The notes below the pieces were generated by a model. That model saw only the letters and a list, made by a program, of their open reading frames with translations. It was not told the DNA's origin and did not search any database. Positions 1 through 64,000 of a stretch of 64,000 bases of DNA are shown one piece after another; positions within the stretch are counted from its first letter, which is position 1; the number at the start of each line of letters is the position of its first letter. The translations under genes were made by a program, and so were the position numbers. The DNA comes from Meghimatium bilineatum. Its lineage: Eukaryota; Mollusca; Gastropoda; Stylommatophora; Philomycidae. The stretch spans positions 11,705,391 to 11,769,390 of the forward strand of contig CM067319.1 of NCBI GenBank assembly GCA_034231615.1, given 5' to 3'.

Positions 1-112
1 GGGACAGCCAACTCCACCCCATAACCTCCTTAGTTACCTCTTACGACATGCATTGAGGTAAAGTGTTGCTATTCCTTGCTCCCCTCTCGGGCCTCAGCAA
101 AACATGAGCAGT
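1..112 (-). repeat. SINE-like repeat, family B (5' part), cut by window edge
   Basis: This stretch matches the repeat at about 15075-15190 almost word for word, including the part about Ccacccca-taacc and the 'gctcccctttcgggcc' block. In other copies the GAAGAAG-type 3' end lies to the left when the repeat is read this way round, so the element is on the minus strand and its 3' part lies before the window. No coding capacity is seen. Confidence 0.7.
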
Positions 113-429
113 ATATCATTCCAATCTGTCAACACACACATCATTGGATTTATTTAATGCAGATAATCCAAAAATTAATTATTTTATTGCATTTTTTTCT
201 CTGTATCCAGACCATTCAAAAAGCAATGGTAAACTACTGGAAGTATTTATATTGCCTAGAAAATCACTACAACCAAAAAAATTCTTTGTTGATGGCTACA
301 TTCTGAATAGTAAATGCTACCAATTAAAAAAAAAATAACTTCCTGTGAGCACTTTACAATGGACAGATATAGCTGATGGTATCTAGGTTCAACATAAGAC
401 CAACTTATACATAAGAAATAAAATAGAAA

Positions 430-726
430 TGTATACAGGTGTACAAGAACCATTGCTTTCAATAGTGAAACGATGAAAACTAGCATGGTTTGGACATGTA
501 TTTAGACGTGATTTCCTGTCAAAAACAATACTGCAGGGAACTGTTGAGGAGAAAGAAGCAGAGGTAGGAAAAGAAAGGCATGGACAGACAACATCAGGGA
601 ATGGACAAGACAAAATTTTTCATCACATCCACATTGCTGAGGATAGGAATTGCTGGAGGACTCTGTGTGCTGAAGCATCCAATGTGGTACCGTACCAAAA
701 AGGTTACAGGTTTATTGATTGATTGA
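430..726 (+). mobile_element. 3' end of a degraded non-LTR retrotransposon (LINE)
   Basis: Translation gives a 'LLSIVKR-KLAWFGH' type motif followed by 'KTILQGTVEE', the C-terminal region that follows the reverse transcriptase in many RTE-like LINEs. An in-frame stop and frameshifts show it is dead. It ends in a GATT repeat (about 713-727), a typical LINE 3' tail. The same family is present on the minus strand at 61805-62110. Confidence 0.75.
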
Positions 727-790
727 TCTAGGTTCAAAGTGACCGTATTTTCAGTGAATAGTAATGATGTAATAGACTCACAATCAGATA

Positions 791-906
791 CAGAATTAAA
801 CTATGATTCAAATAATGATGGTCATAGATTGGTATATCTCTGTTGGTCCAGAATTAAACTATGATTCAAGTAATGATGGTCATAGATTGGTATATCTCTG
901 TTGGTC
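791..906. repeat. Tandem duplication, two 58-bp copies
   Basis: Two adjacent copies (791-848 and 849-906) both begin with cagaattaaactatgattc and differ by about one base. It is a simple local duplication with no coding meaning that I can see. Confidence 0.85.
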
Positions 907-1009
907 CAGAAGTAAGTGATCGGCACCCACCTGGAAAACAGGAGCATGGTACATTGTAATTGTTTGATAAAATCATTTCAGAAAATAAAATGAAACATTT
1001 TTTTATCTT

Positions 1010-1845
1010 CTACTACTTCTCGTTCCAAGCTTGACATGTCCACACAGCAAGTAAAATTTTCTTGTGCAAACATGTCAAATAGTTAGGTTGTATGATAATG
1101 GTTGCTGGTGTGTCTCTCTGCCTGGTATCTTTGCCTTCAGCACCTGTGCTTACTTGAGCAGAACTGAGGTACTAGTTGAAATTTTGTTGGCTCAACTAAT
1201 CTTACTTCTAGGCTCTGTTGACTGGACTACGCCTCATCTCCACTTCAAAGAGTTGGCCTCGATGGAGACCTTTTTGATCAAGATTTGAGATAAATGTTTT
1301 TGTAAAATTTATTTTGTCTGAATATCTTATAAAGTTTGAAAATCCTAAAGTTATTGTTTTATAAAAAAATTATTTCTTAAAATTATTGCTCGCAAAACTT
1401 ACACCTAAAAAATGGCAATAGGAACGATTTGGCATAAAAAGGACTAGCGAAAACTTAACTGCAACATGTCTCGAGAATCTTTGTGAAATCTCCTGCACAG
1501 AAGATCATCAAGCTCATGCCAATACATCCTACAAACCTCATTGAGTAAAACTGTTGTCTGAGATTTGTCAAAATTCTAGAAAACCTCCCAATCAAATGAG
1601 AATGACCTATCGAGGCCAACTCTTTAAAGTGGAGATATGGCTTAGTTCAGCCAACAGAGTCTGGAAACCAGTCCTGCCTAAGCAAGCACAGGTGCTGAAG
1701 TCAGAGATACCAAGTAGAGAGTCGCACACCAGCAACCATGGTATCATGCAACCCACCAGGTTAACATGTCTGCACAATAAATTACTAGCTTATACAGCTA
1801 GTTAAATTGCGTAGACATGTTAAATTGCGAACAAGCAGAAGATGA
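1010..1845. repeat. Large inverted repeat made of two SINE-like copies
   Basis: The left arm (about 1010-1275) and right arm (about 1600-1845) are reverse complements with scattered differences. For example, 1239-1260 pairs with 1612-1634, and the CACCAGCAACCAT block at about 1729 pairs with its complement at about 1098. Both outer ends carry the (T/A)CTTCTT / GAAGAAG-type tail, so these are two copies of one SINE-like repeat facing opposite ways around a ~325-bp AT-rich spacer. A related copy is at 49376-49858. Confidence 0.75.
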
Positions 1846-2464
1846 AGAAGAATAAAAAAGAATGCCAGAGAAATACATATGGAAAGTAGAATTCTACTCC
1901 TAGCATAAAGAACAAGAGTAAGAAACTTGTAATGTCTCTGGTTTCTTCTTCTTCCCGTTCAGTTTGACATTTCTACACAGCAAGATCTGAGTTCTGACAT
2001 CATCAATCTATTACCCAATTAAATTTAAGAAATTTCAGTTCATGTTTGGATAATGGGACTACCTTCCAACTTTTTATAAAATCTGCATCAATCACAAATT
2101 GTGTCATTCCGTGATGTTCCGTGATGTCAACAAATAACTAATCATAAGCTTATTTAGCTTACATCAACCGATAAACATGTAGTTTGTTTGTTACAGTTGT
2201 GTGGACTGCTGCTGGATGCACAGATGTGCACGCTACACACTGAGAGCCTCACCCATACAACCCCCTAAATAAATATCTTCTCCCTCACCCACTGATGGAT
2301 AATTATAGCCAGGGGAAATAATCGCAGCAAAATATGTCATTTATTCTGTTCCGTTTTCCCCATAAATGGGAGTCCCATTATCCAAACCGGAATCAAAATT
2401 TATATTTGAACAACATTTAAGTATTTATACATTTAGTGAAAAAATATGTAAATCTAACAAAACG

Positions 2465-2928
2465 ACAGGTAATATTTACAATTTTTATACCACCACTCTG
2501 CTACCAATGTTGAACATGGTCTTTAGTCTTGCAGCAGAGACTGTTGCATGTGAAATTAAGTGTCTGAGAAAAGTTGCAATGGTTACTAAATTTGATTTAA
2601 AAAAAGGAATAAAGAAATTAGGAAAAGAGTACCTAAGTATAATATCCTGTACTAGGTATATCAAAGGAAAGTAAGTAAAATGGTTTGGTCACCTTATAAG
2701 AATGAACCCAAACCAAAATGATCACATAACAAATGAATATCTGCACATGGAGCCAAGGGTAGCCCAAGAAAACTGGACAGAAAACATCAAGATAACCTTG
2801 AACAAACGTGGACTCAACGCAACCAAAGCGACATATCTGGTCTTCAACAACAACTGAGGCCCCCGCCCTTATGACGGCGTCAAGTATAATGACCATCATT
2901 CACCTGGGGAAAGACAATAGATAATAGT
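2465..2928 (+). mobile_element. Degraded LINE 3' fragment (RTE-like)
   Basis: Translation shows 'CEIKCLRKVAMVTK' and 'VKWFGHLIRMNPNQ', matching the copy at 40640-41290. Stops and frameshifts are frequent. The 3' end, including 'cctggggaaagacaatag', ends about 43 bp from the stop codon of the minus-strand Q-rich gene, so the LINE lies antisense in or next to that gene's 3' UTR. Confidence 0.75.
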
Positions 2929-2970
2929 GAAACAATGGTGACGACGTCTAAAATATATAGGAATAAAAAC

Positions 2971-4242
2971 TTACTCTTCTGATAACTCATCGCTGTCACT
3001 AGAAGGATAGCCATAGCCATGAGAGTCTGAAAACCAAGGATATTCTGCATCCTCTTCATCAAATTCTTCATTATACTCATCGTCTTCATCATACAATGTA
3101 TCATCTTCAATTTCCTGTTGATGAATTCCTTGCATCCTCGGTATTTCACACTCAGATCTCATGCCTTGCCTACCTTGAGTCATCCGTTGGTGATGATGAA
3201 CTGGAGGCGCCTGTTTCTGACTTTGCTGCAATGGCATTCTAGGACCATCTTGTGGACAATTATCAGTTTGTAATCTGTTTGACTTCTGAAGTAGATTTCG
3301 ACTAGCATTCTGAGCTTCCTGACCTTGATTAGGAGAGAAGTATCGAGGCTGACCAAGTCGAGGTAATCTTGTCTGAGGCCTTATGGTTGGATTCCTGAAT
3401 TGCGGAACAACTTTTCTTATACCTTGGTTCAAATTGGCAGCATCTGTTGATTTAGAATGAACAGGTGTTTGTACTTGTGTATTTCCTATATACTGTTCAC
3501 AACCAATAGCCAATTGTTGAGGTATAGTTTGATGCTGAGATGATTGCTGAGGTGTAGTCTGATGCTGAGATGACTGCTGAGGTGTAGTCTGATGCTGAGA
3601 TGACTGCTGAGGTGTAGTCTGATGTTGAGATGACTGCTGAGGTATAGTGTGATGCTGAGACGGCTGCTTAGGTATAGTCTGACGCTGAAAGGCATGTCTA
3701 ACAGTCTGCATATTTGAAGACAAAGGAGTTCTTACAGACTGAGGACAACGAGGGGCCCTAACTAAATTTAATGTCGGTCTCAGATGACCGGGCTGCTGTG
3801 GCCGTGATACAGGAACATTCTGCTGATTATTTAATGATTGATTCTGAAGATGACCAGGAGAGAGAGGCGATGCAAATGTGTGATTGTTATTCACTGATGT
3901 CACCGGCCTGACTGTTCTAGATAACCCTTGAGTCTGAGTAAGTTCTTTTGAAAATTGATGATTGCTGCTAGTATTCTGCTCATTTTGCTTTATATTTGCA
4001 GCTCTGTTTGGTGTTTGCTGAGCTGTGGTCCCCTGATGCTGATTAGACTGAGAATCAGACATGGCATTTCTTTTATAGTTGGCCATCTGTGATGTGTTTG
4101 GTGACTGACTAGCGTGTTCGTTATTCTGTGAGTTGCTGTCAAATTTTGGCTTCTGTTGTGTCTGAGTAAAACTTCGCTGTTGTCCAATAGATAATGGTTG
4201 AAGTGTGTCCGAAGGACTTGGAGATTCTGGTAAACGATCAGT
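2971..4242 (-). CDS. Terminal coding exon of an unrecognised Q-rich protein with acidic C-terminus
   Basis: The exon is read on the minus strand from a CAG acceptor (4243-4245, preceded by a T-rich tract in that direction) to a TAA at 2971-2973, giving 423 codons without a break. An ATG lies at 4086, but the frame stays open up to the acceptor, so this is more likely a last exon than a whole gene. The product is rich in Gln, Ser, Asn, Pro and Thr. A 10-residue repeat of the form HQTTPQQSSQ occurs about five times near its middle (DNA 3526-3690). The last ~60 residues are strongly acidic (DDTLYDEDDEYNEEFDEED) with Tyr, Trp and Phe, ending SDELSEE. No catalytic domain or transmembrane segment is visible. 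Low-complexity Q-rich plus acidic segments are common in transcription or RNA-processing factors, but I do not recognise the family and assign no function. Earlier exons should lie at higher coordinates and were not found. Confidence 0.7.
   Translation of the reverse strand, partial: TDRLPESPSPSDTLQPLSIGQQRSFTQTQQKPKFDSNSQNNEHASQSPNTSQMANYKRNAMSDSQSNQHQGTTAQQTPNRAANIKQNEQNTSSNHQFSKELTQTQGLSRTVRPVTSVNNNHTFASPLSPGHLQNQSLNNQQNVPVSRPQQPGHLRPTLNLVRAPRCPQSVRTPLSSNMQTVRHAFQRQTIPKQPSQHHTIPQQSSQHQTTPQQSSQHQTTPQQSSQHQTTPQQSSQHQTIPQQLAIGCEQYIGNTQVQTPVHSKSTDAANLNQGIRKVVPQFRNPTIRPQTRLPRLGQPRYFSPNQGQEAQNASRNLLQKSNRLQTDNCPQDGPRMPLQQSQKQAPPVHHHQRMTQGRQGMRSECEIPRMQGIHQQEIEDDTLYDEDDEYNEEFDEEDAEYPWFSDSHGYGYPSSDSDELSEE
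3526..3690 (-). repeat. 30-bp coding minisatellite inside the Q-rich exon
   Basis: A 30-bp unit (tgctgagatgactgctgagg plus ten more bases) is repeated about five times with a few substitutions. Because 30 is a multiple of three the repeat stays in frame and encodes HQTTPQQSSQ-like decapeptides. Copy number probably varies between individuals, but this is inference. Confidence 0.85.
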
Positions 4243-4800
4243 CTGAAAATTAAAAGTAAATCACAACTTTAGATACAGTGACTGAAGGAATCTGACATGC
4301 TGGCAAATGGTCAATCTGAATATTAATTGTATCACAACTTTAGATAGTGTCCGAAGGAATCTGACATGCTGGCAAATGGTCAATCTGAATATTAATTGTA
4401 TCACAACTTTAGATACAGTGTCAGAAGGAATCTGACATGCTGGTAAATGGTCAATCTGAATATTAATTGTATCACAACTTTAGATAGTGTCTGAAGGAAT
4501 CTGACATGCTGGCAAATGGTCAATCTGAATATTAATTGTATCACAACTTTAGATACAGTGTCCGAAGGAATCAGACATGCTGGCAAATGGTCAATCTGAA
4601 TATTAATTGTATCACAACTTTAGATACATTGTCCGAAGGAATCTGACATGCTGGTAAATGGTCAATCTGAATATTAATTGTATCACAACTTTAGATACAG
4701 TGTCCAAAGGAATCTGACATGCTGGCAAATGGTCAATCTGAATATTAATTGCATCACAACTTTAGATACAGTGTCCCAAGGAATCTGAGATGCTAGCAAA
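4204..4800 (-). repeat. ~71-bp tandem array derived from the exon/intron junction of the Q-rich gene
   Basis: About seven copies plus a partial one follow the exon boundary. The first unit (4204-4276) is the real junction: exon start, CAG acceptor and end of intron. Each later unit repeats the same layout. Read on the minus strand, each has a 'tattcag' acceptor-like site followed by a 13-codon segment (I/T-D-H/R-L-P...P-S-D-T) that aligns with the true exon start TDRLPESPSPSDT, then the intron-like 'aaagttgtgat' stretch. Some units have GTATCT after the PSDT codons and so could act as a donor; others (for example around 4346 and 4486) lack it. Confidence 0.8.
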
Positions 4801-4876
4801 GGCGCAAATCTCACAGCAAAGTTGTAAACTACGACACAATTTATTCCGTTCACGAACAAACACATAAGATAAAACA

Positions 4877-5300
4877 CGATTAGGTTACAGATCTAGGGGA
4901 AGGCAAAGAAAAATATGGATAGATACCATCAGAGGGTGAGGTTGTAATTAAGTACGGGGGAGGGGGTCCCCGGAATTTACAAGGTGGGAGAAGGGGTCAA
5001 AAATTGACAACACATTATTGGCACAATTTCTATTATTAACAATCTCTGTGATGTCAGTTCAGATAATCATAGCCAGAGGGTAATCCCCCTCCAAGTACAT
5101 CATTAAAGATCATTATGTCTGTCTATTGCTGGAAGCCTAAAGTGGAGCAAAGAATAGTAACACTGTGACCTGCCATGCATGTCATCAGAGGTGATTAAGG
5201 AGGTTTCGTTGTAGAATTGTTTTGTTCTATATAGGGTGCTTCATTTATTTGGTGTCGAAGGAAAGCATTTTTCTAAGATTAATCAGTACTGGACATTTAT
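4877..5300. other. No gene seen; partial SINE family B piece
   Basis: The stretch is probably intron of the Q-rich gene. About 5145-5215 resembles the 'gcaaagaatagcaacactgtgatctgcc' part of SINE family B on the plus strand. A short G-run occurs at about 4958-4990. Nothing else is recognised. Confidence 0.45.
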
Positions 5301-5640
5301 AAAGGTGATGGACAGCAGTTTCATAAGTGCACACCCAACACCCTGAAGTGTGATGTGGTTGTATTCTGTTCAGGGATTGTTAAGCTGTACATGTTGTGTA
5401 GAAAGTCGGAAGATGGTAATCTGGTCTTTCCTTCCCAGGAGGTTGATGTCTTGGAATTTGGGCTGGTCATATATTTATAAATTTCTCTTCCAGTGTTTCC
5501 CATTGCCCAATTGTTCAGCTAAGACATCTTTGTTCACAAATTTCAACATCTTTTTAACTGTGTGCTTTGTCGTTAGGTGTATGGCTGTTCTTATCTTGCT
5601 CCCTTCTTTGTTAGTCTATCTGCATTGCCATACTAATTAC
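5300..5640 (-). mobile_element. LINE C-terminal fragment (family with RNase H, 42.8-kb type)
   Basis: On the minus strand the translation contains 'MGNTGREIYKYMTSPN' and matches the plus-strand copy at 42820-43236. It is interrupted by stops. It is the region after RNase H in a LINE ORF2. Confidence 0.7.
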
Positions 5641-7140
5641 AAATTCTGTAACCTGTTACAGAGTTGTAGGGGTACCACATTGGAACCATCAGCACAATTA
5701 GCCCCACAACATTCCTTTCCTTAGCGATATGGAACAGCATGGAAAAATCATGCATTGACATTTCTTTGATGTTATCAACTCAATATTTTCTTTCCACCAT
5801 TATTCTTTCCACCCTCAACTGCTCCCTGTAGGATATTTTTGAGTGAATTGTGTCTCCATTACATGTCAAAACAACACAAGCTTACACCGTTCCATAACTG
5901 TCAACATCCTTTCCTGTCTATCTGCAAGATCTGTTATTTTGTAATCATAGGGAATAAGTACATATGTATTAATTACAAATACCTACCACTACTAATAAAA
6001 AAGATGATAAAAACAATTATAATAAAATGAATAAGGACAAAACGATTGACATTTCGATCTAAGACATTTGTCTGAACAAACATGTTAGAATAAGAAAATG
6101 AGTAACAGAGAAAAAATATTAATTTAAAAATATTTTTTTCTAATTAAACAGTCTGTATAATGACCTTCAGAAGGAGTGACTTACTTTTGTCCTTCATCAG
6201 GTCATTACATGGACTGTTGATTTATTTATTTTTTAAAAAGATGTTTTTAAGTTTATATTGAAAAAAAATATTATTCATTGTTTTATTATATGTTCAATCA
6301 GACACATGCGGTTACATCTGTGGGGCTTACTAATGGTCCACTAAACAAACCACCATGCAACAGAAAACCTTAGTAGATGACATGCCGTTATACTGAGACT
6401 CTTATGGAAGCTTTGTAGTATGTCATCTATACAATTATAGACACCCCCCCCCCAGTAGAAGGCTCCTTCAATAGGCATTACACAAAGCCAAAAGCTGAAG
6501 ACTCCTGAGTATGAAAGAAAGCTCAGAAAAACCATCCTATTGCATATAGGAAGTAAGAGCAATTCCTGGGGGTTCTCAATCATCAACCAATCATGTTCAT
6601 TCAGACGAAGATCATAAATCAAATCATCAATCATTTTCATCCTTACTCATTTTATTATAATTGATTTTTATCATCTTTTGATAAGCAGTGGTAGGTATTT
6701 GTAACATTTACTTATTCGCTATAATTACTTTGGTATTTTTTTTACTACGGTCCATACCTGACTGTTGGATCTTCTCTGGTTATTGATCGTTAAATATAGA
6801 TTTTTTTGTCTCTGAGAAATACATTTGTTTTGTGTTTTTTACAATAAACTTGTACCTCACATCTGCAACACTTGTATTCAAACACTTGAACTGCGATTTG
6901 TGTATCATCAGTGATTGTACAATCCTCACATCCATATAAAATAATAGAACTAGTGAATTGTTCTACTTACTGAAGTACTGATTGCATTTTTCCAAATCAC
7001 ATTCAACCTTGCATAGATTCATCCCCAAGCTTTTCCAAGCTTTTAATTTTAACACTACAAATGCCAACATTGCATAGCTGGGACCGGAGGTAGAAATTAG
7101 TCATACAGGGATTTGAACGCCTGTTTGATGATTGATACCA
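5640..7140. other. AT-rich stretch, no gene recognised
   Basis: Short T- and A-rich runs dominate. There are a few weak resemblances to LINE 3' ends (5660-5700) but no coherent reading frame, exon or RNA gene that I can support. Confidence 0.4.
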
Positions 7141-7152
7141 GTACACCGGTAA

Positions 7153-7222
7153 TCTCCATGGTGTAGTGGTAAAGGCAATTACCTTAGACCGGTATGGTTA
7201 TTAGTTCAAAATCAGAGCATGA
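7153..7222 (+). repeat. Degenerate tRNA-like head of a SINE
   Basis: A box-A-like 'tggtgtagtggtaa' is followed about 45 bp later by a box-B-like 'agttcaaaatc'. The spacing fits a tRNA-derived pol III promoter, but B box and stems are too decayed for a functional tRNA. No full SINE body could be bounded. Confidence 0.4.
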
Positions 7223-7299
7223 AGTCGTGATTACAACTGCAATTCCTTGTAAATGTATGTCTCTGTAAATTATAACATGAACTACTGAGTTGCTAGCTC

Positions 7300-8097
7300 T
7301 GAAATACATTTAGCAATGCGTGCGGCAACTTTATTCACTGACATTTCCCCTAATTTGGTTAGCGAGCGGCAAGTATAGTTGCAGTCGTAGACTGCCGTTG
7401 CTAGGCACACGTCAATAAATTAAAAATCCCCTTTTTACAATATTTTTTTCCCAGATTTGTTAAAATGTCATGTAAATATTGATATTTTCAAATTATCATT
7501 AAAATAGAATTATCATTAAAATCATTATGGATTGTGATTCAAATGATTATTTATGGAGAGATAAGTTATTTCCACACTCGAAAATTAGTTACACCACACT
7601 GCTTTATCTAAATTGATATTAAAACATCAGCCATGTTCAAACGATACATTTACAGACTAGATCTAGGTTTATAGAACGATTTTAAGACATACCTGTAAAT
7701 TTAATCCTTGTAATCCTTGAAATTATAACGATTATCCATTGAATAGTGCATGATTTAGGTCTATGTAAGAGTGTTTCCACTCCAGAATATTTATAAATAA
7801 TGTAATAAACTTTGTACAAATAAATTATCGTTATAAAGGTCAAAATTTGCTGGGGTTTTGTGGAAAATCATCTTTGAAACTGTCTTACATGTCTCGTATC
7901 ACACACACACAAACAAAACCTACACCAATATATGCAAAGTTCAATTCTTTATTTATATGTGCAAAAATTATTTAAATATCTCTAACAACAAAAAGTTATC
8001 ACAATTTCAAAAGAGCCACCAACTATTACGTAACATTTCCAAAAATTAATTCCAATGCAGGAGAGAAATTACGTAATTATAAACAGAGTGCTAAAGG
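7300..8097. other. AT-rich stretch, no gene recognised
   Basis: I see no conserved exon, RNA gene or mobile element here; short open frames look random. Confidence 0.4.
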
Positions 8098-8101
8098 TTA
8101 A

Positions 8102-8310
8102 CCCCTTAGCTGCGGAGGTATTCTTAAGGATATAAGTCACCATCATTTTGTTGAGATCATCCTCTTCTTAGCTATCAAGGGAAAAAAATCCATCTGGAAG
8201 CTTATAATAAAACATCCAGACAAATTTTGTTCCTGGGAAACTAAGAAGATCTCAGCAAAATAGTGACAACCCCTCATCATATCCTTAAGGATACCTCCAC
8301 GGCTAAGGGG
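8102..8310. mobile_element. MITE flanked by TTAA (piggyBac-like)
   Basis: The 209-bp element has 32-bp terminal inverted repeats beginning CCCCTTAGC. The left repeat (8102-8133) and right repeat (8279-8310) match at about 29 of 32 positions. It is flanked on both sides by TTAA (8098-8101 and 8311-8314), the target duplication of piggyBac-type transposons. It has no coding capacity. A second, broken copy lies at about 27245-27604. Confidence 0.85.
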
Positions 8311-8319
8311 TTAAATCAC

Positions 8320-9690
8320 AAGACCCTGGGAATGCAAAGGTATTCATATTGGTCTTGTGTGATTCTTAGGATAAGCAGATAACCAAGACCCTAAAAACAT
8401 CTCCTTATGGTCTATCCCAGTAACAGTTTCAAAGTGTGGCCAGTGCTTTGGAGATCAACTTCGGGCTATGTAGACAGAGATAGAATGAAAATTGCACACA
8501 AGACAAAAAATATCTATAACAAGTATCTCTTCATACCTACAGCTTAAAAATATTATACCCGAACAGTGTACCCTGGTATTCTACTTCCTAGTGGCTGAGT
8601 GAACCAAGGGAGTAATTTTGGTTTCAAACCACAAATAACAAGTGAACTCGAAACTCAGATCTGCTTGTTGGTTAACAAGTGACTTAACACTACTGAAGAT
8701 ACCTAAAAGCCCACTGAGTACAGTATCTACAGTGAAGACAGCACATATTTAGAGAGCGGTGATTGGTGCAAGTGGTTGTATACTTGTAACAATTGAAATA
8801 TGGAAGCCATAATGAAGATAGATTTTATGGTCAATAGCAACATTTTTAGGAAGCAGTAGAAAAGCAAGGAGTAGATAGCCATATTGTTCCAATCCACAGA
8901 AAAATGTGTGTAGAAATGTAAACTTGGATGAGGTGCTCATGATGTTGGTGAATTAAACCTCGGCTAAGAGGGTGAACTAACTATAGTCTAATTCTACTGT
9001 CAAGAGTTTGCTATACTGGAACCAGGCTCTCAAAGGATAAATGGTTTTGTATCCATTGGCATAAGGATCAGTTACTTTTACCATTACATGAGATCAGTTC
9101 ACATACAGTGGTACAGTTAGTGTGAGATAGACATAACTGACCCACATCCAACTCCCTGTCTATCACCCAGTGACAAAATGGTCTAAAAAATCCAAGGTCA
9201 CAGTGTTGGCATAGTGATTAAGCCATTGCCTTGTGTTCAAGACATCATATGTTCAATACAGGGTCGTAGTGTCTTGTTTACAAGTGCCTTTGATAATATT
9301 CCTGGAGATTAACACTTGAAGCTACAGAGTTATGTAATGTGGGTAGGATTCTTAACAGACAGCATGAGTAAATATGGGAAAACACAAATACAATGACATC
9401 AATCCTCTATGCCTTTTGCACCCAGTGAGCCCACTAAATTAAGATATTTATTCACAATTTAAGCTATCATAATTTAAATACAAATATACATACCATTATG
9501 TTCTATTAAATTCCCTTCATACTGGTTTTCTTGAAATCTGACTTTTTATATCTCTATTCTTGTTCTATAGATAATTGTAGAACTCTGTTCAGACTTGTTA
9601 CACCTTCAACAAATAAATTGGGAGAGAGATGAAAAATAGGATTACAAATTAGTTAGTCATCAGATCATCATCATGGCACCCTGAACATAT
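8320..9690. other. No gene recognised; one tRNA-like SINE remnant
   Basis: About 9203-9265 has a box-A-like 'tggcatagtgattaagc' and a box-B-like 'atgttcaatac', resembling the remnant at 7153. The rest shows no coherent coding or RNA signal. Confidence 0.4.
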
Positions 9691-9692
9691 TC

Positions 9693-9750
9693 CTGTGACA
9701 GTTTGTGAGTTTTGTGTGTATTTTCATACACAACTCACAAACTGTCACAG
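9693..9750. repeat. Near-perfect 58-bp hairpin
   Basis: CTGTGACAGTTTGTGAGTT (left) pairs with AACTCACAAACTGTCACAG (right). The pairing continues inward with about two unpaired bases, leaving a loop of only a few bases. It could be a tiny palindromic element or a hairpin RNA source. No transcript evidence is available from sequence alone. Confidence 0.8.
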
Positions 9751-9804
9751 AAATCAATTTTAAAATTACACTTTTTGTTTATGTCTAGTATTGTATCATT
9801 ATTG

Positions 9805-9845
9805 CTCTGATAAAGATAATATTCCAAAACGTTAGTTTGTATTTT
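9805..9845 (+). repeat. Possible Penelope-type terminal repeat relic
   Basis: The 'ctctgataaagataatatt' stretch followed by 'aaaacgtta' resembles the degenerate hammerhead-like motif found in the terminal repeats of Penelope-like retroelements. It is short and no reverse transcriptase lies nearby, so the call is weak. Confidence 0.3.
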
Positions 9846-10069
9846 CTGTATTCTTCTTTAATATTATTATGTTCCTTAACTTTTAATTATTAACAGCAGT
9901 TTTTTTTGTAACACATATGTACCTACCTATATAATATTTACTTTGCTATCTGCTAAAGCACACAAGGAAAGTTGACGGATAGGCTGACAACCTATCACCT
10001 GTGAGCAAATCATTGTCATTGCATGTCTTATCTCAATCTCTTACTTCTGTCTTATTCATTGACTCGCTG

Positions 10070-10500
10070 CCTAACAGATGTGAGAGTTGGAAAATTACAG
10101 CGGAAATGGAGAGGAAAATACAGGCTTTTGAAAACAAATGTTACAGACGAATATTGCACATCCATTATATGGAACATAAACCAACATATATGAGAGAAAC
10201 AAAATAAATACTATCCTTGCATGAAACAAGAACATCTCATGGTAGTGATGAAATGCCTCAAACTTGTGTGGTTTGGTCATGTGATGAAGTCCGATTCCCT
10301 TTCCAAAACTATCCTACAGGGGACAGTTGTGAGTGGAAAATTAAGAGGAGGTAAATAGAAAGTTTGGAATTATCATATTAAAGCTGGACAGAATTAAGAT
10401 TCTCCACACTTAAACAAGGAACTCAGAACACAGAGGCAAGGTGGGAGTTTTGTGTTGATGTTTCCAGCGTAGCATCCCTACAACCCTGAATGGTGATGAT
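10070..10500 (+). mobile_element. LINE 3' fragment (RTE-like), decayed
   Basis: The translation contains 'CESWKITAEMERKIQAFENK' followed by 'LKLVWFGHVMKSDSLSKTI', the typical region downstream of the reverse transcriptase in RTE-like LINEs. Stops occur after residue ~68 and a frameshift follows. Confidence 0.75.
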
Positions 10501-10524
10501 GAGTTAGCACGGGAGTACCTTAGA

Positions 10525-11480
10525 CTAAAGGAGTAAACCAATACAGAAAATCCAGAGGGGAGACCCTAATGTAGTCAATGCTGTATTAAACCATTGTCTG
10601 GCATATCCTGCAGTTCTGCTTGTTTCCAAACTTTTTGCTGTTGCTTTTCCCTTGGAACTAATCAACAGAGCCAAGAGGGGATTCATGAAAATTGGTACAG
10701 CACTTTCTCCATAAAACCTGCCCAGACAAGCAATCATGTGTGAGCCAGTGACTATGCTCCCTGCCCATCTGTAGAGACACAAAATGCCATCTGCTAAAGC
10801 AAGCATATGATGTAATGATAGTGAGACCTGTTTGTATCTAATGCATCACCAGACAGGGATTTGAAAATGGAAAAGAAATTAAGCTGTTTCATGAGCACCT
10901 GCAGCATGTAAACACTGCTACTGATGAGATGTTTCATGAGCACCTGCTGCATGTAAACACTGCTAATGATGAGACATCTAGAGTTATATTTCAGTATTGA
11001 ATGTGGCAGCAGTAGAACTGGATACCTGCAGGGCAGAATAAAGAAAATCTTCAAACAGCGAGCCACAGGAACGATCAGCACACATATCCTTTTTCATCTT
11101 CTAGGGGAGTCTGAGGAACTATGAGTTTGCCTGGAGTGCAATGATATTGGTTAATTCTTCTTCTGCAATCAATTATTATACATCTAGTCTGATTTTGATC
11201 ATGTATATGGAGTTGTTTGTTTAGGTTGCTGTGAGTCCTCCACAGTTTGTTTGCAGTGACACTCCTGTGGGTCAGACTGCTATTCTGTGAACATCATAGC
11301 TAGGACAGTCCTATAGTTTTTTTTCTGGTGCCTGTGTTGTTGCGCCATGGATACATGATGCAGTGTTGCTGATTCAGTTTAGTGCTTATAGTCGACAGTG
11401 TTCCGTTCTTAATCAAAATATCGTTACTTGTTCCTTTCGGTTAAATGTGTTGATGTTGTCTTACTCGGGTTTGTAGTTGC
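10525..11480. other. No gene recognised; short local duplication
   Basis: A ~42-bp unit containing 'gtttcatgagcacctgc' is present twice (about 10889-10972). A 93-codon minus-strand open frame (10525-10806) has no recognisable motif and is not called a gene. Confidence 0.4.
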
Positions 11481-11499
11481 CATTCAGTTCTTTCCAATG

Positions 11500-11999
11500 A
11501 ACTGTCTCATTGATTGTTTTAACAGACTCAACTTGCCTGAAACTTTGGCCACCTGAATCTGAGAGATTATCTCCAATTTTTGCAAATTTGTCTGTTTTTT
11601 CGTTGCCAGAGCATAGCCATTCTGATAAAAATACAAGTCCTTCTCAGTTGAGTAGTCGAGGTGATACTCAAACTCACATAAGGTTGTCTCAAAGGCATGG
11701 TTGTTCGGGAGAGGGTGTATTGATGCATCTATAATCCCTGGAGAGAGACATGCCAGTGCAGCAGCATCATGGGGTGTCATCACATTCTGTCAGGAGTGCA
11801 GCAAACACTTCTGGACCAACTAGCTCACAATTTTGCTGTCAGATCTGTTGACCCATATGCAGTGATAGCACATCTACAATTTCTAAAACAGGAGAGTTTA
11901 TCACAAAAGGGCATAAGTTCTCTAGCAGCATCTCTTCATCATTCAAGGGGATCATTTGATAGAAGAAAAAGTCAGAAATTAAGACAGGACATGCAGTGA
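11500..11999 (+). pseudogene. Unassigned coding-like segment with frameshift
   Basis: Two plus-strand open frames follow each other: about 11510-11734 (Ser-rich, containing 'SDKNTSPSQLSSRGDTQTH') and 11769-11999 (containing 'NFAVRSVDPYAVIAHLQF' and a basic end 'RRKSQKLRQDM'). The composition looks like real protein rather than random AT-rich frames. The frame change between them suggests a decayed retrocopy or element ORF. The overlapping minus-strand open frame (11484-11783) is probably a shadow. The family is not recognised, and an exon of an unknown gene is also possible. Confidence 0.3.
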
Positions 12000-12029
12000 C
12001 AATGAGGTTTTTTTCCACAAATGGCTGGT

Positions 12030-12180
12030 TGTTTGCCTATCACCCAATTTTCCTTAGTCGCTTCTTACCACATGCCTGAAAATAAGACAGTGGTCCTATT
12101 CTTTGCACCCTGAAGCAAAGTAACACTGCTACCTGCCAAGTATGTTGTAGAAAGCAACTAAGGCAGTTGATGAGGCGTTA
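12030..12180. repeat. Two partial SINE family B pieces in inverted order
   Basis: The first half (about 12035-12105) matches the 'cttagtcgcttcttaccaca...gtcctattctttgc' side of the repeat on the minus strand. The second half (about 12108-12175) matches the 'gcaaagtaacactgctacctgcc' side on the plus strand. Confidence 0.5.
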
Positions 12181-13029
12181 ACCACCCTACCTATGATGTC
12201 TGCTGTGATGAAGCATGCTGTAAACCCATTTTTGGACTGCTGGAAGAGAATCAATCCTTTTATTTACAGTATGCCTTGATATTGCAAGAAAGTCATGACA
12301 AAGTCCGCTACAGAATAGAAGACTGTGCAGCTCTGAGCATTTAACCCTACATTAACATATAAAACAATCTACTGGAACTAGCAAAATCTTTAGAAAATGT
12401 TCCCATCAAAAAAAAAGAATGTCAGAGAAACTTGAACCTGCAGCTCAAAGTACAACTCCACCTCCTTGTATAGGAAATAAGAATCAAAACTCGCAAGCCT
12501 ATTCCCTTTGGTTGTATTATTATTATTATCAATATCAACAGATGGCTCAGTGTACAGTAAGGACGATCTACTGAACACATTTCGGTCACTGAAAACTTAC
12601 ACAATCTTGACTAAACGATTGCAAGTCTGTGGTATCTTATTATATTTCTTATCTTCTAACATCTTCATTGGACCAATGCTTGGTGATTGCTTGACTATAT
12701 AATTAAATAGTAAATAACAGGCCTAAGGTACATTTCCATTTTACTTTTATATTGAATAGGAGCCTATTGGTCAAATTGACCACAGTGAATTAATTCTAGG
12801 TGGGTTCTGCATCTGACATTTTCTAATTGCCACATAACCAAGGAGGACTAGCTCTAACATTCATGGTGATGGTAACAGGAACGTACTTCAAGCATAGTTG
12901 TATAAGAGTGCCATATGTTTCCTTCCCTAATTCTGTAAGTAAGCTATAGCAACCTCATAACATACTTTGTTTATGTCCAGTTTTGGTTGTAGAGAAACCA
13001 TGTAGATTGTATGGACTGTGGTCAAAAGC

Positions 13030-13385
13030 AGCCTATGATTCTGCCAGTTGTTGTAGGCTTTTCATGTTATTAGGTGTGACTGATGAAGTGCATAAGGGTC
13101 TGTCTATCCAGTATCACATGCTGCAATTTCATCTAAAATGCCTTTATATTCCATTTGTCATTTGAGTAGGGTACCAACTATCACGAAGTCTGTGACTCTT
13201 TTCAAACTATAACTACTCACAGTCACAGCAGTGCCATTTTTTTTTTTAATACCACTGAGATTCTGAGAATTGAGTCTTCTAGGAATGAAAGAAAACTCTG
13301 AAGAAACTTCCCCAATGGCAATGCAGACAGGAATCAAGAAGTTTATCACTTTATCTCTTGTAACTTCTGATGATCTAAACAAAGT
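13030..13385 (-). mobile_element. LINE reverse transcriptase fragment
   Basis: On the minus strand the translation reads 'NGTAVTVSSYSLKRVTDFV' followed by a 'VGTLL' stretch. This resembles the 'I..VTDFKYLGSTLS' region near the end of the reverse transcriptase domain in LINE ORF2. It is isolated and truncated. Confidence 0.5.
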
Positions 13386-13559
13386 TCTGGACAGAATATT
13401 GTATTTACTTTATTTAGTTGTAGACCTAGTTTACTTTTGCTAAAAATTAGACCTACCTATACCAAATTTAATAAGTGAAGAAGTACATTGTACATATGAT
13501 CTGACAGATGTCTGTGAACAGATACTCAAATTCCCTACTTAAGTGTTTGCTGGACCTGT

Positions 13560-13970
13560 CGTAGTTTCATCCTTGAATGAACACTTTAAACAGAACAAGA
13601 AGAGATCATGTGAGAAATTAGGAGATTACACGAACTGCTGGAACAGTATCAGTGATCAGTGTTCAATTATATTGAAGAACAGAGACGGAATGAGAAATGG
13701 TTCGGCCACCTAATCATAAGAATGAACCCGCCATATTGGCCAGCGACAAGACTCGAGAGCATAAATAGACCCTGCAACATGAAAACAGCAAGATAGAGGA
13801 ATACCAAGAAGAAAGTGGATTGAAGGAGTTACCAATATTCTGACCTGACGGTACAGTATCACTGCATATCAAGCGATCAAACGTGCCATAGCCCGAAAAC
13901 CGATCGTCACAGCAATAAACAAAACAGCAAAAGCAGAGGAAAGACAATTGTGTAGTCTACGAAGATATTG
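13560..13970 (+). mobile_element. LINE 3' fragment (RTE-like)
   Basis: The DNA around 13695-13760 (aaatggttcggccacctaat) encodes the 'KWFGHLI' motif common to the LINE C-termini in this window. 13800-13830 encodes a decayed 'GIPRRKWIEGVTNI'. Frameshifts are abundant. Confidence 0.6.
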
Positions 13971-14239
13971 TGACATTTTTGCATAAATATTTATCTCTAA
14001 CGATCCACCCATAACAAATATTTAAAAGCAGAATATACCTTGTAGAAATCATCAAGAAAACAAACAGTGATGCATGCATTATCATTATGATTATTTCACT
14101 TTTATCGCAAACAGAAAGCTTGAGAGGAAATGGCAAATTAACATTTTGGATTGTTTCCCCTTCACGGCTACGTCGTACATCGAAGAATATGGAGAACTTC
14201 ATTGAACGAGAAGAAAACAAAGAGGTTCAGACAACACTG

Positions 14240-14510
14240 TATGAAAATAAACTATTATAGGAAATATAAAGCAAATAATATTTTGGACATATTAAGAGAC
14301 ATGGCACCTTGTTTAAGACATATGTAAGTTAGAATTGATGGGCGGCGAGTAAGAGAACGCAGATAGAATGGGAGGGAAACATGAGACAGACGCTGTCTTA
14401 TCTAGCAGAGTACACTACCATTTCAAGAGACAAGATGTTGATGGTCCGTTGCAGCCAACCTTCCATACGGAGACGGCACCTTATGATGATATCGCGCATT
14501 AGTTTATGTA
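14240..14510 (+). mobile_element. LINE 3' end (17-kb/55-kb family)
   Basis: Contains 'ttttggacatattaagagacatggcac' and ends near 'gttgcagccaaccttccatacggagacggcac', the same ending as the copies at 46640-47040 and 55160-55630. It is heavily decayed. Confidence 0.65.
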
Positions 14511-14531
14511 CATTTTATGTGACCTATACTG

Positions 14532-14591
<60 letters not shown>
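14532..14591. repeat. (TA)n microsatellite
   Basis: About 30 uninterrupted TA units. It lies just after the LINE end. Confidence 0.98.
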
Positions 14592-14594
<3 letters not shown>

Positions 14595-14905
14595 GCTTAT
14601 TCGTTAGCGTTCATTGTCAATTTTCAGCTGGATTTCTCTTGTAACAATGTCATAGGACTATTATATTTTCAGCTTATCAGCAAATTACAGAAGGAGCTAC
14701 ATGCAATTTTAGAAGCATCAAATTCAATAGAAGAATGGAGACTCAAATGAGCATAAATAGTCTTCCTGCGCGCGACTGTATGTAAGTTCAGAATTCTCCA
14801 GACCACTCAAAATGAATCTATAGATCTAGCAAAAACAATCTTAAAACTTTTAAATCAATATTTACTAACAAAAAAGTGGTTTTGTAGTGGATACCTGCCA
14901 ACTAT

Positions 14906-15195
14906 GAAATTGTATCTTCTTCTTCTGTGTCCGTTCTCAAACTCCTGCAGATTAGCAGGATGTAGTCCGGAGAACGAAATGCGTTAGTCATGGTTTACAG
15001 CATTGCTGCAATATCTGCGCCTTTCGGCCTGACACATCCGACTTCAGCATGGCTTTGGGTCACTGACGGATGGGACAACCAACTCCACCCCATAACCCTC
15101 TTAGTTGCCTTTTACGACAAGCGTGGAAGGTAAACAGTGTTGCTATTCTTTGTATTCTTTGCTCCCCTTTCGGGCCCCGGGAACACACGGGCGTG
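14906..15195 (-). mobile_element. SINE-like repeat, family B, near full length
   Basis: About 285 bp in minus orientation. From its 3' end (left) it shows the cttcttct tail, 'ctcaaactcctgcagattag', 'caggatgtagtccggagaac', the 'gcgcctttcggcctgacaca' block, and the 'ccaccccataaccctctt' to 'gctcccctttcgggcc' 5' part. At least five other full or partial copies occur in the window. It has no coding capacity. The 5' head is not an obvious tRNA. Confidence 0.75.
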
Positions 15196-15299
15196 AAATT
15201 GTATGAAATGCGGTAGCTGGCAGACTGGCAAAAGCACGTAGAACAATTCCAACACAAAATATCACTGACTCAATTAAAAACTACAAACATACATTGAGT

Positions 15300-15665
15300 C
15301 AGACATTTGGAGCAGGCAGCAACTTTCCACTAGACCCCATCCTTAAGCTGAACAGATCATAACTAACTAACGTCTTCGGGCTCCACACATGACACTTTAG
15401 ACTACAAGCACATCTCCACAAAATAAAGGCTGTTCAAACTGACCAATGTCTATGTCAAATGGGTCCCAGAATCTAGAAACCATTTTGCAAACATGTCAAC
15501 TCTTTGGCGTCTTGAGGATCTAAATCTGATTTCAAAGGACAGAACTGGAAGGCATCTGAGCATAGGAAACTGGCCACATAATTTCTAGCACGATGTAAGC
15601 AAGCAAAACAATCCTTATGCTTGTAGTCAAGAGAACTGAGGGAAATAAAAATGTATCCCATATCA
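15300..15665 (+). mobile_element. RNase H LINE C-terminal fragment
   Basis: The DNA 'cacttt-agactacaagcacatctccac' and 'gggtcccagaatctag' matches the minus-strand copy at 63640-64000. There the same region encodes 'FRLRTGHCRLQAHLHKM' and 'QTPEHILQTC', the conserved zinc-binding-like tail of these LINEs. Stops are frequent here. Confidence 0.6.
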
Positions 15666-15819
15666 TCGTTTCTTCTTCTTCGTTCAGCTTCTGTGACCAT
15701 GCCAGGATGTCAAAATTGTCATCAGGGCGAAATTAACTCTTGATTTTGCTTCAAATCTGTATTTCCTGACCAGACTCGTGGTCTATGCTCTGTGTGTGTT
15801 GGGTAGTTTTGAAGTATGT

Positions 15820-16090
15820 ATCATGAGTTTAGATTCCAGATCCACATGGGCGTTCGTCTGTGTACGAAATACTTAGTTGGTAGAGCTGGCCCAGCAGTCT
15901 GCAATGGCCTTGTTCTAATGCGAAATAGTGTGACTTGTTGATGTTTTTGAAAACAGTATATTGCCTTGCGTATGTCTTCCATTTCCATCGTTTCCTCCAC
16001 TTTGGCGTGTGTGTCTTGCGTGGATTATTCCTTTTTCGCTCTATAGTAGAATGTGTGTAGGTGGTGTTCCATTGCACTGTCCGTTCTTAA
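15820..16090 (-). mobile_element. RNase H LINE C-terminal fragment
   Basis: On the minus strand it encodes 'LEQGHCRLLGQLYQLSISYT' followed by DE-RPCGSG, closely matching 'RTGHCRLLGHLYRLRISYT' at 34140. It is truncated at the CGSG step, before the HILxxC part. Confidence 0.8.
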
Positions 16091-16479
16091 CAGAGCATCA
16101 GATTTTTTTAAATTTCCCATGATTCCAGAGTGTGAGTACGTCCAATGAAGGTTAACAGCTGATGACTTTTGGATATATACCGAAGCCCTTGTCTGGTGTT
16201 CTGCAGAATGTTTTCATTTCTGGTACTGGATTTATTCAAGTAGTGATCTGCGTTCAGTAAATATGACTATCTTATGCGGTATTTGTAGTTTTGATTCTTT
16301 GAGGACTTGCAGTGCATAATGGATTGCAACAGTTACTGATCAAACGTTGGTAGCAGGGCAATAGATGTGATACCGTAAGGAGGAGGTTTTACCAATTTAA
16401 AAAAAAAAAATCTTTTTGTGAAAAATTGCCAAAGGTGGTGTTGTTTTTTTTAAAAATCGAACTTTAAGTTAGTTAAGTA

Positions 16480-17765
16480 CCTAGTGCTAAAATTCATGTT
16501 AAATTTGCTAAGGAGGAGGGGGTTTCAAAACCCCAACTCCTCTATGCACGGGTCTGGATGGAAGAGTTTAAATATTTATAGTGATATATTGATATCACTA
16601 ATATGCGAGAATACCGATGACAAAGATGTTGTTATTTACACGGACGGGTCGGTCATCCGTCACCACCGATGCTCATGGGCCTTAACTGTCAGATCAAATG
16701 GAAGAACAGTACACGAAGCCAATGGTACATTTACCACAACAACGAGCAGTCTAACAATTGAAGTATTCGCTTAACTCAATAACTTTACTGGCTGGAATCA
16801 CAAGCCTATTCCCATGCGTGCATACTAAATGACACACTGAATATTATTCAGAATATGAAAACAGGTGATGTATGTAGGGAATGGGGGAGTCATTCATCAT
16901 CATCAAGTGCCGTCTCCGCAACGAAAGTTAGCTACAACGGATCCCCAATATCCCCTGTCTCTTGTCGTGGTGGTGCACTCTGCTAGACTGTAACCTGTCC
17001 ATCGTGTGATGTTACTCTCCCACTTGTATCTCTGTCTACCTTTTGCTCGCCTCCCTTTGACTTTACCCTCAAGTAAGGTCTTCAATAAAGTGTCATGTCT
17101 TTTAATGTGTCCAAAATATTTTATTTGCCTGATCTTTATTTCTCTTAGTAGTTCTTTCTTCATATTAAGTGTTTTTATCAATTCTTTATTCGTTGTCATC
17201 TCTGTCCATGATGTTCTCCCTATTCTTCTATATACCCACATCTCAAAGGCATCAATTCTGTCTCCTAATTGTTTATTTAGTGTCCATGTTTCTGAGCCAT
17301 ATATTAATATAGAATAGATATAGCATTTTATAATTCTAATTTTTAACCTCGGGGTCATTAGAGAGAGCCAAATGCGGGCACTACTACGAAAACTCACGCT
17401 TATTTTTGTCCCCGGGCACGCGGACGTGGGGGGGAAACGAACGTGCCGACCAATTAACTTGTCTCGCCACCACAACAGGCGGCCAGCCTATGAACCGAGC
17501 AGACAAAAACATTGATCTTCGTGAGTCCTCACGATCAGAGGATTTTGAGATAAATGAGCATGAGTAAATATCGAGAATTAGCAGTGAGGATAAGCGTGGC
17601 CGTAGAGAACCCCTGACAAAGATTTAAAAAAGAGCAGTGCATCAACATAGAACCGGAACCATCAGCCGTTATGCACTGAGAAATTTTGTGAAGTGGAGAT
17701 CGGAGCACCTATGGACATGTCCGGTATGCGAAGAGGATAATCAACATACCTAATACCTAAGTATT
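16480..17765 (+). mobile_element. RNase H portion of a LINE, interrupted by a nested LINE
   Basis: The left part (16484-16774) encodes 'DVVIYTDGSVIRHHRCSWAL', the first catalytic Asp motif of an RNase H domain. The right part (from 17351) encodes 'FVPGHADVGG' and then NER/AD-like residues of the fourth motif. About 17600-17755 encodes 'RTGTISRYALRNFVKWRSEH' then LWTCPVCEEDN, the C-terminal finger. The two halves are separated by an inserted LINE (16895-17350). The same family is seen, much longer, at 35385-38590. Stops and frameshifts show it is inactive. Confidence 0.8.
16895..17350 (-). mobile_element. 5'-truncated RTE-like LINE nested in the RNase H LINE
   Basis: The minus-strand frame encodes 'YIYSILIYGSETWTLNKQLG', 'FEMWVYRRIGRTSW' and '[20 protein letters not shown]', ending with 'VANFRCGDGT' and a GATGATGATG tail at the left. 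It is flanked by ggagtcatt (16886-16894) and ggggtcatt (17351-17359), a 9-bp target-site duplication with one difference. Removing it rejoins the host element. About 150 codons are still open. Confidence 0.88.
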
Positions 17766-17995
17766 TATATATTATCTTCTCGACTTTGAGTCTTATGAAT
17801 ATACCACTCATCGGATACGTACACTTTCACCATTTTATTTACAGATCTATCTGTGTAAACACGTGTCACTCCTTGCAATTGCATTTTAGATCTAGCTACT
17901 CGTTTCAATACATTTAATTGAAATTGAATATTGTGTTCTTCTTTTGTTATTCCCAGAACCTCTAAGATTAAGGAAACTGTTTCATGGCTTCTCAA
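17765..17995 (-). mobile_element. RNase H domain fragment of a LINE
   Basis: The minus strand encodes 'RVARSKMQLQGVTRVYTDRS' (DRS in place of the usual DGS). Position and wording match the first catalytic motif of the RNase H domain. The rest is lost. Confidence 0.5.
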
Positions 17996-19690
17996 TGTCA
18001 GCTAGTGTTTTGATTTATGTTGGTATGTTTGGTATCTATGTGCTGTTGGTGGAGATGTTGCAGAAGCTGATTATCTTCAGCCAGCTTGTGTTTGAGCTAT
18101 AAATGTGCATGCATTGAATGATATGACATGCGCATAATTATTTATATATGGATAAGCACTCTTTCTTCTTGTCTGTCATCCCAATGAACGGGTATGTATA
18201 TATTTTCCATGGCGTGAAATGGTGTTCATCCTTCTGTGATTAGTCGTAGACTTGAATTTTGCAGTTTTAATAGGTGATCAATGTGTAAAATACGGGGAGC
18301 AGTACTTAATTATTTAACGAAACGAAATAGGGACAAATAAGCAATGTTATCATAAATATCGATAAAGATAGGCAGTACGCATTTTACAGTAGTTAGGATT
18401 GGTATCGGATGCATTGATCTGCGCGCCCACCACTGAGAGCCCCCACTCAATTGGATGACCATGGTCACACATCTTTTAATTTTGTAGCACTCTTCGAGTT
18501 TGTAACAAACGTACATCATCTTTATCTGTAGCTGGCAAGCTCAGTAAGCAGACATATCCGATTAAATTGGCCACTTTGTTTTTGTGACAATACTGTTTGC
18601 TAGTGACGAAACAGAAGCTGCGCATACTAAAATAAAGTTAGAATAAACTGCGCATATTATTAAAAAATTTGAATTTAGGTACTGCTTTCTGTATTGTATC
18701 GAGCAATGTTTGTTTTTGATGCCCAAGCTGTCACTCCTTAACCTACTGCAGGTATGACTACCCATATAGACTTTATCTCTTATGGATATAAAGAATTTTT
18801 GTGACATATAGTGCATACGACCACCTAACAAACATCTGGGGAGGGGGGGGGGGGAAAGAAAATACAAGTAAATATAGTAAAACGTTGATAGCATATTCAA
18901 ACCAGCGGAGGTTTCCCCCGAAAATAATTTTATAAAAGAATCATTCGCCCATGTTTTACTGATAAATATCTGTTGGTCGAAACGTTAATTCGGTCTGTTT
19001 TATATGATGCTGAACATATTTTTTCGTGTAATTCAGTCTGCGAATTTGTTCAGATTTACTGGTGTTCTTTGTTTCTACTTTTCGCTAGAACAGCGACCTG
19101 AGGCGGCCTTTGTCCTCACCAATGTTACCACTATATTTTAGAAATAAACCTATATTTTCTTCGGAAAAAACAAACAGAAACAGCCTGCTTATTTTTATGC
19201 CTTAAATTTATGGTAGCATAGCCTATTCAGTAAGTAGCCATCAACTCAGTATTTTTCGCTGTAATTATTTTCTAGCGTAGTAATGTCTTACGGTATTGGG
19301 ATAAATGATGGCTAAATGATCATTTAATGCAGATTTTAAGCAATTAAGTTGAGTTATGTCAACATTGGCTTATTTCTGAATTAGTATTTCATTTTATTAC
19401 TGAAAAATCACAATTAGACATATATAATACGCATATGACTTTAAAATTAAATAAATATTATGTATGAACTCTTCATAAAGAGACATTTTAACATTGACAT
19501 ATTTTCACTTTCCTATATAACATGTTCCACAAATTTAATGTAAAATATTAGTTTGAGCATGTTACTGCTTGTTATGTGTGTTCACCCATCACAAGTGATG
19601 ATGATCATTTGTTACACCACTTTTGAAAATTCAGTTTGAATTATGCCCATGCCTAATATTTTGTAGATGGCCAATAAGCCATATTCGAGT
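17996..19690. other. Mostly unique sequence, no gene recognised
   Basis: Short G-run at 18839-18854. About 18951-18995 contains 'actgataaatatctgttggt' followed by 'cgaaacgttaattcgg', resembling a hammerhead-like motif of Penelope-like terminal repeats with a changed core. No convincing exon was found; upstream exons of the Q-rich gene or 5' exons of ZC4H2 could hide here. Confidence 0.4.
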
Positions 19691-20240
19691 TGCAGTTGTC
19701 CTTGGACAGTTCGGGCATGGTATGACCAATGTAGAATGATTTTGGTTCATCCGTGACTTTCTAGCTACGGTAGGCCTAACGAGCCTTGTGAACAAAACAT
19801 CAGTGGACTGCCTGAGACATGTTCTGGTTCCACGCTCGACTGATAGCCTGTTAGGCAGTCATAAAGTAGGTGATGTCATGATGAGAATGTCTCAAAAAAC
19901 ATACAAGTCTTGTCTAACCATCTACACGTAACGTCTGATATTCGGCGAAATTACGCGTATGAGGCCACGATAGTTATCGGTCCATCGGGTAATGTAGGCG
20001 AACTCCAGCAACGCTTTGTGGTCCGTATCGGGCATGTTGAGACACGTAGAAAACCATGGTCATCCATTGCATCGTACTTCACTTCCCGTCATCTCGATTC
20101 ATCTTGCCACTGGTTTCAAATGAGGTCCGACAAGAGAGTGAGGTCGACGCTTTGCACAACTCCTCCTCACTTTAATCAAAATTCCCAGTGTCACCAAGTC
20201 ATTTTCACATCTACGAAAATTCATTAGCCATCTACGAACT
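19690..20240. other. Unassigned, possibly old retroelement
   Basis: The GC content is higher than in the flanks, and a 105-codon plus-strand frame (19910-20227) is present, but neither strand gives a motif I recognise. Decayed LINE sequence on the minus strand is possible. Confidence 0.3.
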
Positions 20241-20269
20241 TTTATGCATTGTCTGTCATAATTCTAACT

Positions 20270-20545
20270 GAATTGTTAAAAGTGGATATAAAAATGGTCA
20301 TCATCAATTGTGATGGACGAATACACATACAGCTACTCTCCGCTGTTGAGGTGCTGCATTTCTCCTCTTTTCACAAGATGATACGCCCTTTTTGACTGTA
20401 GAGCGCCATGCAGATCTATTTTGTGCAAGTTCTTTTCGTGTATCTTGGTCTATTTCAGTGGCTTTTAGTTAGGTCTTTAACGAGTCCTTGTAGCGCTTCT
20501 TTTGGTCACCTTGCGATCTGCTATAAGTACTGCTTGTTATAGTTT
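20270..20545 (-). mobile_element. LINE 3' end, decayed
   Basis: On the minus strand it encodes 'GDQKKRYKDSLKT-LKATEID', then 'AQNRSAWRSTVKKG' and a stretch ending near 'VFVHHN'. This matches the '[20 protein letters not shown]' segment of the LINE at 28443-28941. One in-frame stop interrupts it. Confidence 0.7.
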
Positions 20546-21054
20546 TTAACTTGTCAATTCACCAACATCCATGGTCACAACTTCTCATTTATGAAGATAA
20601 TATTCATCTATGTTTTGACAAAGAAGGATCTTGGTTGTGAAATTATAAAATCTGTGCATATCTCAAATGCAACGTTTTTAATGTACATCTTCGATCAAGC
20701 CATTACACAGTTTTAAAGTACAACTAATTCAGTCTTGTTGCTTTGCGTGGCCAGTATAAGATTCAAAACTTTTTAATACAAAAGATCGTTTCTTGATTTC
20801 ATTTTAATTAATCTAATATCGGTAAGCACGACATCTTCGCAAGCTGAGGAATGAGGCAGCTACATAAGTGTGCACATGCGAAGCGCCAAGATATCAAATT
20901 TATTCTAGCTGTTAGTGTATTTTATTTCTTGTAGCCTCCATTAGAAAGTAGGAGGATCATTATTCACTTTCATTACTGCGTGTTTTCCTGTTAAGTAGTG
21001 CAGGGAGGCAGTTACGGCTGTTATTCACTAGAAGCCAAAAATCCCTTGGTATAA

Positions 21055-21150
21055 TTCTTCTTCTTCTCCTTTCGTTCATTGGAAACATGTCTATATTTGT
21101 AATTCTGTCTCCTGAATAAAACTCACTGTCTTTTGTATCGTGATATAATA
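21055..21150 (-). repeat. SINE-like repeat family C fragment
   Basis: The cttcttcttctcctttcgtt start and 'acatgtctatatttgtaatt' block are shared with 49376-49450. The tail lies at the left, so it is on the minus strand. Confidence 0.55.
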
Positions 21151-21497
21151 ATAGTTCTTATCATGGTAACAATAGTCCTCATAAAACCGACTATGAAAGT
21201 TCTCTTCTAAAACAAATGTCGAGTACTGCTCGGCTAATGGAAAGATAGGTATAAGGTTTTCTGATCTTGAAAACTTTCTTTGCAACCAATAGCTGCATTT
21301 TCATTAGATATCTTTTTAAAAAAATGTGCATGCGAATTGAAAGGCAGTTCCCCCATTATAGCACAGTTTGTAAAAATAAAATTTAACCTAAGTGGAATTT
21401 CGTAAGTAATCAACAATTTATAAATAACTAACCAAGATAAGGTTTGTAGGATTCTACGTCTCAGTTAGAATTATAACATTCAATTAAATTGTCTTCT

Positions 21498-21765
21498 TCT
21501 TCTTCTTTCCTTCCTCTTTTGCCCTTTACGGGTGTCCAGGGAGATGAATGTCCTTGTTTTCGCTTTTCTGACAACTTCAGATAATGTCATTTGGTGTTCG
21601 TTTCTTCTTCTTCTTCAGAGTTAATTCTCAAACTCCCACTGTATCTCTCTTGTAGCAGGACAATTGTCCTTATAAATTTCCAGCAAGATGTAGTCCAGAT
21701 AATGGAAATGCGCTGTGTCGCCGTTTTATTTGCGCCAATGGCTCGACACCTCTGTCTTCGGCGTA
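21498..21765 (-). mobile_element. LINE 3' tip followed by SINE family A copy
   Basis: About 21498-21595 (ttttgccctttacgggtgtc) is the complement of the LINE ending at 42085-42130. About 21600-21765 is a SINE family A copy: a cttcttcttcttc tail at left, 'ctcccactgtatctctcttg', 'cagcaagatgtagtccagat', and 'cgacacctctgtcttcggcg' at its 5' end. Confidence 0.7.
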
Positions 21766-22101
21766 TGGTGTTTGTTTAATGTCTCTTTGATGTTGTCAAT
21801 CCAGCGTACTTGAAGATTATAATATTGTGCATGTAATCATGATTTTGTGCACAATATGTATTCGTTGTAGTTGACAATGATAAAAACATAGATTAATGTA
21901 CAAGTAGTTTTGACCCCAAAAAATTATAACAACCCAGACGGCGGCTAAAACCCCCAGATCTAGGGAAAAGAACTTCAGTTGTGGCATCGCTGGTCCCCAC
22001 GACTGAAAAAAAAACCCTAGCAAAATTAAAAAAGACGAATTGAATACGCAGATTAACAAGGGGAATAACTAATAAACAAATACACTAATATTAATATAAC
22101 C

Positions 22102-22160
22102 ATGGCTGGCGAGAACCAAATACTCATTCTAAATCGACTCGAGAAAATCAAAGAAATACG
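22102..22160 (+). CDS. ZC4H2: ZC4H2 coding exon 1
   Basis: ATG at 22102 in context accATGG, encoding [19 protein letters not shown] plus two bases of the next codon. It aligns with the short N-terminal exon of known ZC4H2 (M-A-[DG]-E...KEIR). The donor is gtgtgt at 22161, not the best consensus but with the correct phase to join exon 2, where CG+T makes Arg. Confidence 0.88.
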
Positions 22161-25100
22161 GTGTGTAATGGCTGTTTAAATCAACATTTGATGTAATTCG
22201 AAATGTAAAATAAATGTTGCATCTATCTATCCTACTTCATCGCCGAATACATACTACATATGCCCGACATCGCTCCAGTTCCAGCGATGTGATGCTGCTC
22301 TTCGCTACAGCAGAGTTGTCTTGAGAGTAGACTAAGATTCTAAGAGTAAGAGTGTTGACTCAATGACTGTGTTGTAAGTCTAATTCTTACATGTTGTTAA
22401 GATCCATTACTGTCTTTGAAGAGTCTCTCTTGGTCATTTTCTTTTGTTATGTTTCTCCAGGGCCATAGGCGGCGCATAGGGCAGAAACCATAGCTTTCCA
22501 TTTCTGTTGTGTTGCTAGGTCTTTCAATTGTTGCGTGTTGTTTAGGTTCATTGACATGCCTTCTCTATTAATTAATGGTTCTTCGTAGAGTTTCTCTAGG
22601 TCTCCCTCTTCTTCTTACTCCAGGTGGCACCCAATATAGTGATTACTGGGGAATTCTTAGGTTGTTCGTTCTGAGAACATGGCGATGTAAGACGTAAGTC
22701 CAAGGCCTTTGTGTAATGACGAATCATTAATGATTAATGTATTTCTTTGTCGAATCTAATTAATGAATCTAATTAAATTGTCGAATTTAATTCTTTGAAG
22801 AATCATTAATCAACAATGGGACTTTTTCTTTTGCCATATGGTAATCCCCGTTAATGCTTGTAGAGTGTGTTTTCATTCATTCTAAGTTTAGTTTATTAAT
22901 TAACAAAGACAATACAATAACTAATAGAATAATTAATACATGTCCCATTCATAAAATAAATTTATATTATAAGCCTATCATATATATATATATATATCAA
23001 TCATCTTGGTTGTCCTCTTCTTCTTTCGCCTGGCACTCTTACCTCCAGAATCACCCTTTCTATACCATCGTGTTGCTTTAAGTGTCCAAAATACTGTAGC
23101 TTCCTTCTTATGATGGTATTTAGAAGATACCCTTCATTTAGTTTCCGTAATTACACAATTTTAATGTTCTTTTTCTCTCTCCATGATATTAGTAGGATCT
23201 TTCTGTAGCACTTCATTTCAAATGAATTTATTCTTTTGGATAGTGTCTTGTTTAAAGTCCAAGTTCTAGTATATTATATACTAAAAGCAATAGGGCCTAC
23301 CCAGGGTGAGAATAAGAAAAAAATATTAGGCCTACTGTTAAACATACTTACCACCCTATGATATAGTAGGCCTATGTGAATGTCGGACAAACGTAAAACT
23401 ATGTGATTTGACCAAGTCATATATAACTGGATTTAAAAGCAATATGTTTAAAGTAGGCCTAACCAACAAACAAACAAAAGAATAGATGCAAATTAGGTAA
23501 ATTTCTTGTTCAAGTAACCACTGTGCTATAAATAGCGCAATGTTTATATTCCGGACTACCAGACGTCATGGATTTCCGCGCACTGCCAATGAAATTAATG
23601 GATGCCGTGATGTCACACCGCAGAAGCAAAAAGTTTTTGCGCGCGACGTGGCTTTGTGAATGATAGAGCCAACCATTTCATTCATTTTGCGCGGAATACG
23701 GCAAAATCCATAGTCTTTTAGTCCAAAATATAAACATTGTTAATTAGATTAAATACGTACCTCATTCATCTTGGCTGATAAATCCATGCTTTATTTCACA
23801 CAAGAACTCCAAGAAAATATCTGCCGACTTCTGCCAAATCCGTTGTAACCATTGAATCCGTCAATTATGCTATCAGTCTCTATCAATGTGTATTGATAAT
23901 GATAGCATAAACAGGCACCAAATATGCACTTATTTCAAATGAATTATTTTGCCGAATGTAATATAAGGGGGTGGGCTTCGCTATCCCTAACCATAATCGC
24001 TAACCCTAACCTTAACCCTAATCGCTAACCATAACCATAACCCTAACCCTAATCGCTAACCCTAACTCTAACCCTAACCTAACCCTAATCGCTAACCCTA
24101 ACTCTAACCCTAACCTAACCCTAATCGCTAACCCTAACTCTAACCCTAACCTAACCCTAATCGCTAACCCTAACCCCCCCCCCCATTTTTTTTCTTCTTT
24201 TTTTCCTTTTTTTTCTTTTTCACCTAACCACCATCTTACCCAACTACCCGCCCAACACTTCACCTCGAGATCACATTCCACAACCGACTTCCGTCAAAGG
24301 TTAGGAAACCCCGTGAATCCAGGCCAAAGGTCACAACAGTTACTTGAACGTGAAATGCGCCGCAAATTATTCTTCAAAGACTTTCATATGTGTATGCTCA
24401 AGCGTTTAATAATGGAAGGGAACAAAATAAATCAATGTCTCTGGGATTGAATACAAAACGACCTAAACTAACGCAAAAATAATTAAATAGCCTAGAAAAA
24501 GTTATCAACTGTCTGAATTGTTTTTTCATTGAGTAATTTTTTAAATTATAGTGTGTAAAATTTATGATCTTGGAAGTGTTGACTTGAAGGCCAATTTGTT
24601 ATTGAAGATGACACGTCAATTCAACATATCTTGTGTGTTAGCAGAAGTTGGACTAAATAATGTCAAGCCATCTTCAAAATCAATATTACTAAGAGTTCCA
24701 TCATCTGTTAATTTGATAAAATATTCATTTTGAGTAATTTCTTATAACCCTTTCTATAGCCAGGCTAAAAAGCAATGGTGACATAATGCAGCCTTGTCTT
24801 ACTCCTCGGAAACTGAGCTAAGACGAGGAGGAAGTCGAATTTGAGAATGTGCATATTCAGAGAATGTAGAAATAAGAGTGACTAGAGGTAATGGGAGAAA
24901 ATTCTCCCTCTATGGAAAGATCAGAAGAACGCGTAATCAGTAACTGACTGGGACACTGAGCGTATACACTTTTAGATGGCTGACAGAATGGCAAGCAGAG
25001 CATATATGGGAATTCCCCCAGTGCTGAGATACTTGTTCCTAATCAAGAATTGTCTTACTTCTATTTCTATGTAAAACCATTCAGTTTTACTCTCATTTTA

Positions 25101-28100
25101 TGATATTTTTTTGCTGTCTATTAGACTTATTCATTAAATAGAAATATTATAGGATGACAAAAGGGTATAGCTACTAAGTAGGTAAGTTACACATTTACAT
25201 AGTATAGCCAGTATAGGGTTTAGGCAAATGATATACCCAAAATGCTCTGGTATCAGGTTGGAAGTACATGTACTTTCATATTCAACATTCATAAACAAGT
25301 AATGACTTTAATTCTATCTATGTAAAATGTCCTTTAAAAATTATTGTCCTCACTGTCACTTTGTAAGCCTCTAGGTTCTGTCCAGCCTCTTCTAGTGTCA
25401 TGTTAATAAAGCCCTTGATATCCTGTGTCCATCATAGTCTTGGTCTTCTTCTTGTTCTCTTTCCCATAACCTTTCCCTCTATGATTAATCTTTCTAAGCC
25501 ATTGTGTCTTTTTATATGTCCAAAATATGTTAGCTTGCGCTTTTTTTATAGTTTTGAGGAGCCAATCTTCTTCTATGTTCAGATCTTTGCGGATATATGC
25601 TTTAGTTTGTCTTTCTGTCTATGATAATCTTAGTTCAATCTCCATAAGCTGTAACATTTATGATATTCTTAGGACCTTTCTTTAAATTTCATTTAGAATG
25701 CAGATATTTTCTTTTTCATTGTGGATGTCACTGCCCAAGTTTCACAACCATATTTTGTCCCTGGAAAAATATATAGGTATAACTTATTGATAATTGTAAC
25801 TTTGTTTTTCTGTTTGCCTACAGGCAAAAGAGCCAGGGGTAGACCAAAAGAAACACTCAGAAAAACAGTACTTAGAGAAAGTAAAACAATCAATATCCAT
25901 ACTTTTCAAGAACTGCACAGAATAGCTTTGAACAGACATAATTGGAGAGATCTGACCTCTGCCCTAACTTCAGCGCAAAAGGAAAATGAATAAATCATCA
26001 TAGATTTTCATCTGTTATGTTTTGCTAATCTCTTTCTGATCTCTGCTGAGTAATCTGTGGTGTTGATGGTTGACCAGAGATATTCAAAGTTGCTGACATT
26101 TTCCAGATGTTCTTTGTCAATGACTATTGTAGTTGTGAGTTCATGTCTGTTGATATGCATTATTGTTGTCTTTTATGCATTGAGGAAAAGATTTTATCCC
26201 TTGCTGAGATGTTTAACTGATATTGTTATGTTTTCTACACCGCCTTTAATTAACTAACAATAATAAGAACATTTAAACAAATCTGTCAGAACTTATTGAG
26301 AAATTAATTGGCAATATTCTTCTTCTACATTCATTCTCAAATTCCTACAGATTAGCAGGATGTAGTCTGGAGAACAGAGTGTGTTGTGTCATAGTTTATA
26401 TTTTGGTTGGAAGTCATATGTGCCTTTCAGGATGACATATCCGACTTCAGCGTGGCTTCTGAATCACTTTTACTCTCAATGTTGAATGTGACAATCAACT
26501 GCACCCTCAAAATCTCCTTATTCACCTATTGCAACATGCATGGCATGTAATTGTGTTGTTAATTTTTGCTCCCCTTTTGGGTGGCTATGCCAGTAAAAAT
26601 GGCATTGTCTGCCAGATTTTGCCCAAGGAATGTATTTTGTTAACCTCTGATTTATGGAGAAAAGAACCGCACGTTATTCTATATTAATTTTTGTTCTGTT
26701 CCAAATATTTCAGTCAGAAAACATTGTCGTTGGAAAAACTCCGTTCAAGATTACGTCAGGAGATTGAAGTGACTGAAACAGAAGAAAAATGTCTGGACGA
26801 GTATCGGAAGGAAATGGAACTCTTGCTCCAAGAAAAGATGGCTCATGTGGAAGAGCTCAGGCTGATCCATGCTGACATCAACTTGGTATGTTCCTAAGGA
26901 TGTAATACAGGCACATTTTTTTAAAGTGTGTGTTTTCATGTAAGGGTTCACAAGGAAATTAGGTTGTAAAAGTACAATTTTAAGATATGATTTATTTTGG
27001 TAGCGTATGCAGTTCAGGATGTAGCCATCATCCCAGAATATTTTGGCTGTAGTGATTTTCTTGGTAGTGTTAATGATCATTAGTTTGCCATTGTTTTCTG
27101 TAGCTCTGGCAGAAATAGTATAACTTCTGTTTCCTCATTCTCCAGGCAAACTCAAATGAGGTTATGGATTTCATCAGTGAACTGCGGTTCATCTTGAAAT
27201 GAATTTATTTCTGCCTTCATTAAGTATGCTTTATCTCTTCTTAGCAATGTTGCAGAGATCCTTCCCATCTTAGCTTCCCAGGGAAAAAATCTGTCTGGAT
27301 GCTTCTTCTTCTTCATCGTTCTTCAGTCAGATATCAGGTTACAGCACCAATAGCTTCAATGAATTGTGTGATTCGCTTCATGTCATCCATGGAACCCCTC
27401 AAGTCTGGAAGCAGTGCCATCTCAGTAGGCCATATTTTCTCCCTCTCTTCTTGGTAGAGTTGACAGGCATGAAGAATAGTCTGGATGCTTATAATAAAGT
27501 ACTTAGACGAAATGTTTCCATGGGAAAATGAAGAAGAAGAAGATCTCGGCAAAATGGCAGCAACTCCTCATCGTATTCTTAAAGTAACCTCCGCAGCTAA
27601 GGGGTTAAACAAATACAAGATCAATATTAGACTGGAAGTATAACTATCAAGATCAATATTAGACTGAATGTATAACAATAAAGATCAATATTAGACTGGA
27701 TATATAACAATCAAGATCAATATTACACTGGATGTATAACAATAAAGATCAATATTAGACTGGATATATAACAATCAAGATCAATATTACACTGGATGTA
27801 TAACAATAAAGATCAATATTAGACTGGATGTATAACAATAAAGATCAATATTACACTGGATGTATAACAATAAAGATCAATATTAGACTGGATATATAAC
27901 AATCAAGATCAATATTACACTGGAAGTATAACAATCAAGATCAATATTAGACTGAATGTATAACAATAAAGATCAATATTACACTGGATGTATAACAATA
28001 AAGATCAATATTACACTGGAAGTATAACAATCAAGATCAATATTAGACTGGAAGTATAACAATAAAGATCAATATTACACTGGATGTATAACAATAAAGA

Positions 28101-31100
28101 TCAATATTACACTGGATGTATAACAATAAAGATCAATATTAGACTGGATATATAACAATCAAGATCAATATTACACTGGAAGTATAACAATCAAGATCAA
28201 TATTAGACTGAATGTATAACAATAAAGATCAATATTACACTGGATGTATAACTATCAAGATCAATATTACACTGGAAGTATAACAATCAAGATCAATATT
28301 AGACTGGAAGTATAACAATAAAGATCAATATTAGACTGAATGTATAACAATAAAGATCAATATTACACTGGATGTATAACAAATCAAGATCAAAATTAGA
28401 CTGGATATATAACAATCAAGATTAATATTACACTGGGTATATGATGTTCGTCCGTCGTGATCGACGATGACCAAAAACTCAACCATAATAATAATAACAA
28501 TAAATAATAAAATAATAAAGTTAATAGTGCGTTTTTAAATGACTAGCAAGTCCAATGCGCGCACAAAATGATCTTTTACAGAATTGACAACAATAGAAGG
28601 TATCTGTGTGAGGTTGAGATGTTTTTTCTTTTCTACGTGTCCGCTTCTGTCTTGCGGTTTCTTGTCTGAATTCTTCCGCCGCTAGTGCTCCCGTTCTAAT
28701 GCTGTAACGCCATGCTGTTCTATCCTGAGCGAGGCTCTCCCAAGCGCCTACGTCAATGTTAAGATGTTTCAAGGATGACTTGAGCGTGTCTTTGAAACGC
28801 TTTTTCTGTCCACCAGCTTTTCGAAATCCTGCCTTGAGTTCTCCATAATATATTTGTTGTGGCAAACGCGAGTTCTCCATACGCACAAGATGGCCTGCCC
28901 AGCGTGTCTGCGCCTTCATAAGTATTGTGTGGTCTTATATAACTGGGTATATAACAATCAATTGAAGAATAAGAAGATTAAGTATTTATTTTGTCTTTGT
29001 TACAATTGTATAGGGAAATAGATTGATTGAGTGAAAATTGTATTCCTTTATAGATGGAAACGACAATCAAGCAATCAGAAGAGGAAAAAGTTAAATCACA
29101 CGAGAATGCTAAACGATTATTTGAAGAGTGCAGACCTTTGAAGGAAGAAATTGACATACTTCGTATCAGAGCTGGGCTTGAAATGCAACCAGATGTTTCT
29201 GATGATGCAGATGGACTAAAACCAGAGTAAGATGTTCTGTGATTTACTGACATAAAATATTTCAGCAGACATACAAATTTAGAAGAACAAAAATTAATTT
29301 TCTGGTTCCTACCCTATCTCTTAAATCCTTTTAATACTATATTTTCCTGGTAATTTTTCCTCGTTCTCTGCAGCTCCAGAACAGTGCCAATCGTGCAATG
29401 TTGTCCCTCATTCTCTGCGGCTCCAGAACCATGATTATCATGCAATGTTGTCCCTCATTCTCTGCGGCTCCAGAACCATGCTTATCACGCAATGTTGTCC
29501 CTCATTCTCTGCGGCTCCAGAACCATGCTTATCACGCAATGTTGTCCCTCATTCTCTGCGGCTCCAGAACCATGCTTATCATGCAATATTGTCTCTCATT
29601 CTCTGCGGCTCCAGAACCATGCTTATCATGCAATGTTGTCCCTCATTCTCTGCGGCTCCAGAATCATGCTTATCATGCAATATTGTCTCTCATTCTCTGC
29701 GGCTCCAGCACCATGCTTATCATGCAATGTTGTCCGTCATTCTCTGCGGCTCCAGAACCATGCTTATCACACAATATTGTCCCTCATTCTCTGCGGCTCC
29801 AGAACAATGCATATCACGCAATATTGTCCCTCATTCTCTGCGGCTCCAGAACAATGCATATCACGCAATATTGTCCCTCATTCTCTGCGGCTCCAGAACA
29901 ATGCATATCACGCAATGTTCCCTGCTGGTCTTCTTAGTTTATTGCTTATCTAACTTGAGTGCTATCCATATCTCACTTTCACTTTCTCTCTCTCTCCCTC
30001 AAGCTCTCTCTTTCTTCCTCTACTGGTGTGATGAAGATCCACACCTGCAATGCTTGAAGAGAATTAATTGTTGTATTTACAACATAAATATATGACCAGG
30101 CCAAATGCAACATCAACCTCATGAGAAGGAAAGACCAGATTACCATTTTCTGACTTTGCACTCAACATTTTCAGCTTAAGAATGACCTGGCTAAAATATA
30201 ACCACAACACACTACAGAGTTTCTACTTTACACTCATCCGTACAAAACTAGTGACCATCACCTTTTAAAATGTCCAGAGCTGGATGATAATAGAACAATG
30301 CTTCCCCCTCCAAAGTCAGATAAATGGAACATCTTGTATGGAACTAAACAACTCACAAACATATGCATTTACCACATAATGACATTAAGTCAAAGGGCAG
30401 GATTTCACGAGCCTCTGAGTCAACAGCCAATATGTTTGCAGCATACCTGGAGATTGCAAGAAAGTCAAGGTTAAGTCTGCTCTGGAGTAGAAAACTGCAT
30501 AGCTCATTTCATAGCAGTCTGCACATCCACACTAAGTAAAGTTCAATTGGGAGACTTGCAGAAGCTCTGGAAGGAACTTCATGAAAATCAAGTGCCATGG
30601 AAACAGCACTCTAGAGCTGAAAGTAAAAAACCCAACCACCTGTTATAGTATAAAAGTAGCAAGTTTATACTCCCTTGGTTCTTTCATCATATCATCTATA
30701 TTTCTTATATTTTATTTCTAGGTTTTTTGAGAAACCAACTACAACAGAATGGAACACAGAGCCCCCAGAACCTTCCATTCCACAGACACTGGCAGTAGCA
30801 GCTGCAGCGGCACATCAAATTCAAATACCACAAAACAAAAATGATCGGCAAGCATTCAGACAACAACCTCCACCCATGAAGGTAATATTTGACATAGTTT
30901 AAAACGTGACATCAAATAAGGTTTAAAACGTGACTTTTTCTAGTACTTAATTGTTTAAAAACTGCTGTAGTGAGTGCATCTCAGAAGCACTAAGTAACTG
31001 GTTTGAATTCAGCTGCAGGTAGTTGAACAGTTATTTAGAAAGCACTGATAACCTGGCAAGTATAAATATTGCAAAGATGTTCTATTCTAGATTCCCAGCA

Positions 31101-31877
31101 CAGAACATGGTCTTACCCATTTAGAATTCAGCTAAAGTATGTGTTTCCATTCTTGTTTGTTAACTTATGTCATTACTCAAGAAATATGTCTGCTCCAATA
31201 ATTCAATATGAGGATCCTCTACGCTGTCCTCAAAATAAATATTGTGCAATATATTCCTTCAGAATCACAGTATTTTACATCATTGTCGTATGTGTTATAA
31301 CAACCCACATATTCCACACCATCCGTGAAGATATAGCATATCACTGACCATACATGTAATCCATGTGGATGAACTTGAAACTAATACTCAACCTAAAGCA
31401 TGCTGTCTGCGGAAACATTTGCCACATTCAATGTATTGTGAGTCACTGTGAAGTTTTCTGCTCATTACTATGCACCTCTTTCAACAAAGAAATCATGTTT
31501 TCATGATCATTAAAATTGGTCAGTAAAGTGTTAAAATACTAGTTTGGCTCTATTTCTGGCTAACAGTACAGAATTTGGCCTGCCAGTCAAAAAAATATGC
31601 CCATCTTTGGTCAAAAAATAACATTTTACTTTTTGCGTAATAATTGTTGTCTTTGGTTTGGTATATCCATTTCTACATTTCCTAAAATTCAACTTTTTTA
31701 TGGTTTGTTCCTTTACTCATTATCAGTGTAATTCTCAATTTGTTGCTTTGTTTTTATTTTCAGGCTTGCCTGTCATGCCACCAGCAAATTCACCGCAATG
31801 CACCTATCTGTCCACTGTGCAAAGCTAAGAGCCGATCACGAAATCCAAAACGTCCAAAGCGTAAAGCCGACGACTAA
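22102..31877 (+). CDS. ZC4H2: ZC4H2 zinc-finger protein, five coding exons
   Basis: The joined exons 22102-22160, 26714-26885, 29054-29226, 30722-30881 and 31764-31877 total 678 nt, i.e. 225 residues plus stop, essentially the length of the vertebrate protein. Phases are consistent (2, 0, 2, 0) and all introns are GT-AG. Residues ~12-110 are a heptad-like coiled coil that includes the very conserved '[20 protein letters not shown]'. Exon 4 carries the Ala-rich stretch and 'FRQQPPPMK'. The C4H2 finger uses C190, C193, H194, H198, C204 and C207 and is followed by a basic, nuclear-localisation-like tail ([11 protein letters not shown]). Known biology of the family: a nuclear partner that stabilises the ubiquitin ligase RNF220 and is needed for neural development. 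Intron 1 is about 4.5 kb and all introns contain repeats. The promoter and 5' UTR could not be located. Confidence 0.95.
22430..22710 (-). mobile_element. LINE 3' fragment in ZC4H2 intron 1
   Basis: The 'ggcggcgcatagggcagaaa' stretch followed by 'ccatagctttccatttct' matches 39575-39610, the 3' coding end of the RTE-like LINE there. Decayed. Confidence 0.6.
22990..23280 (-). mobile_element. LINE fragment in ZC4H2 intron 1
   Basis: The wording 'aagtgtccaaaatactgtag' and 'tccatgatattagtaggatc' parallels 17085-17215 and 25500-25640, which encode the region around 'YFGHIKRH' on the minus strand. A short TA repeat (22980-22997) precedes it. Confidence 0.6.
23538..23739. mobile_element. 202-bp imperfect inverted-repeat element (MITE-like)
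   Basis: The ends CAATGTTTATATT and AATATAAACATTG are exact complements. Pairing continues imperfectly for about 50 bp inward (ggactaccagac / gtcttttagtcc; catggatttc / aaatccata). It sits in ZC4H2 intron 1. No target duplication is obvious, so the superfamily is not assigned. Confidence 0.65.
23985..24176 (+). repeat. Interstitial telomere-like array
   Basis: Runs of CCCTAA and variants (cctaac, ctctaa) are broken at regular intervals by 'atcg'. This produces a ~36-bp higher-order unit repeated about 3.5 times from 24036. The bordering C-run (24175-24184) and T-rich tract follow immediately. It lies in ZC4H2 intron 1. Confidence 0.92.
24185..25380. other. ZC4H2 intron 1 sequence, little recognised
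   Basis: About 24540-24830 reads like decayed LINE reverse transcriptase on the minus strand (ccttgtcttactcctcggaa), but no clear motif survives. The remainder is AT-rich. Confidence 0.35.
25380..26260 (-). mobile_element. Decayed LINE with a short plus-strand LINE end inside
   Basis: The flanks (25380-25760 and about 26000-26260) are minus-strand LINE sequence of the 17-kb type. Within it, about 25822-25992 encodes on the plus strand '[20 protein letters not shown]' and continues to '[14 protein letters not shown]' then stop. This is the typical C-terminal end of an RTE-like LINE (compare '[20 protein letters not shown]' at 39551-40252). The inner piece is probably a 5'-truncated later insertion. 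Confidence 0.65.
26314..26595 (-). mobile_element. SINE-like repeat, family B, in ZC4H2 intron 1
   Basis: Shares with 14906-15195 the ttcttct tail, 'attcctacagattagcagga', 'tgtagtctggagaacagagt', 'catatccgacttcagcgtgg' and 'gctccccttttgggtggct'. It lies about 120 bp before exon 2. Confidence 0.75.
26714..26885 (+). CDS. ZC4H2: ZC4H2 coding exon 2
   Basis: Acceptor atatttcag ends at 26713; donor gtatgt starts at 26886. It encodes the coiled-coil region from '[20 protein letters not shown]' to '[13 protein letters not shown]'. The last ~20 residues match vertebrate ZC4H2 nearly perfectly. Confidence 0.95.
27245..27604. mobile_element. Broken copy of the TTAA-type MITE carrying a nested LINE end
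   Basis: The right end (27560-27604) matches the right terminal repeat of the 8.1-kb MITE and is followed by TTAA (27605-27608). The internal body (agggaaaaaatctgtctgga ... ataataaagtacttagacga) also matches. The left terminal repeat is missing. The body is split by an insertion at 27305-27478. It lies in ZC4H2 intron 2. Confidence 0.78.
27305..27478 (-). mobile_element. RNase H LINE 3' end nested in the MITE
   Basis: The duplicated target gtctggatgctt is present at 27293-27304 and 27479-27490. The minus-strand frame encodes a C-terminal piece ('[20 protein letters not shown]') that ends with a stop and a gatgaagaagaag tail. It corresponds to the end of the 34-kb LINE (LWGSRSDLEKTVDFV). Confidence 0.85.
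27617..28442. repeat. 32-bp minisatellite, ~26 copies (ZC4H2 intron 2)
   Basis: The unit aaagatcaatattagactgg + atgtataacaat is repeated with a few fixed alternative bases: G or C in 'tta[GC]act'; gat/gaa/gga[AT]gt/tat; and 'aataaag' or 'aatcaag'. A last partial unit continues after the LINE insertion at 28942. Confidence 0.95.
28443..28941 (-). mobile_element. 5'-truncated LINE inserted in the minisatellite
   Basis: Flanked by actgggtatat at 28432-28442 and 28942-28952. The minus-strand frame (28521-28919) is open for 132 codons and encodes '[20 protein letters not shown]', '[20 protein letters not shown]' and '[15 protein letters not shown]'. It ends in a C2H2-type finger (CCQFCKRSF...SHLKTH) typical of the C-terminus of some LINE ORF2 proteins. 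The 3' UTR ends in a TTATT-rich tract and 'gtcatcgtcgatcacgacgg'. Confidence 0.88.
29054..29226 (+). CDS. ZC4H2: ZC4H2 coding exon 3
   Basis: Acceptor tttatag ends at 29053; donor gtaaga starts at 29227. It encodes '[20 protein letters not shown]' through '[20 protein letters not shown]' to a short acidic stretch. It corresponds to the second half of the family's coiled coil (MENTIKQSE...KPLKEHVDALR). Confidence 0.94.
29360..29925 (+). repeat. 47-bp minisatellite, ~12 copies (ZC4H2 intron 3)
   Basis: The unit contains 'ccctcattctctgcggctcc' and 'agaaccatgcttatcacgca'. Since 47 is not a multiple of three and the unit has no stop on this strand, all three plus frames stay open and produce long but meaningless ORFs up to 216 codons. 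A CT-rich tract (about 29970-30025) follows. Confidence 0.95.
30085..30475 (+). mobile_element. LINE C-terminal fragment (42.8-kb family), decayed
   Basis: Contains 'aggaaagaccagattaccat', 'cacaacacactacagagttt' and 'aaatggaacatcttgtatgg', matching 42955-43200. Multiple stops. Confidence 0.7.
30722..30881 (+). CDS. ZC4H2: ZC4H2 coding exon 4
   Basis: Acceptor tttctag ends at 30721; donor gtaata starts at 30882. It encodes '[20 protein letters not shown]', an Ala run (AVAAAAAH), and ends '[12 protein letters not shown]', matching the family's YFEK..EWQTEP and FRQQPPPMK landmarks. Confidence 0.95.
31764..31877 (+). CDS. ZC4H2: ZC4H2 coding exon 5 with C4H2 finger
   Basis: Acceptor attttcag ends at 31763; the TAA stop is at 31875-31877. 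It encodes '[19 protein letters not shown]' and then [18 protein letters not shown]. The four Cys and two His of the finger are all present. No strong AATAAA follows closely; the first clear one is at 32301, inside a repeat. Confidence 0.97.
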
Positions 31878-32173
31878 AGATAACAATCAATAGAAACACT
31901 TCAGGCAGCATTCCTGTCTTACACAGACAACAATCGTTATTAATGTGTATTATATTATTTGTTTACAAATTTCATGTGAGGATTTTATGTTCAAACTTTT
32001 TAAAGCATGCCATTACAGATGTCAATTTCAATATATTAGGAGAATTCATTATAAGGTTTGCTGATATCTGCATATAGTTTAGACAATCTTTGTATAAGTG
32101 ATTAATTCTTTGATGTTTTTTCAAGATTTTTTTTTACATGAGATCTGGAATTATATTTAATTGTTGGAAATTT

Positions 32174-32446
32174 GTTTTCTTCTGCATTCTTTCTCAAATT
32201 TCTAAAGTGCAACAAAATGTTGCCAGAAAAACAGAATGTGTTGTGTCATGGTTTACAGCTTGACTGCGATGCCAAATGATTCTCAACCTTTTTGTTTATG
32301 AATAAATTTTGTCACCTTTCTTTGAGAATTCAGAAGACAAAAGGTCTAAAAAGGGGGCCACATACATATAAAGTTTGAGAACCACAGCTCTAGACTATAT
32401 CCTGCTAACCAGTAGGAGTTTGAGACTGAACTCAGAAGACAAAGAA
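32174..32446. repeat. SINE family B pieces with an inverted-repeat insert
   Basis: About 32174-32270 is the 3' half of SINE B on the minus strand. About 32393-32446 is a SINE B 3' end on the plus strand (atcctgctaaccagtaggag). Between them, 'gattctcaacctttttg' and 'aaagtttgagaaccacagc' look like decayed terminal repeats of a hAT-type MITE (about 32271-32388). Confidence 0.5.
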
Positions 32447-32819
32447 TTCTCTTAATTGTAGATATTTTAAACACTTTCCTGATCAATTTCGATGACTACC
32501 ACATTTCTGTTACAGAACCTTGCTGACCAATTTCGATGATAGTCGAAAACACTGATATATATCAGAAATACAGTAATACCCATTGCAATAATGTTACTAA
32601 AAATAGTGTTTCCGGGAAATTATGTTGTGTAAAAATTGCGGCATGTGTGGAATACAGATATAGACATCGTAGATGAGTTTTTATCATGAAATATTGGAGA
32701 TTTAGAAGGTAATGCAATGGAAAAACATGCAAACATCCTCCCACTGGATGACAGAAGAGAAGAAAGAGTGTTTGTTCAAAGGGAAAAAATTAAGCGCATC
32801 CAAACCATCCGATGTATGC

Positions 32820-34380
32820 GCAAATTTCTAGATCAACCACAAGCAGGTTGAAGAGAACCAGCTTCTGTCACATCTCTAAAGATATCCATGAACAACATAA
32901 AGAAATCCTCACAAACCTCCCAAATGAAATTTAAACACTAACGGACTTTGAAGAGCCAGGCAATAGTCTCCAGAATGTCTCCATAATAACACAGGTTCCT
33001 GGAATAATTAATAAGGAATACCAAACTCCACCTCAACTAAAAGCATTGACACTGGAGATGATAGAAATAAAATACAATCCCAAGGATTGGACACATGTCT
33101 ACATAGATGGATCGACAGAAGGAGCAGTAAGGAATGGAGGAGGTGGAATTTTTATAAGACTCAAAGATGGGAAGACAATATCAAAAGTTTTTCCAACCGG
33201 GAAATACTCCTCTAATTTTAGAGCAGAAGCAGTTGCACTCCATCAAGCACTGAAAGCCTTCACTGAACCAGGACTGCCAAGACCAAAGAAGATAGCCATA
33301 TTCACAGATTGCAGATCCCTACTGGAATCAATCCAGAGCAACAGAAACGAAAGCCTTCTGTACAACATCAGACACGAGCTAAGACAGATCCAAAAATCAA
33401 CAGCTATTGCCCTTCAGTGGATACCATCACACTGTGGAATCATGGGAAATGAGAAAGCGGATGCTCTGTCAAAGGCAGGAAGTGAAATGGAGCAACACAG
33501 ACACCCACTGTCTTACGGAGAAGTTTGTTTGTTGTTTGTTTGTTTTGCGTTCGCTCCATTGTAACCATCACGGATATCCGTGCGATTTCCACCAGGAGCG
33601 TGATTACATGTGCCACCATTATGCACCTTGTAGGCCTAGCACATCCAATTTCGGCATGCCTTGACAATTCGGGTGGGCTACCCTTAGCCTGTGACAGCCT
33701 CTATATCTGTCTCCAGGCACGCGTAGTGGCGACTCTTCGCCCAGACGATTTTTGCTCTCGTCTGACTCGTACGAGGTGTTCCACTGTCTATGAACTCGCC
33801 TCGTGTAATTGGACGTGCTGTGCCTGTGCCCATTGTTGGGTACTGAACCGTTTCTCATCTGTGAGCCTGGTTCCTTAAGGGGAAGAACTCAACAGAGGAG
33901 TTGGACCCTGGCTCTTTCGCCCTCTTAGCCGAGGTGTCATACATTTGGGATCTTGGTTATCTGCTAACCCTGGGTCCGCCTAGAGCAATGCGTTCCCTTC
34001 GCACCCCTTAAGGAGAAGTAAAAACAATAATCCGCAACATATACTCAGCAAAGTGGAAGAAAGAAATGGAAGGGGAATACGAACATGATGCAATACATCT
34101 CCTCCAAAGATATCAACAGACCACAATATTTCGCCTTAGAACAGGCCACTGCAGACTGTTGGGTCACCTTTATCGATTAAGGATCTCATACACAGATGAA
34201 TGTCCATGTGGATCCGGAACCCAGACTCCAGAACACATACTTCAGGACTGCCAAACATACAAAGAGCAAAGACAGCAGACCTGGCCAGAGGATACAGACT
34301 TGAGGCAAAAGCTATGGGGCAGCCGCTCTGACCTGGAGAAGACAGTGGACTTCGTCTTGATGATAGGTCTGACGGTATAG
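32820..34380 (+). mobile_element. LINE ORF2 C-terminal half with intact-looking RNase H, split by an insert
   Basis: The frame from about 32940 to 33523 encodes an RNase H domain with all expected acidic residues: 'THVYIDGS' (Asp), 'FRAEAVALHQAL' (Glu), 'IFTDCRSLL' (Asp) and 'IPSHCGIMGNEKADALS' (His/Asp). After the 33525-34011 insert the same frame continues through 'RTGHCRLLGHLYRLRISYTD' and the finger ECPCGSG...HILQDC to a stop at 34378-34380. The 3' end is a GCGCAGAAGAAGAAG tail. The reverse transcriptase half is missing (5' truncation). Confidence 0.88.
33525..34011 (-). mobile_element. Short (internally deleted) copy of a non-autonomous element
   Basis: The 487-bp insert is flanked by ggagaagt at 33517-33524 and 34012-34019. 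Read on the minus strand it starts near 'aaggggtgcgaagggaacgc' and ends with a CAAA-type tail (complement of ttgtttgttgtttgtttg). It has both ends and ~410 bp in common with the 1.23-kb copy at 53915-55145 but lacks about 740 bp of its interior. There is no coding capacity. Removing it restores the LINE reading frame. Confidence 0.88.
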
Positions 34381-34399
34381 CATGACCACATGCTGAGCG

Positions 34400-34950
34400 C
34401 AGAAGAAGAAGAAGAAGGCAATATTGTATGATATATAGAAATTAATGTAAATCTAGGCCTAGCATTATGATAAGTAGCATTTTGTACTTGAAATAACTCT
34501 GGAGCTTTCAAATTCATTCAGAAAGTGCAAACAGTCATTACAAAACATAGAAAGTTTCATGGCTCTCTCGCGTTAGATTTTATACACATTTTTAAAGACG
34601 GCAATGTCAATGTACAAAATTTTGCGTGCACCTTTGGTAATGGCGGACAAATACGCTCTGGATTGCTGGTTAGCAAAGTGTTAAATTGATATAGTAAATG
34701 GGAGTAATGGAAAGATGGTAGGAAACATTGTATCCTTCCCAGAGGAATTTACCTGCTTCATGATAATGTTTCTGCTCATGCAAATCATGGCTCCATCACA
34801 CGTGTCCAGCAGTTTAGGTATGAAAGCATACCCTCATCTAACATCCTCACTGAGCTTGGCACAATGACTTCTTCTTGTACAAACATGAAGAATCTGCTTG
34901 TGGATTGTTGTTGACAGTTCTGACTTGGGTTGATCAACTAGAACCAATAT
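34400..34950. other. No gene recognised
   Basis: The stretch between the RNase H LINE tail and a small SINE B piece (about 34957-35005) shows no clear exon or element. Confidence 0.35.
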
Positions 34951-35171
34951 GTTGCTGCATCACGAAAGGGGAGTAAAGAATAGCAACACTCTATCTCTAT
35001 CTATTCACTAAACCCTTTGTTGTCTTTCAGCGTCAGGGGTAGAAGAAATGGCCCTCGTGTGTGCTGAGTATATTGTGGAATTTGTCGCCTCATTTATTTC
35101 GGTGGTCCATCATTTTCATGGTCGGCCTCTAGGTCTACCATCATTGCCTTCATAGTACAGCAACGCTATTA

Positions 35172-35325
35172 CTGCTGAAGGCAGATGTGTGGGTTCAATG
35201 ATGCAAATAAAATGGCGACACAATACAATTTTGTCCTGTGGGCTACATCCAGCTGGAAATCTAGTAGAACCATTGTTCTGCTATAAGAGATATCTGATGG
35301 GAGTTTGAGAATGAATGGGGAAAAA
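35172..35325 (+). mobile_element. SINE-like repeat, family A
   Basis: Shows the 'gaaggcagatgtgtgggttc' head, 'caaataaaatggcgacacaa', 'gctacatccagctggaaatc', 'accattgttctgctataaga' and 'gggagtttgagaatgaatgg', ending in an A-rich tail. No coding capacity. Confidence 0.75.
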
Positions 35326-35384
35326 AAACAAAAAAGTGAATTGTTATCTGTAATGCATGTCATATGAGGCAGCTAAGGAGGTTA

Positions 35385-38300
35385 GTTAGTCGTCGGATCA
35401 TCATCACTGCAAACTGGACACATCCATAGTTGCTCCGATCTCTCCTTGAGTGTATCCGCCATCACACTTCTGCTGACAGTACCAGTCCTATGCTGGTTGA
35501 TCATCATTCTTCTGCGGCCTCCAAAATGTTCACTTCTAGCAACACCGCATTTCTTCTTCTTCAGCGTTCATTCTCAATCTCCCGCTGGATATCTCTTGTA
35601 ACAGGACAATGGTCCTACTATATTTCCTGCAGGATGTAGTCCAGAGAATGGAAATGCGTTGTGTCGCCGTTTTATTTGCGCCAATGGCCCGACACATCTG
35701 TCTTCGGCGGGACACCGCATTTCAATCCCTGATCTTTAATCCTAGCACGAAAATAAATGTAACCACTTTCAAGCTCGCCTTTCTCAAGGCCTCAATCCAC
35801 TGTTCGCGAACGAGACCCACTTGTACCTTCTTAATCATACTCATAGAGTCACTCAAGATGCAGACCTACGTTACCTTCTGTGTGCATAGCCCCTCAAATG
35901 CCTTGGTCACCGCCATAGTCTCCATGGTCATACTACTCATAGTGACCGCAAAGGCACCATTTTCCTCCTTGATCGTTTTACCTGCGCACTGAGCTGTAAA
36001 GGCCCAAGCACTGCGAACATGCCTAATTACAGATCCATCAGTATATATATAATCACATCCCCTTCTTTGGTATTCTCACTGATTAAAGCCTGCACTTCTT
36101 TCTCCACAGCTGTGGGACACCATTCTCTGCATTCCCTGCTAAGTGATATTACTACTCTCAAACAAGTTTTGAAATCTGTGGGTAGACCTATCCATTCCGC
36201 ACCTGCTGCCACATCCTGTAATCTGCACACGCTTTTTATGACATCCTCAGCACGTCCCATCCACAACCTTCCTCTCTTGAGTCTGCTGCCTTTAACTTTC
36301 TGTATTTCAGAATGCAACAGGTGTTCCTTATCTGCATGTATTTGAAGGTACACCTGTGCACGGCAATACTGTAATCTATGCTCAGTTGTTGGGCAGTCAA
36401 GTAGGTATCGCATAGCTCTTGTCGATGTGTCTCTTGTGCATCCCAGAATGATACGCATTGCTGCATTCTGGACTCTATCCAGTCTTTCGATCTGAGTTTG
36501 GCTAAGAGTCAGAATTGCCAGTGCATATTCCACCACAGCCACAACCAAACCCTGGTACAAAAGAAATAACAATCTTTGCTCACACTGCGCAGCAGCCATA
36601 ACCTTCATTGCTGCTAATTTTTTGCCTGCCCTTATGTTAATGTGGTCAACATGTTCCCTGAATCTCAGGCTTCTGTCAAAAAACACACCCAGATATCTCA
36701 TTGTGCTAGTTCTTACTAAACTTTTCCCGGACAACGAAACTTGTGGCATGGGTGTCTTTACCATGTGATTGTTCAAGGAAAACCATGTCGCGAATGCCTT
36801 AGACGGATTAACCACTGCTCCCGTATCTCGACACCAATTTGTCAGTCTGTCCAGCCCCTTCTGTAGTTCCACGACGCACTCTTCTCGATTTCTGCCCTGT
36901 CTATACACCAGGATATCATCGGCATATGACATCATTCTGCCAACACCTGTGATTTGATTGCCAGCGATATGTACTGTGTATACATTGAAAAGTACAGGAG
37001 ATAGAGGCATTCCCTGTGGCAGACCAGGGCTAATAACCGTTGGTGCAGATATCCAGTAACCACACTTAAGAACTACAACCCTGTGCATCAGGGCGGTGCC
37101 AACCCAATGCACGACAAAAGGATTAACTGCAAGATTTAACAGCTGGTGCATCAAGATATCCAAGGACACCATATTGTACGCATCCTCAAGGTCTATTGCG
37201 ACCGCACGTCTCCATGCGCGAATCGAACCCCTCAAAAACATCCTGCGCAAATATGGCTGCATTCTGCCATGTCTTCTTTCCTGGACGATATCCTCCTAAC
37301 AATGTTGGTAAACACTTATTTCTTTCAAGATAACACAATACCTTCCAGGCCACAATTTTTTCCAAAAGCTTGCCAATCCTATTCTGCATTGTTATTATTC
37401 TGTAGCCTTGTATCCTGGTGTGGTCCTTCCAAGGTTTGGGTAGTTGAACTAATAGCTGTGCAACCAGTCTTCTTTCACTGTGCCCTTTAGAAGGTTATTA
37501 TTGAACATGTCCGCCAACTCTCCCAACTCCTCATCCGTTCTTCGACTAATGTCATCGTATCTAATGCCATCTGGCCCTGGTGCTGTGTTTTTTGTACTTT
37601 TCAGTGCCTTCCTGATTTCTTCAACTGTGATTAGCATATGGTTTTCCATGCTCAAGTTCCTACACGTGTCTGTGATCGTTTTCCTGATTTCTTGATATGC
37701 CTCCACATTTCTCTGATCTATTTGTGCGGTGTAGTGTGCCAGCAACGCCGCACCTTTTGTCTCGTCCATCTTCTGCCAGACGGTATCATCGCTCTGGAAA
37801 TCGGCAATAGTCACTCGTCTTGTCAGACCATTCATGGACTTGTGTAACCGCCAGAACAATTTTAGTGACTTTTCGCATGTGATCTCCTGGCAAAATCCAT
37901 CCCATTTTGACGCCTTTGTTGACTTTGCAATATCTTTGAATGTTTGGACTAAGATATCTTTCTTCCGTCTCCATTGAGCGACCTCCATGGGCTGAGCAGC
38001 AACACGTTTCCTTGCCCTTTGCAATAGTGATACCGCTTTCCGTTTCTCGCTCCATGCCCTTTGAACCTCTTCATTCCACCAGGGGGGCCTATCCCACACC
38101 TGATTTCCCACTATTTGAGCCTTACGTTTGTCTTGTTGAATTCTGCTCACAACATCCACTCCTCTGCGATCATACTTAAAGGATTTTACCTTTGGCCGTA
38201 TCTGCTTACTTTTGTCATTTTTTAAGAGAACAACACATGGGAGGTGGTCACTGCCATGATGCCCCAGCACGTCCCATTTGCAGATAGCCACAGAAGCTGA

Positions 38301-38590
38301 TGACACCAATGCCAGGTCGATAGCGCTATCATCATCACCATCCCTGCTTGCCATCCTTGTGATTGTTCCATGTTATACGGCCATCATTAAGGCACACCAG
38401 GTCCGTATCTGTCAGGGCCTCCTCAAGTTCTCTTCCGTTTGTTCGAAGCACTATTGCCCCATGATGTACCTTTCGCATTGAAGTCACCACAGAAGAGGAT
38501 CTGCTTTTCCTGTTCCATTATCTCTCCTAGGATCTTCCAACCCTGAAGATCAATGCTCTTGTTGCAGGTATACACATTAGCTCCATATAC
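35385..38590 (-). mobile_element. 3.2-kb LINE with endonuclease, reverse transcriptase and RNase H remnants
   Basis: The best-preserved LINE in the window. On the minus strand it shows, in order: an endonuclease piece (38590-38080: 'ILFCGDFNAKGTSWG', 'GHHGSDHLPCVVLL'); a linker (37449-38100); a reverse transcriptase (36060-37560) with 'NTAPGPDGI', 'AVAIDLEDAYNMV', 'GLPQGMPLSPVLFN' and the catalytic 'MSYADDILVY'; then a decayed RNase H start (IYTDGS in a shifted frame near 36050) and a C-terminal finger (35390-35540: LWMCPVCSDDD). It has frameshifts near 37250-37460 and 38350 and a nested SINE at 35553. The order endonuclease-RT-RNase H fits the I group of LINEs. It is 5'-truncated and inactive. 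Confidence 0.9.
35553..35711 (-). mobile_element. SINE-like repeat, family A, inserted in the LINE
   Basis: A complete-looking 159-bp copy with the 11-bp target duplication acaccgcattt at 35542-35552 and 35712-35722. The cttcttcttcagcg tail lies at the left and the 'ccgacacatctgtcttcggc' 5' end at the right. This copy defines the family's ends. Confidence 0.9.
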
Positions 38591-38790
38591 AACTAAGGAG
38601 GTTTGGGGGTGGAGTTGATTGCCCCATCCCATTCAGAGTAACAATAACCCAGAACTCATGCTGAAGTTGGACATGCCAGTCCAAAATGCGCATATATCAC
38701 AGTCAAGCTGTCAATTATGATGCAATACATTTTGTTCTCTGGACTACACTCTGCTAATCTGTAGGAGTTTAAGAATGAACACAGAAGAAA
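38586..38790 (+). mobile_element. SINE-like repeat, family B
   Basis: Contains 'aaggaggtttgggggtggag', 'gaactcatgctgaagttgga', 'ctggactacactctgctaat' and 'aggagtttaagaatgaacac', with an agaagaaa tail. Confidence 0.7.
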
Positions 38791-38859
38791 CAGAATGTGG
38801 GTCAGGGTACACCTGTTTTATTTCCAGGTATGTCGTAAGATGTGACTTTAATTACAGGT

Positions 38860-38955
38860 GGGGGGGGATAGACTGACTCACCTGTGTAAAAAATCACCAT
38901 AGAAGGTGCGGGTTCGATTGACTGTCACCTGTGTGAAAAATCACCATAGTTACAG
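38860..38955. repeat. Short tandem duplication
   Basis: A ~50-bp unit containing 'cacctgtgtaaaaaatcacc' is present twice (about 38878-38950) after a G-run. Confidence 0.6.
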
Positions 38956-39344
38956 AAACATGGACATGAGATACACATTTTACCTTGGAAAAGGAAGGGA
39001 CTTTGGTACATAAAGACAATGAAGAACTTAACAGAGATGGCAATCACATGGGATGAGAACAGGTCCAAAGATAACAAGAAATGTAAAAATCCTTATCCAT
39101 GGTTTATGCATAAAGAGACGTGGCTCTGCGGTTCAGAAGGTTTGATTGATTGAATAGTGAAGTTGTCCCTCTTAACAATGCTCTGGCTATAGGGGAATAT
39201 GTTGTCAAGACTGTTTTGTTACTGGTCAATGACATTCTAAGGGATGATATGGACAGCTTCATGTCTGCAGTGTTTACCTTCTCAGAAGATCTGGTACTCA
39301 TTTCCATAGACTGGATTAACCTAGGACCCAGAACTGTGGTCTAA

Positions 39345-39425
39345 GAATTGTTCCAGTGGGACTGAAACAATGGACCACCTGACTAGGAATCTGGTGCACT
39401 AATCACTCAGTTTCCATGGCTCCTA
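39345..39425 (-). repeat. tRNA-like SINE head
   Basis: Read on the minus strand, a box-A-like 'actgagtgattagtgcacc' is followed by a box-B-like 'gtttcagtccc', with a plausible anticodon-arm region between. Stems are too poor for a functional tRNA. Confidence 0.4.
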
Positions 39426-39540
39426 ATTGGTTGGTTGTTGATCTAGTGATCCTTGGCTCATGCCCTTTGACCCAATGCCATAGTATGATATATACATATG
39501 TTTCTGAGCTGTTGTTTTGTTCCATTTATCTGGCCTTGTT

Positions 39541-40252
39541 AGTTAGTTAGTTAGTTAGTTATTCCTCTAGGACCAAAGACGGCACATAGGGCGGATGTCA
39601 TAGATTTCCATGTCTCTCGTTTCATTGCAATTTTCTTTAGATCTTCATTGTTTCTGATATCGATGGTGAAATGTTCCCTTGTAATAGTTCTACGTAAAGT
39701 TTCTTTTGGCCTTCCTCGTTTTCTCTTGCCTTTTGGTGACCACATCAAAGCTTGACAGGGGAGTCTTTCAGTATCCATTCGTAATGCGTGTCCGATGTAA
39801 TTCCAGTGACGCTTTCTAATATAGGTGGATACATATTCTTGTTGTGATTCTTGTCTGACAATTGTGTTTGATTTGAAGTCTGACCAACGTATGTTCAGTA
39901 GCCTTCTAAGACATTTATTTTCAAAGGTGTTTAGTCTTTGCTCTAATTTTGATGTTGCTTTCCAACTTTCGCATCCATATGTTAATGTTGGAATTATGCA
40001 GGAGTTAAAGATTTTGAGTTGTGTGTTATTTCTTAGTGTTTTTGTATGCCAGTTATTTGATAGTTTATTGAATGAGTTAGCAGCCAGTGCAATACGGTGT
40101 GATATTTCTGTTGATGAATCTCCTGTTGTTGATAGCTTGCTGCCAAGGTATGCTGGCGTTATTGGGAGAAGCATTTTAACATCATCCATCATTGGACGTT
40201 TCGAAAAGTGACATTGCTGGATGTTCCAAAAAGTGATGGTTAACAGTTTCAT
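39541..40252 (-). mobile_element. RTE-like LINE 3' end, open for 233 codons
   Basis: The minus-strand frame runs without a stop from 40252 to 39551. It encodes 'AYLGSKLSTTGDSSTEISHR', 'IPTLTYGCESWKATSKLEQR', 'FENKCLRRLLNIRWSDFKSN' and '[20 protein letters not shown]'. It ends with a TAG repeat tail (39541-39562, ttag units). It is the region downstream of the RT catalytic core, 5'-truncated, and relatively young because the frame is intact. Confidence 0.85.
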
Positions 40253-40435
40253 AAGGATAAGTTCATCTCTGGGAACCTGGAATGTGTTGTGGTTGTATTC
40301 TGTTCAGTATCAATGACCCCCCAATCAAAATACTGATGTCATTGGAAAATTAAGGATACACAAGAATATTTGAATAAAATTGAGGCACATTAACTTAAAT
40401 AAATTGACCACAGAAGATGAACCATTGGTGAAAAT

Positions 40436-40558
40436 GAAATGACAACAATGCATCTCCATTCTCTGGACTACATCCTGCTGGAAATATAGTAAGACTATTG
40501 TTCTGCTACAAGAGAGATCTAGTGGGAGTTTGAGAACGAACGCTGAAGAAGAAGAAAA
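40436..40558 (+). mobile_element. SINE-like repeat, family A (3' part)
   Basis: Contains 'ctctggactacatcctgctg', 'ctgctacaagagagatctag' and 'gagtttgagaacgaacgctg' with an agaagaagaaa tail. Confidence 0.8.
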
Positions 40559-40639
40559 TAAATTGAAACATTTTCTGTCTAGGATATTGGTTTCTAACTA
40601 CTATTAACCTGTATAAGTATAGCACCATATAACACCAAA

Positions 40640-41300
40640 GTTAAACAACGGTATATAACACCAAAGTGAAACAAGCCAAAGAATTTAAATATCTAGGCAG
40701 CATTTTTTCCAAAGATGAAAGACTAGACAGAGAAACAGAAACAAGGTGCCAGAAAGCAAACACAGTGACTTACCAACTTTCACCATTACTTCTTCATCCA
40801 AAGATCAAGATGGAAATTTAAAAAAAATAATATCTACAATTTTTATACCAACACTGTGCTACCAATGTCAAACATGGTCTTTAACAGCTTCGCAGCAAAG
40901 AAAAATCATCACATGTGAAATGAAGTGTCTCAGGAAAGCTGCAATGGTTACCAAACTAGACAAATAAGAAATGAAGAAATTAGGAAAAGAGTTGGTATAA
41001 TATAATGTATCAAACATATTGAGAGACAGCAAGTAAAATGGTTCGGTCACCTTATTAGAATGAAGCCAAACCAAATACCAATAAGAGCATATAATACAAG
41101 AATATCCGGGAGTAAAGTCAAAGGTAGACCATGAAAACGGTGGATAGAAAACATCAAGATAACCTTGAACAAACATGGACTAAATGCAACCTCTGCGACA
41201 CATCTGGCCTTGAAACGACAGCTTAAGATAACACCCCTACGCTTAACGGCAAGTGTGAATGCGATCAACAATCATTAACCTGGGGAAAGACAATAGACAA
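40640..41300 (+). mobile_element. RTE-like LINE 3' fragment
   Basis: Encodes 'STIFIPTLCYQCQTWSLTAS', 'CEMKCLRKAAMVTKLDK' and, after a frameshift, 'VKWFGHLIRMKPNQI'. It ends with 'cctggggaaagacaatagac'. Same family as 2465-2928, better preserved. Confidence 0.82.
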
Positions 41301-41319
41301 TAGATTAACCTGTATGTTA

Positions 41320-41578
41320 CCAGGAACATGAAAGGGGAGCACAGAACAGCAACACTGTGATCTGCCATGTAGTAGGTGACTATGGAGGATGGGAAGTTGA
41401 CTGTCATAAACCATAAGTCAAAATAATCAAAAATGCATGCTGAAAGTGGGTGTATCAGGCTGAAACGTACGGATATTGCAGCAAGGCTGAAAATGATGAC
41501 AGAATTTGTTCTACTCTCTGAGCCATATCCTACTAACCAGTGGGAGTTTAAGAACGAATACAGAAAAAGAACTATTGG
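41320..41578 (+). mobile_element. SINE-like repeat, family B
   Basis: From 'gaaaggggagcacagaacag' through 'gcatgctgaaagtgggtgta' and 'gagccatatcctactaacca' to 'gggagtttaagaacgaatac' with an agaaaaaga tail. Confidence 0.75.
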
Positions 41579-41689
41579 TGAATTTTTAGCAGCATTTATA
41601 CATTTCAAATACATTGCAAATTAAATACTGGGTCAATTATCCCCTTTATTGCAACACAAAATGCTACCAATGACAACAAAAAAATATCT

Positions 41690-42135
41690 TATCCAAAGTA
41701 TCTTCATTCCAACTCTGTGCTAGTAATGTAAAACATGGTCCTTAACAACAAAACATAAGAAACAACTGGTTACAACAGAGATGAGACGTCTGAGAAAAGC
41801 CACAGGAGTGACCAGAAGACACAGAATTAGAAACAAGGTCATAAGAGAAAGAGTGGGTGTCATATCAATTCTACAATACATACAAAACCAACAGATACAA
41901 TGGTTCGGTCTTCTGGAAAGAATGCCGTGTGATTCATTAGTTTATAAAGCATATCTGAAGATAGGAGAAGCAGAAAGAAGAGCCAAGGGTAGACCTAGAT
42001 TACGCTGGATCGACAACATCAAAGAGACATTACACGAACACCAAATAACATTATCTGAAGCTGCCAGAAAAGCGAGACCAAGAACATTGTACCTCCCTCG
42101 ACACCCGTAAAGGGTAAAAGTGGAAGGAAAGAAGA
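41690..42135 (+). mobile_element. RTE-like LINE 3' end
   Basis: The frame 41781-42110 encodes 'MRRLRKATGVTRRHRIRNKV', 'QQIQWFGLLERMP', 'AKGRPRLRWIDNIKETLHEH' and ends 'LPRHP'. It has an aaggaaagaagat tail. Confidence 0.85.
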
Positions 42136-42379
42136 TTTATACATTTCAGAAATGTCTGAAACAGCACAATTAATGCAATCGCACAACTGAGTTCATGTGA
42201 TGTGCTACTGTTAATATGTTCTGCTAACCCTTCCAACCAGGGAAATGGTAGATACAATAAAGAGCACATGTAACATTTTCAACATAAAAACCAAACCCTT
42301 TCTTGAAATTCATTCTTTTAAAAGAGGGTTGAGGAGAAAAGAGAAAGATAAGAAAGTATTAAAACATGGGCTGTTCAAT

Positions 42380-42655
42380 ATGTTTCTGGACTGATTTTTT
42401 TCATGCTAGAAAACTGGAATACTTACAGACTAGTTGGTTCTTTCTCCTTCAAAATAGTCCCCCTTGATGATTGTATACACTTATTCCAGCACTCTTGATG
42501 ATTGTATACACTTATTCCAGCACTCCTGGTGATTGTATACACTTATTCCAGCACTCTTGATGATTGTATACACTTATTCCAGCACTCTTGATGATTGTAT
42601 ACACTTATTCCAGCACTCTTGATGATTGTATACACTTATTCCAGCACTCTTGCAT
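42380..42655 (-). repeat. Possible mariner-like transposon end with 31-bp minisatellite
   Basis: The sequence 'ttggttctttctccttcaaa' and 'atagtcccccttgatgattg' resembles the end of some mariner-type elements, by recollection only. From about 42463 a 31-bp unit (ttgatgattgtatacactta + ttccagcactc) is repeated about six times up to 42652. Confidence 0.6.
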
Positions 42656-43292
42656 CTGAAGGAATCACTTTTCACCATGAAAACCAGCTGCTTACATCTT
42701 ATGAAGTCAGCATTGTTATGCAGTGGATTCCTGGCCACTCAAACACACCTGGCAATGACAAGGCAGACAGACTAGAAAAGAAGGGAGTACAATAAGAACA
42801 ACCATATACACAAACAACCATGGACACAGTTAAAATGATGTTGAAATCTGTGAACAAAGAAAATTGGATAAACAGATGGGCCATGGGAAACACTGGGAGG
42901 GAAATCTATAAAAATATGACCAGCCCAAATCTTAAAGACAACATCAACCTCCTGGGAAGGAAAGACCAGAGTATCGTCTTCAGACTGCGCACACAACATG
43001 TACAGCTTAACAATCACCTGAACAGAAAACAACCACAACACACTCCAGGGTGCCGGCTGTGCACTCATCCATATGAAACTGTTGACCACCACCTTTTTGA
43101 ATGTCCAGCGCTGGTTGACATCAGGAAAATGCTTCTCCCTCCAGGGCCAGATAAATGGAACACATTATATGGAACAAAACAACAGCTCACAAACACATGC
43201 ATATATCACACAATGGCATTGGGTCAAAGGGTATGAGCCCATGAACCGCTGGATCAGCAACCAACCAACCAACCAACCAACCAACCAACCAA
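42655..43292 (+). mobile_element. LINE with end of RNase H and C-terminal domain, ACCA tail
   Basis: Encodes the last RNase H motif 'VMQWIPGHSNTPGNDKADRL'. After a stop, the frame 42820-43236 gives 'ENWINRWAMGNTGREIYKNM', 'RLRTQHVQLNNHLNRKQPQH' and a finger with CRLCTH..ETVDHHLFECP. It ends in an (ACCA)n tail (about 43258-43292). Fragments of the family occur at 5300 and 30085. Confidence 0.85.
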
Positions 43293-43347
43293 GGAAACAC
43301 TTTTCAAAACAGCCCTAATTTTTTTCATTGCATTTTCTTGAATCTCC

Positions 43348-43536
43348 TTAATATAATTCAATTAGCCACCTTTCTTAATATAATTCAATTAGCCACCTTT
43401 CTTAATATAATTCAATTAGCCACCTTTCTTAATATAATTCAATTAGCCACCTTTCTTAATATAATTCAATTAGCTACCTTTCTTAATATAATTCAATTAG
43501 CCACCTTTCTTAATATAATTCAATTAGCCACCTTTC
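43348..43536. repeat. 27-bp minisatellite, seven copies
   Basis: Unit ttaatataattcaattagcc + acctttc, nearly identical in all copies, with one c/t change at about 43472. Because 27 is a multiple of three it stays open in one frame, but the product is meaningless. Confidence 0.96.
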
Positions 43537-43549
43537 GTTGTTTTCAGGT

Positions 43550-44230
43550 TCGGGAAACATTACTGATACCTTCTCCCCTCCTTACTTTAGCTTCTACCTC
43601 CCTGCCTTATGCTTAGGTTCTTGTTTGCCATGCGTTCTCTCAACTCCCTGTCTTTGTTGATTCAGCCTTTGTCCAATTTTATTGCTTGTCATTGCCCGAG
43701 GATGTCTTTCTATGGGTGTGAACTGGTTGCGGTCTGCTATATAACTTGGTATCTGTTTCATACGTCCTCTTTTCACGCTGACTACTTCTGAGATAAGTAT
43801 TTTAAATTTTATGTTACTTGCACTTTTCACTTTTTTCTGTGCACTTTCCTCTCCCCGATTACCACTATTTTCCCCTCACACCCTCTTCTTCCCTGTCATA
43901 CTGCCCTATTTGCTTCCTCTGTCATCCATTCGCTATTGCCCTTCTCCCCTTTTCTTTCCTTCCTATCACAACCATGTCTGTCTCTATGTAAGATTTGACT
44001 ACTATGGTCTTTTGTTTGTCCTGATGGTTTTTTTTTAGTAGAAATTTCGTCTGTCACTGTGTCTCGTTGTTAGGTTGTTTTACCGACTTATTTTGGTAAC
44101 ACTTATACCTAATTTTGTCTATTTTGATATTTGTCCTGTGTTACCCCAGCCACCCATTTCCTGTTTAGAGTTGTTACTCAACACTTAAACTTTTATCCTT
44201 TGAGTATGGAGGTTGTGGGAGCAATTAAAA
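43550..44230. other. Pyrimidine-rich stretch, no gene recognised
   Basis: The plus strand is strongly biased to T and C (for example 43850-44000). It could be the untranslated end of a retroelement but no motif supports a specific call. Confidence 0.35.
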
Positions 44231-44496
44231 AAAAAATAGGAGTGTTCTGGTGCATCAAAAATGTATCCTTGGTTACAGACCTGCATGCAGAGGCATTTTC
44301 ATGATGCACAATCCAATTGCATGTGCACCACTTTTCATTGTGATGTGCACAACTTCAGTCAGGTATTGCAGGGCTATTTTGTAGAAAAATTGGTAGCATA
44401 TCTTATTCAGGACGTGGCTATCAGCCCAGTCTAGGCAATATAAATACATTCAATAGTTTGGAAGTGCTTTCTGAATGTTCCGGATGCACAATTGCC

Positions 44497-44571
44497 TGTG
44501 GCGGGGATTGAACTCGGTACTTTGGCCATCACAGACGCGCTCTGTACCACTCCGCCACAGAGCCGGACTGT
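44497..44571 (-). repeat. tRNA-derived SINE head
   Basis: Read on the minus strand: 'ctctgtggcggagtggtaca' (box A region) and 'gagttcaatccccgccacag' (box B region with 3' stem). A short acceptor-like pairing exists, but no 7-bp acceptor stem with discriminator is convincing, so I treat it as a SINE head rather than a tRNA gene. Confidence 0.5.
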
Positions 44572-45221
44572 TTTGTAGAATTCTGCATTAATTCTCTATC
44601 CTCTAAGGGCGTATTCACGATGAACCAGCCTATCAATATCAAAGGAGAAAATCAACATGGTTTTGACATGTCATGTCTTTTTTCTGGTCTACTTTATAAA
44701 TAGAAATACCACTTAAACGTTGTAGAACCATTAAGGCAAAAAATCGATGAAAACAGATTGCAGTATTTCAAATGTTGTGAAACTAGTTTTTGCAAGACGA
44801 AAGCAGAAATCAATGCACACATCTTGTTGAATATGAAAGTCCATTTTGGAAATGCGACAAGACAAACTAGGTCACCTTCACTCATAGCATCCCACACAGC
44901 AAATGTTGTGAAGTTACATAATTTAGATTTTGTACATACTTTGGCATATTGTCATCACATACACCTGGTAAATAGCAATTCTCTATGTATTATGGTTTTC
45001 TGTGGGGAAAAAATGTGTATGAGAACTTACTGAATACCCCTTGTATGTGAAAAGAGATCATCAGTAGGGGAGACAATCTATTCATAATATCAGTTTGTGA
45101 AAAAGTGCTTCCATGACAAGAGACATAAATTATTGGAGATTAATTAGTCTGGGTTTTTTTAATTTGTAGATGGCACTAGTTTATCTAAACAGGAGACTTG
45201 TTGCCAGATTGTAATGAGGAT

Positions 45222-47060
45222 CTGGATTTAACAAATGATGGCAGATGTGAAAGAAGTTAAAAGAGGAATAGGAATGGCTAAAAGTACTTTTAATGATACT
45301 TTTTATCATAGTGCCAATATGGAAAAGGAAAGGCAGCAAAAGAGACTGTAACCAGTACAGGGAAATTTCCTTGTTAAGCCATGCAGGAAAACTATATGCA
45401 AAAATAGTAGAGAAAAGACTGAGACCTGTAATAGAACAACAACTTAGCAATACACAAATGGGTTTTAGAAGAAACAGAGGATGTACTGATGCAATATTTA
45501 TTCTGAAACAGTTGGCAGAGAAGTCAACATAATACAACCAAAATTTATACATATCCTTCATAGATCAAGAGAAAGCACTTGACCGAGTAAACAGAGAAAA
45601 ACTATGGGAAACATAAAAAATTTATGGAGTATGCCAACATTTAATTAACGTTTGTAGAAGTCTCTATAACAACAGCAGTTGCACTATAAGAACAGCTGCA
45701 GGCTACACAGAGGACTTTGTCGTTAGCACAGGAGTAAAGCAGGGATGTGTATTATCCCCACTACTTTTTATTACATACATGGACCACATAAACAAAACAG
45801 CAAATTCTAATGAAGCAAATGAACTGCTTTTTGCAGATGACCAGGTTTTATTCCACAACAGCATTAAAAACCTGCAAGACCACCTAAGCATAATAGACAC
45901 AGCAGGCAAGCAATTTGGAATGAAAATCAACATAGACAAAACAGAAGTAATGAATATTGCAAGAGAAAAGGAGAACATCAACATACAGATAAATAATAAA
46001 CAACTAAACAAGTAGATGAATTCAAATATCTGGGCAGCATATTGAGATATGACAACAAACAAGAAGCAGAAATAAACGCAAGATGTAATAAGGCCTGTCA
46101 GATCATTGGTCAATTAACACATTTACTAAGAAACAAAGATATTACACTAGAAACAAAGAAAGCGCGTTTCAACACCATTTTCTTACCAACATTGTGTTAT
46201 CAGTGTCAAACTTGGACATTAGATTATAGAACAATACATAAGATTAACACCACTGAAATGAAATGTGTGAGACGTATGATTGGAGTTAGCTTGAGAGACA
46301 AAATCAGGAATGAAGCACTAAGGAAACAATTAGGGATCAAGTCAACAATAGAATACATACAGAAACAACAAGTTAAATGGTACGGCCACATAACCAGACA
46401 GAAAGAGCAAAGTATTATCCAAAAAACACTTTACAAACGATACGAAAACAGGAGACCTATTGGACGCCCTCGTAAAAGGTGGATAGATAGTGTATTAGAG
46501 ACACTCTGAAATATAACAGCAGAAGAGGCAAATAGAAGGGCAAAAGACCGTACACTCACTCTCCCCTCAACACCGAAAGGTACATGAGGACAGAAAGAAG
46601 AAGAATGATAGGAGGAAAGTATAAACATCTAAACAAATCATAAATAAAGTAAAAATTAGAATTATAAACTGCTCAGAAACATGGGCAATGAACAAACAAC
46701 TAGAAGACATAATTGATACCTTTGAGATTTGGATATATAGAAGGATAGGAGAACTTCATAGAAAGAAAACAAAACAAAAATGTTCTAACAACTGTTCCTA
46801 TGTAAAAAGAACTGTTAAAAGTAATCAAGATCAAACAAAGTATTTTGGACATAAATATACCTTGTTGAAGACCTTACTTGAAGATAGAGTTGAGAAAGGC
46901 GAGCAAAAGGTAGTCAGAGATACAAGTGGAAGAGAAACATCACAAGATGGACAGTTTGACAGAGTGGATCACCAAGGCAAAAAAACGGATGTTGAATGTA
47001 TGTTGCAGCCAACCTTCATTGCGGAGACAGCACTTGATGATGATGGATCTAACTTGATCT
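45222..47060 (+). mobile_element. RTE-like LINE interrupted by another LINE
   Basis: The left piece (45222-45298) and right piece (46604-47060) belong to the family also seen at 53830-55640. The right piece encodes 'MNKQLEDIIDTFEIWIYRRI' and 'LLKTLLEDRVEKG' and ends 'gcagccaaccttcattgcgg' + agacagcacttgatgatgat. The middle (45299-46603) is a later insertion. Confidence 0.8.
45299..46603 (+). mobile_element. 1.3-kb LINE (reverse transcriptase part) nested in a LINE
   Basis: Flanked by aatgata at 45292-45298 and 46604-46610. It encodes RT segments: 'REISLLSHAGKLYAKIVEKR', 'TQMGFRRNRGCTDAIFILKQ', 'GVKQGCVLSPLLF' and 'LLFADDQVLFHNS' (FADD catalytic box). The C-terminal part (46042-46509) has 'PTLCYQCQTWTL' and 'QVKWYGHITRQKEQ'. 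A few stops and shifts make it inactive. Its last 700 bp are nearly identical to 50416-51135. Confidence 0.88.
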
Positions 47061-47174
47061 GGCTGTATTATTTTATTATGTGTTCGAGCTCATTGCTATA
47101 ATATCTCAATGTTAAGTCTCACATCTTTTTTTTCTGACTTTTTAAATATCATTACATCAAGTACACGATCATCT

Positions 47175-47612
47175 AATTTAGTACACATTCATGCACAATC
47201 ATGACATTTAGTACACATTCATGCACAGTCATGACATTTAGTACACATTCATGCACAGTCATGACATTTAGTACACATTCATGCACAGTCATGACATTTA
47301 GTACACATTCATGCACAGTCATGACATTTAGTACACATTCATGCACAGTCATGACATTTAGTACACATTCATGCACAGTCATGACATTTAGTACACATTC
47401 ATGCACAGTCATGACATTTAGTACACATTCATGCACAGTCATGACATTTAGTACACATTCATGCACAGTCATGACATTTAGTACATGTTCATGCACAATC
47501 ATGACATTTAATACATGTTCATGTCTAATCCTGACATTTAGTACATGTTCATGCACAATCATGACATTTAGTACACATTCATGCACAATCATGACATGTA
47601 GTACATGTTCAA
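47175..47612. repeat. 30-bp minisatellite, ~14 copies
   Basis: Unit catgacatttagtacacatt + catgcacagt. Ten copies are almost identical and the last few differ (acatgttc, acaatc). It is open on both strands because 30 is a multiple of three, but the ORFs are artefacts. Confidence 0.96.
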
Positions 47613-47859
47613 CACATCTATAAACAGTTATACAATCATGCCATTTATGACAAAAGGTTGTCTCACCAGCAGGAACAGTCAGATTAAATGATGCTTAATT
47701 CAAGAGTTGAAATCTTCAACTATCGAGGATCCATGGTAACATGCACATTATAACTGGGTGAGGAGATCCGTGGTAACATTCACACGATCACTGGATGACG
47801 AGATCAGTATACGTATAGTAAAAGTGTCTATAACTTTTGAAATCATGGCAGAGAGTTCA

Positions 47860-48068
47860 TTATCAGGTAGCATATCCTGAACAGGATGTAGCAGCCATCA
47901 CAGCCTTTTGAAACTTCTGTCTATCTTGAGCCAAACTTTCTGCTTCTGTTACTGTCATATTCAGGTGGTCTTTGATGTCTTGCTCCCATCTATTTCTTGG
48001 TCTGCCTCTTGTTCGTCTCCCTGGCATCATTCCCTCTATTATGGTCTTCTCTAGGCTGTCATGGCGAA
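47860..48068 (-). mobile_element. LINE 3' end fragment
   Basis: The minus strand encodes 'KTIIEGMMPGRRTRGRPRNR', 'WEQDIKDHLNMTVTEAESLA' and 'QDRQKFQKAVMAATSCSGYA' then a stop. It is isolated and short. About 48085-48170 is a plus-strand LINE scrap. Confidence 0.75.
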
Positions 48069-48674
48069 ACAGTTCACAAACTCAAAATTGAAATTGAAGA
48101 CTAAAATAATAATCTATCAATCCTTCGCGCTAAGCATATTGTTGTATGCATCAGAAACATTGACATATATATATATGCATTAAAAAAAAGAGAATGAACA
48201 AGTTTCATATGACGTGTTTCCACAAAATATTGAACATCAAATGACAAGATACGGTTACTAACTAACATGGAAGTCTTGTAGCATGCTAAGATACCATCCC
48301 TTTACTCGACCCTCAGACATTGATGTTTATGTTGGCTTAGCTGTGTGAAAATAATATCGAACTGTAGCATTCCCAAGGAAATTCTCTTAAGTGAGCTCTC
48401 ATCTGGTGGCTGGTAAAGTGGCTGACCAAATCTGAGGTATAATACTAAGTCCCATAACCCATTGGGGGAGTATCGAGGTCACACTGGATACATCAACAAA
48501 AAGCTATCCAAACAATTCTAACGTAAGCCAAGCCATTCGGAGAAGTGTAGAAAAAAATCAAGCCCAGACAATTCCTTGATGTTATTAAGCCAGGATTTTC
48601 TCTGTTCCCCTCTCCTCATCCCACCCTCGATTGTTCATTGCACAATAATTTCAGAAAGAAATCCTATCTTCTAG

Positions 48675-49128
48675 ACTGAGATATAAGGACATCTGAAATA
48701 TAATGAGGACATCTGAAATATAATGAGATATAAGGACATCTAAAATTATATAAGGACATCTGAAATATACTGAGAACATCTGAAATATAATGAAATATAA
48801 GGACATCTGAAATATACTGAGGACATCTAAAATATAATGAGGACATCTGAAATATAATGAAATATAAGGACATCTGAAATTATATAAGGACATCTGAAAT
48901 ACAATGAAATATAAGTACATCTGAAGTATAATGAGGACATCTGAAATATAATGAAATATGAGGACATCTGAAATATAATGAGGACATCTGAAATACAATG
49001 AAATATGAGGACAACTGAAATATAATGAGATATAAGGATATCTGAAATATATTAAGGGCAGCTGAAATATAATTAGGACATCTGAAATATAATTAGGACA
49101 TCTGAAATATAATGAGGACATCTAAACA
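48675..49128. repeat. Compound ~20-bp minisatellite
   Basis: Units of the form aggacatctgaaatataatg, with variants gaaatata-, -ttatata-, and taaggacatct. They are arranged irregularly, giving 20-, 29- and 30-bp spacing. Long minus-strand frames here are artefacts. Confidence 0.92.
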
Positions 49129-49375
49129 AAATAACTTTGAACGATTTTATGATCCAATCCAAATTATTGTGAAGAACTGGCTGATGATCGTATGGGAGGG
49201 AGTGCAGCACTTTGTCCGGGGGGTGGGTGCCTGAGAGAGAAGTAAGTCTGAAGACATGCTATATAGACGAAAATCATCAACATTCTCAAACATAGATTTC
49301 GTATTGTAATAGCCTATATTGCTCTTGCCCCTGCGGATGAAAATCAGTCGTGAGAGAATATAGGTAATAGGTTTC

Positions 49376-49858
49376 TTCTTCTTCTTCTTTCGTTCACTTG
49401 AAACATGTCTATATCTGTAATTCTGTCTCCTTAATAAAACTCACTGTCTTATGTAGTTCATACAGTGTCCCATAGAGTTTTGATTAAAGTTTGTTTGGCC
49501 AGTAGCTCTATTCCCTTGCCTCCTGGCTCCTCGAGGCAATTGAGAAGGACTTTCAGTAACTGAGGTTGGGCCCTTTCGAGGTATAGGGCCCGGCACCGTC
49601 CCTGCCTGAACGCCCACAACCGGGCAGGCACCATAACTTTTTATAGATACAGACATGTTTCCATTGTGTTTTGTGCGTGGCATCCTGATTATCTGTGCGC
49701 CTTTTGGCTGGATGCCTCCGTCTTCAGCACTCTGCTTACTTGGGCAGGACTATGGTCCTGCTCGAATGGGACTGCCCGACCAGTCTTAGTTTCCAGCCCC
49801 TGATGGCTGAACTAAGCCCCATCACCACTACAAGGTGCTGGCCTTGATGGGGAGGTAA
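49376..49858 (-). repeat. SINE-like repeat family C, long copy
   Basis: The cttcttcttctttcgttcac tail at left is shared with 21055. The right part (about 49690-49858) matches the arms of the 1.0-1.85-kb inverted repeat (tgcttacttgggcaggacta; ggctgaactaagccccatca). In between is GC-richer sequence (49500-49640) unlike its surroundings, possibly a separate insert. Confidence 0.6.
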
Positions 49859-50415
49859 TAGGTAAGACTGCTGCAAATTGTATTTTGTATTTTCTTGAAA
49901 ACAAGACATTGAGGTTGAAACGCTGAAAATGTCTTGTATACTGTTATTTGTATGTTTTCGTACCAATAGACTATAGTCTGTGGATCATCGTTAAACTCTG
50001 ATAAAACTTGTGTTCTACGTAACTTACGTAAACACTCATGAAAGAAACTGAAATTTGAGAGCTTTGTAGTCCATATGTAACTTGTACACTAGCCTGCGTG
50101 CTCCTGACCCTCTGTAAAAGTTCAAAAGGACACCATATGTACAAAATCATTACATTTGGTAATGGCATTCCGCACACATACCTGTGCAGCGTGTGTGTTG
50201 TTGTCTGTGTCACGATCGATCGATCGATATTCATAATGGCTTGAGAATATATACGTTATATGACTTGACTAAAATTGCATATTTATTTTAGGGATGCGGT
50301 GTAGTTAAAGTTGAAGGACGTTTTGACTGAAATATGCTAGCGAGCAGGTGCCATCTAAAGGAAACCTGGTTCAGATCCTATGTGTTGCATTATTATTTAT
50401 TCTTTATAAATAAAT

Positions 50416-51135
50416 AATAGACACAACAGGCAAGCAATTTGGAATGAAAATAAACATAGACAAAACAGAAGTAATGAATATTGCAAGAGAAAAGTAGAAC
50501 ATCAACATACAGATCAACAATAAACAACTAAAACAGGTAGATGAATTCAAATATCTGGGCAGCCCATTGATATATGACGGCATACAAGAGGCGGAGATAA
50601 AAGCAAGATGTAATAAGGCCTGTCAGATCATTGGTCAATTAACACCTTTACTAAGAAACAAAGATATTATACTAGAAACAAAGAAAGAGCATTTCAACAC
50701 CATTTTTTTAACCAACGTTGTGTTATTAGTGTCAAACTTGGATTCTAGCACAATACATAAGATTAACACCACTGAAATTAAATGTGTGAGACGTATGATT
50801 GGAGTTAGTTTGAGAGACAAAATCAGGAATGAAACACTAAGGAAACAATTAGGGATCAAGTCAACAATAGAATACATCCAGAAACAACAAGTTAAATCGT
50901 ACGGCCACATAACCAGACAGAAAGAGCAAAGTATTATCCAAAAAACATTTAACAAACGATACGAAAACAGGCGAGCTAGTGGACGCCCTCGTAAAAGGTG
51001 GATAGATAGTGTATTAGAGACACTCGGAAATATAAGACCAGAAGAGGCAAATAGAAGGGCAAATGACCGTACACTCACTCTCCTCTCAACACCGAAAGGT
51101 ACACGAGGACAGGAAGGAGAAGAAGATGATTAATA
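50416..51135 (+). mobile_element. RTE-like LINE 3' end, close copy of the one at 45.9 kb
   Basis: The frame 50567-51133 stays open for 188 codons: 'EIKARCNKACQIIGQLTPLL', 'CVRRMIGVSLRDKIRNETLR' and 'QQVKSYGHITRQKEQS'. It ends in a ggaaggagaagaag tail. It is 5'-truncated at the 'acacaacaggcaagcaattt' point, preceded by a possible ATAAATAATAG target. It differs from 45890-46600 at only a few per cent of positions. Confidence 0.88.
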
Positions 51136-51212
51136 AATCTTCAATGCTTCTATATTCAAATATTCGTAATTCGTGGGGATATGGACAAACGAACATTGAT
51201 TAAGATTTTGTG

Positions 51213-52374
51213 TGTGCTGATTGGATGTTCTATCCGGTAGAGCAATGGTTTTGTGTGTGCTGGTTGAATGTTCTATCCTGTAGAGCAATAGTTTTGTGTG
51301 TGTTGGTTGGATGTTCTATCCTGTAGAGCAATGGTTTTGTGTTTGTTGGTTGGATGTTCTATCCTGTAGAGCAATGGTTTTGTGTGTTGGTTGAATGTTC
51401 TATCCTGTAGAGCAATAGTTTTGTGTGTGAGCTGGTTGGATGTTCTATCCTGTAGAGCAATGGTTTTGTGTGTTGGTTGGGTGTTCTATCCTGTAGAGCA
51501 ATAGTTTTGTGTGTGTGCTGGTTGGATGTTCTATCCTGTAGAGCAATAGTTTTGTGTGTGAGCTGGTTGGATGTTCTATCCTGTAGAGCAATGGTTTTGT
51601 GTTTGTTGGTTGAATGTTCTATCCTGTAGAGCAATGGTTTTATGTGTGAGCTGGTTGGATGTTCTATCCTGTAGAGCAATGGCTTTGTGTTTGTTGGTTG
51701 AATGTTCTATCCTGTAGAGCAATGGTTTTGTGTTTGTTGGTTGAATGTTCTATCCTGTAGAGCAATGGTTTTGTGTGTTGGTTGAATGTTCTATCCTGTA
51801 GAGCAATGGTTTTGTGTGTGTTGGTTGAATGTTCTATCCTGTAGAGCAATAGTTTTGTGTTTGTTGGTTGGATGTTCTATCCTGTAGAGCAATAGTTTTG
51901 TGTGTGTGCTGGTTGAATGTTCTATCCTGTAGAGCAATGGTTTTGTGTGTGAGCTGGTTGGATGTTCTATCCTGTAGAGCAATAGTTTTGTGTGTGTTGG
52001 TTGAATGTTCTATCCTGTAGAGCAATAGTTTTGTGTTTGTTGGTTGGATGTTCTGTCCTGTAGGGCAATGGTTCTGTGTGTGAGCTTGTTGGATGTTCTA
52101 TCCTGTAGAGCAATAGTTTTGTGTGTGTGCTGGTTGAATGTTCTATCCTGTAGAGCAATGGTTTTGTGTTTGTTGGTTGGATGTTCTGTCCTGTAGGGCA
52201 ATGGTTCTGTGTGTGAGCTGGTTGGATGTTCTATCCTGTAGAGCAATAGTTTTGTGTGTGAGCTGGTTGGATGTTCTATCCTGTAGAGCAATAGTTTTGT
52301 GTGTGTTGGTTGGATGTTCTATCCTGTAGAGCAATGGTTCTGTGTGTGGTGGTTTTAATGTACTATACTATAGA
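51213..52374. repeat. ~43-bp minisatellite, ~26 copies
   Basis: The core tggttggatgttctatcctg + tagagcaatggttttgtgtg is followed by a variable tail (tgt, tgtgc, tgagc, ttgt) that changes the period between 40 and 46 bp. Variants alternate tggat/tgaat and aatgg/aatag. Minus-strand frames (YRIEHPTSSH...) are artefacts. Confidence 0.96.
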
Positions 52375-52375
52375 G

Positions 52376-52400
52376 CAGTGCTTCTCAAACGTATGGTTGA
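52376..52400 (+). mobile_element. Left terminal repeat of a hAT-like MITE (fragment)
   Basis: gcagtgcttctcaaacgtat is typical of the CAGTG..TCTCAAAC end shared by many hAT-type MITEs. No matching right end was found nearby, so this is a fragment. Confidence 0.45.
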
Positions 52401-53320
52401 CGTAGACTTGAAAAGGGACACAGAGAAACATTTTGAAACAGGAAGGAGGACACAAAAAGAGAACTGTGTGAACCATAAGCAACGGAATTGGAAGTGATCA
52501 AGCTAAAAATCCGCAGTCAACTGCAAGAATTTTTTTTTAAAATTAATTATTCGGGCAAGTCCGTGGATAGTCCTATTAGGCACCGGTCAAGTTCGTGGAT
52601 ATGGGGGATTTGCGTTTTAACCACAACCCCCCCAGAATTAAGAACATTACTTGTAGTACTAGGAATTTAACCAAAGATGGGTTAACCACACCCCATCCTC
52701 AATATTCACGAAAGGGATATAAATTAATGAATGACCTTCTTTTTAAAGATACCCTATGGGCCCCTTTTTCTCTTAATGAAGTCGTATCTACAACCATCCT
52801 GGGAGGTAACATATTTGTTCGAAAAGGGGAAGGAGCGGGCTCTAGACAAAAAGTTCAGAAATACTGCTATAGAGGGTCAACGTGACTTTAAAGTTTTGCT
52901 AAAGTCGGATGTGCCTGGCAGATATTTATTCGTCTGATTCAGTCTGTTGTATGAACTGTAAAACTGAAAACACCATGTTGTCTGCTCCCATTAATTAACT
53001 TCAACTCCTGCAGACGATTACCTGAAGTTTTTAATTCATGTTTATAATTTTCTCAAGCATCGGGCTAATTAAACGCAGGTGGCGTGAAGGAGAAAGAAGA
53101 AACAACTTTCCTCATTATTTATATAACATCAGTTTTCGGTGCAGAAAGTGATGTTCAACTTTGATTTGATTCGACTCGAACCACGTATGTTGTTAAGTTT
53201 ATCAAAATGCCCCCACGTGATGTGGCCACGCCCTTTATGTTTACATCACTTGCGGATTAATCAAACGCTTTGGTTAATTATGACGGATTTTAAATGAGGC
53301 TGTGATAGTAGTAAGCAGGT
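52400..53320. other. No gene recognised
   Basis: Two overlapping 70- to 96-codon plus-strand frames (52595-52937) have no motif I recognise. The remaining sequence is AT-rich with no clear element. Confidence 0.35.
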
Positions 53321-53830
53321 TTGTCATTTATCCCTCCGCACCATAACAATAAAACTACAACACACGTAGTTGTCTTCTTCGACGAACATGATTATTTTGA
53401 TCTTGCTAGATATTCAGGCCAGTTGCCAGGACGAAGCTCCCAGTATTCTCCAGGTCAGAGCGGCTGTCCCAAAATGTTTACCTCAGTTCAGTCCAGTGTG
53501 ATCATGTCTTGCCTCCCAGTTTTTTGTAATATAAACCGTCTTGGCGTAGGAGCCTATGTGCTCAGTAACCTATTCCGCATGGGCATTCATTTGCTTTTGC
53601 CACCCTGATCCGTACAGGTGGCCCTGTAGTCTGAAGTGGCCAGTTCTAAGTCGAAAGACGATGGTCTGTGATTTCTTATGAAATTGGTGTATGGGGTCTA
53701 GTTTATTATCAATACACATATCTATTGCTGTAAGGTATAATGGTAGCGGATTAATGTTCTGTCCTAACAGAATGGCAGAGGATATCTGAATTATTCCATT
53801 TAGTGCTGTTCTAAATAAACAATCACATAA
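53320..53830 (-). mobile_element. RNase H LINE C-terminal fragment
   Basis: On the minus strand, about 53580-53730 encodes 'HKKSQTIVFRLRTGHFRLQG', equivalent to the 'FRLRTGHCRL' landmark of the LINE at 34.1 kb. Downstream is decayed. Confidence 0.65.
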
Positions 53831-55640
53831 TCACAAATGATGGTAGATGTGGAACAGAAGTTAAAATGAGAACAAGAATGACTAAAAGTACTTTCAATGA
53901 CAAGAAGAAAATAGTTTGTTTGTTTGTTTTGCGTTCGCTCCATTGTAACCATCACGGATATCCGTGTGATTTCCGCCGGGAGCGTGATTACGTTGTGCCA
54001 CCGTTATGCGCCTTGTAGGCCTAGCACATCCGATTTCGGCATGCCTTGACAATTCGGGTGGGCTACCCTTAGCCTGTGACAGCCTCTATATCTGTCTCCA
54101 GGCACGCGTAGTGGCGACTCTTCGCCCAGACAATTTTTGCTCTCGTCTGACTCGTACGAGGTGTTCCACTGTCTATGAACTTGCCTCGTGTAATTGGACG
54201 TGCTGTGCCTGTGCCCATTGGGTACTGAACCGTTTCTCATCCGTAAGCCTGGTTCCTTAAGGGGAAGAACTCAACAGAGGAGTTGGAACCTGGCTCGTTC
54301 GCCCTCTTAGCCGAGGTGTCATTCACTGACATCGTGTACCCCTTGTCCAAGTTCGAGTCTCACACCACGCGTTTGAGAGCAAGGCGTTCTCGATCTGAGC
54401 GTCCTTGTCCCAATAGCGCCTGAGCCCATCAGGTACTGAACCCTTTCTCTCTTCAAGTGTATTTCCGGTGTAGGAAACCTTGACAGTAGAGTTGGGCCAG
54501 GACTACCATCGTTGTCCCTTTCTTGCCTAAACCCATCGGGCACAGAACCCTTTCTCTTCGCGAGCATATTTCCGGTTTAGGAAGGCTCGACATTAGAGTT
54601 GGATTAGGTCTTCTTGCTTTACCAAACGCCAATGAATGGGTCTGGGTCTCTGCCTGTAAGGAACACAGGTAACTAGAAGGTCGTCTCGAGCTGACGGAGC
54701 TAGTAGTTCCCCTTTCCTAGGAACTTTTCACTTTCTATTTGCAGTTCGCGCTGCCCTCTAGCGCTGTTCTGCCCTTTCAATGTTTCATTGTACTCGGTAT
54801 GAAATCTATTTGTCTCTCGCCATGCATCTACCTTTACGTGCATTTTACATTGGCCGCCCCTCCAATGTTCGGACTGGATTGACTAGCTTCACTGTATATC
54901 GACAGTGTCGCTATATGTGGTGATGCTGGTGGTGTCAGAGATATTGTCTGTCTCTTGTGCAGTCAAATCTCTTTCCATCTGCTACCTCCACATTCTCGGA
55001 CACGATCCCCAAATGATTTGGCCAGAATCAGCTCGAACTGCTGTATTTCTGTTTCCAGGGTGCACCGCGTGGAGGTACATTTGGGATCTTGGTTATCTGC
55101 TAACCCTGGGTCCGCTTAGAGCAATGCGTTCCCTTTGCACCCCAGGAAAATAGTAACATCTAAACGAATTACACAAAAAACGAAAAATGTGAATTATAAA
55201 ATGCTACATCTATTCTATATTAATGTATGGCTCAGAAACATGGGCACTGAACACACAACTAGAAGACATAATTGATATCTTTGAGATGTGGATGTATAGA
55301 AGAATAGAGAGAACATCATGGAAACAGAGAAAAAAAACAGACAAAGAGGTGCTAACTACACGTCGTATGAAGGAAGAAGGAAATACAGTTGAAATAAAAC
55401 AAAGTATTTTGGACATATTTAAAAGGCATGACAGTTTGTTGAAGACCTTACTTGAGGGTAAAGTCGAAGGGAAGTGAGTAAGAGGTAGGCAGAGATACAA
55501 GTGGGGGGAGAAACATCACGAGATGGAAAGGTTACATTCTAGCAGAGTGCACCACCAAGACAAGAGATAAGGGGTTGTTGGAAGTCTGTTGCAGCCAACC
55601 TTTCTTGCGGAGACGGCACTAGTGATGATGAAAAACAAAA
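53830..55640 (+). mobile_element. RTE-like LINE 3' part interrupted by a non-autonomous element
   Basis: The left piece (53830-53914) matches 45222-45298. The right piece (55146-55640) encodes 'MYGSETWALNTQLEDIIDIF', 'EMWMYRRIERTSWKQRKK' and 'HDSLLKTLLEGKVEG' and ends 'gcagccaacctttcttgcgg' + agacggcac. The 53915-55145 insert separates them. Confidence 0.82.
53915..55145 (-). mobile_element. 1.23-kb non-autonomous retroelement-like unit, long copy
   Basis: Flanked by the 8-bp duplication gaaaatag (53907-53914 and 55146-55153). In minus orientation it runs from 'ggggtgcaaagggaacgcat' to a (CAAA)n tail. It has no ORF of note. Inside are three diverged copies of a ~110-bp unit centred on 'actgaaccctttctct' and 'agagttgg' (about 54220-54290, 54430-54500 and 54540-54605). 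A box-B-like 'agttcgagtctcaca' (54350) is on the plus strand. The 487-bp copy at 33525-34011 has the same ends. Confidence 0.85.
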
Positions 55641-55692
55641 AGCTTTCAGAGAACGAGGAGCAAAATTTATTTTTCTTCAGAAAACGCCCGCA

Positions 55693-56370
55693 AAATAAAA
55701 CAGTTAATAAAACGTAGGATGAGAGAAGGATAAGAAATAAAACAGTTAATAAAACGTAGGATGAGAGAAGGATAAGAAATAAAAAGTTAATAAAACGTAG
55801 GATGAGAGAAGGATCAGAAATAAAACAGTTAATAAAACGTAGGATGAGAGAAGGATAAGAAATAACACAGTTAATAAAACGTAGGATGAGAGAAGGATAA
55901 GAAATAAAACAGTTAATAAAACGTAGGATGAGAGAAGGATAAGAAATAAAACAGTTAATATAATGTAGGATGAGAGAAGGATAAGAAATAAAACAGTTAA
56001 TAAAACGTAGGATGAGCGAAGGATAAGAAATAAAACAGTTAATAAAACGTAGGATTAGAGAAGGATAAGAAATAAAACAGTTAATATAATGTAGGATGAG
56101 AGAAGGATAAGAACTAAAACAGTTAATAAAACGAAGGATGAGAGAAGGATAAGAAATAAAACAGTTAATAAAACGAAGGATGAGAGAAGGATAAGAAATA
56201 AAACATTTAATAAAAGGTAGGATGAGAGAAGGATAAGAAATAAAACATTTAATAAAAGGTAGGATGAGAGAAGGATAAGAAATAAAACAGTTAATATAAT
56301 GTAGGATGAGAGAAGGATAAGAAATAAAACAGTCAATAAAACGTAGGATGAGAGAAGGATAAGAAATAAA
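55693..56370. repeat. 42-bp minisatellite, ~16 copies
   Basis: Unit aaataaaacagttaataaaa + cgtaggatgagagaaggataag. Sub-families carry 'tataatgtagg' or 'aaaacgaagg' or 'aaaaggtagg', and adjacent copies often share variants, as expected from local duplication. Confidence 0.96.
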
Positions 56371-56615
56371 TTCGTATAAGGAACCGCATTGCCCATATGA
56401 TCTACATCGATTAGCGGTTGTTAATCTGTTCGCTTTGTCAGCCTTATGACAAATCTTATACAGTCTTATACTGGTGCATTTTTCGGAGATTCCTGGGCGT
56501 AATATTTTGAAGCTATGGTGTTACGTGCTATTTCTGCGTTCCCTTTCGTTTACATAGACGTGTGTGTGTGTGTGGGGGGGGGGAATCAAAGTACAATTAG
56601 GACGATCATCTAAGT

Positions 56616-56841
56616 CAGTGTTTCCCAACCTTTTTTTAACCATGCCCCCACTTAAGTCTTTCTAAAATTCTGAAGTCCCCCCCCCCCACCTCCATATGTA
56701 ACATAAACATGTTTTTATATTAAAAATTGAATTATTCCCTTAATGAAGCCTAATAACATCTTGTTCGTATTACCCCCCCCCCCCCCCCGAACAATTAATT
56801 TACCCCCATGTGAGGCGTGGGCCCCACGTTGGGAAACACTG
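56616..56841. mobile_element. hAT-type MITE
   Basis: Terminal repeats CAGTGTTTCCCAACC (56616-56630) and its complement (56827-56841) flank a 226-bp body. The 8-bp target duplication is atctaagt (56608-56615) and atctaagc (56842-56849), with one difference. The body contains two C-runs and no ORF. Confidence 0.88.
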
Positions 56842-56871
56842 ATCTAAGCCATTCGAATCTTTCTTTTCAGA

Positions 56872-57028
56872 TTCACCAATATCGCCGAAGACGGATGTGC
56901 CAGGTCAAATAAATTGGCGAGACAACGCATTTCTATTCTCTGGGCTACATCCTGCTGGGAATCTAATACGACCATTGTCCTGCTGTAAAGAGACCCAGTG
57001 GGAGTTTGAAAATGAATGAAGAAGAAGA
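56872..57028 (+). mobile_element. SINE-like repeat, family A
   Basis: From 'tcgccgaagacggatgtgcc' through 'tctgggctacatcctgctgg' and 'cattgtcctgctgtaaagag' to a gaagaagaagaagaa tail. Near full length. Confidence 0.85.
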
Positions 57029-57057
57029 AGAAGACATCCATCACTCACCTTACATGT

Positions 57058-57335
57058 GGGAGCCGCGTTAGCGCAGCGGTTAGCGCACTGGCTTCGCATA
57101 TGAGTGGTCCTGGGTTCATTCCCCAACTGAGGCGGAAATGTTTTCAGATCGCAACGGCTCCCAGGTCGACCCAGCCTTAAATGGGTACCGGATTAATCCG
57201 GGAAGTAAAGACTGCGAGGGAGAGGAGATGGCTACCGCCCTCATTTGCAGAGCCTGTGAAATGTGAGATCGCTAACATCTCACACCCTTACGGCATTCAT
57301 AAATGCTATGGGTTACTTTACTTACTTTTACTTTA
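57058..57335 (+). mobile_element. tRNA-derived SINE
   Basis: The head has a good box A (gttagcgcagcggttagcgc) and box B (tgggttcattcccc) at tRNA spacing. The body has 'gatggctaccgccctcattt' and 'gagatcgctaacatctcaca', and the 3' end is a TTTACTTAC-type repeat. A second copy lies at 57722-58865. Confidence 0.88.
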
Positions 57336-57721
57336 CTTTTAATGTATGGCAGTGACCAATCGCAGTATAAGACTTGCCAACATAATTGAAACAAGCCTTT
57401 TGGGTCACATTTTCGATTATTGCCGTGTTTTCGCCGGTCACTATTTATATGCCATGTGTCACCTGCGAACGCAGGTCAATGAAATGCATGGTAATAATCG
57501 ACGACATGACTCGACAAAAGGCTTGTTTGAATTATGTGTGTAGGTCTTGTATTCGCGGAAGTCACGCTACGGCCCGGTTTCAATACTTTCATCACGTACA
57601 AACTTATCGATGTCTGCTGGAAGAAACTTGGCACATATTGGATTGGTCTTCACATAAATAATATCACGAAGTCGATTCACTAATAACAACATAATGTTTG
57701 TGTCTTCATATGAGACATATT

Positions 57722-58865
57722 GTGGCTTCGCATATGAGTCGTCGTGGGTTCACTCCCCAGATGAGGCGAAAATGGTTTTCATATCGCAGCTTTTCCCAGG
57801 TCGACCCACCCTGAATATATTCATTCATTCATTTTCCTTTTGCGCTGAAGTTAGGGCAGAGGTCAGATCTCTCCAATTCTGTCTGCTCAAAGATATTGTG
57901 TGCAGTTCTTGAATAGTATGGATATTGATTGTTTTACTTTCTCTAAGTATTGTTCTTCTGAGTGTTTCTTTTGGTCTATCCCTTGCTCTTTTGCCTGTAG
58001 ATATCCATTCAAGAGATTGGTGGTGTATTCTGTTGATGTCTGCGCGAAGGGCATTCTCGATGTAGGACCAATGGCGTTTTCTGATAACATCTGTGATGAA
58101 ATTTTGATGTGTCTATTCTCTGATTTTATCATTCGATTTGAATTCACTCCAATGGGTGTTGGTTATCCTATGAAGACATTTGTTCTCAAAACTTAGTAAT
58201 TTCTTTTCTAAAGATAAGGACCTTTTCCAGTTCTCACATCCATATGATAGCACAGGAATAACGCAGGAATTAAATAAGCGCATTTTCGTGCATGTGCTGA
58301 TTGACTTTGACCTCCAGATATTAGACAGTCTGTTAAAGTCACTTGATGCTAGTGCATTGCGAGTTGTAATTTCTTTCATGACATCACCGTCGAGTGTTAA
58401 TTTGCTTCATAGATAGAATTTGTGTACCTTTTCAAGTTGTTGTTCATTTAAAGTAATTGCTTTAGGTGAATTGATGAAGTCCATAATTTATGTTTTTGAT
58501 GAGTTGATTTGGAGACATATTTGTCCTGCAATGAGTTTTAATCTATCAGTTTATGTTTTTGTGCATCTTGATGGTTTTCACTCAATAGTGCAAGATCATC
58601 GGCAAAATCCAGGTCTTCTAATGTTGTTTTATTTATTCATTTGATTCCTAAATTTGCGATGGATGTGCTTTTTCTCATAGCCCAGTCAATACGATATTGA
58701 ACAATATTGGGTACCGGATTAATCGGAGAAGTAAAGACTGTGAGGGAGAGGAGATGGCTACCGCCTTTATATAAAGCAGAGCCATTGAAATGTGAGATCG
58801 CTAACAGTTCATACCCTTACAGCGTTAATAAATGCTATGGGTTTATTTTATTTTTTACTTATGTC
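57722..58865 (+). mobile_element. Second tRNA-derived SINE copy, split by a LINE
   Basis: 57722-57818 is the head and first part (gcttcgcatatgagtcgtcg; gcttttcccaggtcgaccca). 58703-58865 is the rest (gggtaccggattaatcggag; gagatcgctaacagttcata). The LINE at 57819-58702 sits between. Confidence 0.85.
57819..58702 (-). mobile_element. RTE-like LINE inserted in the SINE
   Basis: The minus strand encodes 'ALASSDFNRLSNIWRSKSIS', 'CVIPVLSYGCENWKRSLSLE', 'SFENKCLHRITNTHWSEFKS' and, after shifts, the end '[14 protein letters not shown]'-like, with an ATGAATGAATGAAT tail at the left. The short duplicated target aatat flanks it (57814-57818 and 58703-58707). Confidence 0.85.
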
Positions 58866-58959
58866 ATTCGTGTGTTGCAGAGATCTGAGGAGGGAACAAA
58901 GAATATACAATATTGTTACCAGCCGGCAAGCATTTGTACACCGCAAATAAGGAGATTTT

Positions 58960-59580
58960 GGGGATGGAGTTGGCTGTCCATCCTATAGAGGATCAAAGTA
59001 AAGTGACACATAGGCAATGCTGATGTTGGGTGTTTCACGTCGAAATGTCCAGATATCAAATTTGTAAAAATTGATAACTAAATTGTAAATCCTAACACAA
59101 TACATTCTGTTCTCTGAACCACATCCTGCTAATCTGCAGGAGTTTGACACAATGCATTCTGTTCTCTGAACCACATCCTGCTAATCTGCAGGAGTTTGAC
59201 ACAATGCATTCTGTTCTCTGAACTACATCCTGCTAATCTGCAGGAGTTTGACACAATGCATTCTGTTCTCTGAACCACATCCTGCTAATCTGCAGGAGTT
59301 TGACACAATGCATTCTGTTCTCTGAACGACATCCTGCTAATCTGCAGGAGTTTGACACAATGCATTCTGTTCTCTGAACGACATCCTGCTAATCTGCAGG
59401 AGTTTGACACAATACATTCTGTTCTCTGAACCACATCCTGCTAATCTGCAGGAGTTTGACACAATACATTCTGTTCTCTGAACCACATCCTGCTAATCTG
59501 CAGGAGTTTGACACAATACATTCTGTTCTCTGAACCACATCCTGCTAATCTGCAGTTTGAGAATGAAGGCATAACAAGAA
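58960..59580 (+). mobile_element. SINE family B copy whose 3' segment has been amplified
   Basis: The first part (58960-59094) matches SINE B (ggagttggctgtccatccta; caatgctgatgttgggtgtt). From 59095 a 52-bp unit made of the SINE 3' segment (cacaatgcattctgttctct; gaaccacatcctgctaatct; gcaggagttt) is repeated about nine times up to 59555. It then ends with the normal 'gagaatgaaggcataacaag'. Confidence 0.9.
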
Positions 59581-59632
59581 GAGAACGTGCAGGAAATAAT
59601 CATGATTTCTATATATGTAATTGAAGTGATGA

Positions 59633-59722
59633 CAGTTGTAGTGATGACAGTTGTAGTGATGACAGTTGTAGTGATGACAGTTGTAGTGATGACAGTTGTA
59701 GTGATGACAGTTGTAGTGATGA
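59633..59722. repeat. 15-bp tandem repeat, six copies
   Basis: Unit gatgacagttgtagt, perfect in all copies. Confidence 0.98.
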
Positions 59723-59724
59723 AC

Positions 59725-60609
59725 CCATGCTCCCGTGGCAACGATATACGATGAGTACGAATATGGCACCTGCAAAACTGGAGACAACTCAGGGCTGCCA
59801 TATTGTTGGGTAAAAGTGACGAATTTTCTTATTTTTAAGCGTTATTGGCCAATAATATTATTTAATTTTTGTCAATTGATAATTTTATATTTTGTTTTTT
59901 TAAGTTTATATAAAATGTGAAAAAGACTTGTTGTCTATGTAGTTAATTGTTTATCTTATAAATGTTGCACAAAATACGACAAATAAACAGAATAAAACGT
60001 AATCTTCTAGTTGCATTTATTACAATTACATATCTTTATTTTTATTTAATTAATTCAAATATATTTTACTATGTTTTCAGTAGATTATGTACATTTTGCA
60101 AGTTAGGTAAATTTTGATACCTACATTTGGTTAAATATAGATTGGACTATTTGGCAACCATGAGACAGTAGATCGACCTTAAATAAATAATCCCCATTCG
60201 GTGTTGACTAGTGAAAACTAACGATTGTGAGAATCTTCTGCTTGCATCACAAGCCTAGCAGCTGTAAAAAATATCTTATTGTCCAAACAAATATGTTTGT
60301 GAGCATTTGCCTTCGTGTACATGGCGGGTCTACCTCATCATATAAGTGTGTGAGATTGTACATGCGTGAGAGAGATTATGTGAAAGCGTATGTGTGTATA
60401 TGTTTGAGTGTTCTAGTGTTTTATGGCAAGCTGATATAATTCGCCTCGCACACCAGGAAACCTGGTTCTTGTCACATTTTTATTACTATAGAAATGGCGA
60501 ACATGAAAAAACACGACGCGAGGGAAACTACACCAATTACGTTCCGTACAAACAATATACAAAGATAGCTAAAGGGCTATCATGTGGCAAATTGATAAAT
60601 AAAAAATAG
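59725..60609. other. AT-rich stretch, no gene recognised
   Basis: No exon, RNA gene or element signal was found. The 59.8-60.1 part is extremely AT-rich. Confidence 0.4.
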
Positions 60610-60660
60610 TACAGTGGAACCTCTATATAGCGTATCAATTATAACATACATTCCTATATA
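60610..60660 (+). mobile_element. Terminal repeat of a pogo/Tc1-like element (fragment)
   Basis: tacagtggaacctctatata resembles the TACAGTGGAACCTC ends of pogo/Tigger-type elements, which duplicate TA. No right end was found. Confidence 0.45.
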
Positions 60661-60860
60661 ACAACACAGCAACATCACATTGCTCTAACTGGAGAACACT
60701 AGTTTCTGCCTTTTTGCACTTTATTCGGCGCTGAAAGAACATAATAGATATACATACATACGAACAGAAAGACCACCAGACAGATAGATAACTAGACAGA
60801 CAGTCAGATATATAGATAGACATATATGTAGCTAGACAAAAATACATGATAGGCAGAAAC

Positions 60861-61136
<276 letters not shown>

Positions 61137-61286
61137 CAGGAATTGCTGCTGGAACGGAGGGCGGAGCACTTATGGGAATGCCCCACGTACTGTTTAGCTA
61201 GTGTCTAATCAAGAATCAAGATAGACAGGCACAGACAGATATAGAGCCTATAGCTAAAAACAGAGACATACACATACACACACACT

Positions 61287-61439
<153 letters not shown>

Positions 61440-61499
61440 GAAATAGACCCATGAGTGGGGAAGAAGAGGACATTGAACTTGTAACTATAAAGATGTCAA

Positions 61500-61560
61500 A
61501 AGAAGGACTCCTGAGGACCTGGATTCAATCCACGGTTGGGACACGATTTTTTTTTCGGAG
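61500..61560 (+). repeat. Possible tRNA-like SINE piece
   Basis: A box-B-like 'ctggattcaatccacgg' is followed by a T-run (61547-61555) that could end pol III transcription. No box A of good quality precedes it. Confidence 0.3.
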
Positions 61561-61804
61561 GTACAATCAAAATCCTTCCTGTACATTTCGCGACGTCTAA
61601 AAGCGGCTTTTAATTCCTTTGAAGCAGAGCAGGGAGGCTTCGCGCTGCTTCAAAGGAAAACATGCAGTAACTATAAAGATGTCAACATGGCATAAGCTTG
61701 AACGTTATTTTCTCGGTCGCCATTTGATGATTATTTAATATTGTATTATGTGTTATTTAAAGTGAATGGCTAACAACTCAAATGACTATTGTATTTCTAT
61801 TCAA

Positions 61805-62110
61805 TCAATAAACCCATAACCCTTCAGGGTCGTAGGGATACCACATTGGATGCTTCAGCACACAGAGTCCTCCAGCGAATTATATCCTCAGCGATGCGGA
61901 TGAGTGTGGAAATATCTAGCCCTGTCCATTCCTTGATGTTGTCTGTCCATGTCTTTATTTGACCCCCTCTGCTTCTTCCACCCTCGACAGATCCCCGCAG
62001 TATTGTTTTTGACATGGAATCGTGTCTGCATACATGTCCGAACCATGCTAGTTTCCGTCGTTTCACTATTGAAAGCAATGGCGCCTGGACACCTGCACAC
62101 ATCTCTACTT
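61805..62110 (-). mobile_element. RTE-like LINE 3' end
   Basis: The minus frame is open for 92 codons: 'LLSIVKRRKLAWFGHVCRHD', 'SMSKTILRGSVEGGRSRGGQ' and 'IKTWTDNIKEWTGLDISTLI', ending at a stop. It is a better copy of the element at 430-726. Decayed continuation to about 62200. Confidence 0.85.
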
Positions 62111-62339
62111 TATTTCTTACGTACGCATTGGTCTTATGTTCCCTATAGGAAATTCGTAGAATTCTTCTGTAGCATTTATTTCTATTGCTTAAATTTGAAT
62201 ATTCCTGGAAGGGAGCCGGAGTTTAGACGTTAATGTTGGTGCCTAGCGAACAAGGAAGAGACCGATAGCCACCGGTTTAAATGGTAGCTCTGCAAATGGG
62301 CAAGGCGGGACATCCATTTGTCCTGACATAAAGTATTAT

Positions 62340-63605
62340 CACAGGTAGATGATATAAATGGATATCCCCCATATGGATATGGAAATCAACGGGAAACTAC
62401 AACATTATTCTCCCAAGAAGAAAGTCATGGCGACACACGAAGTAGACCTACATTACTTAGTGTTAATATTGCAACGTCGAGCGTCTGATCGTTATCGCAG
62501 AGTGGTGGTAATTAGACATCAAACAAGAAATGGAAAGAATGAACATAAATATATTAGGGATGAGTGAAATGAGATGAACTGGGGCAGGAGAGATACAATC
62601 AGATAAATTTAGTTATGTACTCAGGTGGACAGAAACACGAGATAGGTGTATGCGTATTATTAGACACGTAAATAGAGAAAAAAAACGCTGAAGGGTTTCA
62701 TGGCAATATCAGATCGGGTAATATTAGTGAAACTAACAGGAAAACCATTGGATGTTAACATTGTGCATATTTATGAACCCACATCAAGCAGCCCAGAGGA
62801 GGACATCAAAATTTCTACGAAGAACTATAAATTGCAATGAAACAGTGTAAAAATCATGAAGTAATTATACTGATAGGGGACTTCAACGCAGAAGTAGGTG
62901 ATACAGAGATAAAGAATGTGACTGGAAGATTTGGTTTAGGGGTTAAGAGTGAAAGAGGTGATTTATTGATAGAGTGGGCACAGGCACATAATTTAATAAT
63001 AGGGAATACATGGTTCAAGCAAAACCCAAGATCGCTGTGTACATGGATTAGCCCAGGAGATAATACACGGAATCAAATTGATTACATTTTAGTCTCTAAA
63101 AGACATAGAAACAGCATTAGATCTATGAAAACATGGCCAGGTGCTGACTGCAACTGTGATCATATTCTACTGGTAGCCAAATTGTGTATAAGATTAAAGA
63201 AGATCAAGAGATACCAAGAAATATGAAATTAGATTTAGCATTATTGTAATCAGATGCTGACATTAAAGAAAGAACAACATAATTGTACAGAATAGATATA
63301 ATGACATTGCAAAAATTAAGAGTATTGAAGATCAATGGGACATGCTAAAACATTCGATAAACCAAACATCTAATGAGATAATACCAAAAGGAAAACCTAC
63401 ATCAAAACAAAAATGGATGACAGATGAAATATTAGAATTGATGAGCACTAGAAGAAAAAATAAACACAAGATAGAGGAATCTAAAAAATACGTAAGGAGA
63501 TAAGAGAGAAATGCATAGCAGCAAAAGAAAGCTGACTGAACAAGAAATGCACGGAAATAGAATCACATTACAACCAAGACACAACATTACTACATAAGCA
63601 AATTG
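62340..63605 (+). mobile_element. LINE 5' part with endonuclease domain
   Basis: The frame 62837-63226 encodes an APE-type endonuclease segment: 'EVIILIGDFNAEVGDTEIKN', 'LLIEWAQAHNLIIGNTWF', 'WISPGDNTRNQIDYILVS' and a 'CDHILLVAKL' box. Upstream and downstream pieces are in other frames with stops. It is cut at about 63620 by another LINE end. It may be the 5' part of the same family as the RTE-like 3' ends in the window. Confidence 0.85.
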
Positions 63606-63639
63606 ATGTGATAACAGGGAAAAGAACGAAAACGGTTAC

Positions 63640-64000
63640 ATGGTGTCTTCTTCTTCTTCTGCGATCAGTTTCCTATGCTCATAAGTCTATACAAGAAGTT
63701 GGGCAAAATCCGCAAATTCAGTCGTCAGCAGGAGGTCCTCAGGGTTGCCCCACAGCTTTACCTTCAGATCTGTCTCCTGGGGCCATATTTAGTTCTCATG
63801 TCATCGAAGAGTGGGCATGTCTGCAGAATGTGTTCTGGAGTCTGGGGACCCTTTTGACATGGGCATTGGTCAGTTTAGCCAGCCTTCATTTTGTGGAGAT
63901 GTGCTTGTAGTCTGCAGTGTCCTGTTCGGAGTCTAAACAATGTGGTTTGCTGTGACCTGCTTAGCTTTAGAATGGGGTCCTGTGGAAAGTTACTGCCTGT
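63640..64000 (-). mobile_element. RNase H LINE C-terminal end, continues past the window
   Basis: The cttcttcttcttctgcgatc tail is at the left. On the minus strand it encodes 'TTLFRLRTGHCRLQAHLHKM', 'TDQCPCQKGPQTPEHILQTC' and, after stops, the C-terminus. It interrupts the endonuclease LINE before it. Confidence 0.8.

Follow-up and report, generated by a model that had tools for sequence, protein, structure and literature searches.

Repeats that straddle exon boundaries are of interest because new introns and exons have been proposed to start from tandem copies of a splice junction (PMC3087553). The locus described here, which lies in a 64,000-nucleotide stretch of DNA analysed as a whole (the window), raises the question of whether an array that appears to be built from a gene's own acceptor junction offers the splicing machinery a series of usable sites, or leaves the transcript together with the intron that contains it. 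We favor the second answer with a probability of about 0.7: the array would be a mirage-type minisatellite copied from its own junction, with the live acceptor used and the repeats removed with the intron. The locus is, in our judgment, a well-preserved further case of this known structure, and a dated array beside a live junction, whose copies appear weaker than the junction itself, would allow one to ask if such copies are disarmed by selection on splicing.

The presumed exon and its acceptor

The presumed coding exon occupies positions 2971 to 4242 on the minus strand (423 codons, entered in phase 0). The placement of the gene on the minus strand is a correction to the first-pass annotation. 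The frame is longer than the longest in any of 1000 shuffles (mean 99 codons, maximum 213) and its codon positions differ in base use, which together suggest that it is probably coding. The predicted protein is Q-rich with an acidic C-terminus, and its start, encoded by the start of the exon, reads TDRLPESPSPSDT. A 30-bp in-frame tandem repeat was detected by TRF inside the exon (3518–3688). The stop codon, at 2971–2973, directly follows the last residue. It is overlapped (2974) by a donor-like AGA/GTAAGT at 2970–2976 on the minus strand, which scores 6.92 with a generic matrix (top 1.9% of GTs), so that the exon may be internal instead of terminal. The closest AATAAA on the minus strand is at 2345.

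Database comparisons with the exon protein returned no match in Pfam or PDB and none among 1322 candidates of a protein database at E ≤ 0.001; the last search took only proteins 0.55–1.75 times the length of the query, and a much longer full-length protein would therefore escape it. An upstream exon was sought in the three minus-strand frames of 4801–24800, in which no Pfam match was found at 0.01. Rfam gave 0 matches on the whole window.

The live acceptor, GATTTACTTTTAATTTTCAG/AC (4243–4260, minus strand, with its G at 4243), scores 7.26 bits and belongs to the top 3.7% of 7649 AGs according to a generic matrix. Its tract contains 12 pyrimidines in 17 positions, with a longest run of 5. Read upstream, the 423-codon frame closes 18 nt beyond this AG, and this closure, taken with the good pyrimidine tract, makes the AG at 4243 the likely acceptor of the presumed exon. 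It is distinctly improbable, in our opinion, that 4243 is no acceptor and that the array merely abuts a single-exon gene read from an internal ATG, or a relic. A locus of that kind would agree with the absence of a homolog, domain, or upstream exon from the Pfam, PDB, and protein database searches and with the repeated DNA just downstream of the exon; the opening of the frame only 18 nt upstream of an AG of such rank argues against it.

An array in register with the junction

According to TRF, the array extends from 4205 to 4800 with a period of 71, 8.4 copies, and 92% matches. It comprises seven tandem units on the minus strand (4243–4737; 71, 71, 71, 69, 71, 69, and 73 nt), each composed of an exon-like part of 37–39 nt and an intron-like part of 32–34 nt. 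Every unit begins after an AG, with the G at 4738, 4667, 4596, 4525, 4456, 4385, and 4316; these AGs close seven copied acceptors of the form TATTCAG (4316–4744, minus strand). The last unit ends, over some 17 nt, in the live tract and acceptor. The intron-interior end of the array is formed by a partial unit (4738–4800, minus strand), which begins within the exon-like half. No likeness to the unit was found past 4800 within 4801–4900, for which 529 of 1000 shuffles aligned equally well, and BLAST at 0.01 detected no dispersed copies in the window outside the array. The first-pass annotation had described a minisatellite of ~71 bp carrying TATTCAG and a segment like the exon start, a description with which this structure agrees.

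The array is homologous to the presumed live junction and in register with it, as the same annotation had proposed. The exonic half of the boundary copy (4205–4242, minus strand) aligns with the exon-like half of the units, and among the first 38 bases of the exon 29 match the core consensus. When the alignment was confined to exonic bases, a 49-nt stretch of that consensus scored 32 against 93 nt of the exon, a value reached by none of 5000 dinucleotide shuffles (mean 13.0, maximum 27), while the best score among 3158 overlapping segments elsewhere in the window was 26. The likeness to the exon start, for which a comparison with chance had been named as the check, is thus better than chance. 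A 33-nt core pattern, allowed up to 3 mismatches, occurs seven times in the window, in all seven cases within the array, with 0 expected.

Three features ally this array with mirages. The unit spans the presumed exon/intron boundary, its register set to the AG at 4243 with the 38 nt of exon that follow; splice signals recur along the array, with AG in 7/7 units and GTATCT in 5/7, although both are weak by score; and a homogenised core lies next to a diverged boundary copy, the seven units being 94.1–98.5% identical to one another and 74.3–77.1% identical to the live junction copy. Such a structure would arise if ~71 bp, taking in ~33 nt at the end of the intron and ~38 nt at the start of the exon that follows, were tandemly duplicated and the duplicates placed on the intron side of their own junction. 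We infer that the internal copies were subsequently homogenised, as is usual for tandem repeats, and that the exon-proximal copy, being the working junction, stayed outside this process. The splicing machinery would most likely take the exon-proximal acceptor, which alone in the array has a pyrimidine-rich tract, and all of the repeats would be removed with the intron. The units (71 and 69 nt) are in part not multiples of 3 in length and that of the 30-bp exonic array is, which fits the respective intron and exon locations. A stable RNA structure of the array was also considered and rejected: the 611-nt fold was not more stable than its shuffles (20/20, z +1.99).

The direction of copying is indicated by weak signs. 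Base 8 of the exon is part of a CG in the live copy and of a CA in the core; the far partial unit, at base 20, has the live base and not that of the core. Both would suit a core derived from the live junction. At 5 sites, however, the far partial unit has the base of the core and not that of the live copy, as opposed to 1 site with the live base, so that the polarity is weak. The 9 exon differences from the core (six at codon position 2 and three at position 3) give no sign of synonymous drift, and the protein database search found no relative of the 423-codon frame by which the order of junction and array might be decided. The converse order, in which the exon captured the edge of an older intronic minisatellite at a chance AG and the exon start is an exonised repeat, is in our view unlikely. 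It would account for the siding of the far partial unit with the core at 5/6 informative sites, and it draws further support from a window dense in minisatellites and from the abundance of AGs as good as the copies. The live CG against the core CA and the one base shared with the far partial unit weakly oppose it, and an in-frame coding likeness of 13 codons is more simply explained as a duplicated exon start.

Strength and coding consequences of the copied signals

The copied TATTCAG acceptors score 1.34–1.40 bits, which places them in the top 31–32% of the 7649 AGs (generic matrix). Their tracts contain 8 pyrimidines in 17 positions, with a longest run of 2, and a CTAA, a possible branch site, lies 24 nt upstream of each of the seven. 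Acceptor-likeness of this degree is not special: ~31% of the 7649 AGs score at least as well as the copies, and a comparably good AG is present on at least one strand in 14 of 15 other arrays chosen from the TRF rows. Within the array itself, 19 other AGs outscore the copied sites (>1.40 bits with the generic matrix), the best reaching 6.13 at 4785, and none is stronger than the live site. The seven extra acceptors in series that had been proposed are therefore present as sequence, with an AG in 7/7 units, and are not supported as working sites (1.34–1.40 vs 7.26 bits).

Outside the array, an AG at 4893 scores 11.54 bits (top 0.3%, generic matrix), above the live site. Together with a donor-like GTGAGA at 4814 it frames 78 nt on the minus strand (4815–4893), just upstream of the array. 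The AG is antisense to a plus-strand reading, GRQRKIWIDTIRG, which by eye resembles the tails of the window's reverse transcriptases, and the acceptor/donor pair may have arisen by chance, on the antisense strand of a retroelement tail.

Phase-0 readings from the seven copied acceptors stop after 41, 31, 64, 14, 64, 14, and 21 codons. More generally, none of the 35 AGs in 4244–4900 opens into the 423-codon frame, the longest reading being 69 codons. Use of an alternative acceptor would consequently truncate the protein and leave its first codons unvaried, and the suggestion that the array provides alternative first codons for the last exon is not supported, every copied acceptor meeting a stop. 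Appreciable use of the copied or other array AGs, each event adding at most 69 codons and a stop, would yield a protein that lacks the Q-rich acidic tail, or mRNA decay if a further intron follows, and the amount of full-length protein would then be set by the length of the array. The seven TATTCAG sites with their upstream CTAA, the early stops, array AGs of up to 6.13 bits, and the ABCA7 precedent, in which array length is reported to affect splicing (PMC5954066), all bear in its favor. We nonetheless consider it quite unlikely, given the weak tracts and scores of the copies and the account of amphioxus mirages as harmless to splicing (PMC3087553, PMC3902484).

A donor-like GTATCT follows the exon-like part in 5/7 units (first G at 4698, 4627, 4556, 4416, and 4276; 4271–4698, minus strand) and is lost in both 69-nt units, so the earlier observation of a GT after some copies stands for five units and not for the other two. 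With the generic matrix the motif reaches 1.23 in one unit (top 27% of GTs) and −0.56 in the other four (top 46%). The next AG lies 32 nt from the donor in four units and 34 nt from it in the last, below the length of a normal animal intron, which bears out the earlier estimate that a spacing of ~33 nt is too short for normal splicing.

A longer leap, from a copied donor to the live acceptor, would turn one or more units into a 39-nt cassette exon and insert 13 codons (IDHLPACQIPSDT-like) before the live exon, an early step of exon or intron gain. Such a cassette has phase 0 and is in frame and open in 5/7 units, four of which leave an intron of 174–456 nt to the live acceptor; furthermore, the globin paper proposes intron gain via mirages (PMC3087553), and primate boundary repeats are reported to form novel introns (PMC2812944). 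The GTATCT donors are weak on the generic matrix (in those four units −0.56 in three and 1.23 in one), as are the acceptors, and the open frame is partly inherited from the coding origin. Moreover, a better donor-like site, CAT/GTCAGA, with a score of 3.85 in six units and 1.04 in the seventh, would produce a 19-nt exon that is out of frame. We regard the cassette as most improbable.

Both possibilities enter a wider proposal, that the junction-derived array acts as a tunable splicing buffer whose length sets capture by decoy acceptors, all of them leading to early stops, or by the in-frame 13-codon cassette. If this were true, unequal exchange would adjust how much of a Q-rich protein is made or how long it is, in a lineage without described mirages; we hold it to be very unlikely. 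The functional reading of the copied acceptors is mostly not supported, and the effect of the array on splicing is most likely small.

Known junction repeats and the surrounding sequence

The closest parallels are the mirages of amphioxus, described as minisatellite-like tandem duplications of exon/intron boundaries in Adh3, BflGb6, BflGb9, TnC, and PGBD5 (PMC3087553, PMC3902484). Their units measure 10–72 bp in Adh3, a range that includes the present unit length, and 150–160 bp in the globin genes; the arrays are unstable in length and, as reported, leave regular splicing undisturbed (PMC3087553, PMC3902484). In BflGb6, as here, the 3′ end of the intron and the 5′ part of the exon are duplicated, and boundary units are described as escaping homogenisation, the pattern of identity seen in the present array (PMC3087553). 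Many amphioxus units likewise carry AG and GT signals (PMC3087553, PMC3902484). Unlike the amphioxus cases, the gene studied here is Q-rich and has no recognised relative, and the acceptors within its repeats seem weaker than the live site. In the open-access literature searched, mirage minisatellites are reported from amphioxus only, which does not disprove their occurrence elsewhere; if the animal is not a cephalochordate, the known range of mirages would be widened.

Human genes provide parallels of other kinds. CBS 844ins68 is a 68-bp duplicate of the intron 7/exon 8 junction, of which the distal of the two sites is strongly preferred (PMC2630376); it resembles the present locus in its duplicated junction and single preferred site and differs in having one extra copy only. 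The 31-bp VNTR of CBS, listed at exon 13-intron 13, lies at the opposite exon end (PMC1395315), and both CBS repeats, unlike the array described here, are human polymorphisms. In intron 18 of ABCA7, tandem VNTR units each carry a splice signal, as here, although it is a donor and not an acceptor; one unit is retained with a premature stop, array length affects splicing, and these RNA effects are demonstrated (PMC5954066). Thus, as the cases of CBS and ABCA7 show, duplicated junction signals may be ignored or may be consequential. In human segmental-duplication genes, internal tandem repeats located at exon-intron boundaries can also alter splicing (PMC2812944). They resemble our array in being minisatellites at boundaries and differ from it in that most lie in, or are spliced from, exons of recent paralogs and are transcript-supported (PMC2812944).

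The window is itself rich in minisatellites: 16 arrays with periods of 27–71, hand-picked from 38 TRF rows with short periods and microsatellites excluded, cover 6340 bases (9.9%). With arrays at this density, one that lies across an exon boundary is not a very improbable event. A block immediately downstream of the exon (2470–2927) is ~75% identical over 488 columns to another at 40828–41303 and is probably a mobile element. Degenerate interstitial telomere-like CTAACC (TTAGGG-type) repeats were found by TRF at 23981–24176; together with the numerous retroelement frames, they suggest that the sequence comes from an animal. The window also carries many retroelement frames, among them one of 422 amino acids on the minus strand (36027–37295) that is reverse-transcriptase-like, with 125 of 4430 candidate proteins matching it at E ≤ 0.001.
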